This document shows, one piece after another, positions 1 to 64,000 of a stretch of 64,000 bases of DNA. The DNA comes from Allacma fusca. Its lineage: Eukaryota; Arthropoda; Collembola; Symphypleona; Sminthuridae. The translations under genes and the position numbers were made by a program. The stretch's first letter is position 1; each line of letters opens with the position of its first letter. The stretch spans positions 48,556,847 to 48,620,846 of the forward strand of contig OX359248.1 in the NCBI GenBank assembly GCA_947179485.1, given 5' to 3'. The notes below the pieces were generated by a model. The model saw only the letters and a list, made by a program, of their open reading frames with translations, was not told the DNA's origin and made no database searches.

Positions 1-52
1 TAATTGGACAGGGTAGTAGGGTTACTTTTAATTTCCAAGTTATTAATTACAG

Positions 53-281
53 GTGTTACGTGCTTTGGCACTCCTTGGCTGAGTGGGGAGACATGATTTA
101 TTCCTACGCCAACGCAAATGGACTTGGCCATTCAGTGGCTACATATTTTGAACTCGTGAACCCTGATGAAGAAACAGAGTTTAAGAATATGGATTACGCA
201 ATGCTAACTAAGATTTTGTCGGCTTTGCAAGCACGAGAGAAAGCTGAACTAATTGATCCCGACGGCGTCAAATTTTTTTGA
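53..281 (+). CDS. VPS25: VPS25, ESCRT-II subunit, C-terminal exon (5' part outside window)
   Basis: This is the last exon of vacuolar protein sorting 25, a winged-helix subunit of the ESCRT-II complex that recruits ESCRT-III to endosomal membranes for sorting of ubiquitinated cargo. The exon opens after a TTAATTACAG acceptor with a split codon, and encodes a WHSLAEWGDMIYSYA segment followed by a leucine-rich helix and the ending GVKFF before TGA. The family ends in the same GVKFF, and the W-x(5)-EWG-x-IY pattern plus the A-L-Q-A-x(3)-KAE-I/L helix also fit VPS25. About 75 residues of the expected ~175 are present, and the N-terminal winged helix must lie to the left of the window. An ATTAAA at about 324 could serve for polyadenylation. 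The stop is only 273 bp from the first recognised exon of the next gene on the same strand. Confidence 0.9.
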
Positions 282-554
282 ATTATTTAGTGCCTGCATG
301 TGAAACTTGTTTATTAATACAAATTAAATAATAGCGGAACGTGATAACGTCTTTTGAAATAAAATTGCAACTACTACACATTGTGAATAAACTATGCCTA
401 CTTTTGCAACATTACGATACTGATGATGTAGAATTCATTCCATCATTGTTTTCATTATGCTGTCATGAAGCTATATCAAACATGTTCGTATTATCAAATA
501 TGGTGATTAGGAGTTCTTGTGGTGTAATTTGTGGATTATTTTTGATTTCTGAAG

Positions 555-1937
555 ATAACTGGAGGATCGAGTGGTATTGGGAAAGAATTGGCCATCATAG
601 CAGCAAAACGTGGAGCGAATGTGACAATTCTTGCTCGGTCAGTGCAAAAATTGGAAGAAGCGTCAAAAGAAATCCGGGGACACACGAAAAGCAATGCTCA
701 GCAAATCAACTTCTTCAAAGGTAGAATTTTTAGTTTTTATTTACTGTGTATTGAAATGAAAAGTCAGTAATGCCAAAGTTGTGGTTCTGATTTAGCCGAT
801 GTGACCAACTATGAAGAAACAGAAGGCGTTATCACTAGATGCGAAGTTGAAGTGGGTCCCATTGACATTCTCGTCAACTGTGCTGGGTACTCTTACCCTG
901 CCCGGTTAGAAGATATTCCGTTAAAACATGTCAAGGTAAGAATTTATGAGCTGTGATCTATAAGTTTGTTTATTTTATTTGAAAAAATAGTTATCGTGAA
1001 CCGGTGTGAATAATTGTGATCATTGCACTTAATTATTGTTGTATTTCATAAAAAATTAGTTTATGATTAACATTCATAGTAATATTAATGGTAGGAACCC
1101 ACACAATAACTAAAGCTGTTGAATTTTAGTAATACAGTTGTAATTTGTTTTAGGGAATGATGGATATCAATTACATGGGTTCCTTTCACACGGTTCGAAG
1201 TGCTCTCCCCTCAATGAAATCTCGAAGGAAGGGTAAAATCGTAATTGTATCCTCCATAGGCGGCTTAGTTGGTCTCTACGGATACACGGCATATGCTGCA
1301 TCAAAATTTGCGCTCCGTGGTTTTGCTGAAGCTCTACAAATGGAGGTAAAACCATTTAATATTGATGTGACTATGGCATTCCCACCGGATACAGATACCA
1401 CCGGATTTGCAGAAGAAAATAAAACAAAACCAGTGGAAACCAAGTTAATAGGAGATACTGCTGGATTATCCAAACCTGAGGAAGTTGCTGGGTCCATTCT
1501 AGATAGTGCTTTGGTGAATACTTACATTTAGAACAAAACTTCTATTCGCTATCTTGAATATCTCGAACAATAGACTGAAAGAAACATTTTGTATTTACTC
1601 ATTGTTCTTAATTTGTTTGTAGGCAGGAGATTTTTTTTCTTGTTGCGGTTTTGACGCGAACGTCTCCGCATCAATGTGTGCTGGAATGTCTCCGATGTCC
1701 TCAGTTTTCATCTTAGTTCTTCAGGTATTAGATAATATTTTCAGCTAGAAACTCGCATTGTCACTATTACAAATATAATATTAACTCCTTGAGTAGACTA
1801 AAACCTCAATGCTTTTTGTATTTTAGACGATTTTCTTGGGACCACTGAGACTGGTCGCCCTCGGTTATCTCTATTACTTCAATCGCCTCGTGGCCAAGTG
1901 TGCCGTTGAGAAAGAAAAGCAAAAGAAAGCAGAATAA
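555..1937 (+). CDS. KDSR: 3-ketodihydrosphingosine reductase (KDSR/FVT1), five exons, first exon not found
   Basis: KDSR is an NADPH-dependent short-chain dehydrogenase/reductase of the ER membrane that reduces 3-ketodihydrosphingosine to dihydrosphingosine, the second step of sphingolipid synthesis. Proposed exons are 555-720, 796-935, 1154-1513, 1623-1724 and 1827-1937. They join in frame with GT-AG introns to about 292 residues. Visible motifs are the cofactor loop TGGSSGIG at the start, NCAG, VSS, and the catalytic YAASK, then the KDSR-typical AEALQMEVKP and PPDTDTTGFAEEN segments. The C-terminal exon has a hydrophobic stretch and a Lys-rich tail (KEKQKKAE), fitting an ER-anchored protein. 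The family is about 330 residues with an N-terminal membrane anchor. That anchor exon is missing here: the 273 bp after VPS25 contain no hydrophobic ATG-started exon with a good donor. An AATAAA at 2083 suits its 3' end. Confidence 0.9.
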
Positions 1938-2082
1938 TGATTGTTTGGATTGCAGAATAATATGCATTATTTTTGTAAAAAGTGGTTTTTTAAATTTCTC
2001 GTAGTTCATATATGCTTATCCAGTCTCAAGCATACTAAATATTGCATAATACTTATTTTTTCGAGGTATAAGTGATTGTTTG

Positions 2083-2088
2083 AAATAA
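2083..2088 (+). promoter_or_regulatory. Candidate polyadenylation signal for KDSR
   Basis: An AATAAA hexamer lies about 145 bp after the KDSR stop codon, with GT-rich DNA downstream (TTTTTCGTCAAAGTCTCTTG region). It is the first clear hexamer after the gene. The assignment is positional only. Confidence 0.4.
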
Positions 2089-2388
2089 AAGGTCCGTCAC
2101 TTATCACGTATATTTTTCGTCAAAGTCTCTTGTTACCTGATATGTAGTTGGCCCACGTAATCTCACTCTCAGTAATGCATTAAAATAGCAAAGTTTTTAT
2201 CTCGATAACTTGTTTGGACGAGCGTGCTGGAAAGGATTCGGGTTTGGAAAAACCAAACTTCGATTTTATTGCTCATAATATTTCATAGGAACTTACATTA
2301 TAAATTATTCATGTAGTAAGTTTCAATTATGGGAAATTGCATGGAGAAAGAAAATCGTTAAATTGACTGGAAAAATTGCAAAAGTTTG

Positions 2389-2461
2389 TGGAGGCGCCGG
2401 GTATCGATCCCGGTACCTCTCGCATGCTAAGCGAGCGCTCTACCATCTGAGCTACGCCCCC
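2389..2461 (-). tRNA. tRNA-Ala (anticodon AGC)
   Basis: Read on the minus strand this 73-nt segment folds as a complete tRNA. The acceptor stem GGGGGCG pairs with CGCCTCC (one G-U) and the discriminator base is A. The D arm contains TAGCTCAGATGG, which is also the pol III A box. The anticodon stem CTCGC/GCGAG closes the loop TTAGCAT with anticodon AGC. The T arm GGATCGATACC is a good B box. No intron is seen and CCA is not encoded, as expected for a eukaryotic nuclear tRNA. Anticodon AGC (inosine at position 34 after editing) is the usual eukaryotic alanine isoacceptor. Confidence 0.96.
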
Positions 2462-4277
2462 AAGTTGTTTCCCTGCCCGAAGCTTCAGACAATTTCTCAG
2501 GACTGTCCAAGCACAAATCCCCGAATGACTGACCCAAATATAGCAGACTAGCATGGCCACAGCTCTTATTCGATAACTTATTTATTACTTCAACTGTGTG
2601 CTGCTACACTTGTGGAAAGACTCACAGTTGACTTTTAGTGGCACGAGTAAAGCCAATCTTTCCAACATTGAGTTCAGATTTCTTGAATGCAACGTCAAGC
2701 GTCCTTAACAAATGTAAGACATTAATTGTTAATTAACGTCTCCCAGGTCGGAGTGCATCGTTAGAAAAACCAGAGCAAAAATCTGTCCCATTGGTGCGTT
2801 CGCTCAAAATTATCTGTACGAGTGGTGCCCCCAAAGTAAACATATTTGCAACGTCAATGGGTATCACACGATACTTAATATTCATTACTTCGCATGACGT
2901 CTAAGGTTTAATTTCAGTACTAAAAATAGTTTCACAGCTGCTAAGTATTTGTCCTTACTTCAGTACAATGTGAAAAAAAAATACAAGAAGTAATTTTATA
3001 TTTCATAATTAGGATCCTTGGAATATACGCGTTGATAAGATTTTTTCCAGTGAAAACATATTACACATAATTATCTACACGTACCGGTGCACTCTGGCTC
3101 ACTATAATGGTAATTGTAATAATGGACAACACAGATCTTCACTTAAATTCTGCGAACCATATTAACTTTCAGTTTCCAAGGCCAAAACTGAGCTGGAATG
3201 TGTAAAAATGTTTTAAACAGGTTGGACACAAAGACAGTACGTAATAATTAAACAGGGTAAAAACGTTTGCAAAGTGCCCCAGGATCACGTTTTAGAAACA
3301 TGGCGCACGTGGGTATTTTTATTTAGCATCAACTCAGCCGCCTTCGTGAATACAAATTCAAAAATATGGGTATGAAAAATAATGATTGTTTAGAAACCTC
3401 TGCACCATAGTGTTGATAGTTAGGAAGGAAGGAGATTGTAATGATACGCATTGAAATAGAGCTTGTGTATAGGCTAAATAACGTGATCCCATTTGTGGTC
3501 AAGTAATAATGACGGCTTTTAAGCATTCAATGAGATCACTCACTTCTCTGTAGTTATGCACTATTGATTGACTCAAAGGGTTGAATTGCAAATTACAATG
3601 TACATAATAGGGATTTTACGTCCTCCCAGAAGTACGCTGACTGTACTTGAGTGAGACAGTTCTACGAACTTGATGATGATGAGTAGGTGCCGTCTTGGCT
3701 GTATTTTTGAACCGCAATTTATTATTTATGCTTCCTCAACCAGTCTTGTAGCTGCTCAGGCTGAGACAACAAATTCTCTTGTCAAAATTTATTACTCTCA
3801 TGCTCATAGTACAGTCAAGTCAATCCGTAGATATTGATAGAGCATGTTCCTATATTTCTAGCAGCCAGACTAGTGCTCCCCAAACCCTTCCTTCATTGCA
3901 CCAAACGTTCTTGCAGTCTTCCCGCAGCTCTTACTCGTGTCAGTGGAATACCAAAGTGAGATCCGTGCCATAATTTATTTCCAGTAATTGATTGTACCCT
4001 GGATGTGAGACTGCGAATGGAAAACTTGTTGAGGCTTAAAATTAAATATTTTTTCTACTGTGGTTAAGGTGAGTGCTAATTTTTCTCCTTTTAATTGTAA
4101 ACTTTTCCCGTGCAGTTACTATAATTGACTCTGAAATCTACATATGTATTCTTACACTACTACTATTCTTGTACTTTGTAATAATTGTGTGGTGTTAATT
4201 AACAATCAATCACTTTTTCCCCTATTGAAATGTGCGCAGAAAGACAAGTTTTATAACTCCTCCAGGGATTTTCCAAG
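2462..4277. other. Intergenic, no gene recognised
   Basis: AT-rich DNA between the tRNA and the small Cys-rich gene. Only short open frames of 60-65 codons without domain signal or splice support are present. The last part, from about 4050, may carry the 5' leader of the downstream gene. Confidence 0.5.
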
Positions 4278-4969
4278 ATGCCCCGAGATCCAGAAATGGT
4301 TGAGCCTGATTGTGAGAAGGAGCCAGAAGTCACAGACAAGTTGCTCCAGCCCTCTCAAAGTAAGTTCGAGCTCGAAATTAATTAGCGCAAATAAACCTTT
4401 TATTAGCACAGACATATAAATGCACTTTGTACCTCGTCCTTCGTCGTATTATTTACTCATATGTATATACATAGTGGGATGGGTGAGCATATTCCCTGCA
4501 GTGCAAACACTTTCTTTTATTATTGGAATATATGTCATGTTCACATGATAAGAAATAACTCATATGACAATGCTAACTTGTTCCGTAGAAGGTATGTGTC
4601 ACTAAAGTGGAATGTATTGATGCTCTTGGTGTTGCAGAACCGGATGTAATAACGGCCGAAAGTGAACTGAATCGAGTAACTAATAATTCATCACCTTGTG
4701 AAATGAAGCAACAACAGCCAGAGAAGGACGCTAAGAAGAAAAAGGAGGCCAAAACCGAAGAATGTTACGACTGTACGGAATGCCACGAGGGTCATTGCTG
4801 CTTCCCCTTTTGCTACTGCATTTGCTGTGGCTGGTGTGACGAGCTGGAATGCTGTGCGGGACAGATTCCAGAGAATGAACTGAATACTGAGGGACATGAA
4901 GAACCAGAAAAGACCTCATCTGAGACTTTCATCCAATCTTTGCAATTCTTTTTAAGGCCGAGGAAGTAA
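4278..4969 (+). CDS. Small Cys-rich protein of unknown function, two exons
   Basis: Proposed exon 1 (4278-4359) starts MPRDPEMVEPDCEKEPEVTD and ends at a strong CAAA|GTAAGT donor. Exon 2 (4638-4969) follows a GGTGTTGCAG acceptor. The split codon joins in frame to give about 137 residues. The protein begins acidic, then has a Lys-rich stretch (KDAKKKKEAK), then a compact Cys cluster with pairs and CxxC spacings (CYDCTEC, CCFPFCYC, CCGWCDELECC), and an acidic tail ending FFLRPRK. There is no signal peptide, so it is probably cytoplasmic or membrane-associated through palmitoylated or metal-binding cysteines. The density of Cys loosely recalls the C-terminal domain of MyoD-family inhibitor proteins, but the stretch is too short to assign. 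The start is the first in-frame ATG, preceded by TTCCAAG. No function is proposed. Confidence 0.6.
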
Positions 4970-6269
4970 AATATTTAATTACCCAGTCTGCGAGGGAATA
5001 ACACAATCAAGGACTTTTTCTTATCACTGTCATCTGTCATTATATGGGTGAACCATGACACCCTTGAATGTCCGAATGAGTTTATAACAGACTCCGGCTG
5101 CTAAGATGCTAAGAACTGTACATCTTTGAAAAAGTTACGAAAGTAAATCAATCATCTTCCAAGATTTTGAGGAAGCAAAAGTGAACATCTATAGATACAT
5201 ATTTATATATATATAATTATACGTACGGATAAGGCATAATAGATGTGCTTTGTTAGAATTTTAATCTTCATGGAAAAGTTGATTTATTTTCCAGCCTTTT
5301 GCAGCTGCTCACTTTTGCTTCTCATCCGAAGATAGGTTATATATAGTGTGTGTCAAGAGGATATACTACCAGCTACTTATACATTCCTGTACCTAAAATC
5401 ATTGAATCTTTCAAATATTTTTGGAGTCCTACTTTCTAGTGTGCGTATAACTGAGCAAGAGGTATCTTTTAAGAACAAAGTTTGTATAACTGATTCAAGC
5501 TATGATAATGACCCAGAACACTGACTGAGGAGAGTGCTGTATAAGTACATTTATAATAGAAGGAACTGACGTTGTATTATATGTAAATGTGATTTCAAGG
5601 GACAAGAGTACAAGACTAAAATTAATTATTATTATTACATGATCGAATGAACTTGTTCCATACAATCCAACTTGTTACAGATTAATTAAAATCAATAAAT
5701 AACATTTATTTGTACGAATTTACCATACACTCGAGATATTTTAGTTCTAAAACACCATTACAATTTAATTACCAAGACCAATTAGAATGAGATTTCTTGC
5801 GAGGAGTGTGATTACAGTAGTGGCTGTGTCTTTAGAACTGTTGATTTTGCAGTAGATCCTTACCACAAAAATGTTATTTATTCAACAATTTATGATGGAT
5901 ATTGTAAAAAGCTCTACAGGAGGCAAAACAGGGGTGAAGGTGAAGACAGTAGAAAATAGATGTCAGGAGTGACGTCTGGCGTTCCTACGATAGCAACTTT
6001 GCACGGAAATACTGCGACATCTGCAATTATTCAAGTGAGTTAACTTCAGTTATCGGAGGATACTTGACTATAATACAACTAACTATATAGGTTCGGATTT
6101 TACAAATAGATATGTTTTATTACGTAGTGTGAAAGCACGTGTAAATTATCGGTTGAGCTTGTAAATTATTTAAAGCAATAAATAATTGACCTTTTATAGT
6201 AAATGCAGCGATCTATCCCCAAATGTATTTCACATTTCGTGGGTGTGCGACTTCATCTGAAGTATCCAG
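4970..6269. other. Intergenic, no gene recognised
   Basis: AT-rich, with several possible AATAAA signals near 5695 for the upstream gene. The convergent minus-strand gene ends at 6270. No open frame with domain-like composition is seen. Confidence 0.5.
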
Positions 6270-6659
6270 TCAAGGCTTAGGATCAGGGATCCTCACGTTG
6301 TCGAATTTCGGCTCGACGAAGAGCCGATAAAAAATGAAGAATAGGACCACTATGATCATGAACAGCGTCGCCAACAACTGTACACCGCCCCACTCGCATT
6401 CTTGGTTCAAACGGTCAAAGTCGTGCATGTGTTCCTCCCATCTGGAGTTGAATCTCCTCCCGCCAGTCTTATGACTTGGGCTGGAAACTTCCCTTTCACG
6501 TTCCTTCCGGGAGCAGAGTCTTCCGAAAAAGCCCTTCCGACTGTTTGCTTGTTCCTGTTGCGTTGGTGTAATCATTGGAGCTCCGTCTGAGCCCCGGCTA
6601 TCGGAATCTACTGGAATTTGAATGAATGCCACACCGGTTGACTTTCCTTTTGTATCCAT
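6270..6659 (-). CDS. Small single-pass membrane protein, unknown function
   Basis: One uninterrupted 129-residue frame on the minus strand. Residues 1-60 are polar and Ser/Arg-rich (QANSRKGFFGRLCSRKERER), then there is a charged helix (RWEEHMHDFDRLNQECEW). A single hydrophobic segment lies at about residues 93-115 (VQLLATLFMIIVVLFFIFY), followed by a short tail ending IPDPKP. There is no N-terminal signal peptide, so the likely topology is a cytosolic N-terminus with a C-terminal anchor. No family was recognised. Coding is supported by the well-formed membrane segment next to basic and charged residues and by the absence of stops, but a transcript would be needed to exclude additional exons. 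Confidence 0.6.
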   Translation of the reverse strand: MDTKGKSTGVAFIQIPVDSDSRGSDGAPMITPTQQEQANSRKGFFGRLCSRKEREREVSSPSHKTGGRRFNSRWEEHMHDFDRLNQECEWGGVQLLATLFMIIVVLFFIFYRLFVEPKFDNVRIPDPKP

Positions 6660-8889
6660 AGCGAGTATTTATCCCTTGACTTTTACTTGCACATTCAACT
6701 GAAATTGGATCCCTCAAAACAAAAAATATTGCTGACTTTTCCAATACTGGAAGATAACGTTGGTATTATTTGTCATGGAACTTTTTACGCAGTTGGTTGA
6801 AAGATCTCTTCGCATGTTATCCTGCAAGAGGCTCACACTGGAATAAACAGGAGGGAGAGAATGTGCGTGGATTTTATGTGCACGCACAATCCGTATAAAA
6901 AACTATTCCACGGAGAAGTTTCCTGCGTAAGTGCGTAATTTATTTCTACAGTCATTCCTATGCCCTCTTACAATCAGGATATTCTGTATTCCGCTTGGAG
7001 TCTTTTGCCTGCAGGGAAGCTATTACATTTACAAACGTACATAAGTATGTGGGCTCAGTAGAGTGTGTGTGTAGTCTATTGCGTGACATTATGCGAGAAA
7101 ATTAATGGCATAATATTACTCTCCAATTAGGGATCATGTGTATTCATTGTGAACTTGACAAACAGCAATGTCATTATTGCCGTACCGACTGCTGGAAGTT
7201 CATTGACAGAGGAGAGCGAAACAAGCAAGGGCATGTGTCCCTTACTGAAATATTATATAATTTTATGCTCATTTACCAAAGCGTGCTTAAGTTTAGACAA
7301 TTGTTTAAATTACAATTGCCAATTTCCTGCTAGGTTTTGCGATGTTGACCAATAAAAATGTTCTAATGGATTCTGGAAGGAAATGTTTGTTCAGATGTTC
7401 AGTAACCTGCTCCGCAATTTATTCATGAGAGGAAATCGATCGTTTACTTTTAGTTTCAAATACATGCATTTAGATAAGGGATAGAGGAAACCTGGGATTC
7501 AAATCTTCTCAAACATTTGTATTTCAACTCAGAATTTGTGCTTAAATCAGATAAAATTATTTTACATGACGCAAGTGCAAGTGTGTAATCCGATATGATT
7601 TTTCATATTCAGACGTAACAGCGCAAACTATTAAGAAAAAATAATGGGTATTATTCCGATTACGTAAGGACTCTGAAATAAGAAACGTCTACTATTTTCT
7701 GTAGTATAAATTATAATGTTGCAACTCGTCACTTATGTGCTGGCAACATATTCCAGGAGCGGGCTTGTCGAATAACACTCGGTTGAACATTGCAATGCAA
7801 CCCGAAACGCAGACAAGTGTGTAGGAAAAAGTTAGTACATTTGAAAGGACAGCTTTAAAATTAAAATATAATATTAAGTAAATTATATTTTAGTATTAGG
7901 AATGTAATTATTACCAAGAGAGTTTGTCGTTTGGCAATTACCTGATTTTGGATATCTTGGGCTGGGGAAATTTGGGAAGGGGCTTGTACCTGAAATGCAG
8001 TGAAGTAAATAATAAGAATATTGTATTGTGGTTGGAGGTGATCAGATCAAAAAAATTTTTGATTTTTCCATCCCTGACCTCAAAAACTCACAGAGAAGCA
8101 AAGAAAGTGCAGGTCAAATTCAGGGATCCTGAAAAGTATTTTGCACATATCAAATTTATATCTATTTAAAAAAATAATTTTGATACATGTAACAAATTTA
8201 AAGGGCTTTCAAACAAGTGCAATAATACAATAATGTGTTTAGTAAATACTTACAGGAGGAAAAAGTATGACACAAGGTGTTGCCACAAAATGATAAAGTA
8301 GCATCAAAATCGAAAAATACATAAATCGAATTAAATTGTATCAGCACTTCAATGATTGATTCGTTTTTTAAAATGTAGGCAACTTTTGACCTCTTTGAAA
8401 GCCAGTAACATGATCTGACCCTAAAGAATGATAATGATATCCTTTTCCTCAAACTTCTCATAACGAACCAAAACATATTGTTTTTCCGATGCACGAAAAC
8501 ATTAGATGAATAAATTTAAAAATTATAAAAGAGAAAATTCGGATTTAACATAAGTTCACGTTTATTTAATCAAAACATAGCATTGGGGTGACCCTGACTC
8601 AAAAATGAACAGTATGTTACATAATTATGTATTTTATTTTTTCTTAAACAATTTTTGCGTAAAACGAAGAATTTGATCATCAATGTAATTTTGAACATTT
8701 TGTACAATGTAAATTTAAGGAACATTGTCCATGACATTTTCAAATGAATTGACATAATATAAAGATTACTATGCAGTATTTTATGAATCTGCCTAAAGTT
8801 CCTCTCAAATAAAATTGCCCATACTAATATCCCAATGTGGACATCGTCTGAAAACAAAATTTCTAATTGAATTTTGACTGGGCAAGACA
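6660..8889. other. Intergenic, no gene recognised
   Basis: AT-rich sequence holding only short open frames of biased composition. It would contain the promoter of the minus-strand membrane-protein gene at its left side. The right side borders the target-site duplication of the minisatellite element. Confidence 0.45.
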
Positions 8890-8898
8890 CACGACAAC

Positions 8899-9045
8899 CG
8901 TGTCCGGCCAACTGCCACCCCCACAACTGCCACCTCGGCCATCTGCCACTAGGCCAACTGCCCTATGACCAACTGCCACCATCTCACGAATTCGCGGCCA
9001 ACTGCCCCTAAGCCCAACTGCCTCTAGGCCAACTGCCTCATAATT
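8899..9045 (+). repeat. Left terminal inverted repeat, made of GGCCAACTGCC subrepeats
   Basis: Eight or so copies of a (T/G)GCCAACTGCC motif lie at 15-25 bp spacing. The arm is complementary to the right arm at 11069-11231. Confidence 0.75.
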
Positions 9046-9050
9046 CCTCA

Positions 9051-10945
9051 AGTTACATTACAAAATCCTATGCTCAGTCACATTATAAAGTCCTATGCTC
9101 AGTCACATGTTAAAGTCCTATGATCAGTCACATGTTAAAGTCCTATGCTCAGTAACATGTTAAAGTCCTATGCTCAGTCACATTATAAAGTCCTATGCTC
9201 AGTCACATTATAAAGTCCTATGCTCAGTCACATAATAAAGTCCTATGCTCAGTCACATGTTAAAGTCCTATGCTCAGTCACATTATAAAGTCCTATGCTC
9301 AGTCACATGTTAAAGTCCTATGCTCAGTCACATTATAAAGTCCTATGCTCAGTCATATGTTAAAGTCCTATGCTCAGTCACATGTTAAAGTCCTATGCTC
9401 AGTCACATGTTAAAGTCCTATGCTCAGTCACATTATAAAGTCTTATGCTCAGTCACATGTTAAAGTCCTATGCTCAGTCACATGTTAAAGTCCTATGCTC
9501 AGTCACATTATAAAGTCCTATGCTCAGTCACATTATAAAGTCCTATGCTCAGTCACATAATAAAGTCCTATGCTCAGTCACATAATAAAGTCCTATGCTC
9601 AGTCACATGTTAAAGTCCTATGCTCAGTCACATGTTAAAGTCCTATGCTCAGTCACATGTTAAAGTCCTATGCTCAGTCACATAATAAAGTCCTATGCTC
9701 AGTCACATAATAAAGTCCTATGCTCAGTCACATGTTAAAGTCCTATGCTCAGTCACATGTTAAAGTCCTATGCTCAGTCACATGTTAAAGTCCTATGCTC
9801 AGTCACATTATAAAGTCCTATGCTCAGTCACATGTTAAAGTCCTATGCTCAGTCACATGTTAAAGTCCTATGCTCAGTCACATTATAAAGTCCTATGCTC
9901 AGTCACATGTTAAAGTCCTATGCTCAGTCACATGTTAAAGTCCTATGCTCAGTCACATTATAAAGTCCTATGCTCAGTCACATTATAAAGTCTTATGCTC
10001 AGTCACATGTTAAAGTCCTATGCTCAGTCACATGTTAAAGTCCTATGCTCAGTCACATTATAAAGTCCTATGCTCAGTCACATTATAAAGTCCTATGCTC
10101 AGTCACATAATAAAGTCCTATGCTCAGTCACATAATAAAGTCCTATGCTCAGTCACATGTTAAAGTCCTATGCTCAGTCACATGTTAAAGTCCTATGCTC
10201 AGTCACATGTTAAAGTCCTATGCTCAGTCACATAATAAAGTCCTATGCTCAGTCACATAATAAAGTCCTATGCTCAGTCACATGTTAAAGTCCTATGCTC
10301 AGTCACATGTTAAAGTCCTATGCTCAGTCACATGTTAAAGTCCTATGCTCAGTCACATTATAAAGTCCTATGCTCAGTCACATGTTAAAGTCCTATGCTC
10401 AGTCACATGTTAAAGTCCTATGCTCAGTCACATTATAAAGTCCTATGCTCAGTCACATGTTAAAGTCCTATGCTCAGTCACATGTTAAAGTCCTATGCTC
10501 AGTCACATTATAAAGTCCTATGCTCAGTCATATGTTAAAGTCCTATGCTCAGTCACATGTTAAAGTCCTATGCTCAGTCACATTATAAAGTCCTATGCTC
10601 AGTCACATGTTAAAGTCCTATGCTCAGTCACATTATAAAGTCCTATGCTCAGTCATATGTAAAGTCCTATGCTCAGTCACATTATAAAGTCCTATGCTCA
10701 GTCATATGTAAAGTCCTATGCTCAGTCACATGTTAAAGTCCTATGCTCAGTCACATGTTAAAGTCCTATGCTCAGTCACATTATAAAGTCTTATGCTCAG
10801 TCACATGTTAAAGTCCTATGCTCAGTCACATGTTAAAGTCTTATGCTCAGTCACATTATAAAGTCCTATGCTCAGTCACATTATAAAGTCCTATGCTCAG
10901 TCACATTATAAGGTCCTATGCTCAGTCACATAAAATCATATACTC
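9051..10945 (+). repeat. 25-bp minisatellite, about 75 units
   Basis: The unit AGTCACATNNTAAAGTCCTATGCTC repeats with period 25. Its variable bases after ACAT are TTAT, GTT or AAT, giving three main unit types. Counting from 9051 to 10923 gives 75 units, two of them 24 bp (ACATATGTAAAG type, near 10650 and 10705), then a degenerate final unit to 10945. A 22-unit block is duplicated: the run of unit types starting near 9416 reappears 550 bp later starting near 9966, including the rare TCTTATG variant at 9441 and 9991. Confidence 0.95.
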
Positions 10946-11068
10946 GGACTCTACCATGTGTATTAACATGGTTTTATGCCTTGTGCTTTAGCATGGGCCT
11001 CTGCCGTGTGCATTAGCAATTAGCATGGGTCTCTACCATGTCCATTAGCATGAGACTTTAACAACGAA

Positions 11069-11231
11069 AGTGGCAGTTGGTCATGGTGGCAGTAGGCCAG
11101 GAGGCAGTTGGCCAAAATTTTCAATTTGGAAGGAAGTGGCGATTGGCCTAGTGGCGGTTGGCCTAGCGGCAGTTGGCCCGGTGGCAGTTGGCCGCGGTGG
11201 CAGTTTTGTAGGTGGCAGTTGGCCTAACATC
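11069..11231 (-). repeat. Right terminal inverted repeat, made of GGCAGTTGGCC subrepeats
   Basis: Eight or so copies of G(G/A)CAGTTGGCC at 15-25 bp spacing form the inverted partner of the left arm. The terminal copy ends GGCAGTTGGCCTAACATC just before the second CACGACAAC. Confidence 0.75.
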
Positions 11232-11240
11232 CACGACAAC

Positions 11241-14200
11241 ATGACATTTTCAAATTGGCAAAACCTATGAGTATCCTGTATATGTTTGTGTAATTACTAA
11301 TTGTTAGCAGTAATCAAAAAGTTATTGTTTTTATTGTTTCGTTCTCGTCAACGGCCACTTTCAAACTGTAATAATTTCCCTTGGCCCCTAAATTACTCTT
11401 TAAGTTCATCAAATTATAAACATATGTCAGTGCAGTTTTTTTAACTTACTATGATTGCAACTAGCGATTATTTTTATTTCGTTATTGTATGTAATTTCTA
11501 ATTTGTTGGTATTTTATCAATGCAGTAATCTGGGAGGTGACTTGATGGCAAGGGGAGAAACTACAAGCAGTGCCAAAAAAAAGCATCATTTGGGAAATAA
11601 TGTTCTCTTTTTAATGTACGGGAATCAGCAATTCAATTATCATGCCCAGTAGTAGATTTTTAGCTTGACGGTTTGATATCTGAATAAGCAAACGGTTAGT
11701 CGTGCTTCCAATGAAGTCCTAGTGCAGTGAAAAAACCATAAAACGTAGGAAGCGACGCTTCCGAAGTGTTATATGTATACGTCCTAAATGTTGAAGACAA
11801 TTTAAGTGTCATCGTTCTGTAGAAAAACTAGCTTCGTAGGGTGTAGAATATCAAAGGATAACTTTTTGAAGAACAATTAATCTGGATTCCAATCTTGTGG
11901 ATTCTGTAGTTCTAGCGTTGTCAAGAAAAGTATGAAGCAGAAAGAAGAGATCGACGTCAAACGGACAAATACAAGTCGTAAAAGCAGCACAATCATCACA
12001 CTGTCCTATTTTAAATTATTACAATTTATATCCGTTTCCAAGTATAGACAAATGTGGAACGAGGAACTAAACTCATGTGTCACAATTAAGACTTCGACAT
12101 TTTTGCGTCATTGTAAATGTTACAGTTGAAACGGAAACTAGTTGCTCATTTGGGTTTGTACACTAAAATTGTATAATTTTTGTAATCCCATTTGAAGACC
12201 ATTCCTTCCAGGAAGCGGAGTCTAAGGAAAAGAAATTAACCTCGCTTCATAACTCATAAAAATTGTAAGAAGTGAAAGCGAAGGAAAGGAATAATAATTG
12301 AATTCTAGATTGCATGGCAAAACTTTGTGGGAAAACCACCCGCCTAAGGAAGGATTTACGGGTCTCACGAGAAATGTCTTTCCAATTTTGCTGATTTAAC
12401 TTCACTTTTTACTTACGTCAGAGACTTTAGTACAGTGACTACGATCTGTTAATTGAATTACTTACTTTTCGTACAAGGGGGCACAAAACGAAAGTTGATC
12501 TGTATCCCGTATATGAGAATAACTCATAAAATTTTCAAAATTCGCAGAAAATGCTTTCCTGGTTGTCTAAAATTTGTTTCATTAAACTTGGTCAATTTTG
12601 TACTCAAAGTGCATGAAGCAAATTCATATTTTTTTTACAGATTTTGAATTCAACAATAATAAAATGATTGTTTATTTCAGTAAATATTTTTCAAACATAT
12701 GTTTTGCAGAAAAATTTATAGGCTTTCCATGGTGCAATTGGATACGTCTCTATATTGAGAATTGTCAGAATGAGTTCTAAACATAAGAAAGAATAAGAGC
12801 GTGTGAGAAATTCAGGCTCAGGAGCGAAACTGCGGATGATCCGAAGAAGGAACAATTCTGTTTTGCCATTTTTTGACGGCAGAACTGGCCCTTATAAAAA
12901 TATTTCAAAACGCGGAGCTAGTAGCAACGTTGATAGTGATTCATTGGAGTTTGAAAAATGTGACGCAGGGTTATTTATTATGTCAAAAAATGGTCACCAC
13001 AAACCATTATTATTTTCCCATAATTTAAACCTTGGGCACATTTTTGGGTCCTGCAGCTACATTTTTTAACTTGAACTCATCCATATTAAATGAGAATTTC
13101 CAATAAACTGGAAGAATCAAATATTTTATGAGTTTCTCCCTTGTGTGGGCTTTGATGGAGGTTTTATGCCACCGTGTACAATAAATTGCAAGCTATTATC
13201 AACCCCGTTAAAATAACTTTTGCAAGTAGAGAATCTCATGATTTTTCCTGTCCTCACAGTCGTGCCCATCCAGATGTAATCTCAGTATTAAACGACTGTC
13301 AGAAATAAAAGATTCGGAAATGAAAGATTCCCTTCCGACTGCAAACATACATGTAAGTCCGATTGCGCAATTGAGTATAGGAAATCCAGCTTTGAGAATA
13401 TGAAGCTGTGCCCTACATGAGCAGCGTTTGTAAAAAAAAAAGATGGACACACTTGCACGTATGTACATACAGCGTTAAATACGTACACTTATGATGAATC
13501 CCCGTAATAACATGTGCCGAGCATGAGCGCACATGTATGTAATTTGCTATTACTTAAGTGGACACACGCTAAACATTCTAAACCGCATCCCTCCAATTTG
13601 TTTTAAAGATGCAGCATGTCCTAAATTGCGTGCATATCTTACACCTGACAAAAAGCACCTCTGATGCATTATTTCAAGAAAAAAAAACTAAGTATCCTTT
13701 TCCCTAAACACACATGCTATTTTAACCAAACTTAGAATCAAGCAAAGTGTCCCTGTATCTTCACATATACTTATGCATTTGCAGAATTTAAGGAGGCTCG
13801 TCTCCGTCAACTTTTACTCACGACGTTCCCATTAAGGTTTTATAAATTGGTAAATTACATACAATGGAAAAACTATATCTATTTTTTTTTTGTGGAAAAT
13901 GAAAAGCTCTGATTATTCTCATATGTTGTAATAAACCTTTTTCCCTACTAAATCCTACATACCCATAAATTAAACGATGTTATCAATAATGTTTTACAAC
14001 TTGTCACGATATTGTAGCATTTAACGGTTGGAGATACACTGCACTGACTATACATAATTACTTATGTATATACATACATATGCCTTGAGTTTGCCGGACG
14101 CTTCAGATTTGACATACCCACTATAATATTAAGGATATCATATATCTAGCATATGCTCATGGAATGTCGGTACATTTGGGAAATATCCTCTCACGATCCC

Positions 14201-15856
14201 CTATTATATGTACCTATGACTTAATTTTAACCAAGTATTTAATTTTGATTTAGAATGTAGCTTTATATTAGCATCATGATTTGAAAAGAATTGATTGAGG
14301 GGGCCTTCCGGCGGTACATGCCGTAATTGAAGGAACGGCTGCGGGACTGTTAGTTATAAATGATCATAATAATACTCTCTGCAGTATTGAAAATGAATTA
14401 TGATCTTGTGAAAAGTATTCGAAAGTCTTAAAAAGAGTACATATTGCTTCATTTTCATCTTTTTAGTAACTTTTAGGAACAAGGTACTAAAGGCAGGGAT
14501 GTATGGTAGTGAGGGGGGGATGGTGCAAGTGTTTGTTGATTCTCAATAATTAAGAATGAAGAATTATGTGTGGAGTCGGAGAATGAAAAGAAATTTCACC
14601 ACACTACACTTTAAATAATCATGCACATACATAAATAAATATTCAGGCGTGAAAATCTCATGTGCATATATACAGACTCATAAGCTTGAATAGGTTTATT
14701 AAATGAATGAAGCTGTAACTACTTCCATAAATTATTCCAGAGTTTCTTCTCCTCACAGACGTCAATAATGGATCGATAGGGATCTATTATTTGCAATTAT
14801 GTACTTACGTAAACCATAAGTTAGGGGAAACTAAAAGAGGAGTAATGATCTTATTGTTACTCTCGGTTTCTGGTAGTACACGCTCAAGAGAGAAGGGTCT
14901 CTGGCCCGTTACTCTAGGAGATATCTTTGTATCTGTACCTTTCCTTATTTTGATTTCTTTTTCTGTATCTTAAGGTAATGTCACAGCGGAACAAAGTGAA
15001 ACACGTGTGTGTGTGTGTGTGTGTGTAGTCACAGTGTTAATAAACCGAGCAAACTTATGAGCCGTGGATTGTATTGTACATTCCAAATTGTTATGGAAAT
15101 TTAGAGGGATTGAAACATCACTTAAACACTTTTCATAACTTTGCAAACGTACGCTAAAATTATTATGTTTTTATGCTGTGCCGTGGATGCTCAATGATAG
15201 CGCTAACTTTTAGTTAGAGTTTCAGTAATGCAGTTTCCGTGGGATTACTTATTGCTGCCTAAAGTTTTAATTGCTAAATGTGCACACCATTACTTTACTA
15301 AACCATGCCGTTTAAGAAAATGGGTCATTTGATGGTAAATTTGTTTTGGGTATGTTGTATCTAATTATTACATATGCTTTATATGTGAACGGATAAGTTC
15401 GTTAAAGTAAGGAAGCTTCTCGTATAATTTTCCCCCTGAACGTCAAATATGAGCAGGTGCTTTATGAATAATTAGAAATGTGTTGAAAGAGGAGATTTTT
15501 AAGTTTCCAAGCTATGATTTATTTTCATGTAAAAAAAAAATCAAATTGCTTACACCATAATTAATTATAAAAATATATAAATTTTTCCACTCTCTGAATT
15601 TCTCAGGTAGCTTAAGTAAGGTAAATTTTGAATTTGCAAAAAAATGAGCAAACTACGGGATACAATTATGAACAGCGAATGAACAAGTGTTATGGCTAGA
15701 ATGTAAAAGTTTCACTCCATATAATTATTCCATATTACATGGAAATTCTTAGATATTCGGGACTGACAATGAGGAGATGGTTCCTTGGACGAAACTGTTA
15801 TGGCTCGGGTGTTCTCTGGCTTTTGTGCAAACTAAGCACTGTAACTATATAATGAC
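11241..15856. other. Long intergenic stretch, no gene recognised
   Basis: AT-rich with scattered open frames under 90 codons, none with domain signal. It contains the (GT)11 microsatellite listed separately. The 3' untranslated region of the minus-strand Gly/Pro-rich gene must begin at its right edge. Confidence 0.45.
15005..15026 (+). repeat. (GT)11 dinucleotide microsatellite
   Basis: An uninterrupted GT run directly after CAC. Confidence 0.95.
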
Positions 15857-16930
15857 TTATTGGTAACCACCACCACGGCCTCCAGCGGAGCCAGAAGAAG
15901 ATCCTCCGGATCCTTGTCCCTGCTCAACAAAGTTGGCAACCAAGCGGGCTGGGCTGACTTGTCCAAGGGTGATTGGACCACCACCGGAGGAGCCACCGGA
16001 TGATCCTCCTCCGAAAGAGCTCTGGCCAGAGGGTGCACCATATCCATTAGATGGTTGAGGAGCTGGGGCTGGAGCTGGGGCGCTGTAACGTCCGGGAACA
16101 GATTGGATAGTGAAAGATGGTTGACGGGATGGAGCACCATAGCCAGACTGTGGTTGAGGAGCTGGGTAAGATTGTTGAGGAGCTGGGGCAGAGGGTGAAC
16201 CGTATGAAGACTGTGGTTGAGGAGCTGGGTAAGAGGGTTGAGGAGCTGGGGCAGAGGGTGAGCCGTATGAAGACTGTGGTTGAGGAGCTGGGTAAGATTG
16301 TTGAGGTGCGGGGTAAGATTGTTGGGGAGCTGGAGCAGATGGAGCTCCATATCCGACGGAACCTCCTCCACCACCACCACCACCACCACCACCACCTCCT
16401 AAAGCCGCATTCTGTGAGACAACTTGTTGGTTCAAGATTTGGGTAATGCGAGCCAGAAGAGCTTGGTCAACGATTGGTCCTGGGGCATTGCCTTCAATGG
16501 GTCCATCATTTCCACCGCTGGAGAAACCTCCACCGTTTCCACCGCTGAATCCACCGCCACCACCACCACCACCACCACCGCCGCCACCACCTCCGGAGTA
16601 GCCACCAGATGATGGAGCTGGTCCAGATGGGCCACGGCCATATCCTCCTGGTGGTTCAGCAACCACGACGGCGCAGAGCGCGAAGGCAACAATCTGTAGA
16701 TAAAGTTCACATAATGTGGTTAAGCAAATACCAGTACATGTGCTAACTAAAAACTTCACAAAATAGATAAAAATTCTTTGAGACTCCATGAAAAATCCAA
16801 GAAATAAAATCTTCAAAGGTTTCGCTCAAAATTTTATCTTTGACTTGAGTCCCCAGAAATATGCTCCTGCACAAAATAAATATATCACTTTTAACTTTCA
16901 ATTTCGTAGTCAACTTACAATTTTGTTCAT
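15857..16930 (-). CDS. Secreted Gly/Pro/Gln-rich cuticle-type structural protein, two exons
   Basis: Exon 1 (16919-16930) encodes only MNKI and ends at a GTAAGT donor. Exon 2 (15857-16693) follows a CTACAG acceptor in phase 0, giving 282 residues. The junction creates a signal peptide, MNKIIVAFALCAVVVA, with likely cleavage before EPPGG. The mature chain has polyglycine tracts, a short non-repetitive segment (VDQALLARITQILNQQ), then repeats of SYPAPQPQSSYGSPSAPAPQ type with GYGAPS motifs, a Gly/Ser-rich stretch, a second ordered segment (LGQVSPARLVANFVEQ), and ends GGGYQ. This composition is typical of arthropod extracellular cuticle or eggshell matrix proteins, with Tyr for cross-linking. 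There is no R&R chitin-binding consensus, so direct chitin binding is not claimed. Other reading frames of the same DNA are open only because of the repeats. Confidence 0.85.
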
Positions 16931-17008
16931 ACTGCAGATGAGGATAAATCAGAAGGGAAGATAAAGATGAGAAAAGTGAGATGTGAAGAACTCAGAGAGT
17001 GGTGAGTG

Positions 17009-17043
17009 ACTGATTTCTGAGGGTGCTCACAGATCCTTTTATA
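17009..17043 (-). promoter_or_regulatory. Core promoter of the Gly/Pro-rich gene (TATA box + Inr)
   Basis: On the minus strand TATAAAAG occupies 17043-17036. The arthropod initiator TCAGT follows at 17013-17009 with its A at 17011, placing the TATA box at about -32. A start at 17011 gives an 80-nt leader before the ATG at 16930. Spacing and both motifs match the textbook arthropod TATA/Inr arrangement seen in highly expressed, stage-specific cuticle genes. Confidence 0.75.
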
Positions 17044-20000
17044 CTGATTCAGACGGCTGTAAACATTGTATAATCAACGGTAAAATTCCGTCTCCATTTT
17101 GGTCTCCACAGTGTTACCGTCGGGATCTTCTGCAATAACGGCATTTGTAAGTCTTTGTAAGTAACATATATTTTAGCACCACAAAACACACCAAAAACAT
17201 CTTACACTACTGTCATCCGTCATAACGTACTGTATATACAGATACAACAAAGTCTCATATTTATAATAACTATCTTTTTTCAGGTAGTCAGGCTTTACGC
17301 CAGGTAGAGTCCCCACGGGAAGGTAGTAGTAGTAGTATTACATGAGACTTTTGCACTGTAATCAAAAATGTATTCTTCAAGTAGGCTACAAGGGATGGAT
17401 GATGGACATACAAATATAATACAAATATAAGTACATGCTTTGACTCTCCTGGCCCTGTTCAAAAGCATGGATGAGATTCTCAAGAGAAGACGTTGAGAGG
17501 AGCAATGCATACACTACTGTATAAGCTTTGTTCTCTGTCTATACTACAAGCACACACACACCAGACAGACACTAGCATCACACTGTACTTCCATATGTAT
17601 ATGTGCACGAGAGAGTGAGGGAAAAAAGCCCTAATATGGTCTAAGAATGGGGGACGTCCGGACGTGGAAATCGAAAGTAGAACTCACTTTTAAGTCCTCT
17701 GAGTCTTACTAGTACTACTACTGCAATTTTTGAGCGTGCTTCGGATCCACAGTGAATAAGAACCATGAATGTATTTACAACTTCTCCTGATCATCATCTT
17801 GAAGCAAAAAAGGAGCACACTTTTTTTTTCTCCACATTAGAATAATTGTACGTTCATGTCGTTGTTCTGCTGTTCCAATAGTGAGACTAAGCCCCGTGAA
17901 TACTAAAGCTTCCCAACACTTACATAATAATAATTCATACATGTTTTCTCCATTCTCTGAGTTCCCTTACGGCACCTCCATCATTCAACTCTGTGGAGTG
18001 TATGAGTCAAGTAGATACATATGTACATATCTCTCATAATGTGTGTACTTACGAGAGACTCTGTAATCCTCCTGGTATAAAAGGCCGAGTGTGATAAAAA
18101 AAAAGTCGCAAAGTAGTAAAATCATTAGAGGCAATTGGACAAGATTCAAAATAGAATAATGTGAAATGCATGAATTGTGACTGTGGTAAAAATCTAATGT
18201 TGACAGCATAATTTTAATGTAACTCTTAATGATGATGTTGTCAATTGATGTGGGTGTAACAAAGTAAATGCAGCAGCTCCGTTACCAACTATATGCCTCC
18301 CAACTGTAATTTGTAATAGACATTTGAGGCCGTGAAGGTAAGCGTTAAAAAGTATCAGGCATTATACATAGGTAAATGTGCTATAAGCTCTCCACTACTA
18401 TACACCGAGAGGGGGAGAGAAAGAAACAGTCAAGCATGATTGTTTCATTATGTGTAAGTCAGGTTTAACGATGATGATAATAAAATAACCAATCTTAATG
18501 GAAATAACAGATTATCCTAAACCACAACATATTTTCACACAAACAATTTTTTACCCCTTTGAATTATGCATATAGATATGTCCTCACCTATTATTTCTAC
18601 CTAGACCACAGAGTTCGGGAAATTTCGTAAGTCCTAGTATTTATTATTATTTCTTTTGTTGCTTTGTTTTTTTTTAACAGACATTAAGCATTGTCCACGG
18701 ACAACAACAACGCACTCAAATGAGTATATCCCCAATCCATTTTTGAGCTCTCATACGTAGATATAACCAAAGACCCTATGGCGAAAGTTTATTTCAAAAA
18801 TAATTATTTAATTATTATGGAAATCGGATGAGTGGCACATAGTCAAGATCTGCAAAGATGACTAGGATCTGGCGTCATTCCGCCCTTATGTACTTTTGAG
18901 CAATACAGTTTATCACATTAAATCACTTGTCAATGACCTATCTAATTTTTCATGGGAAATATTGATTAGTTTCAAAACATTCTCACTCCAAATTGGACCT
19001 ATACAAATACATTATGGTTTTTTTTAAATCTGTTTTGACCTACAAAAAATTTTCCCGTAAGGATTATTTAATCCTCGACCTTCTCAATGCTTCAATTCGA
19101 GGCTAAAATAATTCAAGTAATTAAAAAGATCCTCATGAAATGTAAATCCGAGATGCACTTATCCTTATAGCCTTATCTATTACACGACTATTTGTGGAGG
19201 GCTTTCGGATTATGAACCTAATTGTCATCTTGTCATTGGGAATTAATTGTTAAAGTAACATTTCATAATATTCTGTAAATATTTTTTAGAATTATTTACC
19301 ACAATTGTCAAGTCTCAAGTATACTCGAAAATTAATTGAATAAGGACATGTCCATACACCCACACTTAAATACATACATATATAAACTCTCAATGTAAAC
19401 ATTGTTAATTGGATCCGGAAGCTATATGCATACTTCAAAACATATGTACATACTGTATATATCAACGGCTAAGGAGTAAAATTGAGCTTACAACGTAAGA
19501 GTACTAAAAACAAAAGTACTATTAAAATTTTAACGAATCATTAGTAAACATTTTAATTTACTCACGTCAAAAATACCAAAATATGTCGCGCCTTGAAGAA
19601 CTACAATTTATTATTTCGTAATCCTCGTAATAAAGTACTACTGTTTTAAAAGTTACAGGATGCTAACTCGCTTTGTCTTCTTAGCCTGAAGACACTCCGC
19701 TAGTTATGGATTTATGTACAAACTTAAGCTACAGCGAGTCTTTTGATCTCCAAAAGGGTTGCTTTGCATAAGCAGAGACTTGTTAACCGTAGGTTTCCCA
19801 TCTTTTCTCCTTCCTGTGAGTGAATGAACACCAGAGGTGTACATACATTAATGTTATTCACGAGGATGAAAAATAAATAATTTATAAAATGAAACTCCTT
19901 CTGTCTCCCCTCTGTAGCCCTACATCCTTTGAAGTGGCCTTTTCACATTTAAATGATGGGTCTTTACAATTTAAATTAATTTAGCATTACTCTCATCTGT

Positions 20001-22127
20001 AAGTGAGAAATCCTATATTTGTATTAAGCTCCTCCTGAGCAATTATACAGCTATAAGGATAAGTACCTTTCGAGGTGATGCATTCACTTTCGTGAAGTTC
20101 TAAGGTGCTTTTTATTGCATGTCTCCTCTTCTTTCGTCGTACTTACTGACTTGAAGATTAGAACATTAGTAATTAGCTTGAATATCACCTTCAAGACTTA
20201 TCATCCCGTAAAGCATTTTTTCCCATGCTCACACTCCAAAATTGTGAGAACATTTTGATTCCTTATTGCTGCATATAAAATATACTTCTGCAGATGATTT
20301 AAATTATTGTTCACCTCTAAAAATCCTGATGGCTCTGGAAATAGCATGTGTCCCTAAAAAAGTTTTACAGTCAAAAGGCTCAAATTTCTTTACCTTTATA
20401 TTTCAGCATTATTCAACAACAACCACAGCTCAGACTGTGGTTGTGGTTTCATTTCGCGATTATTAGGAAAGATGGTTCAAATTACTAATTTTTAAATACC
20501 AATAAATCAATGTATATTCTTGTTATTTTGCAACTTCGTTTCACATTAATTATTGCCGTCAGATTTATTGTAAGAGTAGTAGTATTTGTTTCAATATTCC
20601 CTGCTACAGTCTATCGACTTTCAATATGATTGCAGGATAATTATCGTGTAATTAAGTAGAGGTGCCAATTTGAATGAGTAATTTGTTTGGGTTTTGTAAA
20701 AATGCAGTATTATGTAATTCTGAGTCATCCAGTTGAACAGATGAGAATGCAAGTCCGATTGTTTCATCCTAGGTTTCATAGAAGCATACATACATATACA
20801 TATGTACATACATACATACATGGACATCGGCTCAAATCAGAGGAACAAGGGAAACCTCCATACAGTAGAGGACAAAAGTATCAGAGGTTTCCTTGTCATT
20901 AGGTTCCATCAGAGTTTGTTTTCTTGGAATTGGATCAAATTCTATTGTCACTCATTTTTACTCCATTCTGAGAGTACCCCTTGGAATAATTATGAATATG
21001 TGGACAATACACATTGTGAATGGTTGACAGCGTACAATACCGGCAAGTTAGGATGACGGTAAAGAAGGAGGTAAAAAATTATTGTGCAATGTGCCGATTG
21101 GAGGTGCCATGTAATGAGAATCGAAATTACTTCTTGAATAGACATTGTTGTGCTTAAGTATCTACATATATATACATACATAGACCCAAGTAATAAATTA
21201 TTCCGAGATGTATGTACAATTTACCTGTAGCAGTGCATACTCCACAACTTTACATTACAGTATGTAAAAAAACTACGGATGTATATATGTATGCAAGGAG
21301 CAAACAAATTATTAATAATAGTTTGCTGGTTGCAAGCTATGTCAGCTCTCGGAAGGGAAGCTAAGCGTGGAAAATATAATTGGGAGACATTGTCAGTACA
21401 GGACTAAAGGAACAACAAATAAATAAATTGTTATGCAATGAATTAAACGATTTAAACGGGAGCTAATATTTTAACAGTCTTTCCCCTCCTTTACATATTT
21501 TTGTCCCATTGACTTCACGGGTACACAAGGGAAATCTTCACACTGCATTAGAATAATCACTGTGTGCCTTATTTGGGATGGAGACTCCACACATAGGAAT
21601 ACTCTCCCCCCTAAATATTAATCTCTTACAAAATGTTCACACGCCGTCTCTTTTGCTGATCAATGTGATCAGCCATACATGTTGCCGAACTCTGTTTGTC
21701 CTTTTACAGTCTGATGCGTTTTCTGAATCATTTGTCTTCTTTTACAAAATAAGTACACACAAGACAATGTCAGTTTAGGAAAATAGCCACAGGACAATGG
21801 CAGGGGAATTAATTTGTGTACCACAGCTTGCACTTCGGAACCGACAAAAGAATTTAATATTATCAGTTTCCCTTTTCAAAAAGGAGCACACCAAATTACC
21901 GTGGTAGATTTTAATCATTCTAAATTCTCACAGAAAGCCACATTCCACTATATTTCGTCAATTTGTTTTCAAAATTTAGAAGCGTGTTAAATTTTGCCGT
22001 TGAATTTGAAGCATCTACTTTAACCCAAGAAAAATCTTTTTTTTAATAAAAAAGGATGAAAGAGTAATTAAACGCGGTGAAAATTCCAATAATTATACAG
22101 CTATCAATTAAACTATACTAATTAATC

Positions 22128-22212
22128 AACTATTAGTTAAAATGCAATATTTTCAACTCTCAGTTAAAATGTTATAAATATTCAACTATTAATTAAAATA
22201 CGATAATTATTC
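22128..22212 (+). repeat. Degenerate ~29-bp tandem repeat, three copies
   Basis: Three consecutive segments begin CAACT(A/C)T(T/C)A(G/A)TTAAAAT, each followed by an AT-rich spacer. Confidence 0.6.
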
Positions 22213-23460
22213 TTAAATCTCTGGAATTCTTCATTTAATTACTACCTTAAATACCATCCCATTTAAAACTTACGTGCGGATCTTTAAATGAACAAAATTT
22301 TATTTGATTGAATTTTTTGTAATTATCAGTGATTTTAAACAGATGATATCCATTTTGCATACAAATTGAAACACTTGAGCGAACCTTACAGCCAGCAAGT
22401 GTAATTAGTTATACATATTTAAATAAGATTTCGTAATCTAATAATAACTAAAAAAAATAACTAGTTGCAAATAATTGTGGGTTAAAGTTCAGTGTTATTG
22501 CGGCGAGGTAACATTACACTACAGTATACGAAATATGATATGCACTATATTTTTTGGGTTCCTGCAGGACTAGAAATTGCAAATCCCATATGTATCAACA
22601 TAAAACACAGTGAGATTTGCAAGGCACTGGAAATTGCGAGAGCTTTCAAGAAAGTCAAGCATTGATTTAAATATGTAATTTGAGAAACTACAACTAATGA
22701 CAGCTAGCAAACCGCCTCTTGGACGTAGGTAAGTATGTATCCAACTTTGGGAACATCTGCACACCTCACGACCTATACGAATAAATATGCAGATCATGTG
22801 AAACAGCTCTTAGGCCTATTTGACATAGCATTGAAGATCCTCAATGAAAAATGAAATCTGACACCGGTGTGTTAACTCAAGCTCATTGCTTTTAATTACA
22901 TATCATCTTAGATAGGATTTCATGTAAATCTACGAAAAAAAATTGTTACCGGCTTTAATCAGCCCGAAGTATGTATGTAGATACATGTGATGCTCACATA
23001 TGTGTTTGACAATGAAAAGCATGTAAACCCTCGGAACACTTCTGATGACACTTGACGTAATGGATGCAAAGGATAGTGCATAAGAAATGTAAAAGGGGGC
23101 TTGAGTTTCAAATCTTAACAAAATCTTGACCCAAATCTTCTACTTTTGTTCAACGAGATGAGATTAAAATGACTTTACTAACTTCAACGTTAATCCGACC
23201 ACACTGGTCTGTAACTATAGAAAGAGTAATAATTATGCATGACCAATCATAATAAAGTGAGGTAGCCCAATGTGTTGAGGATTTATGTATTTTCTGCAAG
23301 TATAAGTATCTATAGACACATGAATTTTTTATGTGTAAAGCGTGGAGTGTAAGTTAGTCTGTCTGTATTTACATTTCTAAAGGACAAGCTTCACAGTTCA
23401 CACACACACGTAGGGAAAACACAAGTGGATCTTCTTTCACATTTTCAACATTCATATAAT

Positions 23461-23478
23461 TATATATATATATATATA
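23461..23478 (+). repeat. (TA)9 microsatellite
   Basis: An uninterrupted TA run within a wider AT-rich tract. Confidence 0.9.
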
Positions 23479-26400
23479 GATATATGTACGTACTATGACT
23501 ACTCTCGTAGAGTTATTAGACACTTTTTGTATGGATATTATCATTAAATATTGAGTTATTAACCGTACTTTATGTCTGCCTCGTGTTATGCAATCAAAAT
23601 AATGTATATAAGTCAGTTATAAGCATCTATACGAAATTCAACTCGAAATTATATGTATTTGGCTACTGAGACAGTCCTCACATTCATAATTTTGCACAAG
23701 ACAATAAATCATTGAAATGAACTTAGGACTGCAGTGAGACTGACATTTGGTAAATAAAAGACTCTGGTTACACGTTACAGCTAGTCCTCAAAGTCTTGAT
23801 CTCGATTCAAGTATATCTTTTGCACATTGACTAATAATTGTGAGTAAGCATCACAAAATGGAACTAATTTCATGAGCACATCTCTTCAATTTCAACGCTT
23901 GTCAATCAACGGCTCCCGTAGTGTCAAATTACCTGTCATCTTTAAATTTCCAAGCTCCATTGACTCAGAGTCAGTGACAATGATTATCAGCATTGGTCAG
24001 TCCACTATACTCCGTCACTTGGGATTTCATCAGGGGATTTCATTCGGGATTGTGTCAGCTCAAAAGCTCATTTTCAAGTTCTATATAAGGATTGTCTCAA
24101 TTCTTGTGTTCAATATCAACAATTTACCAATGGTTATGTCCTTCTCCTTCCACACGCATTCGAAGGGGTGTGCGAATTTTCTCGCAAATTGAATTAGATC
24201 CATTTATACAAAATGCACCCGTGGATTGTACACACTACAATTCTCAGTAATTACTTAAGCATGGATGAGTAAACTAAAGCGTCAATTATTGTGAATTATA
24301 ACCGGCACTTGTGATATTTACAAGGCTTATTTCTTATAGCTTCCTCACGTATTAGTGCTAAGACATGATCTTTAGCAATTAAGTTTGTCCTTTGCTATTT
24401 ACTTCCAGTTGATTTGTAGTTTGTAGCATTGGAGGAGAACATAATTTATGCAGTTATGGATCAGGGATCTCCAACTTGAGGAATTACAATTGACATCATA
24501 AAATGATGTAGGGAAAGATGCTAACTGTAATATAATTATACACGTAAGTCAATGGCTAGTAAAATATATTTTATTACTTTTAATAATCAGGAGCATAAAT
24601 TGTAGGTGAATAATTCCAGTGTAATTTTCTATTCATGATTGCATTATTTAATGGTAATTTAAAATCTTAATTGTTTAAGGTCAAGATAAATAAACAAATA
24701 TAATTTAATGGAAGATTAAAATATTGCAATCAAAATCTTTCAATAATCCGAGTGACATTGTGCATGAAATTGTGGGTAGTTTTGTAGCTGCTTCCTTTAA
24801 AAATGCATAGTTGTTCTCACTTTGTATGCTTTAATGCTTTAATGTCGGGAGAAAAATTCTTGGCAGATATAAATTCTAGTTCATTTCCATTGTTACTATA
24901 GTCACACATGAATTGAACAGCTGTGTTATTATTATTCTTAGCATATAGCCAGCAGGTCTCATGGAGAGTGGTACATGGGTGACTAAATAGCGTCCTCAGA
25001 TGTTTTGTTACACTGTTTGCTAATGAGATGCAATTATCATTAGAGGCTATAGTTATTAGCGTAAACGGAATTATTGCAATTTTCATGCAACCATTAATTA
25101 TTCATCTTAAAGGTTATTGTTTACGAGCTCAGGAGGCCTCAAATGGGGCCATGTACTTACAGGGAATCAATTTTTTGTAAATATGCCAATTGCCAAAGTA
25201 CACATTTGTTCAAATCAAAATGAGTAAAGTGTATAGCTACTGCTCCTTGTACGAATTAAAAGTGAGGAGATTTATAATTTGGATGATGCATCGTAAGATG
25301 TGTCACAAAGCCCCATATGTATTTTTAAGTACAAATGTCTCTTTGAGTTCAGATAAGAAAGTTCCATGGGGAGGAAAAGTAGGAATTATTATGCAATTCA
25401 ATATAACTCTGATTGTGAATGCTACCTTTAAATTATACACTCATCTTATCTGTACTTCTTCTTGCCTGGTACAAATCCACGGCAGCTGCACCCACTGCAG
25501 TTATATGTATCTAAAGTATATTATAAAAAATTATAAACTATAAAACCTCCAATAGATAGAAATCGTGAGTGCATTCCTTTGAAATTGATGACAGACATAT
25601 GGGTAAGGTGTACTAATGTATCTATCTATCTGCAAATAATTCACGTCCGGCAGAACTGAAATGCTCATCTTCTCATAGAAGCGTTTATATTTTCAACAAA
25701 AGGAAGTGAAAACTCCTTTTGAGGACTAGAATTTCTTCTGCACGTTATTGCAGAACCAAACTATGTACATATGTATGTATATCTCGCTTCGAAGGGACAC
25801 TCCGCCAAACCCTCCTTTTTTCAGGAGGGAAAATTGTTGATTCATCTAATTATTAATCAAGAGTATGGGATTTAAGTACGTATGTACAAGCATGTAACTA
25901 ATTATTAATAGAAGTCATTCAGCTGGGTGGAGCGTGGAGAACAGACCGCATTTTTCTGGGTGTCACTAATTGAATGGAATGAGAAATTATTTTATGCTTT
26001 ACTTCTTTCATATTATGCTTATAAGCAAAAGCCAACTCCTGGATATACCATACAGTAAATTAAGTAAGGCTGTAATTGTCTATTAAAATCTTTGAGGCTC
26101 TCAAATTAGAAATGTTATGGGCATTCACTGGATCAATCATTTTGAATTGAATCAATTTAAGTAGTCATCATTTCTTTAAGTCGTAATTCAATTAAATATC
26201 AAAGTATGTACGGGGGATAGGTAGACGACACTCGCTTGTTAAAATCGTATTTTGTGTATAGGAAGTCAAGCTTATCAAACGTACGTTTCATACACAGCGT
26301 TTTCATTGGACAGTATTCGTGTAGGACAATTATAATATTCTCCTATAAATGTTTCACAAAGGTTAATTAAAATTCTGATTTGAAACAAAACTTGCGTTTT

Positions 26401-26923
26401 GACTTTGTGTATGTGAAGATTCAAGTTTTGAGTTTTTGATTCCGCACACTTGGAACTTTTGGCGTCAGGATACAGGATAAAAGGTTCCTCTGTAAATTCA
26501 ATACTTATTATGACAATTGTGTGTATAAGTAATACAGTGACGCAAAAGCTATTCAGATGCATACTATACTTGAATAATTACTAGTTCCAATAATTTCACA
26601 CACAATGAATACGAAGAAAATTGAATGAAAGTTCTAATTTATTGTTTTGATAGGTTTTTAGAGCATGTGTATAAATGTACGTCCATCAAATATATTTGCT
26701 ATATTATAGCAATTATTTCCTTGTGGCCGTATGTACATAGACTCCGAAAAAATCGTTTCAAGTCATTACTCGCACATATTGAATAGGCTATCACTTATCA
26801 GAAGTTTTAAGAGCAGCGGCAGATAACCTATTGTAAAAGCTGATTAAACGGAATCGTCAATTAGAGTGCTTTGTTAGGCGGGTAAACAAAGAATGCTCAC
26901 TCAGTGTTTTAGAACGACTTGGC

Positions 26924-26978
26924 ATTTAGTACTGTAGCCCCTAAGTGGTCGCTGCGACACTTCTAGTAAATACTAAAT
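26924..26978. other. Imperfect inverted repeat (hairpin), about 55 nt
   Basis: The outer arms ATTTAGTA and TACTAAAT pair. Near the centre AAGTGGTCGC pairs with GCGACACTT with one bulged G. The intervening arms pair only partly. It could be a small fold-back element or a structured RNA. Nothing in the surroundings decides between these. Confidence 0.35.
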
Positions 26979-27585
26979 TACGAAAATCACTTCTACAGTA
27001 ATTATTAAATTCAAATGAATAAATTATAGGCAAATTTTATATTCCAAATATTTCAAGATCATCCGTCCCTTCATTCAAGGTCAAGCCGTTAAAGTTTGGA
27101 CGTTCGTCAGACATCAAGTACATACTACATGCAGACAGACAAAATTCCATTTCACAAGCCCGAGTGCTGTAGACAGATTTTTTTCCTAACTGCATGGACA
27201 ATGCTAGATAACAGCCGCAGTCAGAATAATGGGCTAGGATTTATTTGTTACCAGAAGTGGATGTTCCTTCAAGGTTTTGATATCAAAGCTGAAAGTCATT
27301 CTACAAACAATGCGCTAATTTTGTATTATGATGTAATTATAGTGAGCACTCCCGAGGGATTGCATAAACAGATTGTACGTACAGGAGAGCTTTCAGTCCT
27401 CAAATTCTTTCGTTAGAATATCTCCAGTTCGTCAGTAGGATTCAATTAATCTTGTGTTACTATTCCATTATTACATTCTTTCTTTCTAATCCGCTGAGGA
27501 ATAATTATTTAGTTTTGAATCTTTACAAACTGATTTCCCAAAACTGTGATATCGAAATCTTCAGCTGGAGCCCACATACGAGGAC

Positions 27586-27999
27586 ATGTCAGCAGAACAA
27601 TCCTGTTTGGAGCAGAGAGCTCTGGAGACAAGGAACAAAGATCTAGTGAGACAAGCTTGGCAAGAATGCTACGGAGATCATAACATCGAGGCCGTGGAGA
27701 AGTACTTCCATCAAGATATAATTGAGCACAATCCCTTGGGAGCAGATGGTATAGAGGGACAGAGGCAGTTTGCAAGAGATTGGGGCAAAGGCAGAGAAAA
27801 GGAAACAATTGATATCCGACGGATTTCAGCTGAAGGGGATTTGGTATGGGTTCACGTCAAAATAAAAGGTCCTGACGGGAAAGATTTAGCAATAATGGAT
27901 ACTTTTCGGGTTGAGAATGGGAAAATCGTCGAGCATTGGGATGTCATCCAGCCTATTCCAGATTTGACCGAAAGCAAGAATCCCCATCCCATGTTTTAA
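27586..27999 (+). CDS. SnoaL-like / NTF2-fold protein, intronless
   Basis: A single-exon protein of 137 residues. It opens with a helical region (ALETRNKDLVRQAWQECYGD), then the SnoaL-like signature YFHQDIIEHNPLGADG with family-typical Asn-Pro, a central strand region (DLVWVHVKIKGPDGKDLAIMDTFRVENGKIVEHWDVIQPIP), and a short tail ending NPHPMF. The F/YR-x-E-x-GKI-x-EHWDVIQP motif is characteristic of the SnoaL-like polyketide-cyclase/NTF2 superfamily, widespread in bacteria and fungi. These cone-shaped α+β folds bind small hydrophobic ligands or act as hydrolases/isomerases; the substrate cannot be told here. The length fits the family (about 120-150). The absence of introns, next to a seven-exon neighbour, makes a microbial origin worth testing. 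The start is the first in-frame ATG. Confidence 0.85.
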   Translation: MSAEQSCLEQRALETRNKDLVRQAWQECYGDHNIEAVEKYFHQDIIEHNPLGADGIEGQRQFARDWGKGREKETIDIRRISAEGDLVWVHVKIKGPDGKDLAIMDTFRVENGKIVEHWDVIQPIPDLTESKNPHPMF

Positions 28000-29482
28000 T
28001 CCTCAATTAATATTGGATCTACTTCAATATTACAGACATGCAAGTATTCATATGTACCTGTATCTATAAATTATCTTCAAGCAACAATACAATTTACTCC
28101 CGCTATAAGGAACCTCAGTAGTATCTGTAGTGCATAAACTATTCATTATATTATTGCATAGAAGATTAATATTTTGTTGTTCTCGTATTACTACCGGAGA
28201 TTGGAGTATTAAGAAATATGTTATTTCAAAGAAGTTTTAATTCGTTTTTGATTAAGCCGTTCGTGTTCCGACATACTCATCTACTCTAGATTTCCTCAAA
28301 CTTCTTCCTACTAAAATGTAGTGATTTTATATCACCAATAAAGGCAACTTAAAAATTCGGTGTACTCCTCTCCGTACATTAAACCTTCAAATAAAGTTAT
28401 TATTGCTGTGTTGACTGTTGAATGTATTTACTAATATTGAAACAAGTTCCTAGATTGGAATCCCATCTCAAGGTGAGGGCAAACAACAATGCTGTTTATA
28501 TTTTTTATGTGGTCTGGCCTTCTCTGATGCATTACAAGTATAAATAGAAGCATTTAAAAATAACAATAAACTCAGTACTACTACTAAGGGAATTATCACA
28601 GGCACTGACCCCTCGCAACATCAGTGTAACCTTTAAAATTAATTCTACATGGCTGCATGAAGGAAGTTAAAAAAATACAAATACTATATTGGAGTCCTTT
28701 TTAAAACCTCATAAATTCTTTTGCGAAAAATTCAATCCAATTAATTGCAGTAACTGCACCAAATGAAAACAAAAAATTGGATACAATCTTGGAATATTAT
28801 CAGACACCATTGACGTAGGTAGTGGTAGTACTGACGAAGGGCGCAAATACCACTGACAAGTCAAATGCATAGGTCACGTACCTGCAACAGGTTTCCTTAG
28901 GGACGTACTTCCCAACGACAAATGCATGGAACTGTAGTAATAGTAATTATTGTAAGTACTTCCACACAAACTTACTTTCGATCTGAAGGCATGTCATGTT
29001 TTACGGGAGCAATTTAATCCTGACATGCTTGGATATTCCCACATTACAAAAAGCCACACAATGATTATCGTACAGAGGATTAAATCAGAGGAATATCATC
29101 ATTTAAAACGTACCAACGCGTCACGCACAATTACATTTGGGGTTTTCATCTCCTCCACAGATCATGGAGTCTGACATGCTAGTCAGGAACTTAGAGGGCA
29201 TTGTGAATATGACACATGAATGGTGGCGTGCGTGGAACCACGGAATTTCCTGCATTAAAGAGACAACAGACTTGACTTTCTTGAGAACTGGAACCTAGGC
29301 ACGTTGCATTTTTGTAAATGCTTGAATGCAACACGTGCCATTTTTAAAAACTGAAATGAATATAAAATCAAGACATTGCTCCAAATCATGCTCATAAGAG
29401 AAGGATCCCTTTCCAGGTAAAGTCGGAGAGCTCTGACTATAGTTTGATCAAATCCTCCTTTACGTTTCACCCACGGATCGCA
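28000..29482. other. Intergenic between SnoaL-like and CRAL-TRIO genes
   Basis: No coding signal seen. It contains AATAAA hexamers near 28336 and 28390 that could end the SnoaL-like transcript, and should hold the promoter of the CRAL-TRIO gene on its right side. Confidence 0.5.
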
Positions 29483-30918
29483 ATGGCAGACATTACAAAT
29501 TTTGTTTCTGTGGAGTCAGACGTTGAGCTGGTAAAGAATTTTTTTAAACCCCGAAATAATATCAGATCAAAATAATACACCAAGTCAGGATTGGCTTCTT
29601 AATGCAGAATTACTAATTCGTTTCAATCTCTTTCTAAACGCAGTTGCGGAGTAGCGTGAAGGATTTGATTCAGGCAGATGCCGAATTGGGAGAAGATCTC
29701 TGTTTATTACGCTGGCTTAAAGGCAAGTGTATACGGGAGTTGTCAATGCTCTTTAAATTTGTATTATGTCAGTTCCAATTCTAAATTACTAATTTTTTAA
29801 CTTCCAGCTTGTGACATGAATCCCAAGAAAGCAGAGCGGATGATGAGAGCTGTAAGTAATTTTATAGGAAAATGCAAGGGTTCAGTAGAATATGTTTTGC
29901 CGTATAAAATTTGGTTACTACATACATAATATTACTCTTGGCATCAACGACTTTGATTTTGATTTCAGTCAATTACCTTCAGGAGAGAAAATAATTTTGA
30001 TGTGATATCAAAATTTGAATTTAATCCAATATTCGAAAAAGGCATTCCATTTCGGTTACAAGGTTCTGCCAGGAATGGTGTCCCTGGTAAGAAAACATAT
30101 CCGGAAAAATAATAAATGCTTAATTCCCAGTCTGATGATCTGTAGGCCTAAATTTAGAAAACAAATTTTTTTCGTAGTTATTTCAATCGAGGGTGGCAAA
30201 GTGGATTTTCGGGGTTTAGTTGACACCTACGGAAAGGATCAAGTTCATAGATTTGTGATGAGCAAAATTTTCTGTTTCGAGCAAAGTGTTATTAATTGGA
30301 ATAAAGAAAATTCTAAAAGGAATAATGTCAGTGGGATCCCAATTTCCAGAGAATCCTTTCAAGGAGCAATTTACCTCGTTGATTGCAAGAATATATCCCT
30401 CCGACAAATGACGTCTTTAAAAAGTAAGTTCAAATTTTCAATAATAATAATTGAAAAGTCGTCCACTTTTACAGATCGCTAAAGCAATTATTATTGTTTG
30501 AGGAAGCAACATTTAAAAATAACATTTATAATTCTGTAGGCATTCAAGTTTCAACTCAAATCTGCAAGGATTACATAAGCTACATTCCAGTAATGACGTC
30601 TCGCATGATCTTAATTAACTGTAAGTTCCGTCCTTTTTGTATGAATATTTTTGCATTGGGAATTCTTTTATAAGATTAGGTTCTCACTTGTCGAGAGCGT
30701 AATAATTGTCACTTACACACCACAATAATAATGCAATGGATCTAGGTCCTAGATTTGGTGCACCAATAGTGAGCATGCTGAAAGCCATTTTGGAAGGTCC
30801 TAGTCTTTCTCTGGAAGTGTATGACACAAATGTTAAGAAATGGACTGAAGAGGTCCACAAAAAGATTCATCCGGATCAACTTGGTGTAGCTTTCGGTGGA
30901 ACCCGGACTGAGGATTAG
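29483..30918 (+). CDS. CRAL-TRIO (SEC14-like) lipid-binding protein, seven exons
   Basis: Proposed exons are 29483-29530, 29644-29722, 29808-29851, 29969-30086, 30178-30423, 30540-30620 and 30746-30918. They total 789 nt, exactly 262 codons plus stop, and every junction keeps frame. The N-terminal CRAL-TRIO-N helix reads EDLCLLRWLKACDMNPKKAERMMRA. The lipid-binding domain follows, with GAIYLVDCKNISLRQM, the strand YIPVMTSRMILINCPRFGAPIVSMLKAIL, and the family ending KIHPDQLGVAFGGT. These are the conserved blocks of SEC14/CRALBP-type proteins that carry phosphoinositides, tocopherol or retinoids between membranes in the cytosol. At 262 residues it lacks a C-terminal GOLD domain. The segment before the domain core (about residues 58-110) is divergent. 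Intron 2 has a GC donor (AAAG|GCAAGT); the others are GT-AG. The ligand is unknown. Confidence 0.85.
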
Positions 30919-33595
30919 AGCCATTACTGCAATATTGCATGTTTTTATAATTATTAAGAGGTAATTATAAGTAAGATGCAATAATTGATTACAATTTATT
31001 TTCCATGGATTTTATACGAACAAAAGTAAAACAGTGAGCTGGCTCATGCAAGTATTTTTTCAGTTGAATGTATTTTAATTAAATGAGACAATATGCACAA
31101 AACAATTATTGTTAAACCTGAACATTTTCGTTTATGAATAAATAAATTATGAAGACACGAATGAGAATAAAAAAGTTGTATCACTTGAATTCGAGGAATA
31201 GAGGGTAAATATTATTGTCACGTAATCATTGCATACCGATGATAAAAGCCCATCGTAATGTTTTCAGCTTTTGCGTAATCTTTTGTTTTTAATTGACCTA
31301 TGTATGTATAACCACGAAACGAGAAAGTACTGTTTAGCTTTTTAATTCAATCTTGTCAAAATAAATTAATTGAAACCATTGCAATCTATCCCTGGGAAAT
31401 TATTTATAACTTAAGCGCGCTTCCGACTAAAAGATTTAATCTCACTATATCCCAACAGTATAAACTAAAAATGATGTCACAGGTGTTCGCGCAGGTAAAC
31501 AATAATAATTTTTCAAACGTGAGGGTCGATGTAAGTAACTTTTAAAAAAGGCAAAGAAATCAGGAAAAAATTACCAGACGCGGTAATTAAACCAAACAGG
31601 GATGTAATGTGACTTAATTATTGGGTATTTTGTGTAGTAATAAAGATAAGAGTGAAAATGTTGACCTTGTATGCTATGGCAAGGAAGTCTTTGTTATTGC
31701 AAAGGAAACAAAATTATTAACATTGCATACATCTGTTTAATTATGCTAATAATATTATTATTCTGTGAATGCTTCCGAAAATTCTGCTGCTAAAGGAACT
31801 CAGAGTGGAGTTTTGCTTTCCGTGGGAACGCCTGACGCGATAGCATGGGACATAGAATTATTCTTGAGTGCTTATAATTGCTATGAGAGAAAAACACGCT
31901 GACACAAGTAATTTAGCATTTGGTTAGAAGGTATGTTATGTTATATGCATATATCGTTCAGCCTGGATTTGGATTACCCGACGATATATAATATGCAATT
32001 TATTGGAAATTTTAAAAATTGAATGTCAATTATTATTACTAAACTATTTTACACTATTATTATATTAAACTACATTTTAAGCAGTTTTTGCCTTCATCAT
32101 CGTGAGTATGAATTTGATGTGAAATACGACGAGTACCGCAGTGCTTCAATTAAAATGGTTTTACTTTGAATCAATGCAAGTGATTAATTATGTTTATCTC
32201 AAGGTTTTACAAATATATAAACAAATAATTCATTTTGTAATAGTGTCTCCAATGATCCTACTAAAACATAACTGCATCGAGTAACGCGTTGAGTAAGCAA
32301 GCCTTATCTGACAAACAGTTTAGTATTGGTCATAATTTCTGCACAATCTTGACATGCAACTCAAATACTTTGGTGTATTAAATGCAACTACAATTGCCGC
32401 TTGCAATGAATTTATGACGCAGGACTTGGGAACTTTAATTTTGTTATTACTCTGTTTAATCAGTGGTTAATATTTCCTGCGAAATGGAACTTATCTTTTC
32501 ATTAATCTCTAGCGGCAACTACAGATATACTCAAATAGATACTTTCATCTCTTACACAAATATGCGTGCTGTCCCTGTAGGACTAAGTCTCGTGAGCCAT
32601 TTTTCGATAAAAACTGTAAATGGTTTTCCCAAATTAAATCCCTGTCATCCTGTCCAGAAAAGTAGTGGGTATTATTCCCTTTATGAAGTATTTTTCCCTT
32701 CATACTCATTGAATTTTACTGAAATGACTCACAACTCCTACCCATCCGATACAATTGGGTATTGACTCATGTCAGGAGATGAACCCGAAATTGCTCATGA
32801 TAACATTATCTTACGTTGTTTAGAAGCAATTGCGTCTATGTATTTCTTTCGACAACACTGAAATATTGAATCACATGTAATTTTACTTACACATTTCTAC
32901 ATATCTTATGGTAAAGATCAAATGTTAAATATTAATTTGTCGGATGACAGTTTAAATCCGCTGTGGTCATGATTAAATATGTGATAGTTGCTTCTAATGA
33001 ATACATTACAGATCTTAGACACCTGAAGAGGTTTGTAAATATGAACTTAATTTTACTAGCCATAAAAATCATATGCATCTAACTGGACTGATTAACGCAG
33101 TGAAGTAAGAAGTAATAATTATAAGTCGGCTGAACAAAAAATTTACAAACCAAGGATTCTTTTCAAGGTGTTATTCTTTGGAAAAATATTTATATATATG
33201 TACATATAAAATAAGGAACCTGAGCCCTCAATGATTGTAGGTTCAGTTCCTTTATTAATACAACCAGCCCATTGATTGAATTCCCATTCAGTTTATGCAC
33301 TTGGAGACATAGGTCAAAGTCAAACAAATGGAATCGCTAATTCATTGTAAATTACGTCTGTGATATTGTGAAAGCCGTTATCTCTTTGTAACTCGCTAAT
33401 CACAGCGTAAGTTACCACTCCTTGCGCTTGAGTCTCTTCAGTAGTAAAAGTGTCATTTTGTATAATTTTTTAATATTTTAGATTCATGGTTAATCATAGC
33501 TTTAAGTATCTGTACATTCAAATTTACTTCTGTTTATCAATACCAATATTTACAGTTCCTACAAAGACATCAAATAAAACAAAACTGCAATCACA
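30919..33595. other. Intergenic, no gene recognised
   Basis: AT-rich; the longest open frame is about 100 codons (32463-32765) with no recognisable feature. The left edge should contain the CRAL-TRIO 3' end, the right edge the 3' end of the minus-strand EB gene. Confidence 0.45.
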
Positions 33596-36025
33596 TCATT
33601 CAGATGCACCCGCTCTGCTTACTACTAAAATCATTGTGCCTATAGACAACAACCAAGAAACATGTGAATACATGCTTGGTCCTGAACATTTTGTAAAATC
33701 GTCAGACGGAGGATAAAAAAGTTCACATCTACATGTAAGGCCTGGAGTAACCCCGTCTGTTGTACAATCAGCATGGTCCAAACACTCTTCTTTACTCTGG
33801 CAGGGTTCGTAAACTTTAAGGGCACACTCTTGATTTTGATTTCTCATAACGAATCTGGGACTGCACATGCAGATACTGTTCTCAACGCAGAGTGAATTTG
33901 CTATACAATCGTCTGTTACATTACATGAATAATTTATCAGTCGGCTACATTTTGCACCAGCTCGTTCGCTTTTGTATCCACTGTTACACGAGCAATACGA
34001 GCTTACACACGATGAAAACAGCGTTATACAATCGTCATCGCTTCCGCAAGAACCACCAACCAAGGATCCAGCACGAGTTGTTGGATTCTGTGTTGTTGTC
34101 ACGGTATCAGGAGTGCTAGTTGCATCAGTAGTATCGGCAGTGGTGGTACCACTAGTATCGGGTGTGGCAGTTGTTGTTGTGTAAGGATTCGTTGTAGTAG
34201 TAGTATCGGGAGTCGCAGTTGTAGTAGTATCGGGAGTCACAGTTGTAGTAGTATCGGGAGTCACAGTTGTAGTAGTATCGGGAGTCACAGTTGAAGTAGT
34301 ATCGAGAGTGGTTGTAGTAGTAGTTTCAGGGGTGGTTGTTGTTGTTGTAGTAGTTTCTGGACTGGTTGTTGTAGTAGTAGTTTCTGGACTGGTTGTTGTA
34401 GTAGTAGTTTCTGGACTGGTTGTTGTAGTAGTAGTTTCTGGACTGGTTGTTGTAGTAGTAGTAGTTTCGGGACTGGTTGTTGTAGTAGTTTCAGGACTGG
34501 TTGTTGTAGTAGTAGTTTCGGGACTGGTTGTTGTAGTAGTAGTTTCGGAACTGGTTGTTGTAGTAGTAGTTTCTGGACTGGTTGTTGTAGTAGTAGTAGT
34601 TTCGGGACTGGTTGTTGTAGTAGTTTCAGGACTGGTTGTTGTAGTAGTAGTTTCGGGACTGGTTGTAGTAGTAGTAGTTTCGGAACTGGTTGTTGTAGTA
34701 GTAGTTTCGGGACTGGTTGTTGTAGTAGTAGTTTCGGGACTGGTTGTTGTAGTAGTAGTTTCGGAACTGGTTGTTGTAGTAGTGGTTTCGGGACTGGTTG
34801 TTGTAGTAGTAGTTTCGGAACTGGTTGTTGTAGTAGTGGTTTCAGGACTTGTTGTTGTTGTAGTAGTTTCGGGACTGGTTGTTGTAGTAGTAGTTTCGGG
34901 ACTGGTTGTTGTAGTAGTAGTTTCGGGACTTGTTGTTGTAGTAGTAGTTTCAGGACTGGTTGTTGTAGTAGTAGTTTCGGGACTGGTTGTTGTAGTAGTA
35001 GTTTCTGGACTGGTTGTTGTAGTAGTAGTAGTTTCGGGACTGGTTGTTGTAGTAGTTTCAGGACTGGTTGTTGTAGTAGTAGTTTCGGGACTGGTTGTTG
35101 TAGTAGTAGTTTCGGAACTGGTTGTTGTAGTAGAGGTTTCAGGACTTCTTGTTGTTGTTGTAGTAGTTTCGGGACTGGTTGTTGTAGTAGTAGTTTCGGG
35201 ACTGGTTGTTGTAGTAGTAGTTTTGGGACTGGTTGTTGTAGTAGTAGTTTCGGGACTGGTTGTTGTAGTAGTAGTTTCGGGACTGGTTGTTGTAGTAGTA
35301 GTTTCAGGACTTGTTGTTGTAGTAGTAGTTTCGGGACTGGTTGTTGTAGTAGTAGTTTCTGGACTGGTTGTTGTAGTAGTAGTAGTTTCGGGACTGGTTG
35401 TTGTAGTAGTAGTTTCAGGACTTGTTGTTGTAGTAGTAGTTTCAGGACTTGTTGTTGTAGTAGTAGTTTCGGGACTGGTTGTTGTAGTAGTAGTTTCGGG
35501 ACTGGTTGTTGTAGTAGTAGTTTCGGGACTGGTTGTTGTAGTAGTAGTTGCGGGACTGGTTGTTGTAGTAGTAGTTTCGGGACTGGTTGTTGTAGTAGTA
35601 GTTGCAGGACTAGTTGTTGTAGTAGTAGTTTCAGGACTGGTTGTTGTAGTAGTGGTTTGCTCATCTTCAAAGGCCCTTTTACCGCGACTAGCTGAAACTT
35701 TCTCACATATTCCAAATACAGAATAACGCGTTATTGGTATGCATTCGGTACCAACCACGCAGGTTCTCATAAGGCTGGGTGTTGTCAATGATCTTGTATA
35801 GCAGACTGTACCAATCCGGCCAACACAAGTGTCTTCCTCAGAGTTGTAAATCATAGATTCGGAGTCGGGACAAGTACAAACATTATGTGTGCTGCAGGTA
35901 ATCATCCCGGAACGTGAGTCACATTTTCCTTCGACTCCGCAAGCTGACCCATACTTCTGTGAGACACACTGAGAGACTTGAAGAGCAGCAATTAGGCAAA
36001 GAAGAAGTGCCGTGATTATCCTCAT
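33596..36025 (-). CDS. EB-module surface protein with long Thr-rich mucin repeat
   Basis: About 809 residues, starting MRIITALLLCLIAALQVSQC (signal peptide). An in-frame ATG 33 bp upstream lies beyond a TTTCAG acceptor, so the start chosen is the one after the acceptor, as in the paralogue at 62559. Residues about 20-115 are a Cys-rich domain (YGSACGVEGKCDSRSG, VCTCPDSESMIY, CYTRSL). Then come about 50 copies of TTTTTTSPE, then degenerate TPDTTTT repeats. The C-terminal half-domain holds three EB-type modules (CGSDDDC, CSCNSGY; CNVTDDC, CMCSPRF; CQSKEEC, CRCELFYPP). It ends with a hydrophobic stretch (WLLSIGTMILVVS), suggesting a membrane or GPI anchor. The Thr block should be heavily O-glycosylated, giving an extended stalk between two Cys-rich heads. 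The function is unknown; EB modules occur in invertebrate extracellular proteins. Confidence 0.85.
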   Translation of the reverse strand: MRIITALLLCLIAALQVSQCVSQKYGSACGVEGKCDSRSGMITCSTHNVCTCPDSESMIYNSEEDTCVGRIGTVCYTRSLTTPSLMRTCVVGTECIPITRYSVFGICEKVSASRGKRAFEDEQTTTTTTSPETTTTTTSPATTTTTTSPETTTTTTSPATTTTTTSPETTTTTTSPETTTTTTSPETTTTTTSPETTTTTTSPETTTTTTSPETTTTTTTSPETTTTTTSPETTTTTTSPETTTTTTSPETTTTTTSPETTTTTTSPKTTTTTTSPETTTTTTSPETTTTTTRSPETSTTTTSSETTTTTTSPETTTTTTSPETTTTTSPETTTTTTTSPETTTTTTSPETTTTTTSPETTTTTTSPETTTTTTSPETTTTTTSPETTTTTTSPETTTTTTSSETTTTTTSPETTTTTTSSETTTTTTSPETTTTTTSPETTTTTTSSETTTTTTSPETTTTTTSPETTTTTSPETTTTTTTSPETTTTTTSSETTTTTTSPETTTTTTSPETTTTTSPETTTTTTTSPETTTTTTSPETTTTTTSPETTTTTTSPETTTTTTTTPETTTTTTLDTTSTVTPDTTTTVTPDTTTTVTPDTTTTATPDTTTTTNPYTTTTATPDTSGTTTADTTDATSTPDTVTTTQNPTTRAGSLVGGSCGSDDDCITLFSSCVSSYCSCNSGYKSERAGAKCSRLINYSCNVTDDCIANSLCVENSICMCSPRFVMRNQNQECALKVYEPCQSKEECLDHADCTTDGVTPGLTCRCELFYPPSDDFTKCSGPSMYSHVSWLLSIGTMILVVSRAGASE
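34320..35660 (-). repeat. Coding minisatellite, 27-bp unit, about 50 copies
   Basis: The unit read on the coding strand is ACT ACT ACT ACA ACA ACC AGT CCC GAA (TTTTTTSPE), with the order of Thr codons nearly fixed. Variants change the last codons (SPA, SPK, SSE) or lose or gain whole Thr codons (24 and 30 bp units), so the frame is never broken. A pair of one short and one long unit (five Thr, then seven Thr) occurs three times, indicating higher-order duplication. Confidence 0.95.
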
Positions 36026-36059
36026 TTTGCTGAAATCATCATTATATTTCATTATCAAA

Positions 36060-38560
36060 TGATTAATATTTATAGTTTTTTGATCTAGTATACAGTAAGT
36101 TACAGTATTTATTTACACACTGAAAAATCGCTGAGTAGAGAAAATATGAGTCGATAGGAGTAACTAGTTTTATTTGCTATCGTTTAAATTTTAGTTGCGG
36201 TGATTTTCTTGATTTTTACATGAAAAGCTCATAAACGTTTTTGCGAGATTGCTGGAGAACGTGTTTTGAAAAACCATTATTATAGTACCAATAAGGGTTT
36301 ATTTTAAAAGCCATTAAATGCCTTTGCTGTGCTTTACTACTTTAATCCCTATGACCAGATTTATTGACAGGTGAATCAAAAAAATTAAATCTTGAAGGTA
36401 ATATCCCATCTAACTACATAGATATTTCAATATGTTTTGTCATTGTCCTGTATTTGCGCTGAGAAAACAAAAATTTCTCAATGTACACTGTGCTCTTCTC
36501 ATAGTGCACTCTAGAGGACAATCGTGACACATTAACGTTTTCCTTCATGTTAATATGCCTTCTTATAATAACCCTTGATTATGCTACGAGCCAATTTTGT
36601 TTCCTTTAAAGGGTACTGTTGTACTTGGTACATAACAGGCGAGTGCCAAAAGTATTCTTGTCTCGACTCTATTCAATAGAAAGGGGACGGGGGAAAATAT
36701 TTCGGGAACATGTAGTTACTTTAGAGTGAAGACACCAATGTATGTTCAACACAACGCTAAATCTAAAATTGTATTAGTTTCATTCATACAGCTATATAGG
36801 AAATAGGAAATCATCATCTAACTTCTAGCATTTTGTGAAATACTTTGGACTATGGACTACTATTACTATGGACTCAGTTGTCAAAATTTATTGGTAAGCA
36901 CATCCAAAGCCATTTAAGTAATATTCTAATTTGTTAGGAATCCTACAAATAGGACACACTAAAGGAATGTGCTATTTTATACTATGTTATGTATAATCCG
37001 GGCACTTAGCATGGTATTCTGTGACTTACACTGTTTGACCTACAACGTATTGTAAAATATCACAGTATGCTACAACTAAAAGAAATGTATACCTTTGTCT
37101 TGAGTGTAAATCCGGCACACGAGTACGAACGTTGTAATTAAAACGGGTCTAAAATACTGAACAGGCTTATTTAATGTTACTCCAGGTCTTGCAATTAGCT
37201 TTACTGACTTGATGCATTGACAAACCGGGCATTTTATACTAGTCTCATTTCCAAAGATCGGATTATCCCCTTATCTGCAAAACATGTTCGCTTTAATCCT
37301 CATTTTTGCATATGTATGTTTTATCAGTTAGTATTGCAAATATAACTAATAAATATTATTGTCGGTGCAATTTTTTAATACTTGGAACTAGTTCAGAACT
37401 GGTGCATACAAATCGTAAATAATTCGAGGGTAATATGAAATCATACATTGCAAGAACTTTTGCATTTAATTTTGAATTATATACTCTTTATCATTATCTA
37501 CTGGCGTTTTCTATTCCACGTTTAACTATATAATTATTCCGCTATAACCATATCATCATCATAATACTTCCACACGTATTGGGGATTAGAAGCCGGACCA
37601 CACTGTATTCTCGGGAAAAATTCCAGATAAAAATTTCGTAGGGTTTTCGCAAATATCTGGATAAATGACGTCAACTGCCAGAAGCGTATTTTAATTCCTA
37701 CTTTACTACAAAACAGTAGTCGGAGTCAAAACAGTTTACAAGTCAAGGACGTGTAATTCTCCGGAAAAAAGTATTGTTTGGAAGTGAGCTTATCTTCAGT
37801 ACGATCTGTAAACATAACAAACATTGACTAACAAGCAAAGTCTTCCGATGTAAACTGCAGAACTAAATGAAAATTGGTGGAATTGTAGACACTACTAATA
37901 GTGTTCACACAAACCACAAACTTCGTGCCACCTCCTCTGGGTTCGGGCAGTAGGACATCTGAAAGTTTGATTTTTTTTGAAAGTTTGACAGGGGGGAGGG
38001 ACCCTTCCTCGCTTGAATTTTTGCATGTTAAATCCCATAAGAAAAATCCATTTTCGCAACTCGAATAAAATCCAAACCAATGTTAAGACATGTCACTATA
38101 CATAAGTATATGTACAATCAGCGCTGCACGTGCTTTAGCGCGTATATACGTGTTAATATAATTACATTATTAAAGCGAAGCCCTTTTGTAAAAATTTATC
38201 ATTTTTAATTTTGTTGCCCGAAGTGCAATTCTTGCACGGTGTGTAAGAATACAGGTTTGTTACATTTGTAACACTACGGAATAATACGTGTGTAACTTTT
38301 TCATACTCGCTTCGCTCTCCATGTCACAGCCCCGCGCATAGGGGAAACCGAGGCTGTCCACAGGGAGGTCTCAATGTACCAAAAAGAGTCGCCGTGTGTG
38401 GGGTGTCAAAATATATTACGGTCAGGTCATTATTATACAAAGCTGCCAGATCCGGGTCTGGAAAAAGTTCCCTAACCTGCAAACCCGGTTAGTCGGGGAA
38501 GTGACCCGTCATAGTCGGAGATTTTAGATATCGGGGAAGTAATCAACTTTTCGAAATTTG
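36060..38560. other. Upstream region of the EB/mucin gene, no gene recognised
   Basis: An unspliced upstream region: the acceptor just before the EB ATG implies a 5' noncoding exon somewhere in here. No donor was identified with confidence. The remainder is AT-rich with short frames only. Confidence 0.4.
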
Positions 38561-38562
38561 GC

Positions 38563-38795
38563 TAGCGGGGTCGCCGTGAAAAGTTGACGCAGTCGGAAGA
38601 TTTCCGAAAATGTGGGTGGCGGGGTGGCACGGAAAACTCGACGAAGTCGGAATTTTCCCTGGTGGGGTAGCCGGGAAAACTCGACGAAGTCGGAAAATTT
38701 TTGGAATTTTTCCTGGCGGGGTCGTCGGGAAAACTCGATGAAGTCAGATTTTTTTTGGAATTTTCCCTGGTGGGGTAGCCGAAAAAAATCGACGC
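38563..38795 (+). repeat. Degenerate tandem repeat, five copies of 43-54 bp
   Basis: Copies share GG(C/T)GGGGT(C/A)G(C/T)CG, then GAAAACTCGACGAAGTCGGA, then a T-rich segment ending TTTTCCCT. The GC-rich repeat stands out from the AT-rich surroundings. The open frame it creates on the plus strand is repeat-derived. Confidence 0.8.
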
Positions 38796-38799
38796 AAAA

Positions 38800-40937
38800 T
38801 CAGAGAGTTGATATGTCGGATATTCAGCAGTTCATAGTATATTTTTCAAAACGAATAGTTTTAATTCTTCTTATCATAAATAAGGGTTGTCATGCTGAAA
38901 ATCTTAAGACTCTATGAAAGACGAAGCTGAAGGAAGGATAAAATCCTGAATGCAGTTTTGTTCCTCCGAACCAATGAATTTTGAATGTAAAGGGGAAAAT
39001 GGTTTTGTATGACTTTTTTAGTATGTATTATACATTACAAAATTTAAGAAAAAACATATACAGCTGAATATCGTTGAAGCTGAATAATTTGTGAATACCG
39101 TTATTAACCGTTTAACGGAATTTATTTTGAGCAAAAACCGTTTTAACCAAAAACCATATTTCGAAAAACCGTAAACAAAAACAAAAAACGAAAACAAATT
39201 CCCAAGAACGTATGACTAGCAAACGAAAACCATATTTTTAGGTTTTCCAAGTCTGGTCACACCATTGCAAATTTGTAAGAATGGGTTAAGAAACTTTCCC
39301 ATTTAAAAAATATTTTCCATCATTGTCAGAATCTGCTAATTTCGTTTCAAATAAAACAAAATGGGATCAGTTATACTGGCTGGATGAAAAATGTCCTCGT
39401 TACAATTTCATGTTAATCATTAACGGACATCAATTCTGAAGCTCCTCATGTATCTCACTCTTAATTAACCCAGCCATTAAGTTCGAAGCGATACCGCTTA
39501 AGGTAATTAAATTAATGCAATTACCACACACATGTTTTAAATTGTGACGGTTCCATGCTCAAGCCCTAAATTCCTTCCATCCAATTGACCAGGAAAACCA
39601 GAGTGGCATGCAAATCTCTCAAAATTGCAAGACACCTTATGAAAAAACAAAATAAAAGTTTTTGATAATAATGAATAGATATTTTTGTGCTCATAAAACA
39701 AAAAGTGAAACTCTTGGAGTTGCATGAGAACAAAGCCTTTCAAATTATGAATAAATGTACTTATGTATGTATAATTATTAGCGTTGAGGTTTACCACGAA
39801 TAAAAAGTGTGTACTGTAATCTTTACTTAAACAAGAACTAAAATAGGGTCTATTGTTCTGAGTTTTGCTTTCTTTGGGAACTTGGAACGTGAGTATTGTG
39901 CAGAAAATTATCTTCCAGTCAGTTCCTTGACAATAGACGGGTATATGAGAACTAGTGCTCCTTATGGGTACAGGTACAGGTACGTATCAGGTACACACTG
40001 TTTATAACCATTCGGTGTGGGTACAGCTTAAGGTTCAGTCTATAGATACCTGGAAATTCAGGTTCAGGTAAAGATGCAAACACAAATATTTGGGTATAAC
40101 CCATCAGGTATGGGTACACACTGGGTAAATACCTGCACGTAAAGTACCTGAACATTCAGATACTTAAAAGAGACTACTATAAGTAATTCTTGTATTACTT
40201 TATTGAAAGTTACATAATATTAAATGTAAGAATCTTAGAGTTTTAATTATGGAACTGTCTGGCTTGTGCTGAGTTATTCGCGTAGATATCACGCGGGGTA
40301 TTTTGCGACATTTTATGGGCCACCATGAGAGTTTAGCCGGCAAAGCTGGGCAAACAAATTGCGTATCCTAAATCCTACATACATTTTATACAGATAGTTT
40401 ACAAAGAGCATACATTTAGCATACATAAATTTTTCCAGAAATTTAATCATACATATATGTAGTTTATAAATAAATGTATGCATAAATATATGCACACTTC
40501 CCTATGATATATATCATAAAAAGCATTAAACTTCACAATAATATATAACTAGACCGTTTTTACATATAAGACTGTTCTTCGTTTAAATAAATGCAACGGA
40601 TCCTTTAAACCTCCAACCCATTTCGATTGGGTAAATTATGTGACGGAAACCAACTTCGTTGCTTAGTAATTGCTTTATATATTTTATTTCATTACTTTCC
40701 TTGCAAAAAGCTAAATTTAAACATTTAAAAGAACTAACCTCCTTTAAGGGTGTCAACTCTGAAACGGTAAGGGTTAAAAAATAACAAAGACCCTCGGATT
40801 CCATGCAGAAATGCCTTTCTATTTATTTGACTATTTATATGTTATTCAAAGTGCCCCGTCACTGACCCACATAAGCAATGACTTAATATTCACTGTTTTA
40901 AGTAAATTTCGTAGGTTTTTGAAGTAACTTCACTGTT
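38800..40937. other. Intergenic, low-complexity segments, no gene
   Basis: It includes an A-rich stretch with AAAACCGTTT/AAACCG motifs (39090-39230) and a segment with repeated GGGTACAGGTA-like and TACCTG motifs in both orientations (39955-40155). Neither has boundaries good enough to call an element. Confidence 0.45.
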
Positions 40938-40945
40938 GTATTGAC

Positions 40946-42422
40946 CAGGGATGTCAACGATTAATAATCCCGGTTAATGATTAACGATTACTAATTATTA
41001 ATCATTAATCGTTAATTTAGTAAGCTTGGATTTTTTGAAATAATCATTAATTGTAAAAATCAATTAACCGTTTTTGAAAATCAATCATCAATTTTAATCG
41101 CCAATTATTAAATTGTAAACCATTAATCGTTAATTGTAATTGAAATTGGAAGTTTAACAAAAAGTAATTTGTAATTGTAATCGTATATGAAAATTTATCA
41201 AAAAGTAATTTGTAGTTGTAATCGTATTTGAAAATTCATCAAAATGTAATTTGTAATTGTAATCGTAACTGAAACTTTACTGAAAAGTAATTTGTAATTG
41301 TAATCGTAAATGATATTTTAGTAGAAAGTAATTTGTAATCGTAATCATCAATCACATGTTCCCCAAAGTAATCATTAATCCTGATAAATAATAGGGAATT
41401 TGAAATGGGGCTAAATTTTCTCAATAGTTTGTCTTGCCTGACGACGTTAGACTCGTTGTGGCCAAAAACTTGTACATTATTTAAACTCATTTAAATCAAC
41501 TTTTTAATACATAATTTACAATCAAAAGGTCCTGGTCACCAGTCACCACATAAAGCAATAATAATAATTATTTTGTTATATCATATTCAGTTACTACTTA
41601 CTCCAAGTTCGCAGCTTTTATTTTTTGTGGAATACAACGGTGACGAACAACATTGGTGACGAAGTCTCACAAATTGAAGCTAAGATTTTTTTAAGAATAC
41701 AAGAATATACTCCATACCATATAAAAAATACGGGTAACGTCTCACCGCCCGCAACGATTGCTTTGCTCTGTTAAACGATTAACTAAAGCAACAAGTAACA
41801 AATTTTTAAAAAGTCAATTTTAATTTTCAAATAAAAATTTTATAAAAAGGCAATCATTAGTTGTAATCAAACATTTAATAATTTTCTAAAAGGTAATAAT
41901 AAGTTGTGATCGACAACTAAATAATTTTTTAGAAGATATCTGTTAATTATAATAGAAAATTAAACATTTTTTAAAAAAATAATCGATGAAAATAATTTTT
42001 AAAGCAAACGTTAATTGTAATCATCAATGACAATTATTTTTAAAGTAATCGTTAATTGTAATCAGTGACAATTATTTTTAAAATAATCGTTAATCGTAAT
42101 CATCACTAAAAATAATCTTCAAAGTAATCGTTAAATTGTAATCATCAGTGACAATTGTTTTTAAAGTAATCGTTAATTGCAATCATCACTAAAAATTATT
42201 TTTAAAGTAATCGTTAATGGTAATTATCAATGACAATTATTTTTAAAGTAATCGTTAATTGTAATCATCAATGCAAATTATATTTAAAGTAATCGTTAAT
42301 CGTAATTATTAACTAGTAGTTACAATTCAATTAATCATCAATTGTAATTATCAATTCATTTGGTTTTTGAAGTAATCATTAATTGTAATTTGTAATCACA
42401 AAATTGGAAATTGACATTCCTG
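40946..42422. mobile_element. hAT-like non-autonomous element, 1,477 bp, AT-rich repeats inside
   Basis: The termini CAGGGATGTCAA (left) and, reverse-complemented, CAGGAATGTCAA (right) form a TIR differing at one base. The element is flanked by an exact 8-bp duplication GTATTGAC at 40938-40945 and 42423-42430. The CAGGG start and 8-bp duplication fit the hAT superfamily. The interior has no transposase. It is two blocks of degenerate ~40-bp repeats: in the left block AAAGTAATTTGTAATTGTAATCG, in the right block AAAGTAATCGTTAATTGTAATC followed by ATCA(A/C)TGACAATTATTTTT. Confidence 0.85.
40960..42370. repeat. AT-rich ~40-bp degenerate minisatellite inside the hAT-like element
   Basis: The left family (41140-41345) repeats AAAGTAATTTGTAATTGTAAT. 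The right family (41930-42300) repeats AAGTAATCGTTAATTGTAAT, roughly nine copies. Both derive from GTAAT/ATTAC words. Confidence 0.75.
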
Positions 42423-43151
42423 GTATTGACTTGTTGTCTGTAGTCACAAATAAACATCGAATAGAATTGGCATCGTAGTTAGATATAAAACACGCTCTTA
42501 AGAAAGCTAAACGCATGCTACTTATGTTAGCAACATTGCCACAGATTTTGGTCAAAATAGGATTTGCTGTTTTTTAAAAACTGAAGCCTCTCCTTTTACT
42601 ACGTGAAGTCGGTACTCAAAAAATAAGCTTTAGAATTGTTCTCAAACTTTTCCGGGGCATAAATGTTTTTTAAAAATATTTAAATGATATTTAGTAAATA
42701 GGTGTTGTACAGGGTGCTTATAAAATGGTAGTTAAATTATTCAAGCTGAACGCATGTTTGCAATTTTAAATGGTCCTTGTTTGTATTAATTTTGCTGGAA
42801 CCTATTATTAAAATTATAAGAATTGACCATAAAATATTAGCTACGAAAGATCCTAATTTTTGACCACGATAGTGCCAATTGTTTTGAATCATCCAGAAAG
42901 CTATAATTGCAGGATAGCTACATCACTGTATGTCGTGCAAATGTTGACGGACCCCAAAGATAAGTTACTCTTATGCTCTACTTACGCTCTTACCACAGTT
43001 AATCGTGGTAGTTAAACGATGAAGCCTGAGCATATTAGTCACACTGTACTAAATATTTAAAGGTGTACACTAATCAAGTGGTAGTTGATTCGAATTAACC
43101 TGTTTAGCATTGCGGTATTCCTTTTCCGTTTTCTTTTTTTCTTTTTTGCAA

Positions 43152-43860
43152 TCTAAAATGGCATTATTTTTTATAGAATTGGACAGGATTAAGTTGTAGT
43201 AACACAAACAACATAGTGACAACTTCGTCACTAGTAAGTACAATGTAGTAACAAGTAAACAGAAACGAAATGTTAATAAAGAATATATCGGTTAATTTAG
43301 GACCGTCCAGAGTTCCTTCAATGCCGTCGTATGCTTGCATGGGGGACAGATGAAAACAGAATATCACGTGAACTGCATATTTCTTCATAGCACTTAAAAG
43401 TCATTTGTTGTGGAGCATAATATCATCCACGGTTTCTCAGTTTTCCTTTGGTTACGCAGTTTTTAGAAATCGTGAAAAGGTTGTGTGAGACAGAAAGTGA
43501 AAAGTTAGAAATAATGGCAGTAATAACAAAAATCCGCAATCGTTTACCACTGCATGTGCACAAGTGTCGGATAAAAATGAATCGATATGCCCTACATGTC
43601 ATGTACATACGTGACGCTTGCCATCATCAAAACGACGTCTTGATTTGATTCTTGACGTCAAGCTTTGTATTCTAAAATGATATTATTTTGTGTTGACTTT
43701 AACAGGTTTAAGTTGCAGTAACACTTGGTTACTATAACTTAAGCCTGTTAAAATAAACAAAAAGAAATGTTAAAATAGAATAGCCGTTCATATTATCCGC
43801 CTTGCTTCAACATGTCACGTATATATGTGAAGACTGCCATCATCAAAACGACCTCTTTCA
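43152..43860 (+). repeat. Diverged direct duplication (two copies)
   Basis: Copy 1 (43152-43640) and copy 2 (43671-43855) both start TCTAAAATG, continue ACAGG(A/T)TTAAGTTG(T/C)AGTAACAC, and end CATGTCA(T/C)GTA followed by GCCATCATCAAAACGAC. Copy 2 has lost the middle portion. Confidence 0.7.
43700..43750. other. Near-perfect 23-bp stem, 5-nt loop hairpin
   Basis: Arms 43700-43722 and 43728-43750 are reverse complements with three mismatches, around the loop ACTTG. It lies within copy 2 of the duplication. It could be a fold-back remnant. Confidence 0.7.
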
Positions 43861-45486
43861 AATTAGTATATAGGATGTAAGTTTACTGTAGTGATTTTCA
43901 TTGTGCATAATAATTTTGAGAATAACAGATTATTCAAATAATTCAATATAGATAATTTGACTTATAATTCTTATTTTGTCACAACTGTTTATGGTTTACA
44001 AGGCACATACTAGTCATAAGTGCATGATTAACTACGTGGGGAGGAGGGACCAATATTGTATTCAGCTGGGAATGTTCATATGAGAGATGGTCATATGGGC
44101 GCAGTCTAGCAGGGCATTAGTTGAGATTTTTAGGGTCCCCTTATAAAATAGTGTTGTCCGTGAGTCCGCTTGTCCCACAGTTTTCCTCCGAAACTACTCG
44201 ACAGATTTCGTTCAATTGTTTTGTGAGTAGTAGGCTACTTCTCCGATGAGTTTGTTATTGGTTAAAATCGGTTCACGTATTCGTACGTATAAAAATAAGA
44301 ACGAACAAAATCTTTGTTTTCTCCCGAAGTGTTTCATTGATTTCAATGAAATGTTTTTACACGTACCAGTCAGTACTACTAACACTATTTTTTTAATATT
44401 TCGGAATTTTTATGCTTTTAAAATTTAATTTTTCGAAAATTTGTAACGGTAATTTTACAAATGAGCTCAACATGCTAAAATAATTAAGGAGGGAGAGTTG
44501 GCCGTAGCTGGCGCCGCCCTACGCGATAGCGTTAAAAATCGCTCCGCGATGAATTTTGATAAAAGGCCCAAAGAATCACCCATAGCAATATCCCTATACG
44601 CATCCAATGGAAACAATTACGCTGGCAGGATTTCTCGCTCGTTGGTTTCAACTTTAAGCTGTTGTAAAAGAGTCAGTAGCACCAAAAGTTCAGTATTATC
44701 AGGCACTCTGGAGCGTCCGAAAAAGTGGGGGAGACAACAACTCAAAATTAGTTAATTTACTAGTGGATAAATCCAAACATATGTAGTTAATTAAATAACT
44801 GTGGTTCGACATTTTGGAACAGATTTATCGGTCTAGCATGAGTTTGGAAGAAAGTTTAAAGCAAAAATTTTGTCCTGGATCAATCTGGTAATTGGAGGTC
44901 AAAATTTTCGGTAAAATATTCAGAAACAATATTCCAAATGTAACAAGATCAACAAAAGCAAAGAATGTTGACTAGAAAAATATGCTCTCATTTCTTGATT
45001 GGTCACGTTGCGTTAAATTTATATACATACCTTGAAAGTTTATTGCAATAGCGACATATAATCACTTGAATAAGTTCAAAATTATTATCAACGGTGAAAA
45101 GGGTCGCATTAAAGAGTTATTTCCGACTGCATTTTGGTATTTACCTATAGGTGAACCGATCTACACAAGTATCCATATTCCAGTATCAAAAATATATTTT
45201 GCAACGCGGGAAAAACTTTAGAACAAATAGATTGTTTTAAATTTTTTAAATACAACGAATAGAAATTTGTGGAGGATTTTAAAACGATAACGAGCTCAAT
45301 TAAATCCAGGCTGGTAGACATTTTAAACCGATTTTTTCATTAAATTTTAAATTCCACAATAATCGGCGAATCTCACCCTGGCAACTCTTTGTTGCCGCCC
45401 ATATTGTAATTCGTGCTTTCAAGGGTGTATCTCAAAAATTTAGAATTCGAATTCTAGACATTCTGGTGTCTAAACCGCTTTCATTA

Positions 45487-46037
45487 GGGAGCGTTCACAA
45501 ATGACGTCATCAAGATAGTGGGTGGGTGCTAACGGGAGATGATGATGTTGATGACGCAGTGGTAGGGTGGATTTGGCCAAATGATGACGTCATCAACCAA
45601 CGATTGTTTTGCTTAACCGTTAAAGGTTTGGTCGTTTGAATCAATCTTACTTGACATAAACTTGTGTGAATAGCAGAGCTGTCCAAAATACATGCTCACC
45701 AAATACAAATTACAAAATACTAAATACATTCTTCCGGCGTCGAAAATACAAACTACAAAATACAAAATACATTCTTCAGGCGTCGAAAATACAAACTACA
45801 ATATAGGCATATTCAGCCTAGTGCAGACATTTTGGGCATTTTTGACCCGGTTTTTTCGATAAGACCCACAAATTCGGCATAAAAGCCAGGGCATTTTCAA
45901 TTGTGCAACCCTGGTGATGATGACGTCATTACATGGGGTGGGTGCGTTGTTTCATCAAATGATGATGATTGATGACAAGTGTGTGACTGGGTGCCTAAAA
46001 ACCAGTATTTTGGATGATGTCATTTGTGAACGCTCCC
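45487..46037. mobile_element. MITE, 551 bp, TTA target duplication (PIF/Harbinger-like)
   Basis: Both ends read inward GGGAGCGTTCACAAATGAC followed by (G/A)TCATC, a TIR of about 25 bp with one difference. The element is flanked by TTA at 45484-45486 and 46038-46040. Inside are GATGATGACGTCATT words and a ~48-bp direct repeat of ACAAAATACATTCTTC(C/A)GGCGTCGA. There is no coding capacity. The 3-bp TTA duplication suggests PIF/Harbinger; this is an inference. Confidence 0.8.
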
Positions 46038-46040
46038 TTA

Positions 46041-46845
46041 TTTAAAGAATCTGATAAGTGTCAAAATTATTATGTTCATTTAGACTTTAAGGATAAAAAT
46101 CTGAAGCAACAAATCTGAAACTGATATTCTTATTCTGATTTGAATTATGACATCAGGTTTTGCATTTACACTCCTCGTGTTTGGTGAATTCGAAATCAGA
46201 TTCTGATTCGTCCTAGTCTAAAACCGGTATGACTTCCCTGTCCCTCCTTATTCCGGAGTGCCTGCTCCTGTATTATATTTATATGGGACGCCTTGGTTGG
46301 CGCCTCATACAAAACACACGTACATTTTAAAATTCTCTCAAAAGTTTTACATAATTTCGGAAAATACGGAGTCACAAGCTAGTATTTCAATAGTTTTTTG
46401 ACTAACCATTATTTAATTAAGCTTCTCGCGACACAATACTCTCTTTTTCCTGTTCCTTCTGGACGTTGTGTGCTTAAAATAAATAAAGTGAAACTACTGG
46501 ACACTGGACTCGGTGTGCTAACAACCCCTCGCCGAAAATTGGACACACTACTTCTCTCAAAAACAACGCGAGGCTGTCGGGAACCTACTTGAGAAACCTT
46601 TAAAAACGCCCGGAAGCACCAGGCTATATATTGGCAAATTATATTTGGCATATAAAGCAAAGGTTGGAGGTGTTTTCCGGGCACATTCTCAGGCGAGTTA
46701 CTTTCTACCTTGTAAAGGTTCACTTAATCCGTTGATACATAATAGAAGTAACAACTATTTTGGACAGTGGTACTGTCACCGAAATTTATTTTAACTCAGG
46801 TACTGTTAAGTCGTCGTGAGATTTGAGAAACTATTGGAAGCGGTA
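46041..46845. other. Probable 5' leader of LINE 1 and unassigned DNA
   Basis: No gene seen. From about 46400 on, GC content rises (CTCGCCGAAAATTGGACAC; AACGCGAGGCTGTCGGG), suggesting LINE 5' untranslated sequence, but the 5' end of the element was not located and no target-site duplication was found. Confidence 0.4.
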
Positions 46846-47613
46846 ATGTCATCGCCCGATCATTCCGACCGTATGGATAAAATTATGGAGAAATTGGAGG
46901 CTATGGATAAAAAACTCACAAAACTGGACGAAGTCATCACCTCGATTAACAAAATCAATTCCGCCGTGCGCTCACTAAACAAGAAAACTGAATCATTAGA
47001 CACGAAAGTGAAGAAGCAAGAAGAGGAGATAAAGACGCTGAAAAGTTCAATCCGTCAGATCAACAACAACCAAATATTCCTCTCTACACCGGATAGGAAC
47101 CAAAATCTCATAGTGAAAGGTATACCAGCCCCCACTCGACCAAGTCAAAACAGCGCAAAATCAATGATTAAAGGAGAACTACTTCCAAAGTTATGCAAGT
47201 CCACAGATGACGAACAAGAAACCGCAAAATGGTTCGATGCGGAAATCATCTCCACGAACATCCCAAATAGCTCACAATCTGCAACTAGGGTTTTGTACAA
47301 ACTGAAATTCAAATCCATGCGCTATCTCAGAAGTTTCCGATCAAAGTGGGTAGGATTAAAGAATACAAAAATATCGGTGTCAGATGACCTGAATAAGACG
47401 CAACGTGAAATTCTTTCATGCCTACTGAAGAAACGGAAGGAGCTTAAAGAGAAGAACACAAAAAGCTTTATTTATGCTAATAGATATCTCATCGTCAAAA
47501 ATGATTCATCGGTGGACACATTTTTTGAATCCGATGGTACCCAAATCTTCGAAATCGTCAGCATTCCAAATTTTAAACCCCGGGGCAATAGTCACCAACT
47601 ACCACAGCAATAG
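46846..47613 (+). CDS. LINE 1 ORF1 (coiled-coil nucleic-acid-binding type)
   Basis: An intact frame of about 255 residues from the ATG at 46846 to a TAG at 47611. Residues about 10-75 are heptad-rich (MDKIMEKLEAMDKKLTKLDE, KTESLDTKVKKQEEEIKTLK), a trimerising-type coiled coil. A basic globular part follows (LYKLKFKSMRYLRSFRSKW, LLKKRKELKEKNTKSFIYAN), as in ORF1 proteins that coat LINE RNA. Frame and stop position are notable: ORF2 continues in the same frame right after the TAG. Confidence 0.75.
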   Translation: MSSPDHSDRMDKIMEKLEAMDKKLTKLDEVITSINKINSAVRSLNKKTESLDTKVKKQEEEIKTLKSSIRQINNNQIFLSTPDRNQNLIVKGIPAPTRPSQNSAKSMIKGELLPKLCKSTDDEQETAKWFDAEIISTNIPNSSQSATRVLYKLKFKSMRYLRSFRSKWVGLKNTKISVSDDLNKTQREILSCLLKKRKELKEKNTKSFIYANRYLIVKNDSSVDTFFESDGTQIFEIVSIPNFKPRGNSHQLPQQ

Positions 47614-50600
47614 AGGCCAGGCGAACCCATATCTACACAACCAACTACTTGTAAAATAACATATTGGAACTGCAACGGCATTTGTAACTTTTTTAATTTA
47701 AATAAGTCTGACAAGGAATTAATTCTCAATTATGATATAATATGTCTGTCCGAAACCTGGAGTACACTCATTAATTATGATTGTAGCAATATTTCAGAAC
47801 TTTCAAAATTTCAAATTTATGTAAATCCAGCAGTTAAAACTGCGCAAATGGGTAGACAAAGTGGAGGACTGTGTATTTTGTCTAGCAAAGCTTTTACGAA
47901 GTTAAAATATTTTAACACATGATTTTTTGAGTACTATAATTTTAAGGCATAACAAATCGCATAAGTTTTTGATCTTGTTGTTTTTATACTTCAAACCAGG
48001 GGCTCAATATAACTATTCCATGTCAAAACTCGAAGAAGTAATTGAGGAGGTTTCAATGACATATCCAGGAGAACCAATGTACATAATCGGAGATTCAAAT
48101 GCGAGAGTTGGCAACTTAAACTGGAATCACGACAACAGTAATCAGAGACTTGAAAGGGGTCGGACAAGTCTTGATCGAGTGGTGAATAGCAGTGGGAAAT
48201 ACGAATTTGAATTTCTAACAAAGTTAGATTTTTCTTTACTGAATGGTCGCTGTCAAAGTGACTCCCCCGCAAACTTTACATATGTCACGCACAATGGGGC
48301 TAGTGTAATCGACTTATTTTGGTCCAACACTGTCGGATTACAATTAGTATATGATCTGAAGCCAATTCCGGTTACACTCTCCCCGCATTTTCCTATGATC
48401 TGAGCGTGGATGACCTGAATCTCGCAATTACTGAAGTCGTAAAAACAGCGGCCATTAAATGTGATATGGTAAAATCAGTCTACATTGGGAAATACAACTA
48501 TGGCAATAATAAACCCTGGTACGACCATGATTGCAGAAGGTCTCACAGTAACGTTCTAAATAAGCTAACGTATGTACGCAAAAATAACTACAACAAAGTT
48601 CAGCTATGAGAGTACCATGAAGCCAGACAATGTCACTCGGACATTATCAAAAATAAAAGGAGAGGATATTTTGATCACCTTAGAAAATGTCTCCGCAACG
48701 CCAACTCAACTAGTATTTTTTGGAAAACGTTTAATTTATTCAAGTCCCGTAAGAGCAATGAGAACCCTATCAATGTAGAGTCATGCCATAACTTCTACTT
48801 TGAAGTTATGCCTGCTAAATCTCTCGAAATTATTTTCGAAAATAGTTTCTCAAAAGTCGATGATCGGCTGGATGCGGAAATCACTTTTTCTGAATTAGAG
48901 TATGTCATTAAGTCGCTGCAGACTAATAAAACCCCGGGTACAGATGGTATAAGCAACGAATTCTGGAAGCATGCAACCTCAGATCTTTGCACCCGCTTAC
49001 TTTCTCTCTTTAATAGTGTTTTTACCTCTGGGCTGACACCCAAAATCTGGTCAGAAATTGAAATGTGCATGCTACACAAAAAGGGTGATAAGTCTCTCCC
49101 ATCAAACTATAGGGGTATTGCATTAATTAATACAATTACCAAAATGTTTACTAATGTCCTTTTTAACAGGCTATACCCATGGTGTGAAACTAGAAACGTA
49201 CTCCCTGAATCGCAAGCTGGCTTTCGGAAATACCGAGGCTGTAGAGACCAACTTTTCACTCTTTTGGCAATTATCCAGACAAAGTTAAGCAGACCGGGTG
49301 GGAAACTTTGTGCACTATTTGTCGACTTAGCTAGGGCTTTTGATTCCCTAAACCACAATCGCATGTGGAGAAAGCTAGACGCTTTTGGCGTGAGCGGAAA
49401 AATGATTAGAGTTCTCAAGTCCCTGTATGATAATGCTATTGTAAAAATCAGGGTGGGAAAGGTTTACACGAACCCCATTGACGTATCTCAAGGAGTTTTA
49501 CAAGGCGACGTACTAAGCCCTCTGCTGTTTGCTATCTATATATCTGATCTTGATGGTTTTAGGGAAAACAATGGAGCGACCCCGGTTTCCATGGGTTTGC
49601 AAAGCTCCATAAACCAGTTGCTCTTAGCAGACGATAACGTCACCCTAGCCGAATCAAAGCAAACTTTGCAGGCCAAAATCAATATTTTGGAGGAATATTG
49701 TAAGAATAATTACTTGAGCATCAACCTATCCAAAACTAAAATAATAATCTTTCGCAACGGTGGCAGAATTTTAAAAAATTGGGTCTGGTTTCTAAAAGGA
49801 TCTGTAGTGGAAATTGTTTCGGAATATACGTATCTGGGTGTGACTTTCTCATCATTTGGATCTTTCAGACGCGCATGTAAAGAAATGTCACGAAAATCTA
49901 TTGCTACTATTAGGCCCACTCTAAAAATACTAGGAACGTCTAAATGCGACTCTTGGGCCTCCAAAATGAAGCTATAAGACTCCGTAGGTATCCCCACAAT
50001 GACATACGGAGCTGAAATATGGGCTTTCGCATTACATGATGAGATTGAAATTGTTCAAAATCAATTTCTGAAAAAGTTACTCTGGCTCCCAAATGATACT
50101 CCCTCGTATGCACTTCGGGTTGAAACCGGCAGAGTTAGGATATTCTATAGGGTAATTGGATGGGCGCTAAAATATTGGTTGTCGATTCTATTAATGTCAA
50201 ACACAAGGTTGGTAAGGTTATGTTATGAAAGGCTAAAATTTGTTGGACGAAACTTACCGTTGTACAAACGCAAACCTCTATGGGCCAATTTTATTCGAGA
50301 CATTTTATTCAAGTATGGGTTTGCTTCGGTTTGGGAATTTCAGTCCGCCGAATATTTGTCGGGATTTTTCAAAGTAATAATGGCCGCTGTTTTTGACTCT
50401 TTCATAGAATACGACTTTACAACGAATTCAGAAATCCTCATTCATTCATCAGTACAAACGTATTAAATGCCATTTTTCTACGTCAAATTACCTAACGTAT
50501 ATGATTCCTTTTCAATATATTCGGTTGATGGCCAAAATCAGATTATGCTCATCCACGTTATATACAATACGTACAAAATATAAACTGTCGAATAACGAAA

Positions 50601-50797
50601 TATGCCATGATTGTAACCTACAAGAACCACACGACATATTTCATATGTTTGCAAAATGTCTCATGTACTCTCTTCCTAGAAAACTACTTATAGATAAATA
50701 TCAGACCAACAACTACTTCCAAAACGAATGTACTCTGCTTCAGATATTTGTATCCCCTTCAAGTGATCTTATATGTGATATATTTAAATGTTCATAA
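47614..50797 (+). pseudogene. LINE 1 ORF2 (endonuclease + reverse transcriptase), broken
   Basis: The endonuclease begins in ORF1's frame (ITYWNCNGICNF, DIICLSETW), hits a TGA at 47920, and resumes in another frame (YIIGDSNARVGN; VIDLFWSN) up to about 48400. The RT part (48406-49977, one TGA at 48607) shows NKTPGTDGISNEFW, YRGIALINTITKMF, QAGFRKYRGCRDQ, FVDLARAFDSLNHNRMW, QGVLQGDVLSPLLFAIY. The catalytic box reads LLLADD instead of the usual YADD-type box with an aromatic residue in front. A TAA at 49975 interrupts an otherwise continuous frame, followed by YGAEIWAF and a final Cys/His motif (CHDCNLQEPHDIFHMFAKC) in yet another frame. This copy cannot be active. Confidence 0.85.
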
Positions 50798-50950
50798 CTG
50801 CTCAACAAGGAAAAATCTATTTGCTACTCTTTCTGATGTATTTTATTTTAATTTAGTCTTAGTTTTAAGTTAATTTTACTCAATGTAAGTACATTCTGCC
50901 GTTGTATATGGATGATATGGGCACCGCCCGGGGAGAATCCTTAATAAACT

Positions 50951-50970
50951 CGTATCGTATCGTATCGTAT
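50951..50970 (+). repeat. (CGTAT)4, 3' tail of LINE 1
   Basis: Four exact pentamers right after AATAAACT at the end of the LINE. Confidence 0.9.
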
Positions 50971-50973
50971 ATT

Positions 50974-51983
50974 CATGGGGGTTTGCAGGAGTAGTCCAGC
51001 ACTGAATGTACTCAACTACCATTGTTGAGGAATGGCTTCAAAGCCAAATGCCCCTGCAATCGCAGAGGTGAGAGAAAGAGAGATGTTGAGGATGTGCCAC
51101 AAATTACATCATCCAAAAATTTGACAAATTACTACTGACTGACTGGATGACCATTCGTCGTCACAATGCAGACTGACTGACTATATAAGACGTCATGTGT
51201 GTATGTATACATATATTGGTATAGTATAATGCCACATGATATTATTCAAAACTGAGCTCGTTTGCGTAAAAAACTATTAATGGCGCTAACAATTAGTCGG
51301 CGTTGTTTGCCTGGTTTTATCGTCGAGATTTTATTATTGGCCATAGTCAATGTCAATAGCCATAGTAAAAATAGAAGCCTAATATTGAGTTCTACTGTAA
51401 ACGCGAATTTAAATTTTCTTTGTGAAATTAAAATCATCAGATCAAAAATCACAATAGATTGGCGATTATTACTGGAGCATCTCCCCGTGGAATATTTCAG
51501 GCCCGTGACAACCCAACGCCCGTGCGAGCCAGGACTTTTTACGTGCAAATTTTAATCGCCCGCTATGCTCTACCTTACACTTCTGTAAAAATGTATCGAA
51601 AATGTGCGTTTATATGTGACCTATTCTATTCCAAAGTTAGATGGATGACCCTAAATCCTTTAAAATCAATATTTTTGACTGTGTAGATAACTTGTCACCT
51701 TCGAAATATCGAATTATCTATAGTTACACTGATTCGGTAGTTATCCTGATTATAAACAAGCTGGAATTAATGATATTTAAAACTATATGACGGATTAGTA
51801 GGATCTTATTTGATAGTAAGGGTTTGTCCATTTATCAATCGCATTTCAAAATAAAATTGTTTTAGTGTAATTTTAAATCACCGTTACTTAAATTTTGTTG
51901 CAAGTCCCTGCTTTAAAAATCTAACATCAGTTACTCTGTACCTTATATTACTTTTCGATATAACTCTGTGGCTTTGTGAATTA
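50974..51983. other. Between LINE 1 and a MITE; contains a MITE-end relic
   Basis: At 51092-51120 GGATGTGCCACAAATTACATC matches the end of the MITE at 51984-52192, and GACTGACTGACTATATAAGACGTCATGTG near 51171-51200 matches its internal GACTGACTGACT/GACGTCAT words. A decayed copy of the same family of about 110 bp is likely. The rest shows no gene. Confidence 0.5.
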
Positions 51984-52192
51984 GGGATGATCACAAATGA
52001 TTTTAAATGCTGAAGTCGTTATTTAATCTTACGATTTAACACCGGGTTAAGAAAAAAAGAATGTGGGTTAAATAGGCGCAGAAGAATGACGTCATGTTAT
52101 GCAGAAGGGACTGACTGAGTACGTCATGTTAAATCATGCAAGGACAATATGACTGACTGACTAAATGCATGACGTCATTTGTGGCACATCCC
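51984..52192. mobile_element. MITE, 209 bp, CACAAATGA-type ends
   Basis: The ends read inward GGGATGATCACAAATGATTT and GGGATGTGCCACAAATGACG, a diverged TIR. The interior has GACTGACTGACT and several GACGTCAT words. The left flank is TTA and the right flank TTG, so a clean duplication is not preserved. The CACAAATGACGTCAT core is shared with the larger MITE at 45487-46037. Confidence 0.7.
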
Positions 52193-52446
52193 TTGGGTTC
52201 TGGGGGATGCACCCAACGCTCACATAAATGTGAGTTGATGTCACCGATGGTTCGTGAGAGGTGTGCCTCTGTAATAGCTAGACAGTGCACCCTCAGCGCG
52301 TAATGAGTTCATCTCCTTCTATGTTACATTGCTCTCTCCTCCATGGATTAAGCAAATTAGGTTAAGCGGGCTGTGTCCCAAGTAAAACTAACATACAATG
52401 CTAAACCTGAATGCTTGAAGCTTCCTCTCAGTTGCAATGAATTTAA
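52193..52446. other. Spacer between MITE and LINE 2
   Basis: No gene seen; a small perfect hairpin CTCACAT-AA-ATGTGAG lies near 52218. Confidence 0.4.
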
Positions 52447-55400
52447 ACTATTATTATTATTATTATTCTTTATTCACTGTGTCAAAAAGAGTCAATATAA
52501 ATATTGGTTTTCACCCCAGACACAAAATGTCCAATCCATACAGTAGAAATACAGTCATAACAAGAGGTCCGATTCATTTGGAGCAAAAAAAATGTTTTTT
52601 AAAGAGTAATATCATTACGCTGTACCAGAATATGTTTGATAAGCAATTTTTTGAAAGTTGTAAGTAGGCAATCACGCACTTTGAGCAGACTTGGGAGATC
52701 ATTCCAAAGCCTTACGCATAAGTAAATAACATTTTTTTCTCCGATTTTTAGTTTAGTTAATGGTTGGAATAGTACAATATTATTCGCAGAACGCAGACGT
52801 CCAGTGGAAATTTTGAAGAGTATAATACCATTAATGTAATTTACACAGTGTCCATAGTGTATCAGGGAATACATAAACTTATTACCATAGAACATCAATC
52901 GTTCAGATATAGACAGAATGTTATAAGTTTCATAAATATCAGCTAGAGTGTAAGGTACACGTGTAGGTTTTATTGTATGAAGACACAGGAGAAATTTGTC
53001 CAGCTTTTGCTGGATAGCGTCCATCCTGGACTTGCAGGTACCTCCCCAAACTAATATACAATAGTCTATATGGGAGAGCACAAAGGAATTAACAAGCATT
53101 CGTTTTGTGCTGTCATTTAAGAGTCGGCGAACTCTATACACAGCACCCATCATTTTTGAGATTTTTTTAAGGACAAGGTCAGCATGGTCTTTAAAACTAA
53201 GTTTCTCATCTATTAGGATACCTAGATACTTAAAGCACCAAACTCGCTGCAATCGCTCATCATTGATAGATAATTTACAATCAGTGTCTATGTTACATGA
53301 CTTATGATATACCACATACATTGTCTTGGCTGTGCTAATAGTGAGAGCATTTTCCTGCATCCATACATTAAGCTTATTTAGCCAGACCTGCATTTTCATG
53401 AACAGAGTATTAACACATGTATCGTATATAAACAAAACGAGGTCATCTGCATAACATACGTAATCTATGGATAGCAACTTGTTGATATCTGAAAAAAACA
53501 TTATGAAGAGATATGGGCCAAGAATAGACCCCTGTGGAACACCATTGATATCTACATAGCATTTAGACACCACATTGTTGACAACAATTTTGAAAGTCCT
53601 TTTATATAAATATTCAGATAAGATCATTAAGAGTCTAGGGTCGCAATTAAAATTCTGGTTGATTTTTTGGAGCAAGAGAATTCTGGATACTGAGTTGAAG
53701 GCCTTCTTTAGATCCACAAATACCGCAAGCACCTTAACTGTTGGTATATTGAGATAGCTACACAGTTTGTGCATGAATACTAGTACTGCAGTAAAACATG
53801 ATCGGCCGCGTCTAAAACCATGTTGGTTCTCATCCAGACTTCTCTCACATTCAAATCTTAATCGATTGTAGACAATTTTCTCGAAGAGCTTATTCAAAAA
53901 GGGAGACTATGGATAGGGCGATAAGAGTCAGAACAGTACTTACTGCCTTTACCTTTATATATAGGAGTCACAGTGGCAGTTTTGAAGTAGCTTGGAAGAG
54001 TACATGTGGAAAACATTATATTGAACAAAAGTAGTATAGGCGTTACAATACTGGCTCTGGAAAATACTTCATAGTTAACAACATCATACTTATTAATTTT
54101 TCTTTTAAGTCCACGAAAGGCAGTCCAAACCTCATTGCTGTCAATATCGTTATAGTCAGAATTGCATTTTAATGAATTTTTGAATATCAAGATATCATTA
54201 TCAGTGTAGTTACAATCCACAGTAAAGGATCTTGCCAGTTCATCACAGATTTCATTATATTCAGTTAAATTAGCATTATTTACATACAGCTTCTCAATGA
54301 CTGTCCCCCCATTCCTGGAGATACCCATAACCTCATCTACTACATCCCACACAGCCCGTGGATTTGTCACATTTTTATTTAACTGAAGCTCAAAATATTT
54401 ACGTTTCGCTTCATATATATCTTTCTTGATTTTTGAGCGTAGTTGCTTAAACAAGTTCCAGTGTACAAGGGAATTATGAGTACATGCATAGCTTTTATAT
54501 TTGTCACGTAAAGTTATTTCCTTACGTATTTCTGGGCTAACCCAACACTTCGAGGAGGTTTTGACCCGCTTCACCTTTAACTCGGCAAGCTCATATAGAT
54601 GCTCACGAATTGTTGTACTTATAATATTATACACAAAGTCTATACTGTACTTTTTGTTGTTAAGAAATTCCCAATCTATTTTACAAAGCTCTGTATTGAG
54701 AGTATTCCAATCCATATGTTTGTAACTACGATACTTCATTATTTTTACAACATTAGAGGCTGATTTCTTAAAGCTATAGTCAAAGCAAATGTAGTCATGG
54801 TCAGAGATACCTGTTAAGAATGTTGACCAGTTAATACATAGTTTAGGGGTACATACAGATGGTCAATTAATGTACTAGACGATCTCTTGCCCAGTACTCT
54901 ACGAGTCTGCACATTAATGACTTGCTTAAAATTATGCATACTTAAGCTAGAGATTAGTTTCACTGTGTCTTGAGTCATACTGGATAAATCTATATTTATA
55001 TCGCCAACAATCATGTAGGGCAAATTAATTTGTGACATATTTTTAAAAAACGCATGTAAAAATAAGAAAAACTTTTCCACAGAAGCTCCTGGTGGACGAT
55101 AGATAACCAGAATAATGACGGACTGAAATTCATTTATGCCTATTTTACATGCAAGGTACTCAACCTCAGAGTTGTACATTTCAATATTCATCTCCAAAAT
55201 GTTAAACCTCATTCTCATGTAAATATAACAAAAGTCCGCCGCCTTTCTTGTGTGTGCGGTTCTTGGTAACTATATTGTATCCTTGAATAGAGTAAATTGG
55301 GATAGCAGTTTCGGATGAGAAAAATGTCTCAACACCCGCAAATACATCAATTGTCTTTTCGAACAACATATTCTTTACCTCCTCAAGTTTATGAAGTGCA

Positions 55401-55740
55401 AAATTATTAATATTGAGAAACAAGAACTTTACCAATTTACGCTGAGAGCAATGTGCACTAACAGTACCAGGCTCGTCTACAGATGCAGATATGTTTAGAT
55501 CAATATTAATTAAGCTGGGACATACATTCGTATCTCTACTCACACATGAGAAGCAATGCCAGAGATCCAAGGCGATACTCCTATACAATGATAAGCTCAT
55601 ATTTATACATTTTCTGTGGTAAGTACAAGAGCACATAGAGCAACGGAGAGTAAGCACCAACTTTCTGATTTTAAGCTTACACACTACACAACAAGCAGTA
55701 CTAGCCATAACTTCTAATAGATACTAAAATTTGGCAATGT
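52447..55740 (-). mobile_element. Non-LTR retrotransposon (LINE 2), minus strand, (AAT)n tail
   Basis: Read on the minus strand the order is PHD-like zinc finger, AP endonuclease, linker, reverse transcriptase, C-terminal domain, then AATAAAG and a run of AAT triplets (52447-52467) as 3' tail. The 5' end is placed near 55740 only because the coding part begins at 55708. The domain order and wording (VPQGSILGPYLF, YADDLVLF, ILVIYRPPG) fit the Jockey/CR1-type group. Confidence 0.85.
52599..55708 (-). pseudogene. LINE 2 ORF (PHD finger, endonuclease, RT), two or more frameshifts
   Basis: It starts MASTACCVVCKLK with a PHD-like Cys/His pattern (CxxC ... CSMCSCTYHRKC ... WHCFSCV). The endonuclease follows (FLFLNINNFALHKLEEVKNM, VFAGVETFF, KGGGLLLYLHE). 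A frameshift near 55210 leads to the second half (VIYRPPGASVEKF, MIVGDINIDLSSM, TLIDHLY). The RT region starts at 54739 with the linker (YKSYACTHNSLVHWNLFKQL; PIYKGKGSKYCSDSYRPIHSLPF) and shifts frame at about 53895. It continues as one 432-residue frame with HGFRRGRSCFTA, VFVDLKKAFNSVSR, GVPQGSILGPYLF, the catalytic CYADDLVLF, and KYLGILIDEKL. The RT half is remarkably open for a dead element, so the insertion may be fairly recent. Confidence 0.85.
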
Positions 55741-57893
55741 CTGAGGTGCACCCCGAATAGGCCACAAGTAAATATTGAACTTACAGACCAGTACGACAAA
55801 ATATTGAATCAAATAGGATCTAACAATGATTCTTTGTTAGCAGTGGCTACAAAGCTGATTTGGTTGTCAATACACCTGAAATGTTGCTAAGTGGGTTTAC
55901 AATAATGTATCTGAATATATGTAGCTTAAGTCTAAAGAAATGTGAAATGTCAGTACTAATGAATGGCATGAATGTGCACATAATGTGTGTCACGGAAACA
56001 TGGTTAAATGTAAATACGACAGAAACCCAAATAGATATAAACGGCTACTATTTCTATAGTAAAGACAAATTTTCACGTGGCAAATCACCACAGGAATCAT
56101 GGCATATGCTAAAGTCACTTACTGGAAGTTCTATACGCAGTACATACACATTTGAACTTAAGCTCGACAATGATGTTGTAAACGTCAAGAAAATAATTTC
56201 AGATGCACTCTCAAAGGCATTAGTACTCAATCATCCTAATGAAGATATTATAAGAGCTTTTTCCGTAGACTTGAATAACGCTTCACATAATAATTTTACA
56301 AAAATTACAACATTAGAAGTATCAGAAGTAATCAAAACAACAAAGGGTAATTCTGGGAATGGATTTACAAGCACGCCACCAAAAATCATTAAACGGTTCT
56401 CAGATATTTTTGCCCCACTACTATGTAACATTTTTAATCATGCCCTAATCACGGGCGAATTTCCTAGTGAGTGCAAACACGCATTAATAACTCCAATTTT
56501 AAATCCTCGTGCAAACAAATACTCACCACAATCTTACCGACCGATCTCAATTTTACCATTTCTATCAAAATTGCTAGAAGCAATTATTGCCAAAAGGGTC
56601 ATTGATTACTCGGAAGGTTCTATTAATTCTGCTTCTATCAAGCAACCAATACGGTTTTCGAAAACGAAAATCCACGCTTCACGCCCTAATTGACTTGACC
56701 CATGGAATATACAATGCTATAGAAAATAAGAAAATGTTTTCAGTATTGTTTATAGATTTAAAAAAGGCATTTGACAGTGTAAAATTTACGAAGTTACTTT
56801 GGAAACTTAGACACAAGTAAAATCTTCCAACATTCTTGCTGAGAATATTATGTAGTTACTTAACTGACCGACAATTCTCTATAAAACTTGGTAAATTCAT
56901 CTCCTGTAAATACCAACTAAACGGAGGAGTACCGCAAGGAAGTGTGCTTGGCCAAATTCTATTTATTATATTTTTTAATGATCTCTGCGAGTCACTTAAC
57001 AAATCCACTATATATGCCGATGATATAGCCACTATATGTACAGGATCTGATAGTAGTAGTCTTAAGATCAATTTAGAAAATACGATGAAATTAATTAATG
57101 ACTGGTGTACGTACAATTGTATGAATGTAAACTTTCTAAAAACTTATTTTATGGAGTTCTATAAACCGAAATCAAAACTAAGACCCAACATTCAGCACTT
57201 CAATTGTGAGAATCACAAAATTCTCAGAGTCAACCACTTTAAATACCTTGGCGTGTATCTGGACTCTAACTTAAAGTTTGACTAACGTTACACGCATGTT
57301 AATAAAATGATATCATTTAAATGTGCCACTTTAGTTAAATATAAAAGGTATATAAACCCAAAGCTTATGTACATTGTATTCAAATCATTATGTATCTCTC
57401 ACATTGACTACGGTCTTCCTGTCTGGGGTGCTGTCTCGGACTTACTCTTACAGAAATGTCAAAAAACCATCGATCATTTCTTTAAATGTTTTTCCATTAA
57501 AGGCTACAGCTTTAACTTTATGTATCGAAACTATAAAATACCTTTATACAACTCCAGTAGGAAAAAGAAAGAAACTACAGACCTATATAAAATGTACGAA
57601 ACATTTGGGATCCTTGTGAAATATATACACACATAACTGTTTGTGAAATATATACATACATAACTGTATCTGCAACAAAAACCTTACTCGCACAAACTGA
57701 AAAACTGGAATGTATTAAGGATATTATCAAAGCAAACGCTGTACGAGACACCAGAAACAATCACTTTGTAATTATACCATTCAAATCTTCCTTTTATCAT
57801 AATTCTTTCCAATTCAGAGTCGCCAAATTATGGAACGAAATTCCAAGGATAATTCACTCAAAAAATAACGTTAAAGACTTTCAATTTAATTGA
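55741..57893 (+). mobile_element. Non-LTR retrotransposon (LINE 3), 5'-truncated and internally deleted
   Basis: Plus-strand relative of LINE 4. It begins within coding sequence (LTDQYDKILNQIGS at about 55780), keeps the start of the endonuclease, then jumps to the RT linker. The 3' coding end is at about 57891 (AKLWNEIPRIIHSKNNVKDF). No clear tail or target-site duplication was seen. It abuts the 5' end of LINE 2, head to head. Confidence 0.8.
55860..57893 (+). pseudogene. LINE 3 ORF2 remnant (endonuclease start + RT)
   Basis: Endonuclease start: IMYLNICSLSLKKCEMSVLM and HIMCVTETWLN. After YFYSKDKFSRGK the sequence passes directly to PQESWHMLKSLTGSS, i.e. the RT linker. By comparison with LINE 4 about 0.9 kb is missing while the frame stays open. 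RT motifs follow: STPPKIIKRF, SYRPISILPFLSKLLEAII, then frame changes, YGFRKRKSTLHALIDLTHGI, LFIDLKKAFDSVKF, a TAA at 56818, GVPQGSVLGQILFIIFF, the catalytic IYADDIATI, KYLGVYLDSNLKFD, a TAA at about 57283. Near 57620 a 28-bp segment (GTGAAATATATACA, ACATAACTGT) is tandemly duplicated. Confidence 0.85.
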
Positions 57894-58000
57894 GTAAGTG
57901 GTTTATTGGAAAACGACATAATAATACATGTGAGTATTTTGTTGTAAGCTAAACTGTTAACCAAAATGACAAAATTAATGTTAGATTATTTATTTCATTC
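57894..58000. other. Junction between LINE 3 and LINE 4
   Basis: About 100 bp of AT-rich sequence, probably the 3' untranslated end of LINE 3. Confidence 0.4.
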
Positions 58001-61000
58001 CCTCACTGACTGCAGTGCAGTGAGGTTGTCCGACACGGCTCTGCCAGTGCAGTACTAGCGTGCTAATATAAGCTTGAGGGCTCCTGGCTGCCTATTTAAC
58101 CACGGTTGAATGGGATTCAACCCAGCTGTAAGGGCTGCTGGTACTTGACGCCTTAAGGTCACGGCCTGTGTATAGGCCCAGCTGGACCAGCGTGGGACTT
58201 ACAACATTGAGTCAACTCTTTACCAGCAGCTGGTTCCAGTCTGTGGACGAAGAGGAAAGTGAATACCGCAGCCAGACCCCACCCAGCACATGCAGTACCT
58301 TAAGCTTAAGCACTCCGGGATAGTAAAATCTTATTACTTTTATTTTATTTTACAGCTCATTTTATATCATTCATTATAAAATTCTATCCTTTGCCTCCAC
58401 AATGACTAAACCTAAAACAAAGAACCTGAAACTATCTTGCAAACTATGCCAAAATTTGACCTCAGAAAACTTTCCATTGTATGCTTTAAATGTGACAATC
58501 TATACCACAATACTGGCTGCTTGAATATTCAGATGAACATATTCAAAAGACTCCAACTTACTAATAACTGGACTTGTCCTTTATGTATAGAAACTCCTCT
58601 ACCTGTGAAAACATGTAATGCATGCAAACAATCAATTATCCCTCAAAACTCCCTTGAAATAGAATGTAAATCATGTTTTTCATTTTTTCATGTCAACTGT
58701 ATTCTAAACTCCTCTGTTAATATTAACAACTGGAATTGTAATACATGTATTTTCCCTTGCGCAGATAGTAGACCACAAGAATTACATGGTCCAGAACCCA
58801 CACTAATACCAATAAGTACTCCCTTAAACCCACACGTTCCCCTAGCCAATGGACTCAAAATAGCACATATAAACATTTGCAGTCTAAGTTCTAAACTACC
58901 AGAACTAGAATCCATAATTGACTTATACAATCTTGACATAATATGTATTACCGAAACCTGGTTAAAAGACGATATACCTGACAATGAGGTCTCCTTATCC
59001 AAATTTAAATTCCTTCGTAGAGATAGAAAAAACAAATTAGGTGGAGGGGTGCTTATCTATTTTAAAGAAACTCTGCCTGTTGAACAGCTAGATATAATTC
59101 TACCACTAAATGAAAATGTAGAGCACATTGCAGCAACGGTGAAATTCAAGAACTGTAAACCTTTCCTAATTCTCGGGCTCTATCGTCCACCTAACTTGAC
59201 TACAAGCTTTAAAGACTTTCTACTTGAATTTTCGCATGCAACAACCTTACTAAAAAATCATTTTGAAGAACTAATTTACTTAGGGGATTTTCGTGTTAAT
59301 CTCTTGAGTATAGACACCCAAACAAAGGCATTGATAAGCTGTATGTCAAAGCATGGACTCTCCCAATGTATAAAGTACCCAACTAGAGTGACTCAAACAT
59401 CATCATCCCTAATAGACCATATATATATAACACATAAAAACCTTATAATAGATACAGGAATTCTGGAAAGTGGTCTCTCGGACCACGAAATCATCTACTG
59501 TATACGTGGCAAAAATAAAATCCGTTCAGCCCCTAAAACAATTACCTGTAGAAATTACCGTAATTTAGATCTGAATAGTTTGCATATTGAGTACAAAAAT
59601 ACTGACTGGCATAAAATGACCCAGTTAAAATCGGTATCTGATAGGGTTGATATTTTTGAGTCGCTTAGCTGCATGTTACTTGACAAACACGCCCCTGTCC
59701 TTAAAACGAAAATCAAAGCAAATCAGGCTAAATGGATGACCGGTCAATTAAAAAAGCAATACACCATAAATTCCACCCGAAAAGAATTGCTAAAATTAAT
59801 AAAAGTCCCCAGGCCTGGCTGGATTATAAGAAGTTCCGGAATTCTGTCACTAACTCCATCCGCAGGACTAAGTCCCTATTCTACTCGACAGAATTAGAAA
59901 CATCTAAGTCAGCTAAACAAACCTGGAGTATCTTTAAATCTTTCCTCAACAGCTCCCCTCAGTCTACGTTAATAACAGAACTAACTGTTGATAAAATAAG
60001 TATCACTGACCCAGCTAAAATCCACAAATCATTAGCAAATGTCTTTACTGTCACTCAAATTGACCCATCCTCAGAAATTACCAAATTCAGACGTCAAATT
60101 ACCTCAGATATGAATTCTCCAACTTTCAATCTAATATCAAATGATGAGACCCAGAAGTTATTACAAGTAGTAAAAGGGAGTTCAGTAGTTGGGTTTAATC
60201 GTACACCTGCCAAAATTATTAAATTATGCAACAAAGTACTTTCTCCGATATTATGTAATATTTTTAACTACGCCTTGAAAACTGGAGAATTCCCCAAACA
60301 ATGGAAGGAGGCTATTGTTACTCCAATATTGAAACCAAACATGAACAAAAAATGCCCTTCTTCGTACAGACCAATCTCTATCCTCCCTTTCATATCTAAG
60401 ATTTTTGAAAGCCTAATTGCGTCCAGACTTCTTTCCCATCTGAACGACAACAACCTGATATCGGAAAAACAATTTGGCTTTCGAAAAAATCGCTCTACCT
60501 TACTTGCTTTAATTAACCTTACTAATAAAATTTACAAAAAACTTGGAGACGGAAAATATGTTGCTGTGATCTTTTACGACCTTCGCAAAGCTTTTGATTC
60601 CGTCCCGTACCCTGCTTTACTTAACAAACTAAGATCAAGATTTAAGGTCCCGGCTTATCTCCTTAGAGTCATATCCAGTTATCTTACTAATAGATCATTT
60701 CGAATAAAATTAAATGGTAATCTATCCGAGCCTTTTCCATTGCACGCTGGAATACCACAAGGGAGTGTTCTGGGCCCATTACTCTTTATCCTATTTTTTG
60801 ATGACATCGGAGATATATTACAGGAAGACACTGAGTATGCAGATGACGTAGGTGATGTAGTTGACGGCATGACCCCAGAAGAACTACGTGCAAAATTAAC
60901 AAATTCCCTACATAATTTCCTACTCTGGTGCTCTAACAACAGCATGGACATAAATAGCACGAAAACATTCTTTATGGTCTTCTCAAAACCTTACTCTCGA

Positions 61001-61986
61001 AAGCATGTAAACTTCAACTCAATATCCTATAATAATGTCACTATCCAGAGGGTTAATCAATTTAAATACCTTGGAATATTACTTGACCCAAAACTTGATT
61101 TCTGTCTCCATGTTAACTACATATGCCACAAAATGTCTTTCAAATGCTCAATGCTAATAAGACATAAACGCCTAATCACTAACAAAGTCATAAAAACATT
61201 TTTCTCATCCCTTGTTTACTCACATTTAGAATATGCTTTACCCATCTGGGGGGAACGAATGCTACTAATCTTGCAAAAATTGAACATGTAGTTGACAATT
61301 TTTTGAAATGCTGGTATATAAAAGGCTACAGTCTCTTGAAATTTGAAAATAAATTCCTCCTGCTAAACAAAGCAAAGAAGAAAACGATTCCGGTCTTGCA
61401 ACTGTACAACACACTCGGAATTCTTACAATTTCTGAAAGAATTCAATATTGTACAGCCATTATAACGAAATTCATATTACATTGCCCTAATAAACTTCCG
61501 CCAGGAATTACTTCTACCCTTGGTCATATGAACAGCTGGAAGAGTCCAAGGTTTCACCTAAACCTTCCAGTTCCTCTAAATGATCATTTTTCTTCTAAAT
61601 CTTTCCAATCCAGAGCAATTCACATATGGAATTGCATAAGCAATGACATAAAATCTGTTACATCCACAGTAATCTTTAAAGCTAAGCTCATAGATGGTAT
61701 TACCCAACGAAGACAATTGACGAATACCTGACTAACAACCAGCCTATAAATCTATGTTAGAAAAATATCCATAACCAAATAATTGTATGTAAACACTCAC
61801 AATTCAATCAAATACCCTTGTATACATACATATATATTTCCATTTATGTAAATAATGCACATGACGTATTTTTAACTTAAAATATAGTTATTTAGATATA
61901 GAAATTATTCAATGTCTATCTCTGTAAACGAGTACATAAGCACTCAGTGGATACGACAATAAAGCAATTACAATTACAATTAGTAT
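58001..61986 (+). mobile_element. Non-LTR retrotransposon (LINE 4), nearly full length
   Basis: A GC-rich 5' leader of about 400 bp opens with a perfect inverted repeat (CCTCACTG / CAGTGAGG, 58001-58025) and leads to the first ATG at 58402. Two PHD-like fingers, endonuclease, RT and a C-terminal domain follow up to 61731, then a 3' region ending GACAATAAAG and a short CAATTA-repeat tail at 61960-61986. The abrupt shift from AT-rich to GC-rich at 58001 marks the 5' boundary. No target-site duplication was confirmed. Confidence 0.8.
58402..61731 (+). pseudogene. LINE 4 ORF2 (two PHD-like fingers, endonuclease, RT), few frameshifts
   Basis: The ATG at 58402 opens MTKPKTKNLKLSCKLCQ, the start of the first finger. 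After a frameshift near 58450-58480 the finger continues VCFKCDNLYHNTGC and WTCPLC, then a second finger CNACKQSI, CKSCFSFFHVNC, WNCNTC. Endonuclease: IAHINICSLSSKLPELESII, DIICITETWLKDD, LGGGVLIYF, LGLYRPPN, LIYLGDFRVNLLS, SLIDHIYIT, LSDHEIIYC. A one-base shift occurs beside an A run near 59750. RT (59732-61291): SYRPISILPFISKIFESLIA, FGFRKNRSTLLALINLTNKI, FYDLRKAFDSVPY, GIPQGSVLGPLLFILFF, catalytic EYADDVGDV, KYLGILLDPKLDF. A second shift lies in a G run near 61250, then the C-terminal part reads to 61731. The homopolymer shifts could be assembly errors. Confidence 0.9.
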
Positions 61987-62558
61987 GCATAATTTTAGTT
62001 CTACCTCTATAACTGTCTGTCACTGGAAATCAGTCCTTGCACTGAGTTGATTCGACAATAAAGTCATTACCATTAAGGTAATTAGAACTTGTCTATTACA
62101 TGTAAGTATTTTGTTTAGCTTGAGTTACCCGGATTGATTATGAGTAATTCAGCTGTTTCGAAATACTAATACCAACTTATGTAACTACGAGTCTACAATG
62201 AAGCACTGAGCGTTTCATTTATTTTTAAGCTTAGGCCGCAGCTCTAGAAGTTACAATTTATTGAAAGTGCATTGAAAAACTGCTGGACATATTATATGAT
62301 TGGTATTTCCATCAACCGATCAACCTGATTGAAATGCAAGCTGACTTATATCGAATTAGGTTATCCAGCCTTATCACAAAAGGTATTCAACACTGAAAAT
62401 GCTCTTTGCATTTAGCCTGAAGGGGTAATACAACTAAAAAGTGTAGATTACAAAGATTTTTTTATAATTTTTACTATCAGAGAATTTCAGTATTTAAAGA
62501 AATATACATAGGTATTAAAAATGCAGATTACAAAGTCACCTTAAGAGAAAAAGATAAT
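61987..62558. other. Downstream of LINE 4; contains a second LINE-like 3' end
   Basis: At 62032-62075 the words CACTGAGTTGATTCGACAATAAAGTCATTACC resemble the LINE 4 terminus CACTCAGTGGATACGACAATAAAGCAATTAC at 61943-61970, suggesting a second, very short copy of a related 3' end. The remainder up to the EB gene shows no coding signal. Confidence 0.5.
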
Positions 62559-63566
62559 TTATATTTTATTCACTATAACAGCAATATAGCCTATGGCTAG
62601 CAAAGCTACATGAAAATTAACACTGGTACCGGAACATTTTGTCAAATCTTCTGCCGGGGGAAACCCATCCTCACACATGCATACAAGGTCCGGACTTAAC
62701 CCATCCGATTTACATTCAGCATTGTCTAGACACTCATCTTTACTTTTGCAGGACTCATTAATCATAAGGGCACATTGTTGATTGTCGTTTTTCATAACAA
62801 ACTTGGAATTGCACTGGCAGGTATTGGTTTCATCGCAGGTAGAATTTGCAATGCATTCTGTAGCTTCAATAATTTCACATGAATAATTTATCATTCGGCT
62901 GCATTTAGTACCTCCAAATTCGTCTATGTACCCATCATCACAAGTGCAAAATAAATCCACACATGAGGACGAACTTGGGAAGCAATCCTCTTCGCTTTGG
63001 CAAACTTCGCCAATCCGGGATCCAAGGTGAGGAGTTGTCTCCTGTGTGACAGGCGCTGGTGATGTTTCTCCATTAGTTGAGTCTGACATATCTTCTAGTG
63101 AAGATAAATCTTTGTCTCCTTCTCCTTCTAAGAAGCCATCTTTATTTTTACGAGTTTGTGTTGTAGTTGCAGCAGTTGTAGTTTGCGTTGCCTTAGATTC
63201 GCCACCTTTTAGCGTTTTTTCACCGCCACTACTAATTGACTGGCAAATTCCATATGCTGAATTACTTGTTACAGGAATGCATTGAGCACCAGGGACGCAG
63301 GTTCTTTCAGGTCGGCCATTTTTTAAGGAACGGGTGTAGCAGATTGCACCGATCCGACCAACAACGCAGGAATCTTCCTGGGCATCGTAGATCATAGTGT
63401 CAGAGTCGGGACAACTACATACATTATCTACACTGCAAGTAACAGTCCCTGATCTGGAGTCACATCTCCCTCCAGCTCCACAAGCTGTTCCATACTTTTG
63501 TGAGGCAGACTGTGTAATTTGAAAAGCCCCAACCCAGCAAAACAAAAGAACCATCCGGAGTTTCAT
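62559..63566 (-). CDS. EB-module surface protein, paralogue without mucin repeat
   Basis: One coding exon of 335 residues. Signal peptide MKLRMVLLFCWVGAFQITQS, then the same N-terminal Cys-rich domain as the paralogue at 33596 (QKYGTACGAGGRCDSRSG, VCSCPDSDTMIY, RIGAICYTRSL). A short Thr/Ser/acidic linker (TQTTTAATTTQTRKNKDG, GDKDLSSLEDMSDSTNGE) stands where the other protein has its long Thr array. Three EB-type modules follow (CQSEEDC, CTCDDGY; INYSCEIIEATEC, CQCNSKFVMKNDNQQC; CKSKDEC, CMCEDGFPPAEDLTKCSG). The C-terminus is hydrophobic (VNFHVALLAIGYIAVIV), suggesting a membrane or GPI anchor. The ATG follows a TTTTCAG acceptor by only 6 bases, the same arrangement as in the paralogue, so a 5' noncoding exon lies further right. 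Function unknown. Confidence 0.85.
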   Translation of the reverse strand: MKLRMVLLFCWVGAFQITQSASQKYGTACGAGGRCDSRSGTVTCSVDNVCSCPDSDTMIYDAQEDSCVVGRIGAICYTRSLKNGRPERTCVPGAQCIPVTSNSAYGICQSISSGGEKTLKGGESKATQTTTAATTTQTRKNKDGFLEGEGDKDLSSLEDMSDSTNGETSPAPVTQETTPHLGSRIGEVCQSEEDCFPSSSSCVDLFCTCDDGYIDEFGGTKCSRMINYSCEIIEATECIANSTCDETNTCQCNSKFVMKNDNQQCALMINESCKSKDECLDNAECKSDGLSPDLVCMCEDGFPPAEDLTKCSGTSVNFHVALLAIGYIAVIVNKI

Positions 63567-63571
63567 GTTTA

Positions 63572-64000
63572 TCTGAAAACATTATTATCATTATTTCAAT
63601 GACAATAAGCGTTTTAAAATTTATTGTTTCTGACAGCACAACTTTTATTAAATCAGTCAAAACTACATTCTTGGACACGGTATTCAATCATTCTGTTTCA
63701 AATATAAAACAGTTACCACACTGGAACATTTAATTGCTCATGACAAATCGATGAATTATATGAAGTCTAAAATACCGAAGAATTATTTTCGAAAGTATGA
63801 GATTCTCAAGATAAAAAGAGTACATAATGAGGGTCAACCACAATAAAAATCTCAGCGGAGGAATAACAATTTCAAAAAGAATTTTATAATCAAAACAATT
63901 TCAGGGGATCTTAACGCACATTAATTTTCCTGACGCTTGTAGAATAACCCTATTCAGGGAAAGACCCAAGAATTGTACCAACATTTTTATTACAGTACAC
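63572..64000. other. 5' intron / upstream region of the EB paralogue
   Basis: It begins at the predicted acceptor (CAG at 63573-63575, minus strand). The matching donor and 5' exon were not located within the window. AT-rich, no other feature. Confidence 0.4.

What the first reader, a model, noticed from the sequence alone, without database searches (positions are those of the whole stretch)
8890..11240. A TIR element that carries a 1.9-kb, 75-unit minisatellite as its cargo
Seen: inverted ends of at least 75 bp, each built from short GGCCAACTGCC repeats, flanked by the identical 9-mer CACGACAAC and enclosing a 25-bp satellite array with no transposase. Known: 9-bp target duplications are typical of Mutator-like elements, and some DNA transposons have VNTR-built ends. 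Inference: a non-autonomous element disperses a satellite seed that then expands locally, a route by which a species can acquire a satellite family.
Basis: partly seen in the sequence, partly recalled or inferred. Interest (0 to 1): 0.8.

Follow-up and report, generated by a model that had tools for sequence, protein, structure and literature searches.

The report
Foldback Mutator-like transposon with hypervariable minisatellite
This is one copy of a jumping-DNA family in what appears to be a springtail genome, whose inverted ends contain a short tandem repeat that differs in length between otherwise near-identical copies, so the family can be used to study how such repeats grow and shrink.

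Summary
Window 8899-11231 is a 2333-bp element with inverted ends of ~15-bp GGCCAACTGCC-type subrepeats, flanked by CACGACAAC. The genome (chromosome lengths match the springtail Allacma fusca) gave 40 scored close copies including this one. In all, 34 of 40 keep both tips: 26 have a perfect 9-bp duplication, all different, and four have 8 bp. Three related repeats without the element carry a single target.

The 25-bp array is not foreign cargo. It starts 170-171 bp inside the left tip in 28 of 34 copies, and a short inverted array of the same unit type lies inside the right end, so it is an inner domain of a foldback inverted repeat. It moves whole: a copy on another chromosome equals this one except for one exact 22-unit (550-bp) duplication. 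Of 31 copy pairs with identical arms, 29 differ in the length between the arms.

Two relatives carry MULE transposases: one shares the outer 35 bp but is broken; one is a 4877-bp FLYWCH-MULE element with its own 9-bp duplication and inverted 20-bp arrays. Best reading: a non-autonomous Phantom/Tm1-like foldback Mutator element, a known kind. 'Seed then local expansion' is only partly supported.

The parts
8890..8898 (.). left copy of the 9-bp target duplication CACGACAAC
   Evidence: sequence
8899..11231 (+). whole element, 2333 bp
   Evidence: boundaries shared by other copies
8899..8905 (+). left 7-bp tip CGTGTCC
   Evidence: same tip in L048 and, inverted, at the right end of L053
8906..9037 (+). 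left outer domain: ~15-bp subrepeats GGCCAACTGCCACTA
   Evidence: TRF
9062..10931 (+). inner domain, left: 25-bp minisatellite, 74.9 copies
   Evidence: TRF; unit strings
9411..10530 (+). region with the exact 22-unit (550-bp) tandem duplication; removing 550 bp gives L009 exactly
10957..11050 (-). inner domain, right: short array of the same unit type in inverted orientation, about 3-4 units
   Evidence: TRF; I4; unit test 0 of 1000 shuffles as good
11070..11224 (-). right outer domain: ~15-bp subrepeats GTGGCAGTTGGCCAG
   Evidence: TRF
11225..11231 (-). right 7-bp tip (GATGTTA when read inward)
11232..11240 (.). right copy of the 9-bp target duplication
   Evidence: sequence

Best explanation
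The stretch is a non-autonomous DNA transposon of the Mutator (MULE) superfamily with foldback architecture: asymmetric 7-bp tips, an outer inverted domain of ~15-bp subrepeats, and an inner inverted domain of 25-bp minisatellite units that is long on the left (75) and short on the right (about 3-4). A FLYWCH-MULE transposase made by a larger relative recognises the ends and inserts the whole element, making an 8-9 bp target duplication. Shown: copies, boundaries, target duplications, single-target relatives of three sites, transposase-bearing relatives with the same or related tips, movement of the array as a whole, and array-length differences between copies with identical arms. Inferred: that a transposase of this class moves the window family; that length changes arise by unequal exchange, slippage or template switching in gap repair; that the subrepeats are transposase binding sites.
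For: 34 of 40 copies have both tips; 26 perfect 9-bp and four exact 8-bp duplications, 26 of 26 distinct, 0 of 1122 mismatched pairings identical. Single-target relatives: L042/L034, L029/L045 and, weaker, L017/L012. Inner arrays inverted to each other. L009 equals the window copy minus 550 bp. 29 of 31 identical-arm pairs differ in length between the arms. L048: first 35 bp identical, subrepeats, related 25-bp array, MULE domain 37.6 bits. L053/L056: 4877 bp, CCCTATAGG on both sides, FLYWCH 44.4 bits and MULE 53.9 bits in one frame, inverted 20-bp arrays, right tip CGTGTCCGG.
Against: L012 and L018 have both tips but no duplication, L020 has 7 of 9, L046 8 of 9; six of 40 lack a pair of tips. 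No intact transposase gene was found in an element with both window-type tips: L048 is broken and has no right end in the stretch fetched, and L053 has another left tip and an unrelated array unit. No transposase tree was made. The two larger DNA searches scored only 40 of 176 and 40 of 296 candidates.
Confidence: 0.88

Rival explanations
1. One reading: a transposon captured a foreign satellite seed, spreads the seed, and each landed seed then expands locally into its own array.
For: Arrays differ in length between near-identical copies; exact 22-unit duplication; 114-unit array in L032; one array locus without a left end, L059.
Against: The unit is part of the inverted repeat, with an inverted counterpart in the right end. 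L009 and the window copy share a 53-unit order, so long arrays travel whole. The related L048-type family also holds an array of a related unit near its left end.
Confidence: 0.15
2. The array-length differences are assembly artefacts of tandem repeats (collapse or false expansion), so the arrays are really similar.
For: Arrays of near-identical units are hard to assemble, and the window copy and L009 differ only by one exact block.
Against: The assembly is from PacBio reads (PMC10427803, passage), and arrays of 0.1-2.9 kb are shorter than typical long reads (recalled). Different length classes also have different unit strings. Reads were not available here.
Confidence: 0.07
3. The copies were spread by segmental duplication or recombination rather than transposition.
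For: L048 and L049 match over 4.87 kb at 97.7% on one chromosome; three left-tip matches on C8 lie about 39.8 kb apart; L012 and L018 have both tips and no duplication.
Against: 26 different perfect 9-bp duplications; five sister pairs tested have unrelated flanks, 23-32% ungapped identity; single-target relatives.
Confidence: 0.02

Closest known systems
Tm1, Mutator/Foldback family of root-knot nematodes, Phantom-like transposase (PMC3169594; abstract and passages seen)
   Same: Asymmetric 7-bp tips outside the inverted part, inverted ends of 13-15 bp tandem repeats in variable number, mostly 9-bp (8-10) duplications, MITE-like and transposase-bearing members, FLYWCH plus MULE transposase.
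   Different: Different tip and subrepeat sequences. The passages I saw describe no inner 25-bp inverted minisatellite domain; inner cargo there is a histone hairpin motif or the transposase.
Tetris, foldback element of Drosophila virilis (PMC4079207; abstract, passages and one section seen)
   Same: Tandem repeats as a domain inside the inverted ends, 8-10 bp duplications, assigned to the Mutator superfamily, repeat-number change between near-identical copies by duplication, and free satellite-like arrays.
   Different: 220-bp units; three complete copies and no transposase found there. Here: 25-bp units, dozens of copies, transposase-bearing relatives; free arrays hardly shown.
Phantom (aphid members) and Rehavkus MULE groups (PMC6446971; passages and table rows); Rehavkus-1_TC with a Tribolium satellite in its ends (PMC10218199; passages)
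   Same: MULE elements with 8-10 or 9-bp duplications and a minisatellite beside the transposase gene or before the 3' end; satellite units in inverted ends.
   Different: Rehavkus has a PHD finger; L053 shows FLYWCH. Sequences were not compared.
FB of Drosophila and TU of sea urchin (recalled; one search found no open paper holding the three TU terms)
   Same: Inverted repeats built from short tandem repeats.
   Different: Not compared at the sequence level.

Membership tests
Mutator (MULE) superfamily | 8-11 bp target duplication, typically 9 | tested here: met
   26 perfect 9-bp and 4 exact 8-bp among 34 copies with both tips
Mutator (MULE) superfamily | MULE transposase encoded within the same ends | tested here: inconclusive
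   Window copy codes for none. L048 shares the first 35 bp and has a broken MULE frame; L053 is complete with PF10551 but has only a related right tip
Foldback architecture | long inverted ends composed of tandem subrepeats | tested here: met
Phantom/Tm1-type MULE | asymmetric short tips outside the inverted part | tested here: met
   CGTGTCC and GATGTTA
Phantom/Tm1-type MULE | FLYWCH finger N-terminal to the MULE domain | tested here: met
   in the relative L053 only: FLYWCH 44.4 bits at 16-72, MULE 53.9 bits at 193-284
Phantom/Tm1-type MULE | transposase falls in the Phantom clade | not tested
   no reference transposases at hand
Rehavkus | PHD finger in the transposase | tested here: not met
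   Pfam scan of five L053 frames: FLYWCH and MULE in one; RING and a sub-threshold C2H2 (24.4 bits, cut-off 25.2) in others; no PHD
Satellite DNA | long tandem arrays free of the transposon | tested here: inconclusive
   one search scored 40 of 102 candidates; five listed loci without a listed left tip; of three read, one has the end, one could not be judged, one lacks it

The most novel reading that the evidence does not exclude
Array length is edited at, or very soon after, nearly every transposition (for example by template switching inside the array during gap repair), so the family works as a minisatellite generator: transposition itself, not slow slippage afterwards, makes new array lengths, and a sister family exchanged the unit (25 bp for an unrelated 20 bp) while keeping inverted arrays at the same place.
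Probability: 0.25. Interest if true: 0.65.

Novelty: new member of a known kind. Interest (0 to 1): 0.45.

Why it matters
Dozens of independent insertions, each with its own target duplication and a readable string of unit variants, allow array duplications and losses to be counted against substitutions in the arms of the same copy. That makes it testable whether minisatellites grow during transposition or afterwards. It also ties a FLYWCH-MULE lineage to minisatellites in what appears to be a springtail. A search for Collembola with transposable elements, Mutator and terminal inverted repeats found no open-access paper; a 2026 arthropod MULE survey lists one Symphypleona element of another size (6638 bp, TIR 66; table row seen).

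Tried and rejected
Phage collection: no match to the element. Intact ~880-900 aa MULE frames of this genome (L050, L051, L052): each stretch holds at most two AACTGCC or GGCAGTT words and no such end repeats, so I did not take them as partners. Cargo reading rejected. Segmental duplication as the main route rejected. L042 (3736 bp) looked like an autonomous copy; its interior seems to be a LINE-like insertion (by eye). The extra interior of L040 was not identified. Rehavkus rejected on the PHD finger.

Corrections made while checking: one search counted 25 perfect duplications of 36, because extrapolated starts by alignment; L010 and L043 had no real pair of tips, and L044 and L046 have internal deletions in the left arm. 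Searching for the tips themselves gives 34 of 40 with both tips and 26 perfect 9-bp duplications. The one search counts use the boundaries; none of the 16 copies in its identical-arm clusters is among those four.

Limits: the right-arm genome search and the right-tip pattern search did not complete, so copies were not counted by the right end. The left-tip count (102; 100 listed, 74 of them exact) includes the L048-type family. The 31 pairs come from 16 copies in 4 clusters and are not independent; in the 7-copy cluster the measured middle includes 31-bp variant units.

Full report
Setting. The window lies on contig C12 of a 392.7-Mb genome in 91 contigs. Six large contigs (81.89, 75.61, 66.08, 58.81, 55.59, 48.06 Mb) match the published chromosomes of the springtail Allacma fusca (81.9, 75.61, 66.08, 58.81, 55.59, 48.07 Mb; span 392.8 Mb; PMC10427803, passages seen). 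I take that as the source; the window would be on chromosome 4.

The observation. The inverted ends, the CACGACAAC flanks and the 75-unit, 25-bp array are present at the stated places. The end match (64 of 79) exceeds 2000 shuffles (best 39). The outermost seven bases are not inverted copies of each other.

It is a family. A search with 8880-9100 gave 433 matches from 40 scored of 176 candidate places; the 40 are the window copy and 39 others, and I fetched all 39. Looking for the tips with up to three mismatches each, 34 of 40 have both tips. Of these 34, 26 have a perfect 9-bp duplication, four (L013, L024, L034, L037) an exact 8-bp one, L046 8 of 9, L020 7 of 9, and L012 and L018 none. The six without a pair of tips are L010, L026, L031, L032, L043 and L047. 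The 26 nine-mers all differ, and 0 of 1122 mismatched pairings agree. A 17-bp left-tip pattern occurs at 102 places with at most one mismatch, the reversed control pattern at none.

Empty sites. I joined the host flanks of 25 copies with one target and searched the fetched DNA. Three gave relatives without the element: L042 against L034 (93% over 421 bp, one ATGGGGATG), L029 against L045 (69% over 366, one ATGCTAAAC), and weaker L017 against L012 (83% over 60, one AATTAATAT). These are repeats elsewhere, not alleles. None was found for the window copy.

What the array is. The first unit begins at offset 170-171 in 28 of 34 copies, at 154-155 in five, and at 124 in one. The unit of the short array inside the right end matches the main unit in inverted orientation (0 of 1000 shuffles as good; also I4). 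So the minisatellite is the inner part of a long inverted repeat: outer 15-bp domain, inner 25-bp domain, about 75 units on the left and 3-4 on the right. That is foldback anatomy rather than a transposon with foreign cargo.

How the array behaves. L009, on another chromosome with another target (CCCCATCTC) and unrelated flanks, equals the window copy exactly once 550 bp are removed; the affected region is 9411-10530. The unit strings show this as 22 units present twice in tandem. So a long array moved as a whole, and one copy then gained, or the other lost, one block. Of 31 pairs of copies with no substitution in about 334 bp of arms, 29 differ in the length between the arms; the other two pairs are identical throughout (L022/L023, L035/L038). 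The pairs come from 16 copies in four clusters and are not independent. Unit counts run from 5 to 84 in the 36 copies tokenised; L032, which lacks a right tip, has about 114.

The enzyme. PF10551 (MULE) matched at 49 places. One lies about 1.8 kb inside a left tip on the same strand. That locus, L048, starts with 35 bp identical to the window element, has AACTGCC subrepeats and a 25-bp array whose unit is related to the window's in opposite orientation. Its MULE frame of 120 aa scores 37.6 bits and the gene is broken up. By eye, a 24-bp array sits in an intron of the gene with GT and AG borders. L048 shows no right end in the stretch fetched; L049, 97.7% alike over 4.87 kb, lacks the left end and by eye has a right end. 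Other places carry L048's end and array (40 scored of 296 candidates; L054 and L055), so a second, related family also holds arrays. A third relative, L053 with L056, is complete: 4877 bp, CCCTATAGG on both sides, right end CGTGTCCGG when read inward, FLYWCH and MULE in one frame, a RING frame and a sub-threshold C2H2, and two 20-bp arrays (17.6 and 22.6 units) in inverted orientation. Its unit is unrelated to the 25-bp unit (582 to 998 of 1000 shuffles as good). What these families share is the place and inverted arrangement of the arrays, not always the unit. Which of them moves the window family is not shown.

Free arrays. A search with 150 bp of array scored 40 of 102 candidates. Comparing the listed places with the left tips by eye, I found five loci without a listed tip nearby (two of the 102 tips were not listed). 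I read the left side of three: one has a left end with a base change, one could not be judged because it reads N, one (L059) is flanked directly by other DNA. This is thin evidence for satellite birth.

Comparison. Tm1 of root-knot nematodes has the same plan: asymmetric 7-bp tips, 13-15 bp tandem units, mostly 9-bp duplications, a FLYWCH-MULE transposase resembling the Phantom subclass (PMC3169594, abstract and passages). Tetris shows repeats inside a foldback Mutator-type element feeding a satellite (PMC4079207, abstract, passages and one section). Phantom of aphids and Rehavkus carry minisatellites near the transposase gene or the 3' end (PMC6446971, passages), and a Tribolium satellite lies in the ends of Rehavkus-1_TC (PMC10218199, passages). 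The window element is a new member of this known kind. I made no transposase tree.

Verdict. Real and well bounded; the two identical pairs at different sites point to recent movement.

Noticed in passing
window 33596-36112 (-) and 62559-63581 (-): Two related Cys-rich secreted-looking frames (838 and 340 aa). The first holds a long Thr-rich TTTTTTSPE region coded by a 27-bp minisatellite of 49.6 copies (34311-35658); the second lacks it.
   Followed up: no
window 27550-27999 (+): Single open frame of 149 aa that looks like a small NTF2/SnoaL-type enzyme (resemblance recalled, not searched); could be worth a horizontal-transfer check.
   Followed up: no
window about 46800-50800, 52600-55700, 55830-57900 and 58400-61700: Several LINE-like frames with reverse-transcriptase-like sequence, some nearly intact (by eye).
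   Followed up: no
L048, reverse complement positions 2722-3047: A 24-bp minisatellite related to the element's array sits in what looks like an intron of the MULE transposase gene; the same intron of L053 is about 125 bp without an array (by eye).
   Followed up: partly
L050, L051, L052: MULE frames of about 880-900 aa without stops, from families without these end repeats; apparently young Mutator families of this genome.
   Followed up: no
G000 C8:8841437, 8881188, 8920954: Three identical left-tip matches about 39.8 kb apart, which suggests a tandem segmental duplication carrying one element.
   Followed up: no
L028, L030, L033-L036, L038, L039: Their arrays mix the 25-bp unit with a 31-bp form that has a 6-bp insertion and has itself been amplified.
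   Followed up: no
window 41131-41346 and 41978-42390: AT-rich arrays of 41-bp units.
   Followed up: no
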